Below, in pieces: positions 1 through 64,000 of a stretch of 64,000 nucleotides of DNA (the stretch's first letter is position 1; the number at the start of each line of letters is the position of its first letter). A program made the translations under genes and the position numbers. This stretch comes from Tropicimonas marinistellae (GTDB taxonomy: Bacteria; Pseudomonadota; Alphaproteobacteria; Rhodobacterales; Rhodobacteraceae). The notes under the pieces are model-generated. The model was not told the DNA's origin, did not search any database, and saw nothing but the letters and a program-made list of their open reading frames with translations. The stretch covers positions 1 to 64,000 of the forward strand of contig NZ_LNCI01000006.1 of NCBI RefSeq assembly GCF_001509585.1. The letters run 5' to 3'.

Positions 1-220
1 GGATCCGGCCGACACAGCCGCACCTGGTACAGGCCATCCGGTCGATCACCGCCTTCCGATCGAAGTTCGAGATATCGTCGACCTCGACGCTGCCGACGTG
101 GCCACATTGACGCCAGACGTGGAGTTTGAGGGGCACGAGAGACCATCCCAAACTGAAGTGCGTCATGACGCTCTGACCGAAATGCTCTGGCAGTGCTATT
201 GGTTTATGAAACCGGAGTGA
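1..220 (+). CDS. C-terminal part of an unidentified protein
   Basis: A frame beginning at base 2 is open for 72 codons and stops with TGA at 218-220; the start lies outside the window. The encoded tail is acidic and ends WFMKPE. I do not recognise a family. The next gene starts 4 bases after the stop, so the two are probably co-transcribed. Confidence 0.55.
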   Translation, partial: DPADTAAPGTGHPVDHRLPIEVRDIVDLDAADVATLTPDVEFEGHERPSQTEVRHDALTEMLWQCYWFMKPE

Positions 221-224
221 GAAA

Positions 225-689
225 TTGAACCTACGACACGCGATCATCGCCACCGCGCCCGCGGCTCTCATGGGGCTTCTACCTGCCCCGACCATCGCTG
301 GTAGATATGATTCTCCACCCTACGAGCTTTGCACCATCCAGTGGTCGCTCATTGCCGCTCAGCTTTTTAAGTCAGACGGGACCATCGGCGAGCTGGATGA
401 GATGGATACAGCGTTTTACACGCGAACAGAAACGGTCGCCGTGTCTCGTCAACCGGAGGATACAATAATGATCTTTCTGGATGAAACCGACGGCGCAATA
501 GGACCTCCGATCGTCCGGCTGGGCGATCAGGTACTCCTCGGCAACGAAGACGAGACCTGGAAGACGGAAATTTCGTGGCCTGAGCTGGACATTGTCCAAA
601 GCACTGAAGTCGAGCTTTTCGACGACAAGAGCCTGAGATTCACAGGCCGCGCAATTGGCAAGGTAACCTGTGACGAGACGGAAGACTGA
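225..689 (+). CDS. Small secreted hypothetical protein
   Basis: 154 residues. The TTG start at 225 is supported by a GGAG ribosome site at 214-217. The N-terminus is a signal peptide: short basic start, hydrophobic stretch, then an APTIAG-like cleavage region near residue 26. The mature part is acidic, with two cysteines (near residues 36 and 149). No family recognised. It follows the upstream partial gene by 4 bases, so it is likely the second gene of an operon. Confidence 0.6.
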   Translation: MNLRHAIIATAPAALMGLLPAPTIAGRYDSPPYELCTIQWSLIAAQLFKSDGTIGELDEMDTAFYTRTETVAVSRQPEDTIMIFLDETDGAIGPPIVRLGDQVLLGNEDETWKTEISWPELDIVQSTEVELFDDKSLRFTGRAIGKVTCDETED

Positions 690-705
690 GAGGCCTGCGC
701 GACCG

Positions 706-726
706 CGACATCTTCGGTGTAAACGA
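706..726 (-). repeat. Fragment of tRNA-Val anticodon arm
   Basis: These 21 bases are identical to 41296-41316, the anticodon arm of the intact tRNA-Val(TAC) gene in this window, in the same orientation on the plus-strand text. Similarity stops abruptly on both sides. A 21-base exact match in 64 kb is not expected by chance. It is probably a scar of an integrative element or of recombination at a tRNA-Val gene. Confidence 0.7.
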
Positions 727-860
727 GACGTGAACGCGGGAACCGATTGATCTAGCGAGAAATCGTGTTGCCCGCGGACGGCCGAAACAGCCGCATCTGA
801 CCGTGAACAAACAGGGAAACTGGCAACACTCTCGGCGACGTCAAACGTAGCTGGGACATT

Positions 861-907
861 AGCTTCCCAAGCTTAAGACGAGGGTTCGATTCCCTTCACC
901 CGCTCCA
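861..907 (+). pseudogene. 3' part of tRNA-Gly(CCC), attachment-site scar
   Basis: The segment has an anticodon loop TTCCCAA flanked by a mostly paired stem, a T-arm with GGTTCGATTCC, and an acceptor 3' strand ending in CCA at 905-907. No 5' acceptor strand or D-arm precedes it, so it cannot fold as a complete tRNA. This is the usual shape of an attR left by an element integrated in tRNA-Gly. By that geometry the element would lie to the left and the intact tRNA outside the window. Confidence 0.75.
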
Positions 908-999
908 GCGCAAAGCCATTGTTTTATTGGAATTTTCAGGACGATGCGGGGGTGCCCGTGTCGGGCCAGGATGGGAAGAATCGGGAACATTCCGGCAGG

Positions 1000-1034
1000 T
1001 GTGGGAGAACGACTCCCACAGTTTCTCCCACAGT
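1000..1034. repeat. CTCCCACAGT repeats, possible integrase arm sites
   Basis: Two direct copies of CTCCCACAGT (1013-1022 and 1025-1034) and one inverted TGTGGGAG (1000-1007) lie about 100 bases beyond the tRNA-Gly fragment. Short direct and inverted repeats beside a tRNA end resemble arm-type sites of tyrosine integrases. The rest of 908-1206 shows no gene. Confidence 0.45.
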
Positions 1035-1206
1035 CATCTAACGCTCCTTTGAATCGAGATTGAAGGACGCGCGCCCTACTCGGCACCGCAGCGCGGTCGT
1101 CGGTCTACCAGGATTTCGCCCGACCCGTTCCCCGAGTGTCGCGTGTCCGCTTGCCCCGCGACAGGGCAGAGGCAGATCGTCCCGCGCGCCCATCAATCTA
1201 GATCTA

Positions 1207-2847
1207 TTAAGGAGCCGCCGCGATCAGCACGGATGCCGAAGCCTTGCCGCCGCCGGTCGCGGAGGACGGGGAAACCGCTACGCGGATTCGGTCGCCCCGC
1301 ACGACCCGGTGCGTCGCGTTGATGCTGGCGGGGGAATAGACGGCAACCGCATAGGCGCTGGCGTCCTGCCCGCTGGACAGGCTCGCAGCCATGCCGCCGG
1401 AGCCGACCGCGCTTCCGTTGATCATCGGGCGGAATGCGATAGACCCGGCCGTCACTGCCGCATCGCAGTAGACGTTGAGGCCGACAAGCCAGCCATCACA
1501 CGGCGCTATCACGTCAAAGTAGTTGTTGGCCCCGTCGTAGGCGCTCTGCATCGGCGTGTAAGACGCCACGCCGGAAACGCCGTCCAGCACCCAGGGACCA
1601 AGCGCCACTGCAGAGGAATAGGTAATGTGGTCCGCGTCTGCCAGATCGTAGAGCCGCACGTCCGCGTCGCTGGTCTGCACGTCGAGCAGCGGCGGCAGGA
1701 CGATCGTGCCCTGCCCGCTCGAAGCGTTCGGCTTGAACGCGAAGAAATCGCCCGTGCTGGACGCGGAGCAGTTGTTGACACTGACGGAGCCGGTGACGGC
1801 AAGCTGTGCCGCGACATCTACCTTGATGCCGAAGACATGGGCGCCCGCAGCCGTCGTGACGGTCTGGAATTCGACGTTTTCGATTGTCGCCCGACAACTG
1901 GACCCCGCGAACACGAACAGATCCTCTGCGTTCTCAAGGACGCAGCCCTCGAACCGCAGCATTCCGACGGAGAAATTCCGGCAGGACGTGATCTCGCCCA
2001 CGCGGCCGAGCGCGCCGTTGATCTCGAACGAATTGACCCGAACGCCCGGTTGCGCGGTGACGACGAAACAGGGCTGCGCCGCGTTGGTGCCCTTCACATA
2101 CACCTTGTCAATGATGCCCGCCGGCGCCCCGGCCGAGACGCCGGAGTTGAGGTTGAACACCCGGCCGGACGCTTGGGTCTGGTGAAAGAGAGTCCCGATC
2201 CGGTAGCCCCAGAACGGGCTCGTGTAGCCGGTGGCGGCGGGGTGCAGCCCGATCAGGTCATAGCCGTTCTCGTTGTGCAGCCCGGCAAATTGGAAGTGAA
2301 AGACGCCGTGCGAGACGTCGGCGGTGGGCTTGAACGCGACGCCGATGGAATTCGGTTCCGAGGACGTCTGGTCGTTCTCCCACTGACACCAGACCGTCTC
2401 GCCGGAGAAGCCAAAGCCGAACTTGTAATCATCGTACTCCATCACGAAGATCGGCGTGTTGTCGGTTTTCTGCGTGATCCGCGTCGGCAACGGGAAGTGC
2501 ACGCACCATTCCGAGGCGTCCGGCAGGGTCAGCTCTCCGGCGATCTCCGCGTCGATCACGTCCCACACAAGCGTTCGGCCGCGCTCCCGCGCCAGCCAGT
2601 CGAGCGCCTTCTGCGCCCGGGCCGTGTCCGTCGTGGTGCCGTCGCCGGTGAAACCGAACGCGGACAGCTCCACGCAGGTTCCGATCACGTGAAACCGGAC
2701 CCCGCCCTTGTTGATCACGTCGTAGTAGTTCGAGCTGGAAAAGGCCTGCCGGTACCGGAAGGCGCCCCCGAGCCAGGTTTGCTCGGGGTCACGCGCGCTG
2801 GCAACCGAGCTCAGGAAGTCCGCGACGGTGCGATACCATTTCGACAT
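1207..2847 (-). CDS. Tail spike, beta-helix type
   Basis: 546 residues. The N-terminus resembles particle-binding domains of tail spikes. It is followed by a VIGTCVELSAFGFTGDGTTTDTARAQ-type segment (about residues 54-80), the usual entry to a pectate-lyase-like right-handed beta-helix, then many short beta repeats. The last 100 residues look like a trimerisation or carbohydrate-binding tip. It probably binds or degrades a surface polysaccharide. It is the last gene of the late operon, 25 bases after the fibre-like gene. The exact fold and any enzyme activity are inferred. Confidence 0.75.
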   Translation of the reverse strand: MSKWYRTVADFLSSVASARDPEQTWLGGAFRYRQAFSSSNYYDVINKGGVRFHVIGTCVELSAFGFTGDGTTTDTARAQKALDWLARERGRTLVWDVIDAEIAGELTLPDASEWCVHFPLPTRITQKTDNTPIFVMEYDDYKFGFGFSGETVWCQWENDQTSSEPNSIGVAFKPTADVSHGVFHFQFAGLHNENGYDLIGLHPAATGYTSPFWGYRIGTLFHQTQASGRVFNLNSGVSAGAPAGIIDKVYVKGTNAAQPCFVVTAQPGVRVNSFEINGALGRVGEITSCRNFSVGMLRFEGCVLENAEDLFVFAGSSCRATIENVEFQTVTTAAGAHVFGIKVDVAAQLAVTGSVSVNNCSASSTGDFFAFKPNASSGQGTIVLPPLLDVQTSDADVRLYDLADADHITYSSAVALGPWVLDGVSGVASYTPMQSAYDGANNYFDVIAPCDGWLVGLNVYCDAAVTAGSIAFRPMINGSAVGSGGMAASLSSGQDASAYAVAVYSPASINATHRVVRGDRIRVAVSPSSATGGGKASASVLIAAAP

Positions 2848-2872
2848 TGATTACCCCCGGGAGGCACAGCGG

Positions 2873-4150
2873 TCAGGCAAGCGCGGCCCCGGCGGACCCG
2901 GTTGCCGACCAGGTTTCGAGACGGTCGAGATCGATGCCGGACAGTGCCCGGCCGATGACGGTCCCGGCATAGGCGACACCCGCGACGGTGCCGGAGGGCT
3001 CGGAGAGCGTCAGCGTGCCGTCCTCGAACGTGCCGGTCTGCGTGCCCGCGCCGGTGTCCGCCTCGGTGCCGTCGACACGCAGCGAAATCGCGCCGTCCTG
3101 AATGACTGCGGTCACAACGTGCGGCACGGTCATGTCGACCCCGGTCGCCTCCGCGCTGTCACTGTCGGTCGTGATGGTGAACCCGCCCGAGGTGGCCGCC
3201 AGCTCGAAGGTCACGGTCGCCCCGTGGGCCACCAGCACGCCCGCTGCGTCGGCGGAGACAGCCAGGCAGATGGTCACCGCGTCCGTGCCGCTCAGGTCCA
3301 GCGAGCCGGAAAGGTGGTCATTCGCCCCGAGATAGAGGCCGTGGACGTCCGCGACGCCGGCTTCCGTGATGTCGTTGCGGTCAACACGCCGCTGCGCCGC
3401 GGTTCGGGTCGCGCCCTTCTCGAACTGGCCCCATTCGAGATAGACGCCGTGGTCGGAATTTCTCCCGTAGTCGGCATGTACCTGCATCGTCGCACCGGCG
3501 GTTGTGCTGGCCGTGAACGCGAAGGACGCAATCCAGCCGTCGCCATCGGCGGTATAGGTGATCGAGGGCGCATCGACGCCACCGTGCGCGAGCGTCGACG
3601 GCACGCCCTCGGCAGACCATTGCACGCGGATGTAGGCGCTCGCCCCGGCCCAGATGTAGATCACCGGAACGGCGCCCTGATCCAACATCTTGATCTTGGC
3701 AGAGACCCGGTAAGTGGTGCCGGACACGACGGACATCACCGCTGTATAGGCCCCTGCCGTGGTGGACGAACCATTGGTCAGGATTGCCCGGTAGTCGCCG
3801 TCGACGCTGCCGAAAGAGCCGCCGCTTTGCAGGATCCACGACGCCGGGGCGTGGCTGTTGTTCGCGGAGTTGCGTTCGCCGTTGGCAGGGTGCCGGACAT
3901 AAGCGGGCTTGAGCCCTGCGGTCGCCTGCGTGACCGCCACGCCGTTGCCGCTCCGGTCGGCCGGATACCCCACGGCACCGCCGATGCTCGCCGCCGTGGC
4001 GCCGGCGGTGTCCTCGAAAACCTCTCCCGGCGCAAAGCCGGTCGAGAAGCCCGGGGCCTGGCCAAACACCTGCCACGGCGTCCAGGCCGGAAGGGGCGAA
4101 CGCGTCATGTCCTCGGCGACGGGGCTCGTGATGCGGCGCAGCATGCTCAC
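2873..4150 (-). CDS. Tail fibre-like protein with lectin-like domains
   Basis: 425 residues, rich in Gly, Ala, Ser and Thr. Residues about 100-235 carry a phage-type carbohydrate-binding pattern (VSGTTYRVSAKIK ... DGDGWIASFAFTAS ... VYLEWGQFEKGAT). Residues about 270-400 look like a concanavalin-type jelly roll. It follows the small gene at 4154 by 3 bases and precedes the spike, so it is likely a structural receptor-binding component. Confidence 0.65.
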   Translation of the reverse strand: MSMLRRITSPVAEDMTRSPLPAWTPWQVFGQAPGFSTGFAPGEVFEDTAGATAASIGGAVGYPADRSGNGVAVTQATAGLKPAYVRHPANGERNSANNSHAPASWILQSGGSFGSVDGDYRAILTNGSSTTAGAYTAVMSVVSGTTYRVSAKIKMLDQGAVPVIYIWAGASAYIRVQWSAEGVPSTLAHGGVDAPSITYTADGDGWIASFAFTASTTAGATMQVHADYGRNSDHGVYLEWGQFEKGATRTAAQRRVDRNDITEAGVADVHGLYLGANDHLSGSLDLSGTDAVTICLAVSADAAGVLVAHGATVTFELAATSGGFTITTDSDSAEATGVDMTVPHVVTAVIQDGAISLRVDGTEADTGAGTQTGTFEDGTLTLSEPSGTVAGVAYAGTVIGRALSGIDLDRLETWSATGSAGAALA

Positions 4151-4153
4151 GGC

Positions 4154-4432
4154 TCAGCCCCCGTGCCGAGACCAGAGCACCATGAATTGCGCGTCGCTCG
4201 TCGGATTGATGCGCACCGCCGGCATGTTCCGCAACTCGATCACCCGCGTGGTGTCGATCGAGATTTCCTCGACAGTGGTCCAGCCGGTACCGGCCGCGTC
4301 GCGGCGCTGGATCTGGATCGTGCCGGATCCGACCTCGGTATGGATCGTCGCCGGCGGCACCCAGTGGCCGAAGTCGTCCTCGTCGTCGTTTGGAAGGATC
4401 ACCGCGTCGGTGCCCCAGGAGCCAAGTCCCAT
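4154..4432 (-). CDS. Small hypothetical phage protein
   Basis: 92 residues, mostly beta by pattern, with no signal peptide or membrane segment. It lies between the spanin genes and the fibre gene and is closely spaced to the latter, suggesting a fibre-associated structural part. Family not recognised. Confidence 0.6.
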   Translation of the reverse strand: MGLGSWGTDAVILPNDDEDDFGHWVPPATIHTEVGSGTIQIQRRDAAGTGWTTVEEISIDTTRVIELRNMPAVRINPTSDAQFMVLWSRHGG

Positions 4433-4486
4433 TTCTCTTTCCTCTCAGGTTGGAAGGATCGTTGATGTCGTGCGGTGAGCCCGGGC

Positions 4487-4723
4487 TCACACCCCCTCGC
4501 CGTCGACGATCTCGGCAATCGCCTCGATCTTGCCGTTGGCCTCGGTCAGCGCCGCGCCGCGGGCCACGTAGCCTCGCGCGAGCTGCTTGGTCGTGACCGG
4601 CACATCCGGCGCCGGGTCTGCCACGGGCGTCAGCAACCCGGGCGGAATCTCAGTCCCGACAAACTCGGTCGGTCGGTTGCACGCTGCACAGAATAGCAAT
4701 GACAGCAGGATCAAGTGCCGCAT
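4487..4723 (-). CDS. Rz1-like outer-membrane spanin lipoprotein
   Basis: 78 residues. The ATG at 4723 begins a lipoprotein signal (MRHLILLSLLF, then CAAC with the likely lipidated Cys near residue 15), followed by a proline-rich mature part. The start lies inside the Rz gene in another frame and the two overlap by 74 bases, the classic nested Rz/Rz1 layout. With Rz it would disrupt the outer membrane at lysis. Confidence 0.8.
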   Translation of the reverse strand: MRHLILLSLLFCAACNRPTEFVGTEIPPGLLTPVADPAPDVPVTTKQLARGYVARGAALTEANGKIEAIAEIVDGEGV

Positions 4724-4970
4724 CTGGAATGTCCTCGTGTGAGAGCGCCGCCAACGCGGCACGGTGATCTGCAAGCTCGCGCTCCATGCGCCGGGCGTGC
4801 GCCTTGGCGACGTCGCGCGCGAGCGCGGCCTGGTCGGCGCGCCGCTGCAGGGCCTCCCTGTCGCGGTCCACAAGGGCGCGCTGCCCCTTCTCCGCCTGCC
4901 ACAGGAATCCGAGCCCGCCCGCGACCAGCGCGAGCACGACACAGGCGATCAGCGCGGCGCGAACGATCAT
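4650..4970 (-). CDS. Rz-like inner-membrane spanin
   Basis: 106 residues. It has an N-terminal membrane anchor (about residues 5-23) followed by a charged, heptad-like helix (about 25-75), the standard i-spanin design. The ATG at 4970 overlaps the stop of the lysozyme gene (ATGA). Its C-terminus has two cysteines. The Rz1-like gene is nested in its 3' end. Confidence 0.8.
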   Translation of the reverse strand: MIVRAALIACVVLALVAGGLGFLWQAEKGQRALVDRDREALQRRADQAALARDVAKAHARRMERELADHRAALAALSHEDIPDAALDPAVIAILCSVQPTDRVCRD

Positions 4971-5800
4971 GCCACGCCGAACATGCAGAGGTGGTACTCG
5001 GCCGTCCTGCGGCGCACGAGGCCGCGGATCACGCGACCGCCCGCCTTGTTCCACCAGGTCAGCGCCTCGCAGCCGCCGGCGACGTCGCCCGCGTTGAGGC
5101 GCCGGGTTGCGGTAGATTTCCCAGCCGCGCCGATCCCAGCGTTGTACGCGAGCGAGGTGTAGGCCACGTCCCGGCCCACGGGGAGCCGCGTGGCCAGCGT
5201 CTCCGGCGTGAAGTACCTGTGCAGCCCGGCGCGGTACTCCAGCAGCTCGCGCGCCAGCATGGCGTCGCATTGCGCCTTGGTATAGCTGTCGCCCCGCTTC
5301 ACGCCCTTGGTCTCTCCGTAGCAGACGGTCCAGACGCCCAAGATGTCCGGGTAGGCCTCGAGTCGCAGCCCTTCCCAATCGCCCACAAATGGCACGGCGA
5401 CCGCGTTGAACGCCTCGTCGGAGACGGGGCCCGGCGCCCAGCCGCCCTTGCCGGCCGACGCGAGGACGGCACCCGGCAGGGAAACCTTCTGCGGCACGGT
5501 CTGCGGCACGAACAAGAACGCCGCCATGGCGATCGCCAGCACGCCGACGAACCACGGGCTGCGCAGGCTCACAGCGTCATCCGGGTTTTCGGGATTATCG
5601 ATTCCCTGGTCGACGATGCGGCCCACGATGCCGTAGATCGTCAGCAGCAGCGCCACGCACCACCAGAAGCGCGGATTGGTGTCGACTTGCAGCGTGTAGT
5701 AAATCAGTTCCGGCGTTATCAGCGCGCCGGCGGCGAGATATTGCGCCCACACCGAATGAGCCCGGCGCACCAGCGCGGGCCAGTTGTCCACGAGTTTCAT
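4967..5800 (-). CDS. Holin-like/GH24 lysozyme fusion endolysin
   Basis: 277 residues. Residues 1-67 look like a whole small phage holin, with hydrophobic segments near 19-37 and 46-63. A third hydrophobic segment lies at 83-100. Residues about 128-277 form a T4/R-type muramidase with the catalytic pattern E143-x8-D152-x5-T158 and the usual EG...AYPD and YGET surroundings. Normally the holin and lysozyme are separate genes. I see no stop or frameshift between them and no other holin gene nearby. It is the first gene of the lysis cassette. Confidence 0.85.
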   Translation of the reverse strand: MKLVDNWPALVRRAHSVWAQYLAAGALITPELIYYTLQVDTNPRFWWCVALLLTIYGIVGRIVDQGIDNPENPDDAVSLRSPWFVGVLAIAMAAFLFVPQTVPQKVSLPGAVLASAGKGGWAPGPVSDEAFNAVAVPFVGDWEGLRLEAYPDILGVWTVCYGETKGVKRGDSYTKAQCDAMLARELLEYRAGLHRYFTPETLATRLPVGRDVAYTSLAYNAGIGAAGKSTATRRLNAGDVAGGCEALTWWNKAGGRVIRGLVRRRTAEYHLCMFGVA

Positions 5801-5824
5801 GGTCGTCTCCGTTGCTCGAAAGGT

Positions 5825-6484
5825 TCAGTGGGCCGAGGCCCGGATCGGGATACTGACGCCCTTGGACCGGTAGGCCAGCGGCGGGTCTCCCGGCAGCGTG
5901 CCGGGACAGCCGGTGTAATAGGCCGTGAACACCAGCTCCGCGTTCGGTTCCAGGCCGTAGGGGATCTTCAGCTCCACCTCGATAATGTCCCAGCCGGATT
6001 CCAGGTTACGCCCGGGCGCGCCATCGATGCGCAGCGCCGGCGCGTAGGTGTCCCGGCGCGGGTTGTAGAACCCCCATTCCGTTCGGGACGGCTGGATCTT
6101 GCAGGGCAACGCCTCCGGCAGCCGACGCACCTTCACACCGAGGCGGCAGCTCTCGCCCTCCACGCAATACGCGCGCCGGAGTGGACCGGTGTTGAAGACC
6201 GAGACCTCGAACACCGCCTCCGGCTGTTTCAGCCTGCGGATCTCGGCCGACAGGTCCTCGACCACCGCAACCACGCTCCCGATGTCCGAGCGCATCTCCG
6301 CGACCGCCTTAGGCGTTTCCCAGATCGCCTCCAGTCGCTCCTGCACGGGCTTGAACAGGAGCACGACCAGGAAGAGCAGCCCACCCATCAGCGTGGTGGA
6401 CATCGCGAGGTCCACCACCTTCACCACCAGCCGCTCCTTCAGCCACGGCCGCAACGCCTTCTGGCGCCCGTCTTGTCCGGTCAC
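5825..6484 (-). CDS. Membrane-anchored phage protein, unknown role
   Basis: 219 residues. One strong transmembrane segment (about residues 29-46) is followed by a coiled-coil-like stretch (about 48-88), then a beta-rich domain with several cysteines. It sits between a tail protein gene and the lysis genes, so a role in lysis timing or infection of the envelope is possible. No family recognised. Confidence 0.6.
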   Translation of the reverse strand: MTGQDGRQKALRPWLKERLVVKVVDLAMSTTLMGGLLFLVVLLFKPVQERLEAIWETPKAVAEMRSDIGSVVAVVEDLSAEIRRLKQPEAVFEVSVFNTGPLRRAYCVEGESCRLGVKVRRLPEALPCKIQPSRTEWGFYNPRRDTYAPALRIDGAPGRNLESGWDIIEVELKIPYGLEPNAELVFTAYYTGCPGTLPGDPPLAYRSKGVSIPIRASAH

Positions 6485-6523
6485 AACAAGGTCACCTCTT
6501 TGATTGACACGACGCGCCCCGGA

Positions 6524-7327
6524 TCAGGGCGCGGATTGCACGAATATCCGACCGTGCGATGTCGGGCCCGGGTCCACGCTGAAGCGGTTCCCCGGCACCA
6601 GCTTGCCGAACACCGTCGCGCCCAGTTCGGGCCGTGACGGCGCACCTGAAAACACGGCCCATTGCCCCTGCAGGTCCATCAACCGGCCCTTTGCGGATGC
6701 GACCTCGTCGCTGTCCACCGACACGGTGAACTCGTAATTCTGCACCATCTCCGCAATCGCGTCGTCCGTGTAGGTCGTCTCCCAGTCGAACTCGTGACAG
6801 GTGCCGATGTCGCGCATCGTCCCGAGGCAGATCTCGCCGACCCGCGCGTTCGCGCTGTGCACGGCGATGGAGATCGTCACGCGGTTCGTGGACGATGGCA
6901 GGTCGTCGAAGAGCAGATCGCGCTCGACCATCTGCTCGGTAACGGTCGAGCTGTAACCGCCGGAGGTCGAGACCGTGACAGACGACGCGGTCACGAAGCA
7001 CACCGCGACACCGTCGATCGCTTCCGGCGGATCGATCACGTAGGTGATCGTGCTGCCCTCGACCACCTTTGGCGTCAGCCGGTTGTCAAATACCCGGTAC
7101 CGCTCGGTCGCGCCCTGGTCGGCCCATTCGTCCGCCGAGTCCGAAGGCGTGTTGTCGAGGTTCCCGTCTGCCGCCGATTTCCAGACGCGGTGGTCGTACA
7201 TCACCTCGTCGCCGACAGAATAGGTCGTAGCGTCGCTCCACGCCGTTGCATCGTTCTCTGTCACGGTCGAGGAGACGAGATCGCTCTCGGTGATCTCGAC
7301 AAGTTCGAGGATCTTGAACCCCATCAC
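6524..7327 (-). CDS. Tail protein with chitin-binding-like module
   Basis: 267 residues. Residues about 28-72 match the small carbohydrate-binding ChtBD3/CBM5-like pattern (W-S-x-x-T-x-Y-x-x-GD-x-V ... VWKS ... W). The remainder is beta-rich and unassigned. The start overlaps the tape-measure stop (ATGA at 7324-7327), so it is the only gene right after the tape measure. It may be the distal tail protein, but this is inference. Confidence 0.6.
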   Translation of the reverse strand: MMGFKILELVEITESDLVSSTVTENDATAWSDATTYSVGDEVMYDHRVWKSAADGNLDNTPSDSADEWADQGATERYRVFDNRLTPKVVEGSTITYVIDPPEAIDGVAVCFVTASSVTVSTSGGYSSTVTEQMVERDLLFDDLPSSTNRVTISIAVHSANARVGEICLGTMRDIGTCHEFDWETTYTDDAIAEMVQNYEFTVSVDSDEVASAKGRLMDLQGQWAVFSGAPSRPELGATVFGKLVPGNRFSVDPGPTSHGRIFVQSAP

Positions 7328-10300
7328 TCGACCTCAAGCAGGCCCTTCACGGGCATTCCGTTCGCCTGGAAGGCACTCTCGATGCGGGCGATCCTGCGCG
7401 TGTTCCTCTCCGTTTCGAGACCAGACTTCCCGATCTTCTCAAGCTGCCGGACCACTGCCCGCACGTCTTTGCGCAGCTCGCGCAACTGCGCGATCTCGTC
7501 GTGGCCTTCCGATCGAACGTCCGACAACTGGTTGAGCGTCCGCTTGACCAGGAAGTTGTAGTCGGCGCGCGAGCCCGCCTCGATCGCCGTTTGCAGCCGC
7601 GCCTCGGCCAGGTCGGGCAGGCGCGCCGCCGCCGCCGGGTTCCCGTTCAGCGCCTTGAACAGGGCCCGGTTGTACTGCCGGTTCTGGAACGCGGCCGTGG
7701 CCGTGGCCCCCAACGCACCGCTGCCGCGCAGATCCCGGATGTATTCCGTGATGCCACCGATCGCGGAGGACCAGTCGCCGATCTTGTCGGTGATCCGGTC
7801 GATGCGGTTTTCCAGCGTGTCGGTGAGTTTCGTCAGCGCCGAGCCGGTCGACGCGACCGTGCTGTAATACTGCTCGAAGGCCGGGACATTCGCGACGATG
7901 GCCGCGTGGAGCGCGCGGCCCGCCTCGGTCGTCCGATCGATGCCGGAGACGAGCTGGCGAAAGCCCGCCTCGGTTTCCGGCAGGCTCTGGTTGAACTCGT
8001 TCAGCACGGACTCCAGCTTGCGGCCGAGGATCTTCCTCTGCCGCCCTTCGCCGAGGAACGCGCCCTGGTAGGCGTTGAGCGACACCGTGCGGATCGCGGC
8101 CGTCGCGTTCTCGGCGGCCGCGTAAATCTGGTCAAAGGCGCCCGCGTTGGCAATCAGCACCGACCAGAGCGCCCGCCCGCGCTCGGTGTTCAGATCCAGC
8201 GAGTCGACCAGCGCGCGGAATTCCTGCCGCGTCTCCGGCACCACCTCGCCGAGCGGTTTGAGCGCGCCGCGCATGTCGCGGGCCAGCAGCCTCAGCCGCT
8301 CGCCCTCGCTGTAGAACAGCTCCATGTAGCCGGTGAACGCGCCGGTGAGCGCGTCCTGCGAGCCGAAACGCCCCACCAGGTCGGAGGCGAAGGACGCGCC
8401 GCGCGCGGTGGCCTCCAGCAAGCTCGCCCCGGTGTAATCCAGCAGCCCGTTCACGGCCGAGAGGTCGCCCGCCAGCCGCGTCAGCGTCTCGCTTGCGGTC
8501 TCGCCGTCGCGCGCGAAGAGCTGCCATGCCTCGATGCCCAGCCGGTTCGCCCGGTTGATCTGGCGCCCGGTCGCCGCCGCCTCCAGCGCCGCGGCCGCCA
8601 TTTCGTTCGACAGGCCGGCGAGCTTCTTCTCGACCTCCTGAAGACGTTGGGTCTTATTCTTGTCGGCGAAGTCGAACCGGATCTGGCGGTTGATGCCGGC
8701 GAAGGCCGCCTCGGTAATGCCGATCGCGGACGCCGTGCTGATCGCCTCCGCCTGCGTTGCCGCGATCGCCTCTCGCAGGACGTCGAACTTCGCCCCGGCC
8801 GAGCTGTAGCGCGTAGATTCCTCCACCGAGAGCCCATAGGCGCTGGACCGCTTCGTCCGCTCGAACGCGCGGTAGGTCACGTCGAGGCCGGACACCGTCG
8901 CCTGCAGCCCGCCCTGCAGCGTTTCGACCTTGGTCTGGAACGCGCCGAGGATCAGGCCGACACCGGCCAGCGGAAGGGCCAGGGCCCCGACGGCGGTCCC
9001 GAACCCGGCGATGCCGCTCGTTGCCCCGGACAGCGCAGACGAAATGTAGCCGGTCGTCCCTGACAGCCCGTTTGCCAGCGTATTGGTGAGCAGCCCCGAT
9101 GCGCCACCGAGCACGCCGGTCCCTCCCCATGTCCCGATGAAGCTGCCCAGCCCGCCAAGCAGCCCCAACCCGCCGAGGCCGGAGGATTGCGCCCCGCCCG
9201 CCAGCGCCGCCGCGGTGCCGCCCGTGCTGCCGAACACGCCCTGGCCGGTCAGCGTGACCGGGTTCGTGAGCGCGGTGCGCACGAGGGTCTTGATCCAGGA
9301 CGTAAACGCTTGCCGCATCGTGTCGAGCGCATCGCCCCAGGAGCGGATCGTTCCGTCCATCACCCCGTCGAATACATCGGCAAGGCTCTCCCCAAGCGAT
9401 CCCATGGTCTGCTTGAAGTCCCCCATGACCCCACCGGCATTCTCCAACCGCTCTGCCAGTTCCGAGACCCCTGCGGCAGCGCCGCCGCCTCCACCGCCGC
9501 CACCTGACGCCGCCTTGCCAAGGTTGTCGGTCGCTTCGATCGTGACATCGAGCGTGTTTTTCAACTCCTGCCCCGCAGCCGTCTCCATCCGCATGGAAGA
9601 CGTCACCGCCCGCGCAGCGCGGAGTTGCTGCGCCTTGGCGTCTGTCAGCCGGCCTTCCGCCTTTGCCAGACTGGCCGCCGCCGCCTCGATCGCGTTTAGC
9701 TCCCGAACCTCCACCGAGCGTAGATTCCGACCGCGCAGGTTCGTATTCGCCCGCGCCGCATCAAGCGCCGCCTGGTGCTTGGCTATCTCCGCTTCTGCCG
9801 CCGCGATGGCACTTTGAGCGAGTTTGTAATTCTCGTTGGCAAGCTCAATCGCCGACCTGGCAGCTGACGGCGCGGCTGTCTCGTAAAATGTACCGAGCGC
9901 CGCGTTTAGAGCATCTGTCCCAGCCTGAGCAGCCCGAAGCGCCTCCTCCGCCGGCGTGATATTTTCCTGAAAGGTCAGGAAGTACCCTGCGGATGCCGCG
10001 ACAACAGCGGCGAGCACGCCCCACGGTCCTACCAGACCAACGATGCCGGTGGCGGCAGCCGCGATCAATGGCACCAAAGACGACAGGGCTGATACAATCA
10101 AGCCAAGCGCAATGGCCGCAGGACCGATGGCCGCAGCCATCGTGGCTGCGACCGCGACATACTTCTGGGTCTGCTCGCTGAGGCCGTTGAACCAGACCGC
10201 AGCGGACTGCAACCGCTCCGCGAACCCCTGTAACACGGGCGCGAGGGCCACCGTCAACTGGTTCGCCAGACCCCGGCTGACGAGCCCGAGCGCCGACATG

Positions 10301-10956
10301 GCGTCGTTGGCCGCCTCGATCTTGTCCGCGTCGATGTCGGAGACGGCGACACCGAAGCGGTCGACCTCCGACGTTGCCTGCGCCAGCACATCGGCATCGA
10401 TGCGGGAAAACATCACCGCCGCCCGATCGCCGAAGATCTGCGAGGCGACGCCGGCGCGCTCGGCTTCCGGCACGAACTCCGAGAGCGCATCCTGAATGGC
10501 CGCGATCCGCTCGTCGACCGGCATCGCGATCAGGCCCTCGGCCGAGAGGTTGAGCCGATCGAGCGCATCCACGGCCGGGCCAGACCCGGCCGCCGCCTGG
10601 CTGAGCCGCTTGGTCATGGCGACCGTCGCCTGCTCGATCTGGCCCATGGACACGCCGGCAAGATCGCCCGCGCGGGAGAGTACCTGTATGCTCTTCGTCG
10701 TGGTGCCCAGCGACTGCGCCAGCTTCGCCTGCGAGTCGACCGTCGCAAGCGAGCTTTTCACCGCGACCGCCGCCATGGCCGCGAGCGGCGCGGTGACGCG
10801 CGTGCTCAGCGCCTTGCCCGTCGCATTGACCCGCGCGGCCGTCTTGTGCAGGGAGCGCTGCAGGCCATTCATGCTGGCCTGCGACCGCTTCACGCCCTTG
10901 TCGAAAGCCGCCGAATCGAGCGAGAGCACCGCCCGAAGCGCGCCGATCACTGCCAT
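7324..10956 (-). CDS. Tail tape measure protein
   Basis: 1210 residues, by far the longest protein of the element. It has long alpha-helical and coiled-coil stretches, a hydrophobic cluster at about residues 235-330, a Gly-rich linker (GGGGGGGG, about residue 490), and a second hydrophobic Gly-rich part at about 590-690. It lies directly after the tail chaperone pair, as in lambda-like phages and gene transfer agents. By the usual rule of about 0.15 nm per residue the tail would be about 180 nm. Confidence 0.92.
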   Translation of the reverse strand: MAVIGALRAVLSLDSAAFDKGVKRSQASMNGLQRSLHKTAARVNATGKALSTRVTAPLAAMAAVAVKSSLATVDSQAKLAQSLGTTTKSIQVLSRAGDLAGVSMGQIEQATVAMTKRLSQAAAGSGPAVDALDRLNLSAEGLIAMPVDERIAAIQDALSEFVPEAERAGVASQIFGDRAAVMFSRIDADVLAQATSEVDRFGVAVSDIDADKIEAANDAMSALGLVSRGLANQLTVALAPVLQGFAERLQSAAVWFNGLSEQTQKYVAVAATMAAAIGPAAIALGLIVSALSSLVPLIAAAATGIVGLVGPWGVLAAVVAASAGYFLTFQENITPAEEALRAAQAGTDALNAALGTFYETAAPSAARSAIELANENYKLAQSAIAAAEAEIAKHQAALDAARANTNLRGRNLRSVEVRELNAIEAAAASLAKAEGRLTDAKAQQLRAARAVTSSMRMETAAGQELKNTLDVTIEATDNLGKAASGGGGGGGGAAAGVSELAERLENAGGVMGDFKQTMGSLGESLADVFDGVMDGTIRSWGDALDTMRQAFTSWIKTLVRTALTNPVTLTGQGVFGSTGGTAAALAGGAQSSGLGGLGLLGGLGSFIGTWGGTGVLGGASGLLTNTLANGLSGTTGYISSALSGATSGIAGFGTAVGALALPLAGVGLILGAFQTKVETLQGGLQATVSGLDVTYRAFERTKRSSAYGLSVEESTRYSSAGAKFDVLREAIAATQAEAISTASAIGITEAAFAGINRQIRFDFADKNKTQRLQEVEKKLAGLSNEMAAAALEAAATGRQINRANRLGIEAWQLFARDGETASETLTRLAGDLSAVNGLLDYTGASLLEATARGASFASDLVGRFGSQDALTGAFTGYMELFYSEGERLRLLARDMRGALKPLGEVVPETRQEFRALVDSLDLNTERGRALWSVLIANAGAFDQIYAAAENATAAIRTVSLNAYQGAFLGEGRQRKILGRKLESVLNEFNQSLPETEAGFRQLVSGIDRTTEAGRALHAAIVANVPAFEQYYSTVASTGSALTKLTDTLENRIDRITDKIGDWSSAIGGITEYIRDLRGSGALGATATAAFQNRQYNRALFKALNGNPAAAARLPDLAEARLQTAIEAGSRADYNFLVKRTLNQLSDVRSEGHDEIAQLRELRKDVRAVVRQLEKIGKSGLETERNTRRIARIESAFQANGMPVKGLLEVE

Positions 10957-10962
10957 GTTCTA

Positions 10963-11331
10963 CTACCTCTTTTCCCGACCCGGCCGCTTGGCCACGGTCT
11001 GGTTGTGCGCCATCGCGAAGGCGTGCATCGCGGCCCGGGCGGCATCGGCCGTCACCATCGGATCGGCCGGCTTCTCGGCCTTCTTCGTGGGATCGGGCAT
11101 TTTCTTGGGATCGAAGATCGCGAAATGGACCATCGTCGCGAGCTCGTGGTTCAGCATCCGGTCCCGCTCGATCTCGCTTTCGCGCAGCCGCCGCAGGCCT
11201 CGCGTGGCGATCTCGTAATCACGCAGCGTCAGTGACCAGAAGTCGTCGTAGCGCTGGCCGAGGGCCATCCAGTCCTCGGCCAGCTGTTCGACCCAGTTGC
11301 GCGCGGCCGGATCTACCCGGCCGCCAGCGCG
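10963..11331 (-). CDS. Tail chaperone extension made by -1 frameshift
   Basis: This frame is open from the slippery site down to 10963. It encodes a GT-like extension with a helical, charged sequence ending PGREKR. An internal ATG at 11268 would give 101 residues, but the open frame continues upstream exactly to the slippery heptamer at 11331-11337. It is therefore best read as the C-terminal part of a fusion with the upstream chaperone, equivalent to lambda T or RcGTA g10.1. It ends 6 bases before the tape-measure start. Confidence 0.8.
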   Translation of the reverse strand, partial: RAGGRVDPAARNWVEQLAEDWMALGQRYDDFWSLTLRDYEIATRGLRRLRESEIERDRMLNHELATMVHFAIFDPKKMPDPTKKAEKPADPMVTADAARAAMHAFAMAHNQTVAKRPGREKR

Positions 11332-11675
11332 TTTCCCTCATCGCCCTCGTCGGTCTCGCTGCCGTCACCCGCGTCTTCCGCGTCCGGCAGGTAGTCGGCG
11401 ATGGCCTCCATCATCATCTCGGCCCCACGCGTGATGCCGATCTCTTCCAGAACGGCGCCTGCGCGGACCTCCGGTGCACCGTTGCCCTTGTTCAGGCAGC
11501 TTGCGTAGAAATGCAGGACGATGCTGAATCCGATTTTCGTCGGGGAGTTCTGGACATCGTCCAGCACCGCAGCAAGCGTCGAGCCGACGCTCCTCTCGAA
11601 TTTCGCGATCGACAGGAACGTCACCTTGATCGTCTGGACCTTGCCGAGCGCCTCGAACTGAATACCACCCGTCAC
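11313..11675 (-). CDS. Tail assembly chaperone (lambda G/RcGTA g10-like)
   Basis: 120 residues with a GTG start at 11675. It lies between the tail tube and tape-measure genes. It has the size and pattern of gene-transfer-agent-type tail chaperones, with a helical core and an acidic low-complexity tail (about residues 96-120). It would bind the tape measure during tail assembly. A fraction of ribosomes should shift at 11331-11337 to make the longer form. Confidence 0.8.
   Translation of the reverse strand: MTGGIQFEALGKVQTIKVTFLSIAKFERSVGSTLAAVLDDVQNSPTKIGFSIVLHFYASCLNKGNGAPEVRAGAVLEEIGITRGAEMMMEAIADYLPDAEDAGDGSETDEGDEGNALAAG
11331..11337 (-). other. GGGAAAC slippery heptamer for -1 frameshift
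   Basis: On the minus strand the heptamer GGGAAAC is in phase with the upstream gene as G GGA AAC, the canonical X XXY YYZ arrangement; lambda G/T uses GGGAAAG. It lies 6 codons before the zero-frame stop at 11313. The -1 frame is open through it into the downstream chaperone reading frame. Confidence 0.82.
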
Positions 11676-11677
11676 GA

Positions 11678-12112
11678 TCAGGATCCTTTCGTGAACCAGA
11701 ACTGTCCGCTGACACGGATCTCTAGGTTCATGTCGAGCGCGGCGCCCTGCTGTCCATCCTGCGGTTGCGGCGAGATGTGTCCGGAATAGAGGTACACGTC
11801 GCCAACCGTGGTCTGGTCGCTCGCCTTGGTGAGCTCGCTCTCGAACCAGATCAGCGTGCCGTCATCGCTGTAGCTCTTGGCGAGCTCCATCGTGTCGGGC
11901 GTATAGCGCATCGGCAACGTGACCGTGCCGCCGTCCCGCAATCCCGGCTTGTACTCACGGAAGTTGCCGGGACTGTCGAGGTCCGTGGTCTCCACGTACT
12001 CCGTCTCCGTCACCGGGAGCACGACGGCGGTGCATCGCGGAATGGCCGTGAAGCTCGTGGAAGTCGTGCCCCAGCCCGTCGTGGCGCCGAGGATGATGAT
12101 TGGATCCGGCAT
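11678..12112 (-). CDS. Major tail (tube) protein
   Basis: 144 residues, beta-rich. It carries the tail-tube features TTGWGTTSTSF near the N-terminus and the GTVTLPMRYTPDT and YSGHISPQPQDG segments of the lambda gpV/TTP-type fold. It lies just upstream of the tail chaperone. The ATG at 12112 is the only sensible start. Confidence 0.82.
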   Translation of the reverse strand: MPDPIIILGATTGWGTTSTSFTAIPRCTAVVLPVTETEYVETTDLDSPGNFREYKPGLRDGGTVTLPMRYTPDTMELAKSYSDDGTLIWFESELTKASDQTTVGDVYLYSGHISPQPQDGQQGAALDMNLEIRVSGQFWFTKGS

Positions 12113-12152
12113 GGCGGATTCTCCTATATGGTGAGTGGCCGGGACCGGCCGG

Positions 12153-12509
12153 TTAGCTGCGGTAGGTCACCGCGAAATCCAGCGATTGACGCCGGATCAC
12201 ATCGCCGCCCTTCTCGTTGGAAAGGCCGCGAATACTGAGGAGCTGCGCGCCGAGGATCGGCCCGCCGTGGTAGCCCGAGAGGAGCTCGATCGCCGCGCGG
12301 CGGAGCGAGATCGCCGCCTCCGACGTCTCCGCGAAACAATCCACCTGGACGCGCCCCGTGGTCACGCCATCGCGGCCGTCGTTCGAGATCAGGTCGCGCC
12401 CCGAGACAGTCGTGAGCACGACGTAGGGCAGCGCCTTCGCACGGCGGAAGCCATCCCATGTCACCGGGCAGCCAAGCGCCAGGAGCAGGGTGCGCAGATG
12501 TTCTTCCAC
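12153..12509 (-). CDS. Tail completion/terminator protein (DUF3168-like)
   Basis: 118 residues with a GTG start at 12509. The pattern (short helix, then ALPYVVLTTVSG, a GRVQVDCFAETSEAA strand-helix, and a C-terminal LDFAVTYR strand) fits the DUF3168 tail-terminator family. Position directly before the tail tube gene agrees with that role, capping the tube at the head end. Confidence 0.75.
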   Translation of the reverse strand: MEEHLRTLLLALGCPVTWDGFRRAKALPYVVLTTVSGRDLISNDGRDGVTTGRVQVDCFAETSEAAISLRRAAIELLSGYHGGPILGAQLLSIRGLSNEKGGDVIRRQSLDFAVTYRS

Positions 12510-12512
12510 CGG

Positions 12513-12695
12513 TTACTCGACGCGCGTCCGCACGCCGCGCGTGACAAAGCTGGCGAGCCGTTCCGCGAGCGGATCGATCCAGTCCTCCCGCCACAGGCCG
12601 AGCCAGGCAAGCAGCGCACACGCCGCGACAACGCCCTGAGCGGTGCGCACACGCCACCGCGCGAACCGAAGTATCAAACGGTGTTTCTCCACCAT
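12513..12695 (-). CDS. Small membrane protein
   Basis: 60 residues with an ATG at 12695 and a strong GGAGG ribosome site. It has a basic N-terminus and one hydrophobic stretch (about residues 17-34). It sits between the glycosyltransferase-like gene and the tail terminator. Function unknown. Confidence 0.6.
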   Translation of the reverse strand: MVEKHRLILRFARWRVRTAQGVVAACALLAWLGLWREDWIDPLAERLASFVTRGVRTRVE

Positions 12696-12704
12696 GCCTG
12701 CCTC

Positions 12705-13424
12705 CTATTCCGCCGCCACCGGCGCCGCGCTGAGCGTCGGGATCGTGTCGGCCATCCGCCCGCGCCAGACCGACCGGCCGTAGTGGCGCAGGTCGAGCCC
12801 GGGCATCACCCAGACCTTGCCGCCAAGGTCGCGCCAGCGCTGGCAGAACCGGTAATCCTCGCCCACGCGGACACCGTCCTTCACGAAGAGCTCGAAGAAC
12901 GCCCACAGCTCCTGGTCGGCGCCCTCGTCGCGATGGGCGAGCTCCGGCATCGCCTCGCGCATCCGCTCGAAGACCTCGCGCCGGATCAGCATGAACCCGG
13001 TGCCGACGCCATCCGCCTCGAAGGCCTGCGCATCCGCATCCCAGTTGGTCGTGCAATCGCCACCCGCCGACATGCGAAGCGCGTATCGCTCCCCGCCCCG
13101 GTCGCTCTTGACGCGGTAGGCCCCGGCCACCAGCGGCTTGTCCGCGGCGATCAGCGCCGCCACATCCCCCGGCTCAAAGGCGATGTCGGCGTCGATGAAC
13201 AGCAAATGCGTGAACCCCTCGCGCAGCATCAGTGCCGCCGCCTTGTCCCGGCCCACCTCGACGAAGCACTCCTCGACGATCGCCACCGCGTGCTGGATCC
13301 CCCAGGCCGCCAGTTGCCCGGTGAGCTGCGCCAGGCTCTGCACATAGGCCGGCACGAAACTTCCGTGGGTATGCGTCGCCACCAGCAGCCGCATGTCTCT
13401 TGTCTTCGCCAGATCAAGCTTCAT
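12705..13424 (-). CDS. Glycosyltransferase-like protein (GT-A fold)
   Basis: About 239 residues from the ATG at 13424, which has GGAA upstream; an earlier ATG at 13442 is also possible. Early sequence RLLVATHTHGSF and the central FIDADIAFEP segment (a DxD motif for nucleotide-sugar/metal binding) mark a GT-A glycosyltransferase. HxHEGxD-type charged residues and an R-F-CQRWRDLG segment follow. It is set inside the head-tail gene block, so it may glycosylate virion proteins. Donor and acceptor are unknown. Confidence 0.7.
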   Translation of the reverse strand: MKLDLAKTRDMRLLVATHTHGSFVPAYVQSLAQLTGQLAAWGIQHAVAIVEECFVEVGRDKAAALMLREGFTHLLFIDADIAFEPGDVAALIAADKPLVAGAYRVKSDRGGERYALRMSAGGDCTTNWDADAQAFEADGVGTGFMLIRREVFERMREAMPELAHRDEGADQELWAFFELFVKDGVRVGEDYRFCQRWRDLGGKVWVMPGLDLRHYGRSVWRGRMADTIPTLSAAPVAAE

Positions 13425-13701
13425 CGCGTTTCCGAACCTCATATCCCCAATGTTCCGCCGCGGCCTTCATGCTCGCTTCCGACAGCACCGGAAGCGCCCA
13501 GCACTCCTCGCAGTCCGTGATCACGTCCAGCTCGGCGCGGACAAACTCGTCAGGAACCAGGTGTATTTTCGCGGACCTGACAAATGGCACTTCTGTCCCG
13601 TCCGAGCAGAGTACCTGCCAGCCAATTGCTATCGAGGGGCCGCCATCCTCGGCTCGCTTCGGTGGTACGATCTTCACCGGTCCCATGCTCATCTCGCTCA
13701 C
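13414..13701 (-). CDS. Hypothetical phage protein
   Basis: 95 residues with a GTG start at 13701 overlapping the stop of the gp10-like gene (GTGA). It contains a Cys pair (DCEEC) and no membrane segment. Tight coupling on both sides shows it belongs to the late operon. Function unknown. Confidence 0.65.
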   Translation of the reverse strand: MSEMSMGPVKIVPPKRAEDGGPSIAIGWQVLCSDGTEVPFVRSAKIHLVPDEFVRAELDVITDCEECWALPVLSEASMKAAAEHWGYEVRKRDEA

Positions 13702-14189
13702 TTCCCTGCGACCCTTGCCGCTTTTGCCGCGCGTCGCGCCACGGTCTTCTCAATCTCGGCCCACAAGTACCCACCCAGTAACTCAAGCGCCGTTGCACTC
13801 CACAGATCGTACGCCGGCCGCATGAACGGCTCCGGCGGGTTGATCCGGCCAACTGCCTTGCCGTCCTTGTGGAACCGCTCCGCCGTCCCGAACTCGATCA
13901 GATGCGCGTGCGGTGCGTGGCTGCCGTCCTCCTGGACGGGCCCGACGTACATGGCCACGACATGGCCCGCGAAATCCGCCCGCGCGAGGCCACGCTGGCG
14001 CGGCGACAGCTTCGAGGAAATCGCGATGTTGAACTGCTCGCTGTAGGAATCTGCGGTGTCCCTCATCGGCTCCAGCGTCTTCTTCAGTACACGCCGGACC
14101 ACACTTCTCGCCGTGCTGCGCGGCAGGGCCGCAAGGGCCTTTTCCGCATCGCGGAAGCCCTGCGTCTCCACCTTGAGCGACGTCCTCAC
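13698..14189 (-). CDS. HK97 gp10-like tail-connector protein
   Basis: 163 residues from a GTG at 14189 that overlaps the upstream stop (GTGA). Early sequence GFRDAEKALAALPRSTAR...VLKKTLEPMRDTA and the later H-x-HLIEFGTA...PPEPFMRPAYD pattern are typical of the HK97 gp10 family, which joins tail terminator and head connector. Its place after the head-closure gene fits. Confidence 0.85.
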   Translation of the reverse strand: MRTSLKVETQGFRDAEKALAALPRSTARSVVRRVLKKTLEPMRDTADSYSEQFNIAISSKLSPRQRGLARADFAGHVVAMYVGPVQEDGSHAPHAHLIEFGTAERFHKDGKAVGRINPPEPFMRPAYDLWSATALELLGGYLWAEIEKTVARRAAKAARVAGK

Positions 14190-14515
14190 CCAGCCCGCTC
14201 CGCGCTGATTTCCAGCCACTGGTGCCGGACGATCTCTTTGACACCGGTAATGCTCCACGCGTTGCCGTCGAAGATCAGGCTGTTCTCGCCGTTTATTCCC
14301 GACACATCTGACGCGTACCGAATGGTGAACCTCGCCATTTCCCGGTATTCGACGATCCCGGCGCGCAGCTTCTCCCCATCGCTCACAGCACGGAAAGCCG
14401 CCCAGACCGTCGCGAGCGCTTCCCAGACGGGGATCTCATCGCCTGCGGCGTCCGTGGTGTAACTCGTCACCTCCCGGATCGTGATCCGCCGATCGAGGTC
14501 GCCCGCACCGATCAC
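14186..14515 (-). CDS. Head-closure protein (gp16/head-tail joining family)
   Basis: 109 residues from the GTG at 14515 overlapping the adaptor stop (GTGA). GAGDLDRRITIRE at the start, the ...VWAAFRAVSDGEKLRAG middle and a beta-rich end are diagnostic of the short SPP1 gp16-like head-tail joining proteins. It seals the portal before tail attachment. Confidence 0.87.
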   Translation of the reverse strand: MIGAGDLDRRITIREVTSYTTDAAGDEIPVWEALATVWAAFRAVSDGEKLRAGIVEYREMARFTIRYASDVSGINGENSLIFDGNAWSITGVKEIVRHQWLEISAERAG

Positions 14516-15084
14516 AGACAGATCCTCCGGTAAGGTCCGATCAGCGCCTCCGTCGCGAGTGGAACAACAGTGCCCTCCCCGACCGACTCCCGCTGGCAAT
14601 ACCAGGTCGCCGCGAGTTGCATGACCGCGACGCGGAGCGCCCACGGAACATCGTCGGCATCGTCGCCATACCCGGCGGTGAACGTCACGGTCACGGGTTC
14701 CGCTACATCGTCGGCGAGCGATGGCTCGGTGAAATCCGGACCGAACCAGATCATCGAACCGAGATCCGCCTCGATCACCTCGTAGAGCCCCGACGCGACG
14801 GTCTGTTCAACCCCGTCCGGATCGTCATAGGTCACCGCCACCTCGGAGACGTCCGGGAACGGCAGCCGGATCATCGAAGCCCAGGCAGTCCTTGAGACCT
14901 TCCACTCCTGGTTGATCAGGCAACGCCCCAGGATCCCGGCATGACCGTCGAGTTTCGACACAGCAGCATCGAGGTAGGCCTGCATGATCGTGTCGTCATC
15001 CGAATGGTCGACGCGGACATGTTCCTTGAACTCCTCCAGCGAGACCGGTCTGGTCGCCGGAGGAGTGACCCGAATGGGCTTCAT
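14512..15084 (-). CDS. Head-tail adaptor (gp6-like)
   Basis: 190 residues. The N-terminal PVSLEEFKEHVRVDHSDDD segment and the YLDAAVSKLDGHAG helix are the standard gp6-like connector pattern. The C-terminal WALRVAVMQLAATWY helix is also typical. It forms the ring below the portal. It follows the capsid-region genes in the normal order. Confidence 0.88.
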   Translation of the reverse strand: MKPIRVTPPATRPVSLEEFKEHVRVDHSDDDTIMQAYLDAAVSKLDGHAGILGRCLINQEWKVSRTAWASMIRLPFPDVSEVAVTYDDPDGVEQTVASGLYEVIEADLGSMIWFGPDFTEPSLADDVAEPVTVTFTAGYGDDADDVPWALRVAVMQLAATWYCQRESVGEGTVVPLATEALIGPYRRICL

Positions 15085-15089
15085 CTAGG

Positions 15090-15530
15090 TTACGCCTGGT
15101 CCGCCTGCGGGTTATCGTGGCCATCGCCGGCCAGCACCACCGCCGCGATCGGCGTTCCGCTGCCGTGCGTGCCGCTGAAATCGGCAAGCAGCTTCAGGTA
15201 TCGTTTGCCCCCGACATAGCCAAAGCGATACGCCGCGGCCGCAGCGTGGGCGGCCTCCAGCGACTTGATGATGCCGCCGGTATCCACGGTATCGATGCCG
15301 AGCACGTCGTCGGCCGTCACCGCGGTATAGGTTGCATCGTCGTCGCTGTGCGTGAGCTTGAACTCGATCTTGTTCGTGCCGTCGAACGTGATGCCGCCGA
15401 CACCGATCGCCAGCACCAACTCGGCCTTGTTGTAGCCCTGCAGGTCCACGGCCGGAGGCGTGTTGTCCGCGGAGAGCGATGCCGCTCCGATGGCGACCAG
15501 GGCCGTCATCTCGGAATGGAAGTCTTTCAT
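15090..15530 (-). CDS. Possible capsid decoration protein
   Basis: 146 residues with an N-terminal ALVAIGAASLSADNTPPAVD and a beta-rich body ending in VVLAGDGHDNPQA. The pattern resembles phage proteins annotated only as hypothetical between capsid and adaptor genes, where decoration proteins are often found. The role is inferred from position. Confidence 0.55.
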   Translation of the reverse strand: MKDFHSEMTALVAIGAASLSADNTPPAVDLQGYNKAELVLAIGVGGITFDGTNKIEFKLTHSDDDATYTAVTADDVLGIDTVDTGGIIKSLEAAHAAAAAYRFGYVGGKRYLKLLADFSGTHGSGTPIAAVVLAGDGHDNPQADQA

Positions 15531-15605
15531 GGTTCTGTCCTCTGGAAAGGTTTGATGGCGGGCCGCTCGGCCCGCCAGGTGTCCGTCAATCCCGTGCCGT
15601 CAGGC

Positions 15606-16871
15606 TCAGGTGGTGACCTTCATCACCTTGATGGCCTCGAAGTTCGAGATCCCGCCGCCGACGCGCTTCGTGGTGTAGAAATGCACGTAAGGCTTGTTGG
15701 TGTAGGGATCTCGCAGCACCCGAATGCCGACGCGATCGACGATCAGGTACCCGCGATTGAAGTTGCCGAAGGCGATCGGGAACTTGTTCGCCGCGACGGT
15801 CGGCATGAAGTCATCCGTGCGGATCGGCTTTCCGAGCAACGACGGCAGCTCGCCCTTGGAGTCCGGGATCTTGAACAGGTAGGTGCCGTCGCCATCCTTC
15901 AGCTTCCGCACCTTCAGCATCGTGTCGTCGGACATCAACCAGGAGGCATCCATGCGGTACTTCTGCTTGAGCGCGCCGAAGAGATCGATGAAGGCATCTG
16001 CGTCGGTGACCGCTGCTGCCGCACCGGATGCGACGAAGCCGACCTTGCCCCAGGCATAGCTGGCGTTGGCGACCATGGGATAGGAAAGGATCCCGCGCGG
16101 TTTGCCGACACCATCACCGCTGATGAAGGCCTCGCCCTCCTGCTCGGAGAACTCGATCGCGACCTCGTCTGCCAGCCATTGCGCGATGTCGATCGCTCCA
16201 TCGTCCAAGGCTTTCTGCGTCGCCGCCGGGTTGGCGTAGAGCTCCATCGTGTTGAAGACCAGCTCGCGCAGCGTCGGAGTGTCGGTTTGCGACCGGGATT
16301 CCTTTTCGCTAACCCAGCCGGAGCCGGTGCCGCCCATGCTCACCAGTTTCTTGTAGGTGTCGGTCGAGATGGGCATCACGTTCGAAACATCGCGCATCAC
16401 CGACACGCTTCCGACCACGCGGTCGATGGTCTCCGACATTTGCTCGGGCACCAGGTAGCCGCCATCCGGATCGCTGTCGGTCGACAGCGCCGCCTTCACC
16501 TCCAGCTCGTGGAGGTCGGCGTCGATGGCGCGATCACCCTTGCGGAACCACTTGTTGAACACGGCAGCATGCTCGGCCTTGGCCGGATCAGCGTCGGAAC
16601 CAGCACCGCCGGTCCGGAGTGCTGCGAGAGCGCGGTTGGTCTCATCGAGCGCCTTGGTCAGATCGGAGATCTCGGCGTTGATCTTGTCGACCTTCTCGGT
16701 CTGAACCACATCCGCGAAATTCGCCTTGATGCCCTTCAGCTCTTTCTCGTGCTCGTCCTTGAAGGCCGCGAAGGTCTTCTGCAGCTCTTCCAGGATTGCC
16801 GTGGGGTTGGACATGTCCGCGCGCACAGCGACGATCCCGCGCGCCTTGCGCGGGTTTTCCATTTTCGACAT
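15606..16871 (-). CDS. Major capsid protein, HK97 family
   Basis: 421 residues. Residues about 22-100 form a charged coiled coil, the scaffolding delta domain expected to be cut off by the protease. The remainder is the HK97 fold with GYLVPEQMSETI, GWVSEKESRSQTDTP and GKPRGILSYP features. The ATG at 16871 has a GGAAG site. It follows the protease gene by 11 bases. Confidence 0.93.
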   Translation of the reverse strand: MSKMENPRKARGIVAVRADMSNPTAILEELQKTFAAFKDEHEKELKGIKANFADVVQTEKVDKINAEISDLTKALDETNRALAALRTGGAGSDADPAKAEHAAVFNKWFRKGDRAIDADLHELEVKAALSTDSDPDGGYLVPEQMSETIDRVVGSVSVMRDVSNVMPISTDTYKKLVSMGGTGSGWVSEKESRSQTDTPTLRELVFNTMELYANPAATQKALDDGAIDIAQWLADEVAIEFSEQEGEAFISGDGVGKPRGILSYPMVANASYAWGKVGFVASGAAAAVTDADAFIDLFGALKQKYRMDASWLMSDDTMLKVRKLKDGDGTYLFKIPDSKGELPSLLGKPIRTDDFMPTVAANKFPIAFGNFNRGYLIVDRVGIRVLRDPYTNKPYVHFYTTKRVGGGISNFEAIKVMKVTT

Positions 16872-16882
16872 CGGTCTTCCTT

Positions 16883-17746
16883 TCAGGACTTGATGCTGTC
16901 GATGAGCTGCCTTGCGGCAGCACTCCAGTCGCCAGCGTCTCGCGTGGCGGTTCCGGCAGAGTCCGTCATGCCGGCAAGGGCCGCGTCAGGCATGCCCTTC
17001 AAATTCTTGATGATCTGGCGCGCGGCGGTTCGCGTGGCACCACCCTTTGTCATGCGCGCCTCGGCGATCCGCGCCGGGTTCACGAGGGAGGCGCGCGCCT
17101 CCGAACCGCCCTCGCCAACCGCGTCGCTCGAAAGCAGTGAGTCCGCGAGACCCGCCGCAATGGCGTCCTCGCCATTGAACCACGTCTCATCGTCCATCCA
17201 GCGCGCGGCCGCGCTCGCCTTCACGCCGGCCCGGTCGGAGTAGACGGAAGTCATGGCCTCGTCGAAGGTCTCGAGCGTGTCGGCAGCCTCGCGCATGTCG
17301 TGGCGATTCCCGATGGCAACCACCCAGGCATTGTGAACCATCACGAACCCGGCCTTGCCTATCTGGACGCTGTCGCCAGCCATCGAGATAACCGACGCCG
17401 CGCTCGCCGCCATGCCGAGGATCCGCACCGTCACCTTTGCAGGGTGAAGCCGCAGAAGGTTGTAGATCGCGACCCCCTCGAAAAAGTCGCCGCCGGGGCT
17501 GTTGATGTCGACGAACACCTCCTGCTCACCGATGGCGCGCAACGCGGAGGCAACCCGCTTCGAGGTAACGCCACCGCCGGTCCAGAAATCCTCGCCGATG
17601 ACATCCAGAACGGAGATCGTATTCTCCGGTGTCTGCTCGGCATGGATCCCAGGTGACCAGCGTTCCAGCGCATCGGGATCCGCTTCGAAGGCGAAGGTTT
17701 CCGGAGGCCGCTTGGCGTCGATTTCCGGCAGGGCTCGCAGGCTCAT
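16883..17746 (-). CDS. Capsid maturation protease, ClpP/S14 type
   Basis: 287 residues from the ATG at 17746, which overlaps the portal stop (ATGA); upstream in-frame codons lie inside portal and were not used. FVDINSPGGD, GMAASAASVI (nucleophile Ser) and MVHNAWV (catalytic His) give the ClpP-type site. It would process the capsid delta domain. The C-terminus carries a disordered, Ala-rich tail. Confidence 0.9.
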   Translation of the reverse strand: MSLRALPEIDAKRPPETFAFEADPDALERWSPGIHAEQTPENTISVLDVIGEDFWTGGGVTSKRVASALRAIGEQEVFVDINSPGGDFFEGVAIYNLLRLHPAKVTVRILGMAASAASVISMAGDSVQIGKAGFVMVHNAWVVAIGNRHDMREAADTLETFDEAMTSVYSDRAGVKASAAARWMDDETWFNGEDAIAAGLADSLLSSDAVGEGGSEARASLVNPARIAEARMTKGGATRTAARQIIKNLKGMPDAALAGMTDSAGTATRDAGDWSAAARQLIDSIKS

Positions 17747-18999
17747 GTCTCTGTGTCCTCTTTGCTCGTGCCGGCGGGCGTTCCGGCCGTGTTCGGCGGA
17801 TCGTAGTAGCGCCCGCCCTCCCCATCTTCCCGGGGGTTCATGTCCTCGAGGCTCCGCACCTCGTCGGTGTTCATCCAGCCCCACTGCAGCGCCTTGGCGT
17901 ATCCATCGACACGGCTCTTGAAATCGCCGCGTATCAGCGCCGACCGATTGAACCGTGTATAGACATTCGGCTCAGAGACGATGCTCCTGTCGAGGGACTC
18001 TTCCCAGGTCGTCAGGTGATCTTCGAGCGTGTAGGTGACGAAGCCGATCCCCTGCGACTCGATGCCCGTTCCCCAGCTCGATTGCTTGTCGACATCCCCG
18101 ATCATGTGGGGAGGTACGCCGAAGAACATGGCAATGTCGCCCCGGCTGAATTTTCGGGCCTCAATCCATTGCGCGTCCTCGTTGGTCATCGAGATCTTTT
18201 CGATCGTCATCCCCTCTTCCAGCACCAGCGAATGACCTTCGGCCTCACCACCCGCGCGGTACTCGTCGAGGCTTGCCCGCAGCGTCGCAACGGCTTCGGC
18301 GCCGATTCTCTCAGGGTGCGTCAGCACCGTCGACGGCCGAGCCGAGTTCTTCATCGTCTTCGCGCCGTGTCGCTCCTGCGCGATCGAGAGGCCTATGGAT
18401 TCACGCGCATAGGTGATCGGAGAGACCCCCCGAACGCCGTCAAGCGACAGCCCCACCAGGTGCAGCACATCATCCTGCGGCAAGACGATCTTGCTGCCGT
18501 TGCGCCGCGTGTAGGTGTAGGCCAGCGACAGGTCGTCGAGCTGGTCCACCCGCATCCGATCGGGATCGAGCGGATTGAGCCCGATGACACGCCGCCGGGA
18601 TTTCACCTTCAGCGCGTAGCCGTTTCCACGCAACAGGAGGTGCGCCTGCAGCATCCGCTTCATCTGCGACGGAGTCTGCCAGTCGTTCGGCCTTCGACGC
18701 AGCCACTCCCAATCGTCGTCCCAGGTCAGATTGACCCGCGTCTTCGCGCCCTCCCGCCGCATGACCTGCAAGGGAAGGTTGGCGACGGCGCCCGAGATGA
18801 GGCGGACGCACGCAAAGACGGCCCCGACGCGCAACGCTGACTCAGGCGTCACCGATACCCCGGCTGCCGACCCGGCGAGGCTCACCCGCAACGCCTCCTC
18901 CAATTGCCGTGGAGAGGTGATCGCGCGACCGCCATCGTCCGACTGCACCGCGGCGGAAGTACGTCGCACAATCGGAACGTCCCAGAGATTGCCCGTCAT
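17743..18999 (-). CDS. Portal protein, HK97 family
   Basis: 418 residues. The VFACVRLISGAVANLPLQV and HLLLRGNGYA helices and the later MFFGVPPHMIGDVDKQSSWGTGIE segment are signature HK97 portal features. It forms the dodecameric channel at one capsid vertex. The start overlaps the TerL stop. Confidence 0.94.
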   Translation of the reverse strand: MTGNLWDVPIVRRTSAAVQSDDGGRAITSPRQLEEALRVSLAGSAAGVSVTPESALRVGAVFACVRLISGAVANLPLQVMRREGAKTRVNLTWDDDWEWLRRRPNDWQTPSQMKRMLQAHLLLRGNGYALKVKSRRRVIGLNPLDPDRMRVDQLDDLSLAYTYTRRNGSKIVLPQDDVLHLVGLSLDGVRGVSPITYARESIGLSIAQERHGAKTMKNSARPSTVLTHPERIGAEAVATLRASLDEYRAGGEAEGHSLVLEEGMTIEKISMTNEDAQWIEARKFSRGDIAMFFGVPPHMIGDVDKQSSWGTGIESQGIGFVTYTLEDHLTTWEESLDRSIVSEPNVYTRFNRSALIRGDFKSRVDGYAKALQWGWMNTDEVRSLEDMNPREDGEGGRYYDPPNTAGTPAGTSKEDTET

Positions 19000-20705
19000 A
19001 CGACCAACGCTCCGCGCTCACCGTAGACGGATTTTCCTGCTGCTTCAGGTCCAAGGCTCATGAGCGTCACACCGTTAAAGAGTGACATGACCGGATCGAT
19101 CTTTGCCGACCCGCTCACTGCCTTCGTCACGACAACGGCGTTGCCCCGCGCTTCCGTCTTGGCGTTTCCGACGCACCAGGTCATCAGCCCCTGGTCAGCA
19201 TGTTTCAGCGACCCATCGAACAGCTTGCGCTCCGTTCCCTTGATCGCCCCATTCAGCCTGTAACCCTGGCTGACAGAGCGGAGCTGGTCTTCCGTCAGCC
19301 CGGCGTCGTAGAGCGCGTCGACGATCTGCGCGACGCCTTCCGGATCGAGCCCGACGGCCGCCTTCGCTGGAAGAAGCCCCGCGTCGTTCGCCTGTGCGAT
19401 GAGCGCGACCAATTCCTCGATGTCCTGTGTTTCATAGCTGCACAACGTCAGCTCACCCGCGGACTCCAGATCACGCAGCTCCGGGGCGATCTCCTTGCGC
19501 CGCTCCAGCACGATCTCGTGTGCCCAGGCACGCGACCAGCTCAGCCACCCGGTGCGCCCCTTCAGACGCCCCACGAAACTCATGCCGAGAAGGTCGTCGA
19601 GCCCGCCGCCGTCGATGCCGGCCACCACCACCTCGCAGCGATCAAACAGCCTTTCGACTGTCAGGTCAGGCTCGATCGACTTGGGCCAGTACACCGCGCC
19701 AACCCACCGATCCTGCACCAGGCCCTCGCCGATCTCGACGTTCAGATGCTGGCTCGCGAAAAGCGCCAGCGCGTCCGGGCCATCTTCTTCAGCCGTGCGA
19801 AGCTCGTCACGCAGATAGCCGAGGCTCACCGACCGTTCGAGGTTCGGATTTACCAGGCCCCACAGGTTCTCATCCTTCCAGCCGTTGTCCTTCGCTACCT
19901 CGCGCGGCAGCTCGTAGAGCACGGCCAGAACGGGAAGCTGCAGCTCGCCGTCCCGCACCCTGCGCGCCTTGTCCAGTTCCTTCTTGAACTGCCCGGCCGG
20001 TCGCTTCTTGGACTGCGTTGTGATTTGAAGGATGAACCCCTCCGGCCGCGCCGACAGACCTCCGCGGATCTCGATGAAGATCTCGCGCGCTTTTTCCTTG
20101 GCAGCCAGGACGTGGGTCTCATCGACCACGATGTATGTCGCCTTCGATCCTGTCACCACGTCGCCATCGGCCGAGACGATCATGATCACAGCCTCGGTTT
20201 CCCGATGCACAATCTGCTTCACGTGATCCTTGATGTGGAAGACAGCCACGAGGTCCGGATCCAGTTTCACGATCCCTTTCGCCTGGTTGAACACGATCGC
20301 CGAGATCGCCTGCGTCGGCGCGATCAGCAACAGCTCGGCCATCGGGCGCTCGTTCATGATTGCCGCTGTCACGATGATCGCGGCCGCGATGGCAGACTTC
20401 CCGTTCTTTTTCGGAACCAGCAGGAAGAACTCGCGGATCATCCGCGCCTTCAGAACCGGATCGTAGCAACCGAAGATTGCGCGGACGAAGTCGAAAACCC
20501 AGTCCTCGCAGATCTCACCGTAGGTCGGTGTGCCGATCAGGTCCGGAACCCGGAGACGCTTAAAGATCCGAAGCGCCTTTTCCGCGACAACCTCATTCAG
20601 CGGCAGATCCGGAACCATGGATCGTCCTTGCAGGATCCGGTCCTTCCAGTCTGGAACTGCCGTCGACCACCGCTGGTCCGGCTGGTGTTGGGACGACAGA
20701 TCCAT
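18996..20705 (-). CDS. terL: Terminase large subunit
   Basis: 569 residues. The packaging ATPase domain has an atypical Walker A (VPKKNGKSA, about residues 96-104), the usual form in this family, and Walker B YIVVDETH. The nuclease domain has VVAGIDGGGLDD, with the metal-binding Asp. The start overlaps the TerS stop as TGATG. Confidence 0.94.
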   Translation of the reverse strand: MDLSSQHQPDQRWSTAVPDWKDRILQGRSMVPDLPLNEVVAEKALRIFKRLRVPDLIGTPTYGEICEDWVFDFVRAIFGCYDPVLKARMIREFFLLVPKKNGKSAIAAAIIVTAAIMNERPMAELLLIAPTQAISAIVFNQAKGIVKLDPDLVAVFHIKDHVKQIVHRETEAVIMIVSADGDVVTGSKATYIVVDETHVLAAKEKAREIFIEIRGGLSARPEGFILQITTQSKKRPAGQFKKELDKARRVRDGELQLPVLAVLYELPREVAKDNGWKDENLWGLVNPNLERSVSLGYLRDELRTAEEDGPDALALFASQHLNVEIGEGLVQDRWVGAVYWPKSIEPDLTVERLFDRCEVVVAGIDGGGLDDLLGMSFVGRLKGRTGWLSWSRAWAHEIVLERRKEIAPELRDLESAGELTLCSYETQDIEELVALIAQANDAGLLPAKAAVGLDPEGVAQIVDALYDAGLTEDQLRSVSQGYRLNGAIKGTERKLFDGSLKHADQGLMTWCVGNAKTEARGNAVVVTKAVSGSAKIDPVMSLFNGVTLMSLGPEAAGKSVYGERGALVV

Positions 20706-21211
20706 CAGTTGTAGTTCCCCGGCTTCAGATCGCCGCCCCAGGCATCGCCCTCAATGGTCTCCGCAGCCGCCCGGCGTGCTAGTTCCTTTTTGCCCACCGG
20801 CTCGTCTGCCGGTTCGCTTCGCAGCCGCGCACCCGCCAGGGCCCGGTCGTTCTTCTCCACGAGCTGCTCGAAGAACCTCATGGCACCGACATTCCCACTC
20901 TCGAAAGCCGCAGCCGCGGCGGCCTCAAGCTGCTTGGCAAAGAGGAGATCCCGCGCCCGATCGCGAACGGCCAGCTCGGCTCTAAAATGCCGCTTCAGCG
21001 TCGGGAGCGAGATCGGCTTTCCCGTGCGCGGGTCCAGGATGCAGCCGGCAATGCGGTCGTTCTTCCAGCCCATCGCGAGCAACATGCTGACTTTACGTGA
21101 GTTTTCCTCGGTCCATTCGAACGGCGGCCGACCCTTCTTGCGAGCCACACGGTATACGGGTTCTCCCCAAAGGTTGCGGCCGATCACATCGTCCGGATTT
21201 TCTCTACTCAC
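20705..21211 (-). CDS. Terminase small subunit
   Basis: 168 residues with a GTG start. It has a helix-turn-helix-like region (WTEENSRKVSMLLAMGWKNDRIAG, then LPTLKRHFRAEL) as expected for the DNA-recognition subunit, followed by a helical oligomerisation part. Position directly before TerL supports the call. Confidence 0.82.
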   Translation of the reverse strand: MSRENPDDVIGRNLWGEPVYRVARKKGRPPFEWTEENSRKVSMLLAMGWKNDRIAGCILDPRTGKPISLPTLKRHFRAELAVRDRARDLLFAKQLEAAAAAAFESGNVGAMRFFEQLVEKNDRALAGARLRSEPADEPVGKKELARRAAAETIEGDAWGGDLKPGNYN

Positions 21212-21289
21212 AGAAAAAAAATCCCTCGCTTAGGGGGCGGCTGGTTTCCGTTCCAGCGCGCTCCAGAGTTTCGACCACCCCCCCCATAT

Positions 21290-21676
21290 TCAGGTCTGGT
21301 GGGTCAGTTTAAGCTTCTCGGCGGCGATCATTTCCGCGTCGCCAGCGAACCGCGCCTCGATCGACAGGCATACCGCGTGGCAGTCCCGGCAGACCAATCG
21401 CAGGTTGGACAACACGTACCGGAGCTCGGGCATGAGCCTCCAGGGCCGCACGTGGTCAACGATCGCGGCCCGCGGATCCGACCGGCCGGAGACGACGATG
21501 CAGCCGCACATCTGACACAGACACAGGTCCCGCTGGACCACCGCGTCACGAACCTTGCGGCCGCGCCGCGTCGAGAATGGATGCGCCACCCCAACGGTGG
21601 ATGGCTTGATGCCGGACCCGGCCACGCGCGATGGCGCCTGCGCCAACCGTGGCTTCACCGCTTTCAGCCTGCCCAT
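21290..21676 (-). CDS. HNH endonuclease
   Basis: About 128 residues from the ATG at 21676 (GGGGGTGTGG upstream); an in-frame start 25 codons earlier is weaker. It has paired cysteines (CQMCGC and CRDC), VDHVRPWRL with the catalytic His, and an LSNLRLVCRDCH end: the HNH zinc-finger nuclease fold. HNH genes next to terminase are typical of cos-packaging phages, so a cos site may lie nearby (21212-21289 is noncoding). Confidence 0.87.
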   Translation of the reverse strand: MGRLKAVKPRLAQAPSRVAGSGIKPSTVGVAHPFSTRRGRKVRDAVVQRDLCLCQMCGCIVVSGRSDPRAAIVDHVRPWRLMPELRYVLSNLRLVCRDCHAVCLSIEARFAGDAEMIAAEKLKLTHQT

Positions 21677-21782
21677 CCACACCCCCAAACGCAAAGCGCC
21701 CGGGGCGGGATCTCCGCTCCGGGCGCACTGGTGTTCTTGGCTTAATGTCAATAGATGTAGTTCCTGACGTTGTCAACGACCA

Positions 21783-22478
21783 CTATCGGTCGTCGCGCCA
21801 CGGCGTCATCGGCGGCATGACGGACGTCACCTTGAACCCGTCCAGGCCGACCGAGCGCAACGCGTCCTGCAGGTGCAGCAGCGCGCCCCACCAATCGAGG
21901 TAGAACCGCCGCGCGGCCGAGATCCTCTCGTTGCTTGGCGTCCATCTGCACGGGCAGAACCGGATCTCGTGCCGCTTGACCCGACGGATGCGCGTGGTCG
22001 GGTTCTTCGGATTGCGCAACCACTTCTCCTCGTCCCAATGCCCCGCAACATCAGTCCGCGCCATGGGACCGCCGTGGCGGCTGGCCCGCTTCCACTCCGC
22101 CGGCGCCAGGCGCGGCACCGCGCCGGGCATCCAGTCGGGCACCTGCCGCGCCCGTGCCAGCTCCGCGATCATCACCGCCATGCGCCGCCCGCCACGCTGG
22201 ACCGGCATCCCGCAGACCACGGCCGCGACGATCTCCGCATCCGTTGCGCGCGGCGACCAGCCACCGCCATCGATCTTCGCCCCGAGCCTGGCCTGCTCCA
22301 TCAGCACGGCCTCGATGCCGACGCAACGCCCGGGCGCGAACTCGTCGAAGTCGAGCGACGCGCATTCCACCGCGAAGGCCCACTCCAGCAGCTCCTGCAC
22401 CGCAATGGGCTCCCGCTGCCGCCCGGGCCGGACCGGAGCGTTCCGGCCGTCTGCCGTAATCAATCTTGCCATGTTCAT
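21783..22478 (-). CDS. Conserved phage protein of unknown function
   Basis: 231 residues. The middle carries ARLGAKIDGGG, and the C-terminus is rich in Trp and Arg with paired Cys (FCPCRW). It lies between the iteron region and the HNH gene at the end of the early block, where antiterminators or replication partners are common. I cannot assign it. Confidence 0.6.
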   Translation of the reverse strand: MNMARLITADGRNAPVRPGRQREPIAVQELLEWAFAVECASLDFDEFAPGRCVGIEAVLMEQARLGAKIDGGGWSPRATDAEIVAAVVCGMPVQRGGRRMAVMIAELARARQVPDWMPGAVPRLAPAEWKRASRHGGPMARTDVAGHWDEEKWLRNPKNPTTRIRRVKRHEIRFCPCRWTPSNERISAARRFYLDWWGALLHLQDALRSVGLDGFKVTSVMPPMTPWRDDR

Positions 22479-22505
22479 CCGCTCGCTTCCCCTTGCGCCT
22501 GCCCC

Positions 22506-22782
22506 GGGACGCTTTGCGCCCTACCGTCCCGCAAACGTCCCACCGACCGTCCCGCCTCTATCTCTTTCTATTCATTTGATAATTGTATTGATTGGAAGGG
22601 TTTGGGACGGTGGGACGGTCAAAACATACCCCCATCCCCGCGCCTGTGCGCAGGTATGTACGGTTTTCAGCGTCCCACCGTCCCACCCCGTCCGGCGGGC
22701 CGAATATCCTGCGCAAATTCAAGGGCTTGAGAGTGGGACACTTGGCGGGACGTTTGCGGGACGCTTCCCTGCAAAACGTCCC
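22506..22782. other. Iteron-rich probable phage replication origin
   Basis: Eleven exact GGGACG/CGTCCC hexamers occur in 277 bases (22506, 22525, 22536, 22548, 22604, 22612, 22671, 22679, 22747, 22758, 22777), plus two imperfect ones (22689, 22735). Spacings include 8, 11 and 12 bases. An AT-rich stretch lies at 22556-22600. An inverted repeat ACATACC/GGTATGT (22624-22630 and 22653-22659) lies near the centre. No coding frame fits 22479-22808. Iterons around an AT-rich segment beside the helicase gene are the usual shape of an origin. Confidence 0.7.
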
Positions 22783-22808
22783 GGCTTCTGTGTATCCGTG
22801 CACGAACA

Positions 22809-24626
22809 TCACGAGACAGCCCCCGGAAGGTGCGAAACCGGGATCAGCACGCCCCGCACTTTGCGGTCGCCGCAGCGCAAGGGTCCGGGCGCCGGGCGGG
22901 CACCATCGAGGGTCAGCAGCGCCGCCCTGTGGCCGCCGCCGCGCCACCTGGTGCCCCCGAAGGCGCGGTTCAGTTGCGGATGCTCCCCGTTGATCACGAA
23001 GAGCTCGCGCTTGCCCACGTCGCCATCGACCACCCGCAGCCCCAGCCGCGCCAGCAGCTTCACGTCCGCCGGCGCATCGAGCGGCATGTCCTTGAAGCCC
23101 TGCAGGGAGGCGACCAGCTCGCTCACCTGCACCACGCCGCCGTGGTCCTTCTGCAGCAGGTAGGCGAGCAGCGTGCGCAGGCAGCGCTCGCCCTCGCCCT
23201 CCGTCTGCGCCTCCTTGGCCTCCATCAGCAGCGGCCGCGCGATTGCCTGCGCCTCCACCAGCCGGTCGTCGTCGAGCGGCGTGTCGTGCAGCATCAGGTC
23301 CCACCCGGCGAGGACGGCGCCAATGGTGTCGCCTGCCCGGCTGTCGCCGCCCATGGTCTGCACCAGCGCCGCGTAGCGCCTGTGTGCATCGTCCCACCGC
23401 TGCGGCGCCAGGTCGAGCATGCGGCGCCAGACGGCGGGCCCGAGGTTCAGCGCGTCCTCCTCCAGGTCCGCCAGCCGCGCCGCCGCGTCGGTGGCGTCCG
23501 ACGCATCGGGACGCGCCTGCATCGAAAGCATGACGAACCGCGACCGGTCCTGCGGCTGCATGATGCCCGGCACGATCGAGGCGAGCAGCCCGGCGCCGAA
23601 CAGCGCGAAGCGGATCGCCGCGTGTTGCGCCGTGCCGCGCTCCACCTGGGCGCCATCGGCATCGCTCATCAGCCGGAAAAGCGCGATGATCGCCTCCACC
23701 TGCCCGGCCTCGCCCGTCGTCTCCGCCTCGTCGAAGATCCGCACGATGGCCTGCCGGTTGGTCGCCTGCCGGACGGCCGCCTCGCTGGCGCCCTTCTTGA
23801 CGCCGCCGGACATGCCGCCCAGCAGGGAGGACAGGATGCGCACCAGCGTCGACTTGCCCGACCCCAGCTTGCCCTGGATCCACATATGCGTGCGCCAGCG
23901 CGGGAACTGCCCCAGCACCGCCTGCCCGACCCAGCCCATGGCCACGTCGGCATCGATCGGGCGGCCCCATGCCCAGGTATCGCGAATCCGGTCGCGCACG
24001 AAGGCCAGTTCCAAGGCCGCCGCCGGCACCGACCCCGGCGTCGGGCAGCCGGGCGCGGCCGGGTAGATCGCCCGCTCAAGGAAGGCACCGGCCGGCTGTG
24101 CGCCATCGGGCAACAGCAGCGTGTCGCCCACGTGGGCCAGCGGCGCCCCGCCGGGGCCGCGCCAGGTTCCCAGCGACCGGACCTGCGTGTTCGGCGCGTA
24201 GAGCGGCAGCTCAGAACAGGCGGTGATCAGGAATTCCGCCGCGTGGTTGGTGTTGAAATCCTTGTCGCCTTTCAGGGGCTTCGCGATCCACCGCAGCCAC
24301 CGGAGCGGGTCCGCCACGCCGGCGAACAGCGAGAACAGGCGCGTCCGGTTCGACAGGTCGCGCGCCGTCAGCGGCACCAGCTCGCCCCGCGCGGACAGGA
24401 AGTAGAACACGCCATCGGCAGCGCCAACGGGCCGCACAGGGAACGCCGGCGGCAGGTCGCGCGCGTCCGCCGCCCCGCGGGGCGGGAGAGCCTCTTTGCC
24501 CCGGCCACCCCGCGGAATCGGGGGGGAGGAGGCATGGACGCCGCCCGCGTCGTCTTCGTTCGGATCGGGGCCGACTTCGTCTTGCTCCCCGACCGGCTGC
24601 AATCTGTCGAATGGATCGTCTGTCAT
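22809..24626 (-). CDS. Helicase-like replication ATPase
   Basis: 605 residues from the ATG at 24626 (ATGA overlap with the upstream stop). After a disordered N-terminus and a beta/alpha region it has an ATPase core with Walker A WIQGKLGSGKST and a likely Walker B IVRIFDEAE. It resembles phage DNA helicase or primase-helicase proteins of the AAA+/SF3 kind. It sits beside the iteron region and probably opens the origin. I see no clear primase catalytic domain. Confidence 0.72.
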   Translation of the reverse strand: MTDDPFDRLQPVGEQDEVGPDPNEDDAGGVHASSPPIPRGGRGKEALPPRGAADARDLPPAFPVRPVGAADGVFYFLSARGELVPLTARDLSNRTRLFSLFAGVADPLRWLRWIAKPLKGDKDFNTNHAAEFLITACSELPLYAPNTQVRSLGTWRGPGGAPLAHVGDTLLLPDGAQPAGAFLERAIYPAAPGCPTPGSVPAAALELAFVRDRIRDTWAWGRPIDADVAMGWVGQAVLGQFPRWRTHMWIQGKLGSGKSTLVRILSSLLGGMSGGVKKGASEAAVRQATNRQAIVRIFDEAETTGEAGQVEAIIALFRLMSDADGAQVERGTAQHAAIRFALFGAGLLASIVPGIMQPQDRSRFVMLSMQARPDASDATDAAARLADLEEDALNLGPAVWRRMLDLAPQRWDDAHRRYAALVQTMGGDSRAGDTIGAVLAGWDLMLHDTPLDDDRLVEAQAIARPLLMEAKEAQTEGEGERCLRTLLAYLLQKDHGGVVQVSELVASLQGFKDMPLDAPADVKLLARLGLRVVDGDVGKRELFVINGEHPQLNRAFGGTRWRGGGHRAALLTLDGARPAPGPLRCGDRKVRGVLIPVSHLPGAVS

Positions 24627-25069
24627 GTCTTGCGGAACGCCCCGTCCGGATCGACCTTTCGCAGGAAGGCCGCGCGATCTGCCTCGGGCATCGCCTCCCA
24701 CAGCGCGACAAGCAGGCGCTTTAGCGCGCCCGTGTTCAGCCGGCCGCGATCTGCCATCAGGCGCCGGGCAAGGGCCGCGAAATAGACCTCCACCTCGCGC
24801 GGGCTGGCGAGATCGGCCCAGAACGCCGCATCGGCGCGTATGTCGTCGAACGACGCGGGCGGCCCGGCCGTCTCCAGCTCCGCCAAGGCGCGATCGAGCA
24901 TCCAGGCCATCGCCTCGCGCGGGCATCGGTCGCCCTGCCCGAACAGCGTCTGCAGCACGTCGAACAGCAAGAGCTCCGGCGACAGCCGGTAGAGCGTCAC
25001 CTTTTGCAACAGGATGTCGGTGCGGGACCCTACGGCCGCCCCTGCCTCGATCGGCCTCTGCTCGGTCAT
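24623..25069 (-). CDS. Hypothetical early phage protein
   Basis: 148 residues from the ATG at 25069, overlapping the upstream stop. Almost all helical by pattern, acidic in the middle. Coupled to the helicase gene by ATGA, so probably a replication accessory protein. Family not recognised. Confidence 0.6.
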   Translation of the reverse strand: MTEQRPIEAGAAVGSRTDILLQKVTLYRLSPELLLFDVLQTLFGQGDRCPREAMAWMLDRALAELETAGPPASFDDIRADAAFWADLASPREVEVYFAALARRLMADRGRLNTGALKRLLVALWEAMPEADRAAFLRKVDPDGAFRKT

Positions 25070-25620
25070 GCCGCGTCCTCCCATGGAAACCGGTATCCAG
25101 GCGCGCGGGTCAGGCGGTAGCCCTCCCGCGTCATCGTTTCGATCTCGAAGCCGGTCAGGTGGCGCAGCCGCTTGCGCATGCGGGCCACGCACCATTGCGG
25201 CGCGCGGGCCGAAAACTCGTCGCTCTCCGGGGTGTCGCCGTAGAGCAGGTAGAACATCCGCCGGTAGGTGACGATCCGGCCCTCGGCCGCGTAGAGCGCG
25301 CAGAACGCCTGCCGCAGGCGCGGCTCCAGCTTCACGCCCGGAAACCGGCCGATCTCCGGCGTGTCGCCGTAGAACTGGTCGATGATGTCGAGCAGGAAAT
25401 CCACCGCCACGTCGCGCGGCAGGGCGTAGGTGATCTCGCGGAGCGATTCCATCCGGCCGCCGTAAGCGCCATGCCGCTCGACGATCGCGCGCAGCGCGGC
25501 GGGATCGAGCCCCGCGGCGGCGGCGATCCGGCCAATCCGGCGCGCGACGCTCTCGCGCGGCGGCACGGCCGGTGCCAGCGCCGCCCCGCCGTCTCCTGCT
25601 GCACGTATCGACCGGAACAC
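25066..25620 (-). CDS. Early protein with OmpR-like winged helix
   Basis: 184 residues with a GTG start at 25620 and a GGAGGGG site. The last about 75 residues (EGRIVTYRRMFYLLYG ... VARMRKRLRHL ... IETMTREGYRLTR) match the winged-helix DNA-binding pattern of OmpR/PhoB proteins. There is no receiver domain in front. In this place it may bind the phage origin or an early promoter. Confidence 0.62.
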   Translation of the reverse strand: MFRSIRAAGDGGAALAPAVPPRESVARRIGRIAAAAGLDPAALRAIVERHGAYGGRMESLREITYALPRDVAVDFLLDIIDQFYGDTPEIGRFPGVKLEPRLRQAFCALYAAEGRIVTYRRMFYLLYGDTPESDEFSARAPQWCVARMRKRLRHLTGFEIETMTREGYRLTRAPGYRFPWEDAA

Positions 25621-25625
25621 GGGCC

Positions 25626-25775
25626 CTACCCCTCCATCGCGGCGACAGAGGTCCGCGACAGGATCAGCCTCGGCGCCGCCGGAACGGGCGGCATCTTGGC
25701 CTCGCGCTCCTCGCGGACGGCGAGGCCCTGCATTTTCTCGGCATAGAGCTCCTCGAAGGACCGCCCGCCCGCCAT
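25626..25775 (-). CDS. Small early phage protein, 49 residues
   Basis: ATG at 25775, TAG at 25626-25628. The protein starts MAGGRSFEELYAEKMQG and is highly charged. It ends a few bases before the next start, whose ribosome site lies inside its last codons, so the pair is coupled. Function unknown. Confidence 0.5.
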   Translation of the reverse strand: MAGGRSFEELYAEKMQGLAVREEREAKMPPVPAAPRLILSRTSVAAMEG

Positions 25776-26110
25776 CACGCGCGCACCTCGTACCCGGCAG
25801 GACGGACAGCGCGCGGCCGGGCCACGTGAGTGGTGGATGTCAAGCCGGTCCGGGCCCGCTCGCCGCGCGCTGATTCCGGCGCGGCCCCTGCCCGCCGGGA
25901 TCTCGAAAGAAGGTTACCCGCGCCACCCAGGGAGGAGCAAGAGTGGCGCGGGCCCAGTTCCGCACCGCCCAGGGAGGAGGACGGGCGATACGGATTCTTG
26001 GACACACCCGCCGCGAGCAGCGCTTCGGCGTGCCGGAAAACTGTCACATTGACCTGTCCTTTTAGACAGGGTTTGGGTTGCAAAGACGAACCATGACCGG
26101 AGCCAAAGAG
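25776..26110. other. Gap with twin CAGGGAGGAG repeat and small hairpin
   Basis: No convincing gene. Two copies of C-CACCCAGGGAGGAG/CCGCCCAGGGAGGAG lie at about 25925-25980. A perfect 6-bp hairpin CCTGTC/GACAGG lies at 26053-26070, in front of the plus-strand moron genes. On the minus strand a TTGACA hexamer near 25837 could be a -35 box for the downstream early genes, but I see no good -10. Confidence 0.4.
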
Positions 26111-26440
26111 ATGACCACCGCGACCTGCCCAGTCTGTGATTCTGCGGTTTCGCCCAAGGCATTCGACTGCCCCAATTGTGGCCACCCGCTTCGGAAACTG
26201 CGGCGCGGTTTTTTCGGCATCCTTTTCAAGTGGCTCTTTATCGGATGGAACCTTCTGATGCTCGCATGGCTCGTGCTTGGCCTCGGAGACGTGGGCAGCC
26301 AAATGGATGGTCTTAGTGAAGCAGAACAGGCTGGCGCAGCCATTGGCGCCACCATCGGCATAGGGATGGTCATCACCGTTTGGGCTCTCGGCGACATCGT
26401 ACTGGGACTGCTCGTCCTTTTTACCAGACCCCGCAAATAG
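26111..26440 (+). CDS. Zinc-ribbon membrane protein (moron)
   Basis: 109 residues from the ATG at 26111 (GGAG upstream); an ATG at 26093 is an alternative. The N-terminus is a zinc ribbon (CPVC-x(11)-CPNC). It is followed by two transmembrane segments (about 35-55 and 72-98). It lies on the strand opposite to the phage early genes around it, so it was probably acquired as a lysogeny-expressed cargo gene. Function unknown. Confidence 0.65.
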   Translation: MTTATCPVCDSAVSPKAFDCPNCGHPLRKLRRGFFGILFKWLFIGWNLLMLAWLVLGLGDVGSQMDGLSEAEQAGAAIGATIGIGMVITVWALGDIVLGLLVLFTRPRK

Positions 26441-26449
26441 GGTGCGACC

Positions 26450-26902
26450 ATGAGAATCGACGCCACAATCCTCGCTGTACTGGTACTTCTTGGCGCCACT
26501 CAGGTTCATGCCGAGGGCCCAGCCTATAACGAGCCAGCTGCCAAGGAGCGCTGCGAAACCGAATGGCCAGGGAATTTCCAGATGACGAAGTTCTGCCTCG
26601 ACCAGGACGCCGCCGGCTACCGCGAGTTCACCGCCTTGCGGCAAAGCCTCGACGCCGATCTCTTCGTTCAAAGCGTCGACGAGTGCGTTGCGGAGTGGCC
26701 AGCCAACTTCCAGATGGCGAACTTCTGCGCACAGGAGCGCATCAAGTCGCTGCTCAGCATCGAGGCCCTTCAGGAAGATGTGCCAGAAGCCGTTGGAACG
26801 GAAATTCTCGGCAAATGCTATGCCGATTGGGGCCTCAACTTCCAGATGGTGGCGTTTTGCATGGAGCAACAAGTCACGGCATGGAAGGAACTGCAGGAGT
26901 AG
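26450..26902 (+). CDS. Secreted protein with three Cys/NFQM repeats (moron)
   Basis: 150 residues. A signal peptide (MRIDATILAVLVLLGATQVHA) precedes three copies of a motif C-x3-W-x2-NFQM-x2-FC (near residues 35-49, 79-93 and 124-138), each probably forming one disulfide. It starts 9 bases after the zinc-ribbon gene and is co-oriented with it. I do not know a named family. Export suggests an envelope function in the lysogen, such as exclusion of other phages. Confidence 0.68.
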   Translation: MRIDATILAVLVLLGATQVHAEGPAYNEPAAKERCETEWPGNFQMTKFCLDQDAAGYREFTALRQSLDADLFVQSVDECVAEWPANFQMANFCAQERIKSLLSIEALQEDVPEAVGTEILGKCYADWGLNFQMVAFCMEQQVTAWKELQE

Positions 26903-26904
26903 CC

Positions 26905-27042
26905 TCACGCCCGGTCCCTCCGCAGGAAAAATTTTTCCGCCCGCTGCACCAGCCAGCGATGCCGCTTGAGCGCGCGCGTCGCGCCGTCCTGCGCGATCCG
27001 TCCGCGGATGTGCCAATAGGCACGAAAGAGCGTCCCCCTCAT
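26905..27042 (-). CDS. Small basic early phage protein, 45 residues
   Basis: ATG at 27042 overlapping the upstream stop (ATGA), TGA at 26905-26907. The protein is very basic (MRGTLFRAYWHIRGRIAQ...). It is the last early minus-strand gene before the inverted moron pair, and its stop lies 2 bases from the convergent moron's stop. Confidence 0.5.
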   Translation of the reverse strand: MRGTLFRAYWHIRGRIAQDGATRALKRHRWLVQRAEKFFLRRDRA

Positions 27043-27308
27043 GCGGCCCTCCCCATGGGCCCGCGCCGGCGGCCCAGGCGCATCTCGACCTGGGCAATGG
27101 CGGCGACGGCAAAGAAATACGTCAGGCTGGCGTCGTTTTCACAGCGCAGCCAGTTGCGGACGGTGCGCTCGCTGCACCCGAGCGCCCGTGCGGCCTTCGC
27201 CGCAACCTCCGCCTCCGACCGCGCCGGAAAGGCGCACCAGAGCAGATCGGCGAACCGCTGTCGCGGCGAACGTCTTTCGTCCTCGAACGAATTGGAAAGA
27301 TTTTTCAC
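27039..27308 (-). CDS. Helix-turn-helix early regulator
   Basis: 89 residues from the GTG at 27308 (GGAG 9 bases upstream); a longer frame starts at 27383. AAKAARALGCSERTVRNWL is a clear helix-turn-helix. It follows the Cro-like gene, where CII-type or other early activators are found. Exact class unknown. Confidence 0.65.
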   Translation of the reverse strand: MKNLSNSFEDERRSPRQRFADLLWCAFPARSEAEVAAKAARALGCSERTVRNWLRCENDASLTYFFAVAAIAQVEMRLGRRRGPMGRAA

Positions 27309-27379
27309 GCGGCATGCTCCATCTTGTTCCTGTGAGAGGGAACATCTGGAGCCAACAGCGAGAGAGGGGGATGCGGCGG

Positions 27380-27622
27380 TCAAGCGGCGTCCCCCTCGGG
27401 AGTTTCGGCGCTGAAGAAGTGCTCTGGCCGAAGATCAATCCCCTCACGACGCGCAGCGGAAAGCAATTGTTGCTGAACCTCGGAAGGTATCACACCTCCC
27501 GTTCCACCGCGTTCTTTTGGATACGTCCACCGTCGAACGCGGGTTTCATGCCGGCCCGTCAAAGCAGCGACGGCCGCGAAGCCGCCACACACATCGATCA
27601 CTTGTTTCGCAGAGCTTTTCAT
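27380..27622 (-). CDS. Cro/YdaS-like repressor
   Basis: 80 residues. VIDVCGGFAAVAALTGRHETRVRRW is the helix-turn-helix of YdaS/Cro-type regulators, followed by PSEVQQQLLSAARREGIDL, also typical. It is divergent from the CI-like gene with the operator region between them, which is the standard lysis-lysogeny switch. Confidence 0.8.
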   Translation of the reverse strand: MKSSAKQVIDVCGGFAAVAALTGRHETRVRRWTYPKERGGTGGVIPSEVQQQLLSAARREGIDLRPEHFFSAETPEGDAA

Positions 27623-27633
27623 CGCGCACCATG

Positions 27634-27683
27634 AATTGCGTATTTCGCAATTTATGGCAACACAAAAGTTGCGATATTCGCGA
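27634..27683. promoter_or_regulatory. Operators of the lysis-lysogeny switch
   Basis: Two similar 15-base palindromes: TTGCGTATTTCGCAA at 27636-27650 (19 bases with flanks) and TTGCGATATTCGCGA at 27669-27683, spaced 33 bases. They lie between the divergent Cro-like and repressor genes. The same consensus occurs at 29963-29977. The divergent promoters must lie here, though I cannot fix their -10/-35 boxes. Confidence 0.75.
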
Positions 27684-27719
27684 TTTCCTTACCTTCACCC
27701 AGAAGGTGATAAGTCACCC

Positions 27720-28496
27720 ATGACTGAAGATACCCCCATCGACGAAATGTCTGGCGAGGACATCCGGAAGCTGGTCAAGGACCTCGGTGGAACTCAAGCC
27801 ATGCTCGCTCAATCCCTCGACATTTCAGCCGACAAGCTGAGCAAGACGTTGAGCGGCAAACGCCAATTCAAAGGCGCGGAACTTGTTAAGGCGCAAGAGT
27901 TTATCAGGCGCCTGCGCGTGCTTAGAGATCGAGAAGAGCGAGGTCTCCCCCTACCGCCTCCAGGTTCTGGTTACTTTTCCGTTCAGAACGCTGCGGACGT
28001 TCTGTATACCCTTGATCGACAACTTGGAACGGGACGATTTGCTGACCAAGCAACACGCTCGGAGTACTCTGACAGCGCGCTACGTGGACAGGATCTTGTG
28101 CCAGTGTATGACGTCGAGGCGTCGGCCGGGAATGGCACGGTCGTAGAATCCGAGGCACCAGTATTCAGCTTAGCATTTCCGCCAGCCTATCTGAGGCGCC
28201 TTACAGGTAGCGACCCCCGCAACTTGGCCATCATCAGCGTGAAGGGTGACAGCATGGAGCCGACCCTTCTGGACGATGACATCGTCCTCCTGGACTCCAG
28301 CAAGACCAACCTCAGCTTCGACGGGCTTTTCGTTCTTAAGTTCGACGATACCCTTCATGTCAAACGGGTGACCCGCTCCCCGAAGAAAGGGCACATCACG
28401 ATAATCTCTGACAACAGGCAATACCCCACACAGGAGTACTTAACAGCGGAAGTAACCGCCGTTGGTAAAGTGCTCTGGTACGGAAGGAAGGTGTAG
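27720..28496 (+). CDS. CI/LexA-type phage repressor with S24 peptidase
   Basis: 258 residues from the ATG at 27720. An N-terminal helix-turn-helix (GGTQAMLAQSLDISADKLSKTLSG) is followed by a linker and a LexA-like domain. Likely self-cleavage site is Ala-Gly in EASAGNG. Catalytic Ser is in KGDSMEPTL and Lys in LHVKRV. It should hold the prophage silent and be cleaved on RecA activation after DNA damage. Confidence 0.9.
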   Translation: MTEDTPIDEMSGEDIRKLVKDLGGTQAMLAQSLDISADKLSKTLSGKRQFKGAELVKAQEFIRRLRVLRDREERGLPLPPPGSGYFSVQNAADVLYTLDRQLGTGRFADQATRSEYSDSALRGQDLVPVYDVEASAGNGTVVESEAPVFSLAFPPAYLRRLTGSDPRNLAIISVKGDSMEPTLLDDDIVLLDSSKTNLSFDGLFVLKFDDTLHVKRVTRSPKKGHITIISDNRQYPTQEYLTAEVTAVGKVLWYGRKV

Positions 28497-28564
28497 CACC
28501 TTTGCCCCGTGCAGGTCGCGCACCTCATCAACGAATTGTTAAATCCATTGCACGAATCTCGGAG

Positions 28565-28580
28565 TTGACATAAATGTCAA
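28565..28580. promoter_or_regulatory. Palindrome over the toxin-like start codon
   Basis: TTGACAT-AA-ATGTCAA, a 7-bp inverted repeat with a 2-base centre, covers the ATG of the next gene. This position is typical for an operator bound by the antitoxin of a toxin-antitoxin pair, giving self-control of the operon. Confidence 0.5.
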
Positions 28581-29053
28581 CCGCAGAGCAACTGGCCCGA
28601 CAGGGAAAACTTCGCAAGATGGGCGGAAACCTGCGGCCTGACCAGCAGAAGCTCAGACTGATGTACGCAACGCCGACGGCAATAGGAACAATACAAACAA
28701 CGGTGCGCGATCTTGAGACCGACGGATTTGTCGAAGGCGCCATTCGCCCACTCGAACAAGCCATGCAGCAGGTTTCGAGCTTCATCCGGGGGGATGACTA
28801 CGGAACATGGATGGAACCACACAAGATCCGACCGCACGAGGAATGCGTATGGGAGTTGAAAACGGCGGACCTACGTCTATTCGGGTGGTTCCACCGCCCC
28901 CTGCAGTTCATACTGTCCGACATCGGGATAAAAAGCCAATGCACCGATCTGGGCCTGTACCACGGCTACCTGAAGCAATGCGTGCAGCATCGCGACGAGT
29001 TAGATCTGGACCCGCCGAAATACGTGGATGGAGACTTGGATGACCTATTCTGA
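28574..29053 (+). CDS. RelE/HigB-like toxin candidate
   Basis: 159 residues. The C-terminal half has ECVWELKTADLRLFGWFH, like the core strand pair of RelE/HigB (phage Gp49-like) ribonuclease toxins, which usually read VxELR...YRVFY. The N-terminal half is longer than in typical toxins. The following gene encodes a HTH antitoxin-like protein overlapping by 14 bases: the HigBA order. Assignment rests on short motifs and context. Confidence 0.5.
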   Translation: MSTAEQLARQGKLRKMGGNLRPDQQKLRLMYATPTAIGTIQTTVRDLETDGFVEGAIRPLEQAMQQVSSFIRGDDYGTWMEPHKIRPHEECVWELKTADLRLFGWFHRPLQFILSDIGIKSQCTDLGLYHGYLKQCVQHRDELDLDPPKYVDGDLDDLF

Positions 29054-29459
29054 ACATCAGGACGCGGTCGAGGAGTTCAACTTTGAGATCGACCACAAGG
29101 ACACCGGGTCGAGCGAATACATGTGGCACCTCCACACCGCCCTTGCGAAAGTGGCGCTCGAAGCCATGCGACGAGACGGCCTGACGCGCAAGAAGATCGC
29201 CGACAAGCTGGGCGTCGACAAGGCCGTCGTCACGCGGATACTGAATGGCGGCGCGAATCCCACAGCCCGAACCGTCGGGGAACTGCTGTGGGCGATCGGC
29301 GCGAAACCGGCCGTCGACTTCACTCTAATCCCGAAGAGCAGCAACGGCTATGCCACCACCGATAGGCCGAACGTCATTCGCATATCGCCCGACATCACTA
29401 CCGGCACCTCTGTCCGGAGCAACTTCGCGCCAAAACCAGTAGTCGCCACGACCGGATGA
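29040..29459 (+). CDS. XRE-type antitoxin candidate (HigA-like)
   Basis: 139 residues from the ATG at 29040, overlapping the toxin-like gene; an in-frame ATG at 29028 is possible. LTRKKIADKLGVDKAVVTRILNGGANPTARTV is a clear XRE helix-turn-helix, in the middle of the protein, with a disordered C-terminus. Expected to bind its partner and the palindrome at 28565-28580. Confidence 0.65.
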   Translation: MTYSEHQDAVEEFNFEIDHKDTGSSEYMWHLHTALAKVALEAMRRDGLTRKKIADKLGVDKAVVTRILNGGANPTARTVGELLWAIGAKPAVDFTLIPKSSNGYATTDRPNVIRISPDITTGTSVRSNFAPKPVVATTG

Positions 29460-29842
29460 AACCCTCATTTCAAACCGTGTTTTGCGATGACATTCGGCAG
29501 GAGGACAACGGGAAGTTCCTCCTGATTGGTGCGTATGCAGGCGACATTCGCTTACCGCAACCAGGACAAATCAAGATCAGCTTTTGGATTCGCTCGACCG
29601 GCATCCCCGCGGGCGAGCACCAGTTGAGGATAGAGTTTTCTGCACCCGGGCAGCCGCCACCAGCATACGAAACGAAGATTTCAGTTGATAAATCCGTCGA
29701 TATCGGAACTTTCTCAGTCGTCGGCGTGCCCTTTGAGATAAAGAAAACTGGAGAGCTATCGGTCATTGTCGAGCTTGACGGGGATCGCGAAATAGCTGGG
29801 CGTATGGACGTCGTTGTGGGCCCTCCACCAGACCCTGAGTAG
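29456..29842 (+). CDS. DUF6941-like protein
   Basis: 128 residues. The start overlaps the previous stop (ATGA). The N-terminal pattern (FCDDIRQEDNGKFLLIGAYAGDI) and beta-sandwich-like body resemble the DUF6941 family, whose function is unknown to me. Third gene of the toxin-antitoxin-like operon, which ends at the hairpin at 29863. Confidence 0.55.
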   Translation: MKPSFQTVFCDDIRQEDNGKFLLIGAYAGDIRLPQPGQIKISFWIRSTGIPAGEHQLRIEFSAPGQPPPAYETKISVDKSVDIGTFSVVGVPFEIKKTGELSVIVELDGDREIAGRMDVVVGPPPDPE

Positions 29843-29862
29843 CACATCTCATTCATGTCACC

Positions 29863-29886
29863 GAACCCCGTCATCGCGCGGGGTTC
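29863..29886 (+). terminator. Hairpin after the repressor-side operon
   Basis: GAACCCCG/CGGGGTTC, a perfect 8-bp stem with an 8-base loop, 20 bases after the stop of the DUF6941-like gene. There is only a weak T-rich tail (ATTCATATTT), so termination is probable but not certain. Confidence 0.55.
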
Positions 29887-29951
29887 ATTCATATTTGCGA
29901 ATCGACAATCCAAGTTTGCGTTGAAGGTGTTGCGCTATCCGCATTTTATAG

Positions 29952-29977
29952 TTGCGATAATATTGCGAATATCGCAA
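29952..29977. promoter_or_regulatory. Repressor operator in front of the right-arm operon
   Basis: TTGCGAATATCGCAA (29963-29977) is a perfect palindrome matching the operator consensus at the repressor-Cro junction. A direct half-site TTGCGA lies at 29952-29957. It lies about 30 bases before the first gene of the small-gene/excisionase/integrase operon, so the repressor likely controls this operon too. Confidence 0.72.
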
Positions 29978-30009
29978 CAATAGCTCCATCGACACCGATG
30001 GAGTCTCCG

Positions 30010-30207
30010 ATGAACACCTGCCCGACGCGGATTTCTCTCCCGCTCGCCACGCGCGCCGAGGCGCTGGCGGTCGTCACCCGCCCCGAGCGCCACCATGATC
30101 GCCCCGGCCTGCGCCTGGTCGCATGGGCGCACCTGATGCGCGAACGCGGCCACCGGATGCACCAGCTCCGCGTCCGCACCGAGCAACGCGCCCGGGGGAT
30201 GATCTGA
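30010..30207 (+). CDS. Small basic hypothetical protein
   Basis: 65 residues from the ATG at 30010 (GGAG 7 bases upstream); an ATG at 29998 would overlap that site. Arg- and His-rich. First gene of the right-arm operon; its stop overlaps the next start as TGATG. Confidence 0.5.
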   Translation: MNTCPTRISLPLATRAEALAVVTRPERHHDRPGLRLVAWAHLMRERGHRMHQLRVRTEQRARGMI

Positions 30208-30536
30208 TGGGGGAGCTTCAGGACACGCCCTTCGTCGTCGCCTGCCAGGACGTCCACGAACAGGCGCGCGCGGCGATCTCCTCGCAGGCGCAGATCCGCG
30301 ACGTGCCGGGTATCGCGCTCACCCTTGACCTGACGGAGCGACTTGTCGACGGCCTCGCCACGCTCGACCCCGACGCCGCGCTCACGCTGCTGGCCTGCTG
30401 GTCGGACACGATCACCCACCGCTACGGCGACCCCGACGAGGGCTGCCTGATCGACCTCGCGACAGTCCAGAACGACATGAACGCTGCCGTCGCCGCCCTG
30501 CGGGACGCCTGCAAGGCAAGCGAGGTGGCGGCATGA
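30207..30536 (+). CDS. Small hypothetical protein
   Basis: 109 residues, helical and acidic (VVACQDVHEQARAAISS...). Translationally coupled on both sides (TGATG and ATGA). No family recognised. Confidence 0.55.
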   Translation: MGELQDTPFVVACQDVHEQARAAISSQAQIRDVPGIALTLDLTERLVDGLATLDPDAALTLLACWSDTITHRYGDPDEGCLIDLATVQNDMNAAVAALRDACKASEVAA

Positions 30537-30712
30537 ACAGCTACCAGCACCAGGCCAGCCTGCGCGCGGCCCGCGACCGGGGCTATCGCCACGGCCGGAT
30601 GATCGCAACGTTCCTGCTGCGCGCCGGCGCCGTTGGCACCGCCGCCGTCCTCGCCTTCGAGGCGCACCGCTGGGTCGCCTACTGGCAGGCCAATCCGCCG
30701 GTGTGGCCATGA
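30533..30712 (+). CDS. Small single-pass membrane protein
   Basis: 59 residues, ATG at 30533 overlapping the previous stop. A basic N-terminal part is followed by one hydrophobic segment (about residues 23-43) and a Trp-rich end. Function unknown; its only support is reading frame, coupling and composition. Confidence 0.5.
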   Translation: MNSYQHQASLRAARDRGYRHGRMIATFLLRAGAVGTAAVLAFEAHRWVAYWQANPPVWP

Positions 30713-30939
30713 GCGACCCGCACGAGACCGAGGCCGCCTATAGCCGCGCTGTCTCGAAGGCCGCGCAGGATCTGCAGGACCTGCTGAACGCGCCGCCCGA
30801 GGGCGTGGTTGTCCGGTTTGAATATTGGGAAATCGACCGAAGCGAGATCAGCGGCCCGATCCGGCTCCACCACCGAATTGCCGCGCGCTGCTACCGCCAG
30901 CTTCCCGATTTCCTGTCCGCACCGGAGGCATCCGAATGA
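30709..30939 (+). CDS. Small hypothetical protein
   Basis: 76 residues from the ATG at 30709 (ATGA overlap). Contains VVVRFEYWEIDRSEI. No family recognised. Confidence 0.5.
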   Translation: MSDPHETEAAYSRAVSKAAQDLQDLLNAPPEGVVVRFEYWEIDRSEISGPIRLHHRIAARCYRQLPDFLSAPEASE

Positions 30940-31259
30940 CCCTTACCGCCGAAACCGTGACCGCAGCGGCGGCCGCGCTGAACCGTGTCGAAACCATCGA
31001 CCGCATTGTGGTCGATATATCCAACCGGATTGGACGCGAAGAACGGAACATCGGCGAAGAGCTGATCTCCACACTTGGCAGAAACATGCTTCGCGGCCCG
31101 AGCGCGGACCTCATCGGCCGCTCCGCGCTCTGCGGCATCGTCAACGGCCTGATCGACGAGCGCGAGGCCGTTGCCGAGAAATACGCCGAGGTGGTCGAGT
31201 TTCCGCCCGCACCGCCCCGCGTCGACCCATCCCGCGCCAACAGGAAGGCAGCCACATGA
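30936..31259 (+). CDS. Small hypothetical protein
   Basis: 107 residues from the ATG at 30936 (ATGA overlap). Mostly helical, Ala-rich N-terminus, Pro-rich C-terminus. No family recognised. Confidence 0.5.
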   Translation: MTLTAETVTAAAAALNRVETIDRIVVDISNRIGREERNIGEELISTLGRNMLRGPSADLIGRSALCGIVNGLIDEREAVAEKYAEVVEFPPAPPRVDPSRANRKAAT

Positions 31260-31579
31260 CCGACAGAACCCATGCCACGATTCTCGCCCGCGCCGACTGG
31301 CTCGAAACTGAACTGCAGCGAACCGATGGGCTTTCCCACGCGACGCCCGATGACGCGGAGAAGATCCGCAACGTCATCGAGGAGATCGCCGACAAGATCG
31401 CCCGCATGGACGGCACGAGCCTCGCGCTCGGCCGCGGCACCGAGCGGCTGCGCATGCACGGCATCACCGTCACCAGCACCGCCGGCCCCCTGAACCTGTT
31501 CCGCGCATGGGTCCGAAAGGCGCGCGCGGTGACGGGCGTGCCGGAGGACGCCGCGCAACCGTCGGAGGGCGAGGCATGA
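31256..31579 (+). CDS. Small hypothetical protein
   Basis: 107 residues from the ATG at 31256 (ATGA overlap). Helical, with EKIRNVIEEIADKIARM. No family recognised. Confidence 0.5.
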   Translation: MTDRTHATILARADWLETELQRTDGLSHATPDDAEKIRNVIEEIADKIARMDGTSLALGRGTERLRMHGITVTSTAGPLNLFRAWVRKARAVTGVPEDAAQPSEGEA

Positions 31580-31629
31580 GCGTCGTTGCGATCCTCGCCC
31601 GCCGCGACGAACGGGCGACGGCAGGATGA
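31576..31629 (+). CDS. Possible 17-residue coupling peptide
   Basis: ATG at 31576 overlaps the previous stop, TGA at 31627-31629, 7 bases before the excisionase start. It may only serve to carry ribosomes to the excisionase gene. Too short to prove. Confidence 0.25.
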   Translation: MSVVAILARRDERATAG

Positions 31630-31636
31630 CCCTCAC

Positions 31637-31873
31637 ATGACAGCGCCAGCCTTCCTTCTGCCACGCCTCATGAAAGCGCCGTCCGCGGCCGCTTATCTCG
31701 GCATGTCGGAGTCGAAGTTGCTGACCCTGCCGATTCCGCGCAAGGTGGACGGCAGGAATCGCCTCTACGACCGGTACGACCTGGACGCCTACGCCGACAG
31801 CCTGCCAACCGAAGGCGAGACGGAAGGAAACGAGGGCAACGGGTGCGACGACATCTTCGGAGTGAGCGGGTGA
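31637..31873 (+). CDS. AlpA/excisionase-type DNA-binding protein
   Basis: 78 residues from the ATG at 31637. RLMKAPSAAAYLGMSESKLLTLPIPRKVDGRNRLYDRYDLDAY is the MerR-like winged-helix pattern of AlpA/Xis proteins. It directly precedes and overlaps the integrase gene (GTGA), fitting a recombination directionality factor. Confidence 0.75.
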   Translation: MTAPAFLLPRLMKAPSAAAYLGMSESKLLTLPIPRKVDGRNRLYDRYDLDAYADSLPTEGETEGNEGNGCDDIFGVSG

Positions 31874-32931
31874 AATTGCCACGGGTCCAGCGCGTCACGC
31901 GGAACGGCAAGTCGTACAAGTATCACCGCATCACAGGTGGCAGGCTCCCTGCCGACGTTCCGGAAGATGACCCGGCTTTTATTTCGGCATGGACCGCAGA
32001 GGAGGGGCGCAAGCGGGCACCGAAGACCAGGCACGGAACCGGGACCATCGGAGCGGCGTGCACGGCGTATCTTTCCTCGAAGAAGTTCATGGAACTCTCG
32101 GAAGGCTACAGGCGTCCGACCCGCCGGCATATCAGCACCATTGTGGAAGAATACGGCACCGCGCCTATCAAGGATCTCCGGCCCTACCACATCCAATCCG
32201 ATCTTGCGAAACTACCCGCGAACCCGGCCCGCGCCCGCCGCAAAGCATGGCGACTGCTCTGCGCATTCGCATTGGCGTCCCGATTCATTGCCGAAGACCC
32301 GAGCGACGCCACAAAGGCACCGAAGGCACCGAAGACCGACGGACACGAACCGTGGTCGGTCGAGGAAATCGCCGCGTTTCGAGACCACTGGCCAATCGAG
32401 GATCCGCGCCGCCTCGCATTCGAATTGACCTACTGGACGGGTGCTCGCATCTCCGACGCATGCCGGCTGACGCTTGGCATGGTCGGAAAGGGCGACGGGG
32501 TTCTCACCTTCACGCAGAAGAAGACCAAGGGGAAGGCGCATGTTCCGTGGACCTGCGCCATGCAGCCATTTGCCGACTTGGAGACACACGGGTACCTGAT
32601 GGCCTGCATCGAGGCGCAGCGCCCCGGTATGGCACTGATCGTGACGATACACGGGAAACCGCGATCAGAGAAAGCACTCGGGAATTGGATGGCGGAATCG
32701 GCCCGCCTCGCCGGCGTCCAGAAGAGCGCCCACGGATTGCGGAAGTCTCGCCTCATCCAGCTTGCTGAGAATGGCGCACCGGCCCTCGCAATGATGGCTT
32801 GGAGCGGCCACAAAACGCTGGACGAGGTTCAGCACTACATCATCGCCGCGGAGCGGAAGCGGGCCATTTTGGGAACGGAACAAGACCAGAACCCTGTAAA
32901 CAAGGTCGGACCCACCCGCAAAAAGTCATAA
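31870..32931 (+). CDS. int: Tyrosine integrase
   Basis: 353 residues from the GTG at 31870, overlapping the excisionase stop; a GTG nine codons earlier is also possible. The catalytic domain shows WTGARISDACRL (Arg), AHGLRKS (His-x-x-Arg), WSGHKTLDE (His) and the Tyr in VQHYI. It ends 23 bases from the 3' end of tRNA-Arg, the expected attachment site. Confidence 0.93.
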   Translation: MKLPRVQRVTRNGKSYKYHRITGGRLPADVPEDDPAFISAWTAEEGRKRAPKTRHGTGTIGAACTAYLSSKKFMELSEGYRRPTRRHISTIVEEYGTAPIKDLRPYHIQSDLAKLPANPARARRKAWRLLCAFALASRFIAEDPSDATKAPKAPKTDGHEPWSVEEIAAFRDHWPIEDPRRLAFELTYWTGARISDACRLTLGMVGKGDGVLTFTQKKTKGKAHVPWTCAMQPFADLETHGYLMACIEAQRPGMALIVTIHGKPRSEKALGNWMAESARLAGVQKSAHGLRKSRLIQLAENGAPALAMMAWSGHKTLDEVQHYIIAAERKRAILGTEQDQNPVNKVGPTRKKS

Positions 32932-32954
32932 AAAAAAGGGGAAAGGAGGCTATG

Positions 32955-33031
32955 TGGCGATCCCACGAGGACTCGAACCCCGAACCTGCTGATTAGAAGT
33001 CAGCTGCTCTATCCAGTTGAGCTATGGGACC
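32955..33031 (-). tRNA. tRNA-Arg(TCT)
   Basis: 77 bases including encoded CCA. Acceptor GGTCCCA pairs with TGGGATC (one G-T). Anticodon loop CTTCTAA gives TCT. T-loop GTTCGAGTC is standard. Complete and probably functional; likely the prophage attachment site. Confidence 0.93.
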
Positions 33032-33185
33032 GCTGCTCCCTTTTGGGCAGCCCGGCGCCCAATTTCAAGCCATGTCGCGCGACCAACGGGCCGAAACGCT
33101 GTTTCGAGGGCGATTGCGCGTCCCTCAACCGCCCCGCCGGCCGAGGCAGGGTCAGGTAACCCCTGCGCGCATGCGATGAGTCGTG

Positions 33186-33497
33186 TCAGTGCGTCCAGAC
33201 CGTCCGCCTGTTGGTCGCGAAGTTCTCGCCGTAGCCATTCGGGCGAATGACCGGCTTGCGCTTCTTCGGTTCGATCACCACCGCATCGAGCCCCTTCTCG
33301 CGGGCATAATCCAGCGCGGCTTCCTTGGTATCGAAGCGCAACTTGATCTGGCTGTGCACGTCGGTGCCGCCCGGCCACCCCATCAGCGGGTCCACGTCTG
33401 TCCCGCCTTCCGGAACGATATCGACGACCCAATGTTTCGTCTTTCCGGTGCCGGACTGCATGGGATTTTTCGCAGGCTGATAGATGCGCGCACGCAT
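33186..33497 (-). CDS. Complex I accessory subunit, NDUFS4-like
   Basis: 103 residues. RARIYQPAKNPMQSG, WVVDI, DPLMGWPGGTD and FDTKEAALDYAREKG are the signature of the ETC complex I subunit family (human NDUFS4), found in alphaproteobacteria and mitochondria. It stabilises the peripheral arm of NADH dehydrogenase. Host gene just outside the prophage. Confidence 0.93.
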   Translation of the reverse strand: MRARIYQPAKNPMQSGTGKTKHWVVDIVPEGGTDVDPLMGWPGGTDVHSQIKLRFDTKEAALDYAREKGLDAVVIEPKKRKPVIRPNGYGENFATNRRTVWTH

Positions 33498-33600
33498 GGG
33501 CGAACTCCTTGGCTACTGACTGCGGTTATCGCGAAGGCCGCCGGTTGCCGCAAGGGGCGATCTGTCTCGCCCATGACGCCCCGGGCATGGCACCGGGGGT

Positions 33601-33654
33601 GGCTGCCGGTCGGCCACGAGGGAGCGAGATGGGGATGTTCACCGACCGGCAGCC
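33601..33654. repeat. Perfect 13-bp inverted repeat
   Basis: GGCTGCCGGTCGG at 33601-33613 and its exact complement at 33642-33654, loop 28 bases. It lies between the PepSY gene's end and the complex I gene's start. It could be a terminator without a T-tract or a protein-binding site. Confidence 0.5.
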
Positions 33655-33726
33655 TGTCTGCTGCGTAACTTTACGTTGCGGCAAGCCAGCCGATTCCGCA
33701 ATCCATTCTCCGCGAATTCGGCGCGA

Positions 33727-34878
33727 TTACGCCGAGGCCCGACGCCTGAACAGCGGCCGGATGAGGCGGCGGTAGCTGAGCGCCAACCCAGTATACACCA
33801 TTACAAGCGACGCAACGGAGGCGATCGCGGCAATCGTCTGACCGAGAAGCCCGTAGTATTCGCCGGTGTGAACGAACCGCATCCAGAGCCGCACGCGGGA
33901 CGCCGGGGAGCGATCCTCGATGCCCTGCGTCTCCACCAGCGCGCCGTCGTCCCGGCTGAAAACGAGCGTTGTCTGGCGCGCCGGCTGCCGCCCGGTTCCG
34001 GTGTCCACCATGGCCGCGACCGTCTCGGCGCCCTCGCGTGGCAGCGTCAGCGTGATCCGGTTCCAGCCCGCGTCGGTCTCTGCCGCGCTGTCCACCACCT
34101 GCTGTAGCGTGACGCCCTGCGGAGCGAGGTCCACATCTCCAGACGACCCGCCGGCTCCGCGCATGCCGCTGCCGTCACGCGGGCCGCGGCGCGCAGGCGC
34201 TTCCTCGCCGTAGGCGGAATAGATGAGATTGGACGCCCACGGGTAAGAGATCACCGTCCCGGAGATGACGATCACGAGCAGCGGGATCAATGCCCAGACG
34301 CCGAAAACGTGGTGCCAGTTGAAGTCCCGCGCGCGCGCCGTCGGCAGATCGCGCCGGAAGAACAGGTTGTTGCGGAACATCCGCCATTTCCAGACACGCG
34401 GAAGCCATAGGTAGGCGCCGGAGGCGATCAGGAAGAGAAAGACGAGGTTCGACACCCCGGTAACGGCCCCGCCCACCTCGCGCGAGAAAACCGGGACGAG
34501 CCAGCGGTGCACTTGCATGACCGCGCCGAAAAACGCCTGCGCGCCAGCGGTGTCGCTGCTCAGCGCGGCGCCCGTCGTCGGGTCCAGCAGGATCGTGTCG
34601 GACCGGCCCCAGCCCGCGGCAACGGGTATTGCCGGGTCGCTGGAAAAGGTAACGGAGGTCGCACGCCCGCCGCTTTGCTCCACGGCCAGAATCGCGATCT
34701 CGTCGGCACTCAACGGCGGCGCGCCAGAGGTCTCCGTCGCGACCCGCGTCTCCATCAACCGCGTGATCTGAAGCTCGTAGGCGAGGAGAATTCCGGTGAT
34801 CGACATCACCGCCACAACCAATCCAACGGCAACCCCGCATACGAGGTGGCTCCAGAATACGACCTTTCGGACAGTCAT
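33727..34878 (-). CDS. PepSY-associated membrane protein
   Basis: 383 residues from the ATG at 34878. Four hydrophobic segments (near residues 7-32, 145-165, 195-215, 345-370) flank periplasmic PepSY-like domains. Features include [21 protein letters not shown] and NWHHVFGVW with conserved His residues, as in iron-regulated PepSY_TM proteins linked to siderophore uptake or ferric reduction. It is divergent from uvrB over a 144-base gap. Confidence 0.85.
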
Positions 34879-35022
34879 CGCTTGCTCCCGGCTCGCTGCG
34901 CGTCGATGGCTTCTACGGCGCGCAACCACTTTTCCGTTGCCCGGACGAAAAAGAATTGCACTTGCCGCGCCGGCAGCCGAAAAGAACAAAAGCAGACCGC
35001 GCCCCAGCCGAACGAGTGGCCC

Positions 35023-37221
35023 ATGCCCTATGCCAATTCCGACCAGTCCCCGCCGATCCTCCACAGCCCTGCCCCGGATGTCCGCACCCGCGAGAAGCTG
35101 GAAGGCGGCCGGCGCTTCATCATGCAGTCCGAATTCGACCCGGCGGGTGACCAGCCCACCGCGATAACGGAGCTTTCGCAGGGCGTGCGCGACGGCGAGC
35201 GCGACCAGGTCCTGCTCGGTGCCACCGGCACCGGCAAGACCTTCACCATGGCAAAGGTGATCGAGGAGACGCAGCGCCCTGCGATCATCCTCGCGCCGAA
35301 CAAGACGCTCGCGGCCCAGCTCTACGGCGAGTTCAAGGGCTTCTTTCCGGAAAACTCGGTCGAGTATTTCGTCAGCTATTACGATTACTACCAGCCCGAG
35401 GCCTATGTCCCCCGCTCGGACACCTACATAGAAAAAGAAAGCCAGATCAACGAACAGATCGACCGGATGCGCCACTCCGCCACCCGGGCACTGCTGGAAC
35501 GCGACGACGTGATCATCGTCGCCTCGGTCTCCTGCATCTATGGCATCGGCTCGGTGGAGACCTACGGGGCGATGACGCAGGACCTGCACACGGGGCGCGA
35601 ATACGATCAGCGCAAGGTCATCGCCGATCTGGTCGCCCAGCAATACCGCCGCAACGATCAGGCGTTTCAGCGCGGCTCCTTCCGGGTCCGTGGCGACGTG
35701 CTGGAGATCTGGCCCGCCCACCTCGAAGACCGCGCCTGGCGCGCCTCCTTCTTCGGCGAGGAGCTGGAAACGCTGACGGAATTCGACCCGCTGACCGGCG
35801 AGAAGACGGATACGTTCGACCGTATCCGCGTCTACGCCAATTCACACTACGTCACGCCCAAACCGACGATGAAACAGGCCATCGAGGGCATCAAGAAGGA
35901 GCTGAAGAGCCGCCTCACCCAGCTCGTCGACGACGGCAAGTTGCTGGAGGCGCAGCGGTTGGAGCAGCGCACCAATTTCGACCTCGAAATGCTGGAGGCC
36001 ACCGGCGTCTGCAACGGCATCGAGAACTATTCCCGCTACCTCACGGGCCGCGCGCCGGGCGAGCCGCCCCCCACCCTTTTCGAATTCATCCCCGATCACG
36101 CCATCGTCTTCGCCGACGAAAGCCACGTGAGCGTGCCGCAGATCGGCGGCATGTATCGCGGCGACTACCGGCGCAAGTTCACGCTGGCCGAACACGGCTT
36201 CCGCCTGCCGTCGTGCATGGACAACCGCCCCCTCAAGTTCGAGGAATGGGACGCCATGCGCCCGCAATCGGTCTTCGTCTCCGCCACCCCGCAATCCTGG
36301 GAGCTGGAACAGACCGGCGGTGTCTTCACCGAACAGGTGATCCGCCCCACCGGGCTCCTGGACCCGCAGGTGGAGATCCGACCCGTGGAGATGCAGGTGG
36401 ACGACCTGCTCGACGAGGTCCGCAAGGTGACGGCCAGGGGCTTCCGCACCCTCGTCACGACGCTCACCAAGCGCATGGCCGAGGACCTGACGGAATACCT
36501 GCATGAACAGGGGATCAAGGTCCGCTACATGCATTCGGACATCGACACCATCGAACGCATCGAGATCCTGCGGGACCTCCGCCTTGGCGCCTTCGACGTG
36601 CTGGTGGGCATCAACCTGCTGCGCGAGGGGCTCGACATCCCCGAATGCGGGCTGGTGGCGATACTCGATGCTGACAAGGAGGGCTTCCTGCGCTCCGAAA
36701 CCTCGCTGATCCAGACCATCGGCCGGGCGGCGCGGAACGCCGAGGGCCGGGTCATCATGTACGCCGACCGCATCACCGGCTCCATGGAGCGCGCGCTTAA
36801 GGAAACCGACCGCCGCCGCGCCAAGCAGATCGCCTATAACGAGGAACACGGCATCACGCCGGAGACGGTGAAAAAGAACGTGGAAGACATCCTCGCCGGC
36901 CTCTACCAGGGCGACACCGACATGTCCCGCGTGACCGCCACGGTGGAAAAACCGCTCCACGGCGCCAACCTGGAGGCCCACCTCGACGGGTTAAGAACCC
37001 AGATGCGCAAGGCCGCCGAGGACCTGGAATTCGAAGAAGCCGCCCGCCTGCGGGACGAGATCAAACGGCTGGAAGCGGTGGATTTGGCCGTCGCCGACGA
37101 CCCGCTGGCACGGCAATCGGCGGTGGAAGCGGCGAGTGAGGCGGCGGTGAAGGGAAGAGGGCGCTCAACGGCCGGGCGGCCGGGGCAGCGCGGGGGGAAT
37201 GTGAAGAGGCGGAAGCGTTAG
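35023..37221 (+). CDS. uvrB: Excinuclease ABC subunit B
   Basis: 732 residues from the ATG at 35023. Walker A GATGTGKT (66-73), the beta-hairpin [21 protein letters not shown], helicase motifs through QTIGRAARN, and a C-terminal UvrC-binding UVR motif ([24 protein letters not shown], broken into short conserved blocks). It loads onto damaged DNA with UvrA and recruits UvrC. The stop overlaps the stop of the convergent neighbour. Confidence 0.97.
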
Positions 37222-37847
37222 CCGTCAGCTAGCGACTGCCAATCCCTATAATCTATCAAAGTTGATCGGTAGATCTTGAGGCGCTGACATTTGTCAATTT
37301 TCGCTATTAGGCTTTTCATCGGATCCACGAGCGGCTTTGTAAGCCACGGGCTTAACGTTATTCGTTCGATTGCGCTGATCGGAAATGGGTAAGTTGGATA
37401 CTGGCCGTTTGTTTTCCCGGTATACACTATGCGCGTCTCTTCTTCAGGCTCATAGCGCTTGTGCTTCAAAAATTTTAGGTTTTCATCGGAAAGAGGCTTC
37501 ATTGCCCTAGCATCGCCAATTGAACGGTACTTCACGTTTCCAATCTCGACGTTTGAGTTAAGAGAAAACACTTCACGCAGCTTGGCCTCATAAAACGCGA
37601 TACAGACTCCATCCGGCCCGGGCGCGAACACTCGCCAGTGGTGGTAAGTTTGATCAGAGCGCGAAAAACATAGGGCAAACACCTGCTTGTTTTGGTTTCG
37701 CGACCGGTATTTTTGAATGAAGTGAACATCGTTACGATCATCCCAAGTGTCGGGATCTAGGAGTGTGATTTGCTTCTTGGTCAGCATATGGATGGCAGAC
37801 GCAAGTGATGTATATCGGTTGATCGTATTCAGAGAGTTACTTCCCAT
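37218..37847 (-). CDS. DUF2971-like protein, low GC
   Basis: 209 residues from the ATG at 37847; a TTG at 37943 would add 32. [32 protein letters not shown] is the entry pattern of DUF2971. [16 protein letters not shown] follows, similar to family members seen in defence-rich regions. The GC content is clearly below that of uvrB, and it abuts uvrB tail to tail, suggesting recent gain. Function unknown. Confidence 0.68.
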
Positions 37848-38008
37848 TTCGTCGCTCTTATAGACTGATTTCAGCAAAGACTGCCACGCCACGGGTCGCA
37901 GAGCAACAAATGTCGCGTATTTCGATTTTGCGATTTCTGCCAATCATGAAACTGCCTTCGAACCACGTCCGACAGCCCGGGCGTCCAGCCCGGGCCGCGC
38001 CCGACCCT

Positions 38009-38127
38009 CCCCCCGGGAGGGCGCATTGGCGATGGCCCGCACCGCACACCCCGAGTCCGGGGCTTCAAAGATAAATCGCTGACCACAGGCGCCCCAAAGC
38101 GCCCACCCAGGGTCGGGCGCCGCCCTC
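38009..38127. repeat. Direct repeat, copy 1 (period 210)
   Basis: About 119 bases that recur at 38219-38337 with exactly 210-base offset and no gaps, differing at scattered sites. It contains CATTGGCGATGGCCCGCACC and GGGTCGGGCGCCGCCCTC. Copy 1 is also flanked by 12-bp inverted arms (GCGCCCGACCCT at 37997-38008; complement at 38109-38120). The whole gap 37848-38455 has no gene. Confidence 0.75.
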
Positions 38128-38179
38128 CGCGAACCTGGACTACCGGCATCCGCGCCCTGGGCTCCGCCCGTTCTCGCCT

Positions 38180-38202
38180 GAAATGGTCCCCCGGACCATT
38201 TC
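38180..38202. repeat. Perfect hairpin between the repeats
   Basis: GAAATGGTCC and GGACCATTTC, a 10-bp perfect stem with a 3-base CCC loop, between the two repeat copies. No T-tract follows. It could be a structured RNA element or part of a mobile repeat. Confidence 0.6.
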
Positions 38203-38218
38203 CGGGACGGCTCGAACT

Positions 38219-38337
38219 CCCCCCGGGAGGACACATTGGCGATGGCCCGCACCGCACAGTGCGAATCCGGGGCTTTCGGGAGAATCCGCCCACCACAGGC
38301 GCCCGAAAGCGCCCACCGAGGGTCGGGCGCCGCCCTC
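38219..38337. repeat. Direct repeat, copy 2 (period 210)
   Basis: Second copy of the unit at 38009-38127; the differences concentrate around 38256-38292 and otherwise are single bases. It lacks the inverted arm found before copy 1. Confidence 0.75.
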
Positions 38338-38455
38338 TGCGCTGGCATCCCTTCCGGAGCCGAGCACGGATAGGCCGCCGCAGTGCCCGCCGGAACACAC
38401 ACCCCGCCCCTCACCGGATAGGCATCGCGCTCACCTCCGGCGTCGGGGCAAAACC

Positions 38456-39418
38456 TCAGCCACGCAAATCGGCGGCGTTCTCGAGGAACCATTCGTAGGT
38501 TTGCGCGACCCCGTCACGGAGCGGGATCTGCGCCGTCCACCCCATTTCCGCAAGCCGCGAGACGTCCATCAGCTTGCGCGGCGTGCCGTCCGGCTTGGTG
38601 CGATCGTAGGCGATGCGCCCCGTGTAGCCGGTCACCTCGGCAATCATCGCCGCGAGTTCGGCAATGCTGATATCCGTCCCCGTCCCCACGTTGATGTGCG
38701 ACAGCATCGGCTCCGTGGACCGGTCATAGGCCGCCCGATCAAGTTCGAGCACGAAGAGCGATGCCTCCGCCATGTCATCGACGTGGAGGAACTCGCGCCG
38801 CGGCGTGCCGCTGCCCCAGATCGCCACCTCCTCCGCGCCCGATCTTGCCGCCTCGTGGAACCGCCGCAGAAGCGCCGGCAGCACATGACTGTTCTCCGGG
38901 TGGAAGTTGTCGCCGGTCCCGTAAAGGTTCGTCGGCATCACGCTGCGGTAGTCGACGCCATACTGGCGGTTGTAGCTCTCGCACAGCTTGATCCCGGCGA
39001 TCTTCGCAATCGCATATGGCTCGTTGGTGGGCTCAAGCGTCCCGGTCAGCAGCGCGCTTTCCGCCATGGGCTGCGGCGCGAGCTTCGGATAGATGCAGGA
39101 ACTCCCCAGGAAGAGCAGCTTGCGAACGCCCGCCTCGAAAGCCTGGTGGATGACATTCGTCTCCATCATCAGGTTCTCGTAGATGAACTCCGCCGGATAG
39201 GTGTTGTTGGCGTGAATACCGCCCACCTTGGCGGCGGCAAGGATCACCCGCTCCGGCCGTTCCGCCTGCATGAACGCGCGCACGGCGGATTGATCCGTCA
39301 GGTCGAGCTCCGCATGGGTCCGTGTGACGATCGAATCCGCAGAAGCGCCCCGGGCCTGCATTTGGCGATGGATGGCCGAGCCGACCATGCCACGGTGTCC
39401 GGCAATGTAGGTCTTCAT
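38456..39418 (-). CDS. fcl: GDP-L-fucose synthase
   Basis: 320 residues from the ATG at 39418. N-terminal Rossmann [25 protein letters not shown] (Tyr-x3-Lys), and PTNLYG. It converts GDP-4-keto-6-deoxymannose to GDP-L-fucose by epimerisation and reduction. It lies 10 bases after gmd, so both steps are in one operon. Its product feeds surface polysaccharide. Confidence 0.95.
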
Positions 39419-39428
39419 CGTCGCCCCC

Positions 39429-40550
39429 TCAGAGCTCGAGCGAAACCGGCAATTCCATCCCGTGCTCCTTGAGCAAGGCGTGGCGGCGCGCAACGCGAAG
39501 ATCCTGCTCGACCATTTCCGCGCACATCTCCTGCACGGTGATCTGCGGCTCCCACCCCAGCCGTTCCTTTGCGCGCGCCGGGTCCCCAAGCAGCGTTTCC
39601 ACCTCGGCCGGCCGGAAGTACCGGGGATCGATCCGCACGATCACATCGCCGGCCTTGACCGCCGGTGCCATGTCGCTCGTCACCGCCGCCACGACACCGG
39701 TCTCTTCCGTGCCCGTCCCGGTAAACTCGAGCTCGATACCCAGTTCGGCCGCCGACCAGCGGATGAACTCGCGGACCGAGAACTGCTTGCCCGTCGCGAT
39801 GACGAAATCCTCGGCCGCATCCTGTTGCAGCATCATCCACTGCATGCGCACGTAGTCCTTCGCATGCCCCCAGTCGCGCAGCGCGTCGATGTTGCCCATG
39901 AAGATGCAGTCCTCGAGACCCTGGGCGATATTGGCCAGCCCGCGCGTAATCTTGCGCGTCACGAAGGTTTCCCCCCGACGCGGGCTCTCGTGATTGAAGA
40001 GGATGCCGTTACACGCGTACATCCCGTAGGCCTCCCGGTAGTTCACCGTGATCCAGTAGGAATAGAGCTTGGCCACGGCATAGGGGGAGCGCGGATAGAA
40101 CGGCGTCGTTTCCTTCTGGGGCGTTTCCTGCACGAGCCCGTAGAGTTCCGAGGTCGAGGCCTGGTAGAACCGCGTCTTCTTCTCCAGCCCGAGGAAACGG
40201 ATTCCCTCCAGCAGACGCAGCGTGCCAATGGCATCGACATCGGCCGTATACTCCGGCGCCTCGAAGCTGACCGCGACATGGCTCTGGGCGCCAAGGTTAT
40301 AGACCTCGTCCGGCTCCACCTCGCGCAGGATCCGGGTCAGGTTCGACGTGTCGCTGAGATCCCCGTAATGCAGCTTCATCCGCGGGTCCGGCGCGTGCGG
40401 ATCCTGGTAGATGTGGTCGATCCGCTGCGTATTGAAGAGCGAGGCCCGGCGCTTGATGCCGTGCACCTCATAGCCCTTTTCCAAAAGAAATTCAGCAAGA
40501 TAAGAACCATCCTGCCCCGTGATTCCCGTTATCAGTGCGCGCTTCGTCAT
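39429..40550 (-). CDS. gmd: GDP-mannose 4,6-dehydratase
   Basis: 373 residues from the ATG at 40550; the upstream TTG lies in the decayed gene. Rossmann [24 protein letters not shown] and YAVAKLY (Tyr-x3-Lys). It makes GDP-4-keto-6-deoxymannose for fcl. The start overlaps the stop of the glycosyltransferase remnant (ATGA), which shows the original operon order. Confidence 0.96.
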
Positions 40551-40836
40551 GTCCTGATCCAATCCTTCACAAAGAACTGCTCAACCTTGCTGTTGTTTTT
40601 CCGGGCAGCGTTCCGACGCCGCCGATGAGGTTTTGCCGCAAGGCGTGAAATTCCTCGCGGCACCTGCGCATGATCCGCCCGCCGGACCGGTCGCTCTTGC
40701 CGACCGCCCGCGCCGTCACCAAGGCAGGTGTTGCGGGAACGGCCCTGACCCCACGAGATCGAGCCTTCTGACCGGCGAACGCATTCGCGTCTGCGGACGC
40801 GCGATGGAACGTGGCGGTGACAACAGAAAACTTCAT
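40547..40836 (-). pseudogene. Decayed family-2 glycosyltransferase
   Basis: From the ATG at 40836 the frame reads MKFSVVTATFHRAS, the start of GT2 (WcaE-like) transferases. After a short degenerate middle it gives RRCREEFHALRQNLIGGVGTL, and in another frame [18 protein letters not shown], both like the C-terminus of such enzymes. The final TGA overlaps the gmd ATG. About 150 residues of a normal protein of about 245 seem to be deleted, and there is a frameshift. So fucose precursor synthesis remains but one transferase is lost. Confidence 0.6.
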
Positions 40837-41268
40837 GATCTGGGAAATCGGCTCGCGCAATTCTGGTCAGGGCGACGCCACCGGGCGCCGGGCGTGATCT
40901 GTCGCCAAGGGTTGACTAGCCTTCAAAGGCACCGGCATCCACGCTTTCTCGACACAATTTGCGAAAATGTCGCGTCACCGCATCGGAAACGATCTAGATG
41001 CCGCAGAAGGCGGCTCTGACGGAACGAGCCCGGCAGGCCGGCTTCCCCGCTACCGCCTGCAACGTGCCGGACGCCCCGCGCCAATGCGCGGCTCTCCACG
41101 GGCACAGCCAATTGCCGGCGATCCTGTCGAGGATTGCCCCGAGGCAAGCCCCCCCGCATACCCACAAGGCCACACTCTCGCGCGCGCCATTCGCAGCGCC
41201 TCAACCCAGCGGCCAAAGCGGCGGATTTCGCAATTCCGCCAGCGCGTTAGATCGTTCACGATGGAAGG
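40837..41268. other. Gap with no recognisable gene
   Basis: I see no convincing coding frame, RNA gene or repeat here. It lies between the glycosyltransferase remnant and tRNA-Val and may hold the promoter of the gmd-fcl operon. Confidence 0.4.
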
Positions 41269-41344
<76 letters not shown>

Positions 41345-41483
41345 GCCGCCCGGTCTGATAGCCTGTCGGCCACAGTGAAGGCAAGAGAGGATCGGTGTTC
41401 CCGGCACAGATACCTGCGCCGGGACGAATTCCCAGGGGCCGACGGGCCAAGGCGCCTGTCTCCACGGCCCTGCGCGCCCCAAA

Positions 41484-42224
41484 TCAGAGCTGCGCGGCAA
41501 CCTCGTCGGAGATTTCGAGGTTCGCCGTCACCCGTTGCACGTCGTCGTCGTCTTCCAGCACGTCGATCAGGCGCATCAGTTTCTGCGCGCCGTCAAGGTC
41601 AAGCTCGGTCGTCGTCGTGGGCTTCCAGATCAGCTTGGTGTGCTCGGCCTCGCCAAGCACGTCCTCCAGCGCGGTGGAAACATCGTTGAGGTCGGTGTCG
41701 GCCGTGTAGATGACATGCGTCTCCTCATCGGACTCCACGTCTTCCGCCCCGGCCTCGATGGCCGCCAGCATGATATCGTCCTCGGAGCCGGCGGAGACCG
41801 GATAGGTGATCTCGCCCTTGCGCTCGAACATGAAGCCGACAGAACCGGTCTCGCCGAGGTTGCCGCCATGCTTGGCGAAGGTCGAGCGCACGGTGGAGGC
41901 GGTGCGGTTGCGGTTGTCGGTCATCGCCTCGACGATCACCGCCACGCCACCCGGGCCGTAGCCTTCGTAGCGGATTTCTTCGTAGTCATCGCCCTCGCCC
42001 GCCACGGACTTCTTGATCGCGCGGTCGATGACGTCCTTCGGCACCGAGTTCGATTTCGCTTCCTTCACCGCCAGCCGCAGGCGCGGGTTCTTGTCCGGGT
42101 CCGGATCGCCCATCTTCGCGGCGACGGTGATTTCTTTCGACAGTTTGGAAAACAGTTTGGAGCGCGCAGCATCCTGCCGCCCCTTGCGGTGCTGAATATT
42201 CGCCCATTTTGAATGGCCGGCCAT
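41484..42224 (-). CDS. yebC: YebC/PmpR family protein
   Basis: 246 residues. [23 protein letters not shown] at the start, [13 protein letters not shown] and [13 protein letters not shown] are diagnostic. Family members act as transcription regulators or help ribosomes through difficult (proline-rich) stretches. Full length and intact. Confidence 0.97.
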
Positions 42225-42403
42225 GGGTCTTCTCCGTTTCGGGTCGAGACTTGCGTGATTGGCGCGTCAATATCCCAAAGCAACTGCCGGGGGCAATCCC
42301 ATCGCCGACCGCGATACGCACCGCGGCGTCGATACGCGGATTTCCGGTCAACAGGGGGCGGCGGCCACGACACGGGCGGGGTGGCGCGCCGACGAGCCCA
42401 TCC

Positions 42404-44182
42404 TCACAAGGGCCAGAGAATTGGGATCAAGGCCGACGCCAGGACGCCGATGGAGAGGTTGAGCGGAATGCCGACTTTCAGAAAGTCCGAGAAACGGTAG
42501 CCGCCGGGGCCGTAGACCATCATGTTCGTCTGGTAGCCGATCGGGGTCGCGAAGCTGGCCGAGGCCGCGACCATCACGGCGATGACGAAGGGACGTGGGT
42601 CGTAGCCGAGCGCCGTCGCCATCCCGATCGCGATGGGTGTCACGACAACCGCCACGGCATTGTTCGACACAAGCTCCGTCAGCACGGATGTCAGCAGGTA
42701 GATCGCCCAGACCACCAGGAACGGCGGCAGGGTCATGAGCGCCGGCGACACCGCGTTGACGACAAGCTCGACAGCGCCCGAGGCCTCGAGCGCCGCGCCA
42801 ATCGTCAGCATGGAGAAGATCAGGGCGAGGAGACGACCGTCGACAAAGGAAAACGCCTCGTCGGCGTCGATGCATCGCGTGATGAGCACGAGCGCCACCG
42901 CGACGAAGGACAGAAACAGGATCGGCGCGACCCCGATCGCCGCGAGGAGCACGATCCCGACCAGCGCGGCGATTGCAATCGGGGCGCGGTCGCGGCGGAA
43001 AGCGCGGGCCGACGGCCGCGCGATATCCACCAATCCCATGTCGAGGGCCAATCGCCGAATGTCCTCCGGCGCCCCTTCCAGCAGCAAGGTATCGCCCACC
43101 CGGACGACCAGATCGTCCAGCTGACGCCCGATGTTCTGGTTTCGCCGGTGCACGGCAAGCGGATAGACACCGTAGCGGCGGCGGAGGCGCAGCTGCCCAA
43201 GCGTCCGCCCCACCATGCGGGCACCGGGGGAGATCAGCACCTCCACGGTTTCCGTGCGAACCGAACTCAGCTTGTCCACGGTACGCAGGTTCTTGTTCCC
43301 TTGCAGGCTCAGCAACTCGCTCATCTGCGTGCGCAGAACCACCCGGTCGCCGGCCTCCAGAACCACGGACGGCAGGTCGCGCCGGAGCGACGCATCGCCC
43401 CTGAGCACGTCGATCACCCGCACGCCCTCGCGCTTGAAGAGGTCCACGTCCAGCGCGCGCTGCCCGATCAGCCCGCTGTCCTCCGGCACCGCGAGCTCGG
43501 TGAAGAACTTCATCTTCGCCTTGTCGGAAAGCACGTCGGCCATGCTGTCCCGGTCCGGAAGCAGGCGCGGCGCAATGAAGCGCAGGTAGATCATCCCCCA
43601 GGCGACCACGAAAATCGCCAGCGGCGTCACTTCGAGGATGCCAAAGGCCTCCATCCCGTTGGCGCGGGCGACACCGTCGACCAACAGGTTTGTCGATGTC
43701 CCGATCAGCGTCAGCGTGCCGCCAAGGATTGCCGCGTAGGACAATGGGATCAGCATCTTGGACGCGGGCCGATTGATCGTTCGGGCGATCTGCACGACCA
43801 CCGGGATCATCACCACGACAACCGGCGTGTTCGACACCACGGCAGAGGCCAGCACAACGAAGGCCATCAGCGTCGCTATCGCAAGGCTGGGGTTCTGCTC
43901 CGCCTGGCGCTGCGCGATCTGGGTGAACCAGTCCAGCGCGCCGGTGCGAACCAGCGCGCCCATGATCAGGAACATCATCGCGATCGTCCAGGGCGCCGGG
44001 TTGGACAACACGTCCAGCGCCGCATCGTACGGCAGAATGCCGGTGACCAGCATGACCGCGGCCCCCAGAATCGCCACGACCTCGGCCGGAAAGACCTCGC
44101 GTGCGAAAAGCACGAACATCACGGCGACTGCGACAAGTGAAAGTACCGCCTGCCCCGTCTCTCCGAGGATGAATAGATCCAT
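42404..44182 (-). CDS. SLC13-type transporter with TrkA-C domains
   Basis: 592 residues from the ATG at 44182. About 5 membrane segments, two cytoplasmic RCK_C/TrkA-C-like domains (about residues 205-290 and 295-385), then about 6 more segments. SNTPVVVVMIPVV and SNNAVAVVVTPIA are the paired SNT/SNN motifs of the DASS/SLC13 family. Probably sodium-coupled uptake of an anion such as sulfate or a dicarboxylate; substrate not determined. Confidence 0.9.
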   Translation of the reverse strand: MDLFILGETGQAVLSLVAVAVMFVLFAREVFPAEVVAILGAAVMLVTGILPYDAALDVLSNPAPWTIAMMFLIMGALVRTGALDWFTQIAQRQAEQNPSLAIATLMAFVVLASAVVSNTPVVVVMIPVVVQIARTINRPASKMLIPLSYAAILGGTLTLIGTSTNLLVDGVARANGMEAFGILEVTPLAIFVVAWGMIYLRFIAPRLLPDRDSMADVLSDKAKMKFFTELAVPEDSGLIGQRALDVDLFKREGVRVIDVLRGDASLRRDLPSVVLEAGDRVVLRTQMSELLSLQGNKNLRTVDKLSSVRTETVEVLISPGARMVGRTLGQLRLRRRYGVYPLAVHRRNQNIGRQLDDLVVRVGDTLLLEGAPEDIRRLALDMGLVDIARPSARAFRRDRAPIAIAALVGIVLLAAIGVAPILFLSFVAVALVLITRCIDADEAFSFVDGRLLALIFSMLTIGAALEASGAVELVVNAVSPALMTLPPFLVVWAIYLLTSVLTELVSNNAVAVVVTPIAIGMATALGYDPRPFVIAVMVAASASFATPIGYQTNMMVYGPGGYRFSDFLKVGIPLNLSIGVLASALIPILWPL

Positions 44183-44445
44183 GAACCGCCCTGCGATTGC
44201 CCCGTTGCACATCCTTATCCGGCACAGTGGGTGGCGCAAGGGATCATTCTGGATACCAGCCGCCTCCGTCCTGCAACGCGCGCGCCGCCTTCATGGGCAG
44301 TGCCTCGCCCAGCAGGGGCACTCCGCGGCGGCATGACAGCACACTCCGCCGTTTTTCCCTCCGCCGCCCTTGCCCGCGGCACGTCCTCTGGGTTCAGTTG
44401 TCGCGCCGTGCCAGCCAAGGCACCCAGCCAAAAGGAACGCGGATC

Positions 44446-44985
44446 ATGGCGAACCACAAGACGGTCAAGGACTACATCCGCACCATCGCGGATTTCCCCC
44501 ACGAGGGCATCATGTTCCGCGATGTCACGACGCTCTTCGCCGATCCGCGCGGCCTGCGCATCGCGGTCGACCAGTTGCTGCACCCCTACGCCGGCGTGCC
44601 CATCGACTGCGTTGTCGGCCTGGAGGCGCGCGGCTTCATCCTCGGCGGCGCCGTGGCCCACCAGCTCTCCATCGGTTTCGTGCCGATCCGCAAGAAGGGC
44701 AAGCTCCCCGGCCCGGTCATCTCGGAGGCCTATACGCTGGAATACGGCGAGGCGGTGGTGGAGGTCCACGACGACGCGATCTCCGAGGGCGACCGCATCC
44801 TCGTGGTGGACGACCTGCTCGCCACCGGCGGCACGGCAGAGGCCGGGATCAAGCTCGTCCAGCGCCTCGGCGGCGAAGTCGTCGGCTGCGCCTTCGTCAT
44901 CGACCTGCCCGAGCTCGGCGGCCGCGGGCGGCTGGAAGCCATGGGCATGGACGTCCACGCGCTCTGCGAATTCGAAGGCGCGTGA
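44446..44985 (+). CDS. apt: Adenine phosphoribosyltransferase
   Basis: 179 residues from the ATG at 44446 (AAGGAA upstream). [31 protein letters not shown], and the PRPP loop [12 protein letters not shown]. It salvages adenine to AMP with PRPP. Normal length; intact. Confidence 0.97.
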
Positions 44986-45202
44986 AGCGCCCTTGCCCGC
45001 GCCGGAACCCGGGTCACACCAACGGTCGTTTCCGCCACCCGTCGCCGGGCTGCCGCTGCCTTCTTTCGAGGGATGTCCGGTTTGCGCTGTCGATCCGTCT
45101 GACGATCGCCCTTTTTGAACCCGCGCCCCCCCTGTCGCGCATTCGCGCCCAAGTCCAAGTGTGTTAACGTCGACAGATTGGAGCAACCTGGGGGGACGTC
45201 CA

Positions 45203-45673
45203 ATGTCGGAGGACACGCCGCAAGATGGCTGGAGACAATCTGGTGTCCGGGTGATCAAGGCAGACAGCCTGGATGGAAACACGCCACAAACGCCCGGAAT
45301 GAGCCGTGCTGCGGCAATCAACTTCGCACGCGTCGGGGCAAAGAAGATCTGGGCCGGAACGGTCGACGTGCAGCCCAACGCCAAGACGGGTGCCCACCAT
45401 CACGGTCACCTCGAAAGCGTGATCTACGTCGTGCGGGGAAAGGCGCGAATGCGGTGGGGAGAGCGGCTCGAATTCACGGCCGAAGCGGACCCGGGTGATT
45501 TCATCTACGTGCCCCCCTACGTGCCCCATCAGGAAATCAATGCCTCGCCCGATGAACCGCTGGAATGCGTTCTGGTGCGGTCCGATCAAGACCCTGTGGT
45601 GGTCAACCTCGACATCGAACCAGCCGAAGCAGTCGAAGAAGTCCTTTGGGTTGATCCGAACCACCCGGCGTGA
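45203..45673 (+). CDS. Cupin-domain protein
   Basis: 156 residues from the ATG at 45203. Cupin motif 1 is G-A-HHHGHLESVIYVVRG and motif 2 PGDFIYVPPYVPHQE, giving a three-His/Glu metal site. The C-terminal EEVLWVDPNHPA is common in small cupins of unknown substrate. Single-gene unit. Confidence 0.85.
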   Translation: MSEDTPQDGWRQSGVRVIKADSLDGNTPQTPGMSRAAAINFARVGAKKIWAGTVDVQPNAKTGAHHHGHLESVIYVVRGKARMRWGERLEFTAEADPGDFIYVPPYVPHQEINASPDEPLECVLVRSDQDPVVVNLDIEPAEAVEEVLWVDPNHPA

Positions 45674-45815
45674 CCCAATCCCCGCAACGACGTAAACGCC
45701 GCGACCTGCGCCTTCCCGGCCTTGAACTGTCTTTGGACGTTGGCTGTTTTGAGGAAACAAGCGACATCAACGCCGGCGCTGGCAATGGTTGCGCAGACCA
45801 ATGACGGAGTTAACG

Positions 45816-46271
45816 ATGAGAATCTCGCTCGCTGCCGCAGTTCTAGTGGTGTCCGCTGTCGTCGCACACTCTCAGGATGCACAGACGCTCATTGATCAAG
45901 CGGCTGCCGATTGCCGTTCGTTCGAGAACGGTGAGTTCGATCCGGGCGATGCTGTTCAAGAAATCGAATTGCGGTCACAGTTCGGGTCGGTCACGGCCAC
46001 CCTCGTCGACGAAAGTGAATACTCATGCTCAACGGCGGCGTCCCTTTACTGCGGGTCGGGCGGTTGCATGCTCAATCTCGTTGTGGATGGGGCCGTCATG
46101 GCGTGGCAGGCCACGGGATGGCGACTGGTGGACTGGGGGCCCGACACCATACTGCTGATCGGTCGTGACGGCGGTTGGTGTGGAGGTGCAGGCGCAGAAG
46201 TTTGCTACGAGGCTTTGGTCTGGAGCAACGGAAAAATCCTGACCGTCGGACCTGCTCCGGAAGCGCGCTGA
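45816..46271 (+). CDS. Secreted hypothetical protein
   Basis: 151 residues from the ATG at 45816 (GGAG 7 bases upstream). Signal peptide MRISLAAAVLVVSAVVAHS. Six cysteines (near 27, 64, 72, 77, 118 and 126) suggest disulfides in the periplasm. No family recognised. Confidence 0.65.
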   Translation: MRISLAAAVLVVSAVVAHSQDAQTLIDQAAADCRSFENGEFDPGDAVQEIELRSQFGSVTATLVDESEYSCSTAASLYCGSGGCMLNLVVDGAVMAWQATGWRLVDWGPDTILLIGRDGGWCGGAGAEVCYEALVWSNGKILTVGPAPEAR

Positions 46272-46443
46272 GGGCGAAGACCGCTGCCTGCGCAAAGGCG
46301 CCATTCGCACGTCAGCCCATGGATGCGACTTCCTTGATCGTCCGGTCGATCCGCAGACTTCCCCGCCCACGATCGTCATCTTCGTCGCGCTCCGGTCACA
46401 TTTGTCCCGCCCCTGCGCAGCCAAACCTGGCGGGCTGGCGGCG

Positions 46444-48870
46444 TCAGCAGTGTAGCGGATGGTGCATACTGGCGACCTCGCCTCGGATTGCCGCCAGTTT
46501 CACGGGTTTGGTCATGTGGTCGTCCATGCCGCTATCCAGGCAGGCCCGGCGATCCTGCGGGGTGGAATGAGCGGTCAGGCCAATGATCCGGCAGCGAGCC
46601 GCGACGTCCGGCGCAGCGACCTCGATGGCGCGGATTCGCTGGGCCGCCTCCAGCCCGTTCATCACCGGCATGCTGATGTCCATGAAGACCAGGTCCGGGC
46701 GATATTCCTCGAACTGCTCGACAGCCTCGGCGCCATTCGCGGCCGTGACAAAGGAAACGTCCTGCTTCTTCAGGATCAACTCCAGCAGTTTGGAATTCGT
46801 CCGGTTGTCGTCGACCACGAGCACCATGCCGGGTGCGGCGGCGCTTTGCGGCGCGGTCCGGTCGTGCTTGCCCCGCCTACCCGGGCTGCTGTCCTTGGCC
46901 CGTGCCGGGCTCTGGATCAGGGCCTCGATCAGTTGGCTTGCAATGAGGGGTTTGAGCAGGCGGCCGCTTGCCATCCCGTCCGGCAAGGCGCCCGGACGGG
47001 CCAGCTGGCAAATCCGCTCGAAGACAATGACCCGCCGCCCCGCCGCTCCGGGCAAGGTGCCGATCTGTGTGCTGAGCGCCTGGCCGCCGATGTCCGGCAA
47101 TCTGTCGTCGACCAGTATCTGCGTGAACGGGGTGCATCGACGGTGCGCGACCGCCAGCAGTTTCAGGGCCATCTGGCCCGTCCGGCAGGGTGTGACCTGC
47201 AGGCCCACGGCTTCCAGCCGTTCGCGCACGCTGTCGCGCAACGTTGCATGTGAAGTGACCAGCAGTGCCCGCGCGCCCTTCAGCCCCGTCAGGCCGGGCG
47301 CGGACTCATCCTGTCCGTCTACAGCGATCAGCGGCACGGTGAAGGAAAACACCGAGCCCTTGCCGGGCTTCGAGCGAACGTCGATCCGCCCGCCCATGAG
47401 ACCGACGAACCCCTTGCTGATGGCCAGCCCCAGCCCGGTGCCTTCGTACTTGCGGCTGTAGGAACCGTCGATCTGGGTGAAACGGCCAAAAACAAGGTCG
47501 ATCTTGTTCTCGGGAATGCCGCAGCCGGTATCCTGCACGTCGATGCGCAGCAGCTTGCGCCTGTCTGCATCCCGGACCAGCCGGGCCCGGATCAGCACAT
47601 GGCCGTGATCGGTGAACTTGACCGCATTGCTGGCGAAGTTCATCACCACCTGCTTCATCCGGGCGAAATCGCCGTTCATGAAAACGGGAAGCCTGGGGTC
47701 GCAACGCGTGACCAGTTCCACGTCCTTTTGGGCGGCCTGCAGGGCAAGGATGCGCCCGGTATCCTCGACAAGATCGCTGACCCGGAACGGTTCGTTCCGG
47801 ATGGCCATGTGGCCGGCCTCGATCTTGGAGAAATCGAGGATGTCGTTGATGATATTGAGAAGGGACCGGCCCGACGAGGTGATTGTATCCAGCAGCCTGG
47901 CCTGGTGCTGGTCCAGCCGGGTTTCCGCCAGCAGCTCCGCCATGCCCAGCACACCGTTCATCGGAGTGCGGATCTCGTGGCTCATGCTGGCGAGGAATTC
48001 TGTCTTGGCGGCCTCGGCCGAGCGGGCCTGTTGCAGAGCCGTGGCAAGCTGTCCGTTCTTGGAGTTGAGGTTGCGGCTGAACTCCTCCAGCCGCTCCTGC
48101 GCATCCTCCAGCGCGTTCCAGCGCGCGCGGAGATTGCTGAGCATCGTGTTGAAGGATCTGGAGAGGCTCTCGACCTCGTCATTGGTCCGAATGTCGATGA
48201 ACTGGTCGAGGTCGCCGCTGGCAGCTTTCCGGGTGGCGCGGTTCAGCCGTTCGAGCGGGCTGGCAAGGCGTTTCGCGATCGCCATGCTCATGAGGATGCT
48301 GCCCGCCGTGAAGACCAGCCCGAACAGCGCGTTGCGAAACAGAACCACGGAGACACCGCTCCGGTACATCCGGGTTTCGAGCGTGTAGCGGATCGTGCCG
48401 TAATTCTGCAGTCCGTAAAGCGCGGGAACGGCAGCGTGAAGCAGGCCGCCGCCGGTCTGCAACTGGCGTGTCCGGGTGGCCTGCGCCAGCTCCACGAGCG
48501 GGTCGTCGACCACGGCCAGAAACAGGGATCCGCCCTCGGATTCGCTGGTGACAAGCAGCATGCCGTCGGGGTCGATGAACGACAGCGAATGCACATCCGG
48601 CTGGCGTGCCAGTTCCTCGAAGATGATGTCGAGCTCGGCCGGGCGATCCTCCAGCAGATAGGGAAGCGTGACCTCGCGGATGAGCGCGCCCAGGGAGTCG
48701 GTCTTCTCCGTGACGCGTTCGCGCACGAGCTGCAGCTGGGTCAGGGTATTGATCGCAATCAGGGTGACGACGATGGCCGCCGTCGTCATCCCGAAATAGA
48801 GCGAAATCCTTCGGCGGACGCCGCGGGTGGCCGCGCGCCGGAGTGCCCTGATGCGTTCGAGTCCCCGCAA
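46444..48870 (-). CDS. Hybrid sensor histidine kinase
   Basis: About 808 residues from a TTG at 48870; the exact start is uncertain, as the frame also runs back into the neighbour. Order: TM1, extracytoplasmic sensor, TM2, HAMP, HisKA (FLASMSHEIRTPMNG), HATPase (MNFASNAVKF; DTGCGIPE; GTGLGLAIS), a degenerate receiver (no acidic pair, but LVDDRLP kept), and a complete receiver (VVDDNRTN; FMDISMPVMNG). No Hpt domain or partner regulator is visible. It starts just after the PhnD-like gene, so the two are probably one operon. Confidence 0.92.
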   Translation of the reverse strand: MRGLERIRALRRAATRGVRRRISLYFGMTTAAIVVTLIAINTLTQLQLVRERVTEKTDSLGALIREVTLPYLLEDRPAELDIIFEELARQPDVHSLSFIDPDGMLLVTSESEGGSLFLAVVDDPLVELAQATRTRQLQTGGGLLHAAVPALYGLQNYGTIRYTLETRMYRSGVSVVLFRNALFGLVFTAGSILMSMAIAKRLASPLERLNRATRKAASGDLDQFIDIRTNDEVESLSRSFNTMLSNLRARWNALEDAQERLEEFSRNLNSKNGQLATALQQARSAEAAKTEFLASMSHEIRTPMNGVLGMAELLAETRLDQHQARLLDTITSSGRSLLNIINDILDFSKIEAGHMAIRNEPFRVSDLVEDTGRILALQAAQKDVELVTRCDPRLPVFMNGDFARMKQVVMNFASNAVKFTDHGHVLIRARLVRDADRRKLLRIDVQDTGCGIPENKIDLVFGRFTQIDGSYSRKYEGTGLGLAISKGFVGLMGGRIDVRSKPGKGSVFSFTVPLIAVDGQDESAPGLTGLKGARALLVTSHATLRDSVRERLEAVGLQVTPCRTGQMALKLLAVAHRRCTPFTQILVDDRLPDIGGQALSTQIGTLPGAAGRRVIVFERICQLARPGALPDGMASGRLLKPLIASQLIEALIQSPARAKDSSPGRRGKHDRTAPQSAAAPGMVLVVDDNRTNSKLLELILKKQDVSFVTAANGAEAVEQFEEYRPDLVFMDISMPVMNGLEAAQRIRAIEVAAPDVAARCRIIGLTAHSTPQDRRACLDSGMDDHMTKPVKLAAIRGEVASMHHPLHC

Positions 48871-48883
48871 GGCCGAGCCGGCG

Positions 48884-49774
48884 TCAATAGAGCGCCAGGA
48901 TCTCGAGCCGGTCGAGCAGCCCGTACATCGGAGCGAAGGTTGCATCGACGCCGTTCGGGAAGGCATCGAACTTCGTGGTCTTGTGGAATTTCTTCATGAC
49001 CTTCCGGCCCTCTTCGGTGGCCTCCATTCCGATCAGCACATCCTTGATGCGCCGGGACAGCTCCACCTCCAGACCGGCGCGTCGGACCACCACCTGGCGC
49101 GGCACGTCCATGCTTTTCTCGATCACCCGGAAACGGTCCGGCTGTGACTTGTCCAGCATCGCGAAGCCGCGGGGATCGGTTGCGGCAGCGTCGATCCAGC
49201 CCTTGGCGAGCCACAGGAGCGTGTTCTTGTCGTCCCCGGTGAACACATAGCCGACGGCATCGCCCTCGGGCCTGGCATGACGGCTCGCCAGTTCCTGCAA
49301 CGTCAGCCCGGCGCTGTCGATCAGTCCGACCGGCAACAGGAAACCGGAGGTGGAATCGGGCTCCTGAAAGCCGATCTTGCGGCCGGCGAGATCCCCGATC
49401 GTTTGCAGCGGGCTGTCCATCGGCACCACGATGACGGAATGATAGGTGCTCACCCCGCGTTTCCACCGGCGCAGCATCGGCACCGCGCCGGACTCCTGCG
49501 CCACCCTGGCCGCGATCAGCGGACTGTCGAAGTACAGATCGACACGGCCATCGCGCAGGGCCGCGGCCATATCGGTCGACGAGGGCAAGACAGAGATCTG
49601 GATATCGTCAACCCCGTCGGCGGCCAGTTCCTGTGCAAGGTAGAGTGCCAGCGGGGTGAAGCGATCCAGGTGTTTTCGGACATTGTCGTTCACGCTGCCG
49701 AGCACCAGTGTCTCCGCTCCGGCAGAGAGGCTGGACATCAGCAGGCAAAGGACTGCAACGAGAGCGCGGCACAT
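48884..49774 (-). CDS. PhnD-like periplasmic binding protein
   Basis: 296 residues. Signal peptide (MCRALVAVLCLLMSSLSAGA) and phosphonate/phosphite-binding family features (STDMAAALRDGRVDLYFDSP, LAGRKIGFQEPDSTSGFLLP). No permease or ATPase gene is next to it. Its partner is the hybrid kinase that follows, so it likely presents a ligand to the kinase sensor rather than serving transport. Confidence 0.85.
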   Translation of the reverse strand: MCRALVAVLCLLMSSLSAGAETLVLGSVNDNVRKHLDRFTPLALYLAQELAADGVDDIQISVLPSSTDMAAALRDGRVDLYFDSPLIAARVAQESGAVPMLRRWKRGVSTYHSVIVVPMDSPLQTIGDLAGRKIGFQEPDSTSGFLLPVGLIDSAGLTLQELASRHARPEGDAVGYVFTGDDKNTLLWLAKGWIDAAATDPRGFAMLDKSQPDRFRVIEKSMDVPRQVVVRRAGLEVELSRRIKDVLIGMEATEEGRKVMKKFHKTTKFDAFPNGVDATFAPMYGLLDRLEILALY

Positions 49775-49990
49775 AGGAATCTCCAGTTACCCAGGAAGCT
49801 TCCTGTGGCTATCGCCAACTGCTTAATTCCCGCTTAAATCCAAATGCATACCAGCCCATCGGGCCGTACTTTCGTGCCAACGCGTCGATGACGTGCGCCG
49901 CCCTGCCGTCGCCACGACAGGGGTGACAGCTTCCCCATCGGGCGCCGGTGCAGGTTGTCAGGCGCGATGGCGGCAGGGCACAATGACGAA

Positions 49991-50362
49991 ATGTCGAGAC
50001 AGGTATCGACGATCATTGCGGCCATTCTGCTGTCGCTGCCGGGTTCCGATGCGGCGGCTTCGACGATTGTGTGCACGCGTCCCGATGACCCGAACCACAC
50101 GTTCACGGTCGCCGGGGATCAAGGTGCCTACACCTGGAATGACCACGGGCTTGTGCGCTCCTGGGCTCTGAGCTGCAGAACACAACGAGGCGGTTCCACG
50201 TCATGTCACAGGTGGGAGCAAACCGGTGCGAACGGGCGGAGCGTGATCATTTTCAGGATGATGCCTGACGGAACTCTGATCGAAGCCGGGTCCTGGGCGT
50301 TGCTCGACACGAGCACGGTCAATGTCACGACCGGCTTCCAGTGCACGACTGGCGCCGAGTGA
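49991..50362 (+). CDS. Secreted hypothetical protein
   Basis: 123 residues from the ATG at 49991. Signal peptide with STIIAAILLSLPGSDAAAS. Four cysteines. No family recognised; alone between two minus-strand genes. Confidence 0.55.
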   Translation: MSRQVSTIIAAILLSLPGSDAAASTIVCTRPDDPNHTFTVAGDQGAYTWNDHGLVRSWALSCRTQRGGSTSCHRWEQTGANGRSVIIFRMMPDGTLIEAGSWALLDTSTVNVTTGFQCTTGAE

Positions 50363-50446
50363 CCTCTTTGCATTTCACCACTCAGTCGGAAGCCGCGCAT
50401 TCTGGACTTTGCGTCGTTTCCGGGCGACCTCGCACTGCAAGAATTC

Positions 50447-51244
50447 TCAGGGAGAATTGGGTACGCGCCCCTGCGTGGCGTTGATCGCGGCGGTATAGCT
50501 GACGGTGCCATCTGGCCCAGTTGCCAAGGTTTCCCTCAGACCTTCCTTAAGACGGCTTTGATCGCTCTCGGACAAGGATTTGACCACGTTCGCCACGGAA
50601 TTGGGAATGCCGGTACTGGAACTCCAGAAATCCTCGAAATCCGCGTAGATCAGCGGCACATCCATGCGCGTCGAGGAAATCTCCTCGAGGCCGAAGCTCT
50701 CCCACACCTGTTCCATGTAGTCCCGCCGGGCCTTGTCGGGTCCGGTGACCGGAGCCTCGATGCCAAGCCCACTCAGCGCGACCCTGATCGGCTCCATCGT
50801 GAAGCCGCCGCCTTCTATGTCCCAGATATAACTGGACAACGTTCCGCCGGGCCGGACGACCCTCACCATCTCCGATACGGCTTTCGGCGGGTCCGGCAGG
50901 AAGTTGATGACCAGCGCCATCACCGCCGCATCAAACTGCTGGTCCGCGAACGGCAAGCTTTGCGCGTCGCCGACAATCAGGTCGGTATCGTGCGCCTGCA
51001 ATCGTACCCGTGCGGTCTCTATCAGCCCGTCCGAGGGATCGATTCCGGTCACTTTGGCAGCGCCCGCCTGACTGAACAGCAATTCCGTGAAAGCCCCGTT
51101 GCCGCAGCCGACGTCCAACCAGTGCAAACCCCGTGCAGGCGCAAGGAAGTCGAGAAACAACTGCCCAGCGACTTGGCTCCATCGCCCCATCATTTTCTCG
51201 TATCCCCCACCATCAGTGAACTTCGGGGGGCTATGCTGCGGCAT
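50447..51244 (-). CDS. Class I SAM methyltransferase
   Basis: 265 residues from the ATG at 51244. Motif I LDVGCGNGAFTELL, acidic GIDPSDGLI, GDAQSLPFAD, and VRVVRPGGTLSSYIWD: the UbiE/Methyltransf_11 pattern. Substrate unknown. Confidence 0.9.
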   Translation of the reverse strand: MPQHSPPKFTDGGGYEKMMGRWSQVAGQLFLDFLAPARGLHWLDVGCGNGAFTELLFSQAGAAKVTGIDPSDGLIETARVRLQAHDTDLIVGDAQSLPFADQQFDAAVMALVINFLPDPPKAVSEMVRVVRPGGTLSSYIWDIEGGGFTMEPIRVALSGLGIEAPVTGPDKARRDYMEQVWESFGLEEISSTRMDVPLIYADFEDFWSSSTGIPNSVANVVKSLSESDQSRLKEGLRETLATGPDGTVSYTAAINATQGRVPNSP

Positions 51245-51948
51245 ATCCTGTTCCTCCACGCGCAGGCACTTCGACGGCTACAACGAAATCTACCGGAAAT
51301 CCCCCACACTTGAAACGACCTCAAGTGAATGACGAGATCTGCCCAAGGTGGGGCTCCGGACGACTGGGCCATTTCCTTCGATGCGTCCAAAGTCGGCATT
51401 GCCGCCGCACATCACCCGCGCCGGTCGCGACAGCGCACTCCTCGCCCCTGTGGGTCCGCTTTCTGCGCATGGCTTCCGACAGGGACGGATCAGCTATGAT
51501 CCGATAGGCGGACAAAGCGACCTTACCAGTTACGAATTTGGAGCCCGGTGTGCGCCGGCCCGTGGGGAAGCGCAGCGACAGCTGTCGTCTGCGGTCACTC
51601 TTATCCATATCCGACGAAGATCAAACGGTTGCGGGCGGGTAAAAAAGCGCCTGCCCACCGGGACGGGGTGGCCGAAAGGCCGGCGGTGGAGGCGGCCAGA
51701 CACGGGCCAAGGGAGGGGCATTGACCGAAATCATTGCCATGCAAAGCACAATGGGTTTCGCTTCTCCCAGGACAAAGCAATCGAAAACGAAGCCACCAAG
51801 GACGTTGCCTCGCCCCGGCAGAGAACAAATCATACGAAGTCGGACCCGGGCCAGTTGGGATGCCCGTGCCCGCATCCCCTTCCCCGGCACGTGTCGTTGG
51901 TGAATGCCGAAGCAAGGCAATGTACAATTTGAACCCGAAGGAGCGGAC
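51245..51948. other. Long gap, only a repeat copy
   Basis: No convincing gene in either strand. It contains repeat copy A (51392-51468). The rest appears to be non-coding or decayed sequence. Confidence 0.5.
51392..51468 (+). repeat. Dispersed intergenic repeat, copy A
   Basis: One of five near-full copies with core CGCGCCGGTCGCGAC and a second block TCTGCGC. Here it runs GTCGGCATTGCC ... CCCGCGCCGGTCGCGACAGC ... CTCGCCCCTG ... TTCTGCGC. Confidence 0.8.
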
Positions 51949-52662
51949 ATGACATTCAAGGATCACCTCTCACCCAGCATCGGTGGAGCGCTGCTCGGCA
52001 TTGGGACCGGGGCGCTGCTGACCGTCGGCGCCGCCCTTGCCGAGCAGGCTCTGGAGCCGGTCGAACTGAGCGACATGCGCGGGATGCGGTATTGCGAGGT
52101 CCTCCTGATCTACGAGGAGGACGTCGTCATCTACAATACATCCGCCTCCGACGGCTGCCCCGAGGACAGGTGGCAGGCGATGGATACCGCGGCGCTTGCG
52201 TCCGAGAACGGCGCCAAGGCCGCGCAACTCAATGGCCCGAAGTTCTGGGCGACGGATGGCCAGACCTTGTTGTTCGGGGACACGAAGAGCTTTGGCGGGA
52301 TCGAGGCGCGCTACGCCGCCACGCTGCCGATCTCGGCACTTGGCACAGGCGAAGGCGCCGACCCCTATGTCGGCTTCACGAGTTCGAAGAAACAGACCAT
52401 GGTCTTCAACGCGGACCGCCCGATCTACGAACTGATCGACCCGGATGGAAATGCCTATATCCTCAACGCCTACGGGCCCAAGGTGAAGGATGGCGATCCG
52501 GCGAACCTCGCCGACCAGCTGTCGCCAGCGGAAGGCTGGAGCTTCCGCATCTCGACACCAACCGAGGATCTCGTGATCGCGGCGCCTGAAGATGAACCGA
52601 CCCACATGGTCGGCGACGACCTGCGCCAGTACTACACGCGATACGACGCCGGGACGAACTGA
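51949..52662 (+). CDS. Exported hypothetical protein
   Basis: 237 residues from the ATG at 51949 (AAGGAG site). An N-terminal hydrophobic segment (IGGALLGIGTGALLTVGAALA) serves as signal or anchor. The mature part has a Cys pair (near 50 and 70) and mixed alpha/beta pattern. No family recognised. Confidence 0.7.
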   Translation: MTFKDHLSPSIGGALLGIGTGALLTVGAALAEQALEPVELSDMRGMRYCEVLLIYEEDVVIYNTSASDGCPEDRWQAMDTAALASENGAKAAQLNGPKFWATDGQTLLFGDTKSFGGIEARYAATLPISALGTGEGADPYVGFTSSKKQTMVFNADRPIYELIDPDGNAYILNAYGPKVKDGDPANLADQLSPAEGWSFRISTPTEDLVIAAPEDEPTHMVGDDLRQYYTRYDAGTN

Positions 52663-52772
52663 GACTACCCGGTTCGACAGGCCCGTTCTCGCCCACGGGG
52701 GACCCCCGGGGGGTGAGCCGACCGGGGCGGCACGCGCGCCGCCTTGGACCAAACTGCAAAGGGAGGAAACAC

Positions 52773-53252
52773 GTGGAACGGCAGGAATTCGTGGGAGAGG
52801 AGTTCAACGCAGACGCTCGGGAAGCGCTCGCGGCAATCCCGGACGACCAGCCCTTCGGGGTGATCAACTTGCTGCGCTACAAGACATGGGCGGAGTACCC
52901 GCCCGGCGTGGTATCGGAGCGGCTCACCGGCCAACAGGCCTACGAGAAATACGCGGAACTCTCCATACCCTTCGTGAACAAGGTCGGCGGCGTTCCGATG
53001 TGGCGCGGCGATTTCGCGGTCACGCTGATCGGGCCAGAGCCCGTTCCTTGGGACGAAATCGTCATCATGCAATACCCTGCCCGCAGCGCGTTCGAGACCA
53101 TGCTCGACGATCCGGAATACCGGAAGACGCTTGTGCACCGCACGGCAGCTGTTCGCGACTCGCGGCTGGTCGGTGCGACGTCCGCGCAGGGTATCGGCCC
53201 GATGAAATGGAAGCTTTTCAACCTTACCCGGCGGCTCGGCCTCTCGGATTAG
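52773..53252 (+). CDS. DUF1330-like protein
   Basis: 159 residues from the GTG at 52773 (GGGAGGAAAC upstream). VINLLRYK...GQQAYEKYAE, IVIMQYPARSAFETMLDDPEYRK and a conserved His/Arg follow the DUF1330 ferredoxin-like pattern. Function of the family is not known. Confidence 0.78.
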   Translation: MERQEFVGEEFNADAREALAAIPDDQPFGVINLLRYKTWAEYPPGVVSERLTGQQAYEKYAELSIPFVNKVGGVPMWRGDFAVTLIGPEPVPWDEIVIMQYPARSAFETMLDDPEYRKTLVHRTAAVRDSRLVGATSAQGIGPMKWKLFNLTRRLGLSD

Positions 53253-53389
53253 ACATAGAGGCGACAGATCCCGCCGCGCCGCCCCAGGTCGCCCGCTTCC
53301 CAAACGGCGGGCAATACCGTTTCGAATGCCCCCTGTGGAGACATGCACGCAACCCGGCTCATTGGATCAGGAAGCAGACCCTGAGATGG

Positions 53390-53464
53390 GGCCGCCGCAC
53401 AACGCCCGCGCCGGTCGCGACAGCGCACTTCTCGCCCCTACCGGGCCGGAATCTGCGCTTTGCA
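53390..53464 (+). repeat. Dispersed intergenic repeat, copy B
   Basis: Same core as copy A (GCCCGCGCCGGTCGCGACAG at 53404-53423), with CTCGCCCCTA and ATCTGCGCTTTGCAG. The gap 53253-53702 holds nothing else I can support. Confidence 0.8.
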
Positions 53465-53702
53465 GATATTGGACCGGTTTGAGCAACCTCCGCTTTGCCG
53501 AACGCCATCATTGTTGATGTGTCTCCCGGCGTACGCCGAGGACGTTGACGACAGAATTTGACCGATGGGAGAGGTGTGTCAGGATGACGATAATGCTGCC
53601 AGCCACGGTTCCAAAGTGGTGCCTAGTCGGTTGCCATCGCGGGGATTTGGAAATCATCTGGGGACTATCGGTTATAACACCAAACTGCACATTGAGGATA
53701 TT

Positions 53703-54188
53703 ATGAAGTGCTTTTCGCTAGCTTTACTTTGCGTTTTTGCATTCTGTGACCATGCTCAAGCAGAACAGCTTTCAGAAGACCTTCGCTATATCAGCTCAGT
53801 TGACAGCGTTGTCGAAGACACAAAAACTGGTTTGATGTGGACACAGAAAGACAGTTATGCCGATTTAGGTCACTCTTTAAACTGGAACGAATCCAGGGAT
53901 TACGTTGATAGCCTCTCGACGGGCGGCCACAGTGACTGGCGTTTGCCTACAGTGAACGAGTTGAAAACCATCTACGAGCCGTCAAAATCGAACACGGATC
54001 TTTATGGAGGAAAATTAGGACTTGATCCGGTTTTTGCGAAAAGCGGTTCCTATAATTTCTGGACATCGGAAACAGCTGGAGACTGCTGTGCTGTTACCAT
54101 GACCTTCGACTACGGTCATGTGACAGAAAATCACCGAGATTTCAGCGGTAGTTTCGGAGTTCGTGCCGTAAGGAAAATGGATGATTAA
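53703..54188 (+). CDS. DUF1566 (Lcl C-terminal-like) secreted protein
   Basis: 161 residues. Signal peptide (MKCFSLALLCVFAFCDHAQA). DTKTGLMWTQKD, LNWNESRDYVDSL, GHSDWRLPTVNEL and the YNFWTSE end are the DUF1566 pattern, seen in lectin- or adhesin-like exported proteins. The gene is markedly AT-richer than its neighbours and lies between two repeat copies, suggesting transfer. Confidence 0.82.
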   Translation: MKCFSLALLCVFAFCDHAQAEQLSEDLRYISSVDSVVEDTKTGLMWTQKDSYADLGHSLNWNESRDYVDSLSTGGHSDWRLPTVNELKTIYEPSKSNTDLYGGKLGLDPVFAKSGSYNFWTSETAGDCCAVTMTFDYGHVTENHRDFSGSFGVRAVRKMDD

Positions 54189-54291
54189 TTCATCATGGCA
54201 TTTTTCAGACGGTCGGTACACTTGCTTCAAACGTGTCTTTGGTCCCGCTGACACACCGGACATCCGATCAAAACCGTCAGATGCCAGCCAA

Positions 54292-54374
54292 GTCGGCACT
54301 GCTGACGATCACGCCCGCGCCGGTCGCGACAGCGCATTCTTCGACGCTACGGGCGAGGTATCTGCGCTTTGCAG
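54292..54374 (+). repeat. Dispersed intergenic repeat, copy C
   Basis: GTCGGCACTGCTGACGATCA, then the common core, then GCTACGGG and TATCTGCGCTTTGCAG. Located after the DUF1566 gene. Confidence 0.8.
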
Positions 54375-54461
54375 CCGTTGCGCTGCGTGGGCCGTTTTGC
54401 GGGCGCAACCATCGGCCGGAGGTTGCGTTGCATCATTCCTGCGCATTCCGGGCAGCTCAGC

Positions 54462-55490
54462 CTACCGCGCTCCCCATGTATCGGAGAGCCGGTAACCTTC
54501 CGGCCACGGATCGGATGGATCAAGCATGTGCTGATGGATGCCAGTGATCCAGCCGCGTCCAGAAATCTCGGGACGAATGGCAGGGCGCCTGCCGACGGTC
54601 GTTTCGGCGAGGATGCCCCCTGAGAAGGTCGATCCGATGAGCGAGCGCACAGTCAGGCGGTCGCCGACCGCCATCAGTCCCCGGGCGTGCAGGACGGCCA
54701 TGCGTGCCGACAGTGCCGTGCCTGTGGGCGAACGGTCGACCTTGCCGGGCTGGATGGCGACAGCGGCCCCGCTCTCAAGGCCGTCGCCCCCCTCGACCAA
54801 TGGCCCCGCGAAAAGGCAGAACGAGATATGCTGCCAGTCCGGGTTTTCGGGGTGCGCGAAGCCGAGCTGGTCGTTGGCTGCGTTGGTGATCTTCACCCCG
54901 AGTCTTGCAATGTCGTGTGCCTCGCTCTCGGTGAGCGCAAAGCCGAGCGCTGCAGCGTCGACGATGACGAAACTGTCGCCGCCGTAGGCGGTGTCGATGG
55001 CGAGGGTACCGAGGCCGTCGACCTCAAGCGTCCGGTCCAGATCGGCCGCGAAGGACGGCACGTTCTGCACATGGATGCGTTCGGCCTTGCCGTCGCGGCA
55101 CTCGGCCCGCACCCGCACCAACCCGCCGGGGGCTTCGAGTACCATGTGGGTTTCCGGCTCCTGCATGGACACCAGCCCCGCATCGAGCAGGACGGTGGAG
55201 ACGCAGATCGAATTCGAGCCCGACATGGGCGGTGTGTCCTCGGGCTCCATGATGATCCATGCAGCCTGCGCCTCAGGGTGCTTTGGCGGGACAAGCAGGT
55301 TCACATGACGAAAGACACCGCCACGCGGCTCGTTGAGAACGAAGTTGCGCAAGGTCTGGTCGCGGGCGATCCAACGGCTCTGCTCCCAGATCGTGTCACC
55401 CGGTGGTGGCAGGACACCGCCTACAATGACGTCGCCCACTTCCCCTTCTGCGTGAGCAGAGATCACGTGAATTGTCTTTTTGGAGCGCAT
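54462..55490 (-). CDS. Proline racemase family enzyme, Ser/Thr active site
   Basis: 342 residues. Overall fold motifs match proline racemase/hydroxyproline epimerase/dehydratase. The two catalytic positions that are usually Cys are Ser90 (MSGSNSIC) and Thr256 ([10 protein letters not shown]). Cys-Thr pairs are known in trans-3-hydroxyproline dehydratases and Ser-Cys pairs in some epimerases; Ser-Thr is uncommon to my knowledge. Substrate uncertain. The gene stands alone. Confidence 0.85.
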
Positions 55491-55706
55491 TGCAGGTGTC
55501 CTACATCAATCGTGGCGTGCCGAAGAGTGTGAGGCAAAAGTCGAGCTGCGCAAGGCACAGTATAAGATCTCGGTCCTCTTGGGCGGCGGCAGCGTCCGCT
55601 GACCGGTCCTCAGCGTGAATCGCCGCGATCGTCTGGCCATTAGAAATCTCCGTGTGAGCGAGCGAACGTCGCTGGGAATGCTGCCGTCGCAGAGAAGGTC
55701 CGCACC

Positions 55707-55787
55707 GTCGGCACTGCTGCCGATCACGCCCGCGCCGGTCGCGACGGCGCACGCCTCGCCCCTATGGGTTCGGTATCTGCGCTTTGC
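55707..55787 (+). repeat. Dispersed intergenic repeat, copy D
   Basis: GTCGGCACTGCTGCCGATCA, common core, CTCGCCCCTATGGG, TATCTGCGCTTTGCTG. Copies D and E also share about 45 bases upstream (..ATGCTGC..CGCAGAGAA..). The gap 55491-56153 otherwise holds no supported gene. Confidence 0.8.
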
Positions 55788-56153
55788 TGCCAGTCACGAT
55801 ACATGAGCGCTTCGCTAGAGCAGCATCTTCCCTTGAAACGGAAGCCGCCATACGTGCCCGGAGCAGCGTAGGGCCGGGACGAGCCCAGTTTGACTAATGC
55901 TGCGCGCTTTTAGAACGGGTGCGAACCGCACATTGCTGCCGTTGGTCATGGCAAGGACGGCCCTAAGCCGACCTTTCGCGTCTGGACAGTGCGAACCGAA
56001 AGCGGTTCTCTACAAGTTGAATATTTGCTAGGTCAGGTGCAGTGCACTGCCCACGGACGACGCTTGCATTGAATTCGGTTAAACGAAGTTCGTTTGGTTG
56101 GCGACTTTGCGAACGTTTTTCAAGAAGGTTTATTTTTGGCAGTTGCCCACTCG

Positions 56154-56549
56154 TCAGATACCCGCCAAATTTAGCTCTTCAGTTCTTATCCGATACCCAA
56201 GGATACCGCATGCTAGAATTCCGAGGTTTCCAACGAAGTCCAGAAGCATCCAATATGTAAATAGTTCTACCACGAAAACGAAATAAAAGTTGAACACGAA
56301 GAAAGGCACTGATCCCACAAGACCGAAGACCAGAAATGTCATCGGCGTGAACCTCGACAGTGCGATGACCAGTCCGGCTAGGATTGCTTGAGCGCCGAAA
56401 CATCCCAATAAAAGGGCCGATGTGGCGGACAGATGCTGATATTCTGGCGTCAGGACAAGCCGTTCCACCATTCGCGGTGCAACGAGGCACCATCCTCCCA
56501 GTCCAAGAAAAATTGCAGCTAGTCCCAACTGAATATTTTGTGACTTCAT
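56154..56549 (-). CDS. Four-helix membrane protein
   Basis: 131 residues with four hydrophobic segments (about 7-25, 43-64, 68-95, 97-118). Acidic and basic ends are short. No family recognised; similar small proteins are often labelled DUF-type inner membrane proteins. AT-richer than average here. Confidence 0.68.
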   Translation of the reverse strand: MKSQNIQLGLAAIFLGLGGWCLVAPRMVERLVLTPEYQHLSATSALLLGCFGAQAILAGLVIALSRFTPMTFLVFGLVGSVPFFVFNFYFVFVVELFTYWMLLDFVGNLGILACGILGYRIRTEELNLAGI

Positions 56550-56630
56550 GGTGCTACTCCTTGAGAGACTTGCATTGGGGGCATAGCTACCAAAGCAATA
56601 GTTCGCATGCCCGCGAGGTGCTGACCATTT

Positions 56631-57581
56631 TCACCGATATAAATTATTGTTCAGGTAGCGTAGGCCGGTGTCCACAATCACGGTAACAACAGACTTTCCG
56701 GGCCCCAGTTCTTTGGCTTTCTGCAACGCCGCCCATACATTCGCGCCCGACGTCACGCCTCCCAGCAAACCCTCTTGACGCGCGAGCGACTGCGCGCCCC
56801 AAAAGGCGTCTTCGTCTTTGACCGGTATCACCGCGTCGATCAGATCACGGCGCAGAATCTTGGGCACAAAAGATAGACCGATCCCTTCCAGTTTATGACT
56901 GCCACTCGTGTCGCCACCAGAAACATTGCGAACATGGTAAGGCTCGACGGCAACAATTTCGGTCCCGGGATTGCGCGCCTTCAAAACCTCGGCATTACCG
57001 GAGATACAACCGCCACCGCCTGCAGCCATGACAAAGGCATCAACTTCGCCATCTATTTGTCCCAGAATTTCCTGCGCCATCCGGTGATATCCCATTTTGT
57101 TGTCCAAGTTGTTCACTTGATCCGGCCAGAACGTCCCGGGCTCGCACGCCAGTTCTTTGGCCCGAGCGATCATCCGATTGATCACATCGGCCGTCAGTAC
57201 GCCGCCTTCGGCGTGGACGATCTCGACCTCGGCACCGTAGGCGCGCATGGTTTGTAACTTTTCTTCGGAAAATCCGTTGGATGATACAAAGTGTGCCCGA
57301 TAGCCGCGGGTGGCACATACCATAGCCAGACTGCTTCCGGTGCTGCCGCCGGTGTATTCGACAATTCGCCCTCCGGGCTTTAGATCGCCGCGCCTCTCGG
57401 CCCCCTCGATCATCGACAGTGCCATGCGATCCTTCATGCTGCCGGTCGGATTAGCGCCTTCCCATTTCACGAAAACATCAGCGCAGTCTGGCCCGGCTAT
57501 GCGAGCCAACCGTGTGAGGGGCGTATTGCCTACTGTGATCATGACGACGGACTTTCGCGGAGCAAATCTACTCACTTCCAT
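56631..57581 (-). CDS. Cysteine synthase-like PLP enzyme
   Basis: 316 residues. PLP Lys50 in NPTGSMKDRMAL, phosphate loop EYTGGSTGSSLAM, and AAGGGGCISG. It belongs to the fold-type II CysK/CBS-like family. The internal ATG at 57542 is an alternative start. It is divergent from an HxlR regulator over an 87-base gap with paired palindromes, so probably controlled by it. True substrate not clear; I avoid calling it cysK. Confidence 0.85.
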   Translation of the reverse strand: MEVSRFAPRKSVVMITVGNTPLTRLARIAGPDCADVFVKWEGANPTGSMKDRMALSMIEGAERRGDLKPGGRIVEYTGGSTGSSLAMVCATRGYRAHFVSSNGFSEEKLQTMRAYGAEVEIVHAEGGVLTADVINRMIARAKELACEPGTFWPDQVNNLDNKMGYHRMAQEILGQIDGEVDAFVMAAGGGGCISGNAEVLKARNPGTEIVAVEPYHVRNVSGGDTSGSHKLEGIGLSFVPKILRRDLIDAVIPVKDEDAFWGAQSLARQEGLLGGVTSGANVWAALQKAKELGPGKSVVTVIVDTGLRYLNNNLYR

Positions 57582-57586
57582 AAATT

Positions 57587-57627
57587 AAGTGACTTCCGAG
57601 GTCAAACTTCCATTTCGTAAGTTACTG
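57587..57627. promoter_or_regulatory. Paired AAGTNACT palindromes, HxlR operator
   Basis: AAGTGACTT at 57587-57595 and AAGTTACTG at 57619-57627, 32 bases apart (three helical turns), between the divergent PLP-enzyme and HxlR genes. HxlR proteins bind as dimers to such sites. Confidence 0.55.
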
Positions 57628-57668
57628 GTTTAAAAAATCTGGCATGTGCACTAAGTTCGGAGACTTGG

Positions 57669-58046
57669 ATGACCAAGCCGGAGCATGAATTTCGGTCCCG
57701 TTGCTCGATTGCGCGCAGCTTGGAAATCCTTGGAGACAAGTGGACACTTCTGGTAGTCCGCGACCTGATGTGGCACGACAAACATACGTTTCAAGAATTG
57801 CAGAACAGCGAGGAACACCTCCCGCCGAACCTGCTGTCCCAGCGTTTGAAGCGGCTGATGGAGTGGGGCCTTGTCGAGCGGGAAGCCTATCAGGACAGAC
57901 CTGTTCGTTATCGCTATGAATTGACCGATCAGGGTCGTGAGCTCGAACCAATCCTCCTGCATATCATGGCCTGGGGACACGCTCATCTGAACGGCGGACT
58001 GTATGATCCGGTTCGGGCGCAAACGGTTGCAAAAGCGTCCCGCTGA
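57669..58046 (+). CDS. HxlR-family transcription regulator
   Basis: 125 residues. CSIARSLEILGDKWTLLVVRDLM, FQELQNSEEHLPPNLLSQRLKRL and PVRYRYELTDQGREL are the HxlR winged-helix pattern; the conserved Cys15 can sense oxidants or electrophiles in relatives. Confidence 0.92.
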   Translation: MTKPEHEFRSRCSIARSLEILGDKWTLLVVRDLMWHDKHTFQELQNSEEHLPPNLLSQRLKRLMEWGLVEREAYQDRPVRYRYELTDQGRELEPILLHIMAWGHAHLNGGLYDPVRAQTVAKASR

Positions 58047-58275
58047 GGTGCGGTCGGCATGGGGTTTGGGCACACCGAAGTTTTCGGCCCTTGGTGTTTT
58101 TCGCTGCGGTCGCAAGGTGCTGAAACCTGCCGTTGGGGCTCGTGCAGCGAAAACCTGCTCCGTCCGCTGACTTGCCGTCGATGTGAGCCACCGAGAACGT
58201 CCGGTCCGCTCCCGCATCATCGATGGTCTGGTGAGCGCAACGTTCGATGCTGCGACCGCAGAGAATGACCGCAAG

Positions 58276-58354
58276 GTCGGCAATGCTGCCGATCACGCCC
58301 GCGCCGGTCGCGACAACGAACTCCCCGAGCCTCCGGGCCGGCGTACTGCGCCAT
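58276..58354 (+). repeat. Dispersed intergenic repeat, copy E
   Basis: GTCGGCAATGCTGCCGATCA, common core, then a more diverged second half. It lies in the long gap 58047-58904, in which I find no supported gene. Confidence 0.75.
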
Positions 58355-58904
58355 GCCGGGTGTTTGGTCCGTTGCCATCATGATCAGGTGTGCGGAGCCT
58401 CCCGGAATCCGAGGGACACTCCTCCTGCACGGCCCTCCCGATGCCCGTTGGCGAGCGCGGCATCGATACCTCCTGCATGACTCAAAAAGACCCGACACAT
58501 CTTCGGCAGCCATGGGCGCTGCCAGCGGGCAACGGGACACTGGAATTGCTCCGAGAGACCGCCTGTCGCACGAAATACCTGTACGGCTCCGAGGGGCGGC
58601 CAACCGGGGATGCCGGGGCGCGCTTGTACGCGATTGGCTGCCCGCGCAAGGCCACCGTCTGAGCGGTTTCTGACCACGGCTGCCCTGGCAGGGGTACAGG
58701 CGCTCCCGGTCCTCCAATGGTCCGTGAACCGGGCCCGGCGGCGCCGCTTGATTGATGTCAACGACGTTGGGGAAGGCACCTGCGATACTGTCATCGAGCG
58801 TCGCGCGGCGGAGGGCGTGTGCTTAAATTCAATGACGATTGGCGTTCCTGCACCCGCGGCGTGTTCCTGAACTCGGAGCAATTGGTCGAATTGGGAGGGA
58901 AGTC

Positions 58905-59315
58905 ATGAGATATTTGCTATTTGCACTGGCGGCATTGGCCGCGACGGCGGCCACGTCCGGTCTGGCCCAATCCGTTGGTGAGCGCGAGTACATGAACAGC
59001 TGCGCCGCCTGCCACGGGCCGGGCGGCACGGGCGATGGCCCCATGGTCGGATACCTGACCGGATCGATCCCCGATCTCACGCAGCTTTCCGCGGCAAACG
59101 GCGGGGTGTTTCCGGTTACGAAGGTATACGCAACCATCGATGGGACGATGGCCGCGGGCCCGCACGGAACAAGTGAAATGCCGGTCTGGGGCAACCGCTA
59201 CCAACTGATGGGCGAGAAGGCCGCGAACCCTGACTTTGCCGCAGACGAAGCCGAGGTTTTCGTGAAGTTCCGGATCCTGGCGCTGACCGAGTTTCTGGCG
59301 GGCCTTCAGGAGTAG
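58905..59315 (+). CDS. Small c-type cytochrome
   Basis: 136 residues from the ATG at 58905 (GGGAGGGA site). Signal peptide, heme site CAACH (near residue 29) and probable Met ligand in TSEMPVWGNR. A single-heme periplasmic electron carrier. No oxidase genes nearby. Confidence 0.92.
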   Translation: MRYLLFALAALAATAATSGLAQSVGEREYMNSCAACHGPGGTGDGPMVGYLTGSIPDLTQLSAANGGVFPVTKVYATIDGTMAAGPHGTSEMPVWGNRYQLMGEKAANPDFAADEAEVFVKFRILALTEFLAGLQE

Positions 59316-59571
59316 CGGCCGCGTCCCCCGGGGTGGGTTGTCAGTACCGCCTGCCACGGCAACCGCGATGACCGCGGTCGCCGCGACCGCATGCTGCGCG
59401 CCACCGGCGCGGCGACGGCGGAGCGGTGGCTCACCCCTTTCGTGAAGCTCGCGCAACGAGGCGTGGCGATGGAGATCGCGCCGGAAAGCCACGTCCAAGG
59501 GTCGCACATGAAGACGCCGCCAGTGGCATTTCGTCGGGCGCCTCAGTTGACCGCACGCAGGAGGGACGACC

Positions 59572-60276
59572 GTGGCCCCGCACAGGAGGAGAGTTGCAAT
59601 CGGGGCGTTTGCCACGCTGCTTTGCGCCCTGGGCGGGGTCGCGGCAGGCGCCGGGGCCTCTGCCTGCGATACCCCGCTGGTTACGGTGGAGACAGCAGAC
59701 GGAGACCTCCACCGCCGTCTCTGCGAAATCGTGGCATCCGCCCTCCCGCGGCTCGAAGAATGCCAGCTCAAACTGGTCTCGGCCGTGTCGATCGGCTTTG
59801 CCGACAGCTTGCACCTTGGGTCGCCCGACCAGATCTGTTTCGGGAACTATCATCAGCGAACGGACCGGATCGAACTCCTGAAACCACCGGCATTCGAACG
59901 TTTTCACAACCGTTCGGAGGTTTGGGCCGCGATCCCGGTGACAGAGCATTTCGACTCCATCGTCGTGCATGAACTCACCCACGCCCTCGTGGACCAGACG
60001 GCGCCCGCGACACAATCTTGCACGGCGGACCAGGAGTACATCGCATACGCGATGCAGGTCGCGAGCCTCTCGGACTCCTCCAGGACCACCCTGATAAACA
60101 GGGTCGGGGTGTCGACACCAACCTCGGATGACGAAATCAACTCCGTGATCCTCGGCCTTTCGCCAGCCGCATTCGCCGTGAATTCCTGGCTGCACTTTTC
60201 GCAACCGGAGAACGGCTGTGACGTCGTACGAAAGATCATTCGCGGCGAAACGACCTTCCTGTTGTTGCCGGAGTGA
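59572..60276 (+). CDS. Exported zincin-like protein
   Basis: 234 residues from the GTG at 59572 (CAGGAGGG). Signal peptide to about residue 30. HELTH (VVHELTHALVD, about residues 133-143) is the HExxH zinc site of metalloproteases; a downstream Glu in QEYIAYAMQ may be a third ligand. Cysteines are likely paired. Activity not proven. Confidence 0.75.
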   Translation: MAPHRRRVAIGAFATLLCALGGVAAGAGASACDTPLVTVETADGDLHRRLCEIVASALPRLEECQLKLVSAVSIGFADSLHLGSPDQICFGNYHQRTDRIELLKPPAFERFHNRSEVWAAIPVTEHFDSIVVHELTHALVDQTAPATQSCTADQEYIAYAMQVASLSDSSRTTLINRVGVSTPTSDDEINSVILGLSPAAFAVNSWLHFSQPENGCDVVRKIIRGETTFLLLPE

Positions 60277-60412
60277 AATCTACGCCATCGCACGACGCAT
60301 AGGCCTCGGCTCAGTCCGAGACGCCGGCCCCCAAAGGCGTCATGGCGTCTATTCGACCGATTGCCCCGGACGTCGGCTAAACCGCCGCATGACGCCCCGC
60401 CTGTCTCAACCG

Positions 60413-60460
60413 CGCAATTTCCGACGCTACGGGTCCGCGAGCTGCGCTTTGCGTCCGTTG
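60413..60460 (+). repeat. Dispersed intergenic repeat, partial copy F
   Basis: Only the second half of the repeat: CGACGCTACGGG and GCTGCGCTTTGC, close to copy C. The gap 60277-60899 otherwise shows no supported gene. Confidence 0.6.
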
Positions 60461-60899
60461 AGTCGACTTCGGGCAAGTCCGCTGAAGAGATCATCCGAAA
60501 ATTGGTCTGGGAACGTTCGACAGTCGCGACCGGCCCATAGCTGCCTTGGAACCTGGCGAGCAACTCCGCGCTGCAGCTTTCGCATTCCTGCCGTTCGCGC
60601 GAGGTGCAGCATGTCGGCCGGACGCTATGACAGGGAAGCGGGATGAACCCGAGTTGCCCTAAAAATAAGGTACGATCGGTACCAGCCCAAAGCTCGCTGC
60701 TCTGATGCGGGATACCTCAGCTACAGATGACCTTGTGATGGGCCAACAGTCACTTCTCGTTAGGTCCGCTGCCTCGTCAAGTCATTTTCTAAAAACACAA
60801 TCTCAGCTTGAACCTGCCGCACTTTGCTACCAAGGTTACCGCCGAGCGCAAAAGATACGAGATTTCTTCATGTTGGACCGAGCCTCTACAGAAAACAAA

Positions 60900-62252
60900 A
60901 TGCCTTCATTATTCATTACCGGCTTTTTTGTTGAAAAACTCTTCGGTCTTTATACATATGATCAAAAGATTAAAGCGTTGTCAGACGAAAGGTCGGAGCG
61001 CTTGATACTAATGTATGGGGACAATGGCTCCGGAAAGACAACGATTGTTAGATTGGTGTACCATTTGTTGTCACGATCCTCGAGTCGAGGCCATCGAACC
61101 TTTGTAGCTAGAACCCAGTTTGAAAAATTCGGCTTGTATTTCTCCGACGGAAGAACTCTGACGGTAAAAAAGCGAGAAGATACAGGTGTTGGAAGCTATG
61201 TGTTGTCAATTGGTCGCGAGGACGAAATCCTTCGAGAGGTTGAAGTTGGAACAACCTGGGATGACAATGGAGTCGCCGTTAAAGAAAGAGATGTAGACGA
61301 AAAAGAACTGCAAGATTTTTTCGATGACCTGTTTCCAGAGGCTCTTGAATGCTATCTGCTATCAGATAACAGAGAGTTTAGTAGCGATCAGCTGCATGCG
61401 GATAATACCCGCCGAGAGAGGTTGATGCGAATTAGGAGTCATGAGTATTTCATAGATCCCGATAATTTCACTAAGTCACGATCCTCGGAAATCGATGAGG
61501 CAACCCGGCAATTGCGCCAGTCCGTAGAAAGGGCGGAGAATTGGATAAAAACCATAACGCTTGAAGCACGTAGCGCAAACGACGCGTCGGTATCAGATAT
61601 ATACACAGACTTGATAAAACGAATTGGAACTGATGGCCCCAATGATGATAATAAGCCAACTTCGTTGAAAGAACATCTTTTGGACCGAATTCGTTCTCTT
61701 GCTCGCTCTGCAAAAAAACTCTCCACACTTGGCCTGGCCAGCGACGTCCCCGAAGCAGCACTTATCGACGCAATCAGCACCGCCAGCGACGAGAGTATAT
61801 CTACAATAACGCAGATTCTCGAGCCATACTTCGATAGCGTTCAGGCACGCATAGATGGCCTAGGAGAGATGGCGAGCCGTCTTAACACATTTGTTTCGAC
61901 AATAAACCAGTTCTACAACAACAAGATTGTCAAAATTGATGCTGTGACTGGGATTCAGATTACGACAAGAGACGGGAGTCGCATTCCTGTAGAGGTACTT
62001 TCTTCTGGTGAAAAGCACCTGTTGATGTTGATGTGCAATATCTTAGTTGGAACTAGCCAAAAAAGCTTGTTCCTAGTTGATGAGCCGGAACTTTCCCTCA
62101 ATGTTAAGTGGCAAAGAACTCTGGTCGATGCCCTGTTGGATTTGTCTTCAGGCAGCGCCATTCAATTTCTTATGGCAACGCACTCGATAGAACTCTTAGC
62201 AAAACACAAACACTCAACTCTTCGCCTAAAACACTTCGATTTGAGCGCCTGA
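60900..62252 (+). CDS. ariA: AriA-like ABC ATPase of PARIS
   Basis: 450 residues from the ATG at 60900; an ATG at 60870 is possible. Walker A GDNGSGKT (40-47), helical insert, signature LSSGEKHLL, Walker B LFLVDEPELSLN and switch His in ATHSIEL: an SMC/ABC-type defence ATPase. Its stop overlaps the start of a DUF4435-type gene (TGATG). This pair defines PARIS, where AriA senses phage anti-restriction proteins and releases AriB. Clearly AT-richer than flanking DNA, as expected for an acquired island. Confidence 0.82.
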   Translation: MPSLFITGFFVEKLFGLYTYDQKIKALSDERSERLILMYGDNGSGKTTIVRLVYHLLSRSSSRGHRTFVARTQFEKFGLYFSDGRTLTVKKREDTGVGSYVLSIGREDEILREVEVGTTWDDNGVAVKERDVDEKELQDFFDDLFPEALECYLLSDNREFSSDQLHADNTRRERLMRIRSHEYFIDPDNFTKSRSSEIDEATRQLRQSVERAENWIKTITLEARSANDASVSDIYTDLIKRIGTDGPNDDNKPTSLKEHLLDRIRSLARSAKKLSTLGLASDVPEAALIDAISTASDESISTITQILEPYFDSVQARIDGLGEMASRLNTFVSTINQFYNNKIVKIDAVTGIQITTRDGSRIPVEVLSSGEKHLLMLMCNILVGTSQKSLFLVDEPELSLNVKWQRTLVDALLDLSSGSAIQFLMATHSIELLAKHKHSTLRLKHFDLSA

Positions 62253-63133
62253 TGTATCAAAGAGAGATTGCGGAACTGATTGTGTTGTACGAGTTCGAAC
62301 CGGAACTCAGAAGCCTCTGGGTCGAAGGGCCATCTGACCGAGCCTTCTGGGAATGGTATTTGTCTAATAAGGATCTAACTGGTGTCGAAGTTAACTCAAT
62401 TGATCAAGTAAACGTTCCTGACGATGTTTTAAGAAGATACGGCTTGACGGCAAGCAACAAGAACCGTGCCATTGCTACGGCTCTTGAATTGGAGGAAGGC
62501 CTTAGTGATGCTGACGATCACGCGAGTTTTCTATTTGTAGTGGACTTGGACTTTGATCATTTTTCCGGAAGGCAAATCGAAGGGAAGTTCATAGTATACA
62601 CGGATTTCACGGCAGTGGAGATGTACTTTTTTGATCCGGAGGTCGTGGAAAAAATCATAAAACTTGCGACCAAGAAACCTGACAGATCTGCCCAAGAGCT
62701 AATGCAAGGGCTATCGGAAGTTGGGAGCCAATTGTTTTGGATCCGCACTGCAAATGAAATTTTGGGTTGGGGCATGACGCTACCAAATCCAGATAAACTG
62801 CTGTTGGAGGAAAATAACTCTATTAGCTTTGATGTTGAAACATATTCTCACCGGTTGCTTCAATCTAACGGTAGGTCCAAAGACTCTGTCGAGTTTGAAG
62901 ATATGTTGGCGTCGCTAAGAGAACATTGCGTCGATGACGTTCGGCTTAAGATCCGGGGGCATGACTTTGTAGATCTTTTGGCTTGGACCCTTAGAAAGGA
63001 AATTAAGTCAAAGGTAGCTGGAAAAAACAGCGAGATTGTCGCAACGCTGCTGTTAATGACGGCCGATGTCGGCGTTTTGGCTACGTACCCCCTTTTTGAA
63101 AGAGTGGAAGCGGAGCTGTTCGCGGCTTCTTAG
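62252..63133 (+). CDS. ariB: AriB-like DUF4435/TOPRIM protein of PARIS
   Basis: 293 residues. The N-terminal WVEGPSDRAFWEWYL has the TOPRIM/DUF4435 glutamate (E25, close to the E26 known to be needed in the E. coli protein). FLFVVDLDFDHF supplies the Asp pair. In PARIS the freed AriB cuts tRNA and shuts down translation. Coupled to ariA by TGATG. Confidence 0.82.
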   Translation: MYQREIAELIVLYEFEPELRSLWVEGPSDRAFWEWYLSNKDLTGVEVNSIDQVNVPDDVLRRYGLTASNKNRAIATALELEEGLSDADDHASFLFVVDLDFDHFSGRQIEGKFIVYTDFTAVEMYFFDPEVVEKIIKLATKKPDRSAQELMQGLSEVGSQLFWIRTANEILGWGMTLPNPDKLLLEENNSISFDVETYSHRLLQSNGRSKDSVEFEDMLASLREHCVDDVRLKIRGHDFVDLLAWTLRKEIKSKVAGKNSEIVATLLLMTADVGVLATYPLFERVEAELFAAS

Positions 63134-63587
63134 ATTTTGAACGGCCTGATGTCGAGTTTAACCTCAGGCAGATTCACTGTCCGCTTTTTTCTTTTGTGGA
63201 TGAGCTAGCTCGCGACCGCAGCGAACTCCCGCTCCCCACCCTTCCTACGGCATGCTGCAATTGACATGGACGGGGGCTTTCGGACGCGGAACCGTCGCCC
63301 GAGCATTTTCAGCAGAGGGCCTCGACGTCCGCAAATCTGCCGATGCCCCGCCTCGCCGCATTGCGCCAAATGGGCTGTTCGCCGCCAATCCCCGCGATGA
63401 CTACTAACGGCAGGGATCACGTCGCCGTCTCGACCGATGGCGTGGGGGGGGTTGAGCCACGGCGGCGCCGGGCATCCGTCCGGCCGTGCGCTCCGGACCC
63501 TTAACGAAGCGTGAATCCGTGCCCGTAACCCATTGAAATCTCTTGGGCGCCCCCCTGTCTCACGCGTGAGACATCTCCGCCGGGCGG
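63134..63587. other. Gap after the defence island
   Basis: No supported gene. A weak hairpin (CCTGA...TCAGG, 63146-63169) follows ariB. GC rises sharply again beyond about 63200, marking the island's right edge. Confidence 0.4.
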
Positions 63588-64000
63588 TCACGCCCCCCGC
63601 AGCACCGCGCCGGGATTCATGATCCCCGCCGGATCGAGGGCCGCCTTGATCGCCCGCATCGCCGCCAGTTTCGCCGGGTCCCCGTAGCGCTCCAGATCCC
63701 CGACCTTCAGCCGCCCGATCCCATGCTCCGCGCTCACCGAGCCGTCGAATTCATGCACCAGATCGTGAATCGCCCGCTTCACCGCCCCGCGCTCAGCCTC
63801 GAATTCCGCCGCGCGCCGCCCCGCCGGCGGGAAGACATTATAATGCAGGTTTCCGTCGCCCAGATGGCCGAAGCAGTTGATCCGCATCGCGCCGAAACCG
63901 GCGATCACCTCGGCGCCCTTCTCGATGAAGTCCGGCATGGCCGAGATCGGTACCGAGATATCGTGAGACGAAACCGCCCCGATCCGCCGGTTCGCCTCCG
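63588..64000 (-). CDS. FAD-linked oxidase, C-terminal part
   Basis: The frame stays open to the window end; start outside. HLGDGNLHYNVF, SAEHGIGRLK and LDPAGIMNPG are the C-terminal marks of the GlcD/D-lactate dehydrogenase (FAD-oxidase_C) family. Oxidises a 2-hydroxy acid; which one is not decided by this part. Confidence 0.92.
   Translation of the reverse strand, partial: EANRRIGAVSSHDISVPISAMPDFIEKGAEVIAGFGAMRINCFGHLGDGNLHYNVFPPAGRRAAEFEAERGAVKRAIHDLVHEFDGSVSAEHGIGRLKVGDLERYGDPAKLAAMRAIKAALDPAGIMNPGAVLRGA

Follow-up and report, generated by a model that had tools for sequence, protein, structure and literature searches.

Gene pair and composition

Close to the right end of the window, by which we mean the whole stretch of 64,000 nucleotides that was analyzed, two genes follow each other on the forward strand. 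The first (60900-62252) encodes an AriA-like ABC ATPase, and the second (62252-63133) an AriB-like DUF4435/TOPRIM putative nuclease of 293 aa. In the sequence and its translation, the TGA stop codon of the ATPase (62250-62252) shares one base with the ATG of its partner (62252), which gives the string TGATG. The first-pass annotation had described this arrangement, an ABC-type ATPase and a DUF4435/TOPRIM partner overlapped stop to start, and both frames are indeed there. Its suggestion of an alphaproteobacterial host is plausible. The ATPase has two possible in-frame starts, the ATG at 60900 (450 aa) and an alternative ATG at 60870 (460 aa). We favor the former because it fits the N-termini of the relatives in an 8-row alignment of the ATPase.

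The GC content of the pair is 45.1%, against 63.0% for the 64-kb window. Elsewhere in the window, 5,847 overlapping stretches of 2,234 bp have a mean of 63.8% (sd 3.3) and a minimum of 53.6%. At third codon positions, the values are 0.45 for the ATPase and 0.47 for the TOPRIM ORF, both counted from the first possible start, compared with a range of 0.47-0.85 among the remaining ORFs listed. The numbers of matches to promoters (4, with 2.8 expected from shuffling) and to terminators (5, with 3.5 expected) are close to the shuffle expectation, and no promoter stands out. A search of positions 56000-64000 with Rfam returned nothing at the gathering score.

The ATPase is closest to AriA

The two best PADLOC families for the ATPase are both AriA (1.9e-25 and 8.6e-23). 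Its Pfam matches are AAA_21 (75.2 bits) and AAA_15 (57.9 bits), and a phmmer search of the PDB with this protein alone retrieves AriA at 3.1e-14. The motifs of an ABC-type ATPase are found in order along the forward strand. The Walker A motif GDNGSGKT (61017-61040) has residues N52, G53, G55, and K56 invariant in alignments of 8 and 17 rows. All five residues of the ABC signature LSSGE (61998-62012) are invariant in 8 rows, and its second serine varies in 17 rows. The Walker B motif DEPE (62079-62090) and the H-loop THS (62178-62186) are invariant in both alignments.

The AlphaFold model of the single chain has a mean pLDDT of 71.4 and a pTM of 0.69, and is weak in parts, with pLDDT below 50 at residues 1-11, 167-204, 255-263, and 457-460. 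A Foldseek search with this model among 350,542 PDB chains gave 145 matches at E<=0.001, the first 15 of which are all chains of PARIS entries, with AriA best at 1.2e-18.

The partner is an AriB-like TOPRIM protein

For the second protein, AriB is the sole PADLOC family matched (2.9e-12), and DUF4435 is the only Pfam family matched (36.2 bits, cut-off 27). The catalytic glutamate of the TOPRIM domain, E25 (62324-62326, forward strand), is invariant in alignments of 8 and 16 rows and corresponds to E26 of the E. coli AriB. The acidic motif DLDFD (62543-62557, forward strand) contributes D98, D100, and D102, and a further conserved glutamate, E123 (62618-62620, forward strand), is again invariant in 8 and 16 rows and shares its column with the glutamate of SLENYFF in the PDB AriB. 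In the 8-row alignment the invariant residues are E25, D29, D98, D100, D102, E123, and G236; among these, E25, D98, E123, and G236 remain invariant in 16 rows, where D100 is nearly so.

AriB was not found in the PDB by phmmer with the TOPRIM protein alone, nor by the profile made from the 8-row alignment (A1). A 16-row profile, in which the protein itself is included, matched AriB chains at 1.2e-8 and 7.8e-8, and its alignment lays E25 onto E26. Since the single protein and profile A1 both miss AriB, the sequence link to the solved structure goes through intermediates. According to an excerpt of PMC12409363, the change E26A in AriB abolishes tRNA cleavage.

The AlphaFold model of this chain has a mean pLDDT of 80.1 and a pTM of 0.76. 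Two AriB chains (7.1e-8 and 5.4e-7) are its sole Foldseek matches at E<=0.001 among the 350,542 PDB chains, and the match that follows them has an E value of 0.1. Foldseek TM-scores are moderate, at 0.64 and 0.56, with about 0.6 for the TOPRIM protein against AriB. As judged from the models, both predicted folds match the solved AriA and AriB best.

The pair lies at the end of a lineage-specific segment

Two conserved genes delimit the region in which the pair is found. The left edge is apt, encoding an adenine phosphoribosyltransferase (44446-44985, forward strand), which scores 273.7 bits with NCBIfam NF002634 (cut-off 170) when scanned from one codon further upstream, and which has a DNA match in 9 of 9 genomes of the genus, own genome included. 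The right edge is the 3' part of a glcD-like gene for an FAD-linked oxidase (63588-64000, reverse strand), with 161.9 bits for Pfam FAD-oxidase_C. This gene extends past the end of the window, and its NCBIfam glcD score of 223.8 bits is below the cut-off of 567.9. Here, 18.6 kb separate the two genes (44985-63588). Their matches are 12-244 bp apart in six of the eight genus mates (G001, G002, G003, G004, G007, and G008). Of the other two, G006 carries different genes over 8.3 kb at this place, and G005 is rearranged, with the two genes separated by 1.2 kb and oriented differently to each other.

When positions 56000-64000 were compared with 11 related genomes, including 8 of the genus, the pair itself (60900-63133) had no match. 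The strongest match in each of the 11 genomes was the glcD end; weaker matches were scattered over a cytochrome c gene, a DUF6639 gene, and repeats, mostly on other contigs. In six relatives, five of them genus mates and one another member of the family, the alignment starts at 63500-63598 and runs rightwards. The spacing between apt and glcD and the matches missing in the genus mates thus make the pair the terminal part of a segment specific to this lineage. It had been suggested beforehand to look for absence at the same site in close relatives, and the segment is missing there in genus mates. The interval between apt and glcD looks like a place where genes have been gained repeatedly.

Ten other ORFs of the segment were scanned. 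They encode a histidine kinase, a phosphonate-binding protein, a methyltransferase, an Lcl_C protein, a proline racemase, a PLP enzyme, an HxlR regulator, a cytochrome c, a DUF6639 protein, and one protein without family. No integrase or transposase family was detected among these ten proteins, and PADLOC revealed no further convincing defense genes among them. The PADLOC matches to SduA and DndD for the histidine kinase, and to mad2 (1.1e-20) for the methyltransferase, are better explained by the generic domains identified with Pfam. Judged on the ten proteins scanned, the segment is not a defense island. The first-pass annotation had placed the PARIS locus in an AT-rich island. The low GC content holds for the pair itself and not for the whole 18.6-kb segment, and the idea of a stand-alone island has to be abandoned: the pair is the right end of a segment of mixed, mostly metabolic and regulatory genes.

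The intergenic repeats reported around the pair were recovered. A family of intergenic repeats of 66-110 bp spans 51364-60460 and includes six 66-bp cores within 9 kb (51416-60460); the final copy, at 60395-60460, lies just upstream of the pair. A search of the whole genome with this copy at E<=0.001 returned two other places, both in the window; as these are fewer than the six copies in the window, the search is not exhaustive. Downstream of the pair, a dispersed intergenic repeat (63496-63575) has 15 other places in the genome at 72-85% identity. The genome search with one flanking repeat did not return the other, and since their genome copies do not match each other, the flanking repeats are no evident ends of one element. 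We considered whether the pair was brought by a mobile element and rejected this, given the absence of integrases and transposases among the ten proteins scanned and of evident ends in the repeats. As a side observation, another low-GC gene of the segment (53565-54188, 46% GC), which encodes the Lcl_C-domain protein, is flanked left and right by copies of the 66-bp repeat.

Relatives are distant and often carry the same pairing

The relatives first aligned share 15-28% identity with the proteins of the window (8-row alignments of the ATPase and of the TOPRIM protein). The most similar of the seven comes from a genome of the same class (G073, L017), where overlapping ATPase and DUF4435 genes lie in the same order as in the window, with 28% identity for the ATPase and 25% for the DUF4435 protein. 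Searches for the TOPRIM protein gave no match either in a 100-genome set of relatives (99 besides its own genome) or in 384 other genomes of the class, two sets that overlap, and the eight genus mates have no match to it at E<=0.001. The AriB family model identified 7 genomes besides that of the window among 385, L017 being one of the seven, and several of these matches fall within single long ORFs. By sequence comparison, putative AriB-type genes occur in the class and the lineage of the window is isolated among the genomes compared.

With the single TOPRIM protein as query, no relatives were found in genome contigs, plasmids, phages, or viral contigs. The ATPase alone had no match in viral contigs and matched 39 plasmid records. 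In the best 5 of these 39 records, a DUF4435-type gene follows the ATPase in 5 of 5 cases (three of these partners are annotated as DUF4435 and two as hypothetical). Scans with the ATPase alignment identified at least 8 loci in genomes and at least 29 in viral contigs, i.e., at least 37 in total. Among the matches listed, a DUF4435-type gene lies directly downstream in 19 of the 37 (weakest E value 6.6e-4), and about 470 bp downstream of the ATPase in one more (L080). The 17 others have no adjacent DUF4435-type partner among the matches listed; one of them (L071) has a DUF4435-type match at 9.8e-4, over 2 kb away. Two features of this comparison define its reading: the partner was sought with the profile of the 8-row TOPRIM alignment, which includes the protein of the window, and the relatives first aligned had been chosen for pairing, whereas nothing but the ATPase was used to find the 37 loci.

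Assignment to PARIS and competing explanations

The pair is very probably a complete, very divergent two-gene PARIS system. The founding detection rule, as worded in the portion of PMC9122126 that we consulted, calls for AAA_15 with at least 32 bits or AAA_21 with at least 27 bits beside DUF4435 with at least 27 bits; the values here are 57.9, 75.2, and 36.2, respectively. The assignment to AriA and AriB had been proposed from motifs, together with a profile search and a check of the DUF4435/TOPRIM fold, and it fared well. Walker A, LSSGE, DEPE, THS, and the TOPRIM residues E25, D98, D100, D102, and E123 are all there, so that the predicted ATPase motifs and TOPRIM catalytic residues are intact; the AriA (1.9e-25) and AriB (2.9e-12) profiles of PADLOC both match; and the fold of the second protein is backed by Pfam DUF4435 (36.2 bits) and by Foldseek, with nothing else than AriB at E<=0.001.

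The solved reference is the E. coli AriA-AriB (PDB 8ux9 and 8v45-8v49). Its ATPase is likewise an ABC ATPase with LSSGE, DEPE, and THS, its AriB is of the DUF4435/TOPRIM type too and has its catalytic glutamate in the equivalent position, and the folds of both proteins are shared. The cassette of an ATPase gene and a DUF4435 gene is common to both systems, as far as the excerpt of PMC9122126 describes it. Differences lie in the identity, which is 14-20% over the structural alignments, and in the setting, since the pair of the window occupies the apt/glcD site whereas that of E. coli is placed by the same excerpt in a P4-like satellite.

Other systems couple an ABC ATPase head to a nuclease as this pair does, namely Septu and retron PtuA, OLD, and Gabija GajA. 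PtuA works with PtuB, an HNH nuclease, and OLD and GajA carry the ATPase and the TOPRIM domain in one chain. A PtuA ATPase of the Septu or retron type, acting with an effector, could account for the PtuA families that rank third and fourth in PADLOC after AriA (PtuA 2.2e-18), for the retron-complex chains that come after AriA in Foldseek (the first, at 4.3e-11, follows the 15 chains of PARIS entries), and for the top NCBIfam row of the ATPase, which is PtuA at 40.7 bits, far under its cut-off of 500. NCBIfam gave no row at cut-off and no AriA or AriB row (for the ATPase, among the best 25 of 79 rows). Yet AriA is the better match in PADLOC, in the sequence search of the PDB, and in the fold search; the partner is a DUF4435/TOPRIM protein with the AriB fold instead of an HNH nuclease; and there is no reverse transcriptase family among the ten segment proteins scanned. 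We regard this explanation as hardly credible. It is also very improbable that the pair is a decayed remnant without function: the surrounding stretch is rich in repeats and the TOPRIM protein is unmatched in close relatives, but neither frame is truncated or interrupted, the two still overlap, and no catalytic residue is missing.

A closer competitor is a PARIS-like pair of equal architecture whose nuclease cuts DNA instead of tRNA and answers to another trigger. Such a pair would still be PARIS by sequence and fold, so this explanation overlaps with the main one and their probabilities do not sum to one. OLD and Gabija GajA are introduced as DNA-cutting TOPRIM proteins in an excerpt of PMC12409363. 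The identity of just 15-28% to the relatives aligned is in line with a change of substrate. So is the acidic motif, which reads DLDFD here and DRE in the PDB AriB, the second acid being D100 where AriB has E, from which it follows that the active site is not identical to that of AriB. Against it, AriB is the sole fold match at E<=0.001, the protein matches no PADLOC family but AriB and no Pfam family but DUF4435, and the ATPase and TOPRIM domains are on separate chains, in two frames with a stop-start overlap, unlike the single chain of OLD and Gabija. We hold DNA cutting to be unlikely.

Predicted mechanism, trigger, and tRNA targets

In the E. coli system, a homohexamer of AriA holds up to three AriB (PMC11455837, a commentary). 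Upon encountering the phage proteins Ocr or Arn, AriA lets go of AriB, which dimerizes and cuts tRNA-Lys (PMC11455837). If the PARIS pair of the window works in the same way, its AriA would assemble as an oligomeric sensor and sequester the TOPRIM nuclease AriB. A phage protein, probably an acidic DNA mimic or another anti-defense protein, would bind AriA; the AriB thus freed or activated would dimerize and cut host tRNAs in the anticodon stem, translation would stop, and the infection would be aborted. We infer the oligomer, the class of trigger, the tRNA target, and abortive infection by analogy with E. coli, and we consider the tRNA step likely.

The E. coli AriB cuts tRNAs at the 40|41 junction. 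Its cut motif, U36AAUC|A41, is present in 4 of 30 distinct host tRNAs examined (30 of 38 matches); the tRNAs with UAAUCA at 36-41 are tRNA-Lys(UUU), tRNA-Thr(UGU), tRNA-Asn(GUU), and tRNA-Arg(UCU). This comparison of predicted tRNA sequences shows that the substrate motif of AriB is available in the host, which speaks to availability and not to use.

The type I restriction family HSDR_N has no match in the host genome; of 14 control genomes, 9 have one. Hence, if the trigger is an anti-restriction protein, it would not be tied to the protection of an HSDR_N type I system in this host, and the reasoning behind the Ocr trigger, in which PARIS stands guard over restriction, would lack such a partner. 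One possibility, which we put forward tentatively and hold to be somewhat doubtful, is that this is a lineage of PARIS whose sensor answers to something other than a mimic of type I restriction and whose nuclease has a shifted set of tRNAs, one that includes, e.g., tRNA-Arg(UCU). If true, this would bring to light phage triggers of a new class.

In the literature found, the triggers and tRNA targets of PARIS come from the E. coli system. Whether the list of targets is conserved across PARIS systems is named as interesting to learn by Belukhina et al. in an excerpt of their article (PMC12409363). This kind of system is already known, and the locus offers a modest test of how far its triggers and tRNA targets vary. 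As a probably complete member of PARIS, far from that of E. coli, in a host where tRNA-Lys(UUU), tRNA-Thr(UGU), and tRNA-Asn(GUU) carry the cut motif, it would make a clean test case. As a minor observation, the window itself encodes a tRNA-Arg(UCU), at 32955-33031 on the reverse strand, which has the U36AAUC|A41 motif as in the known AriB targets.
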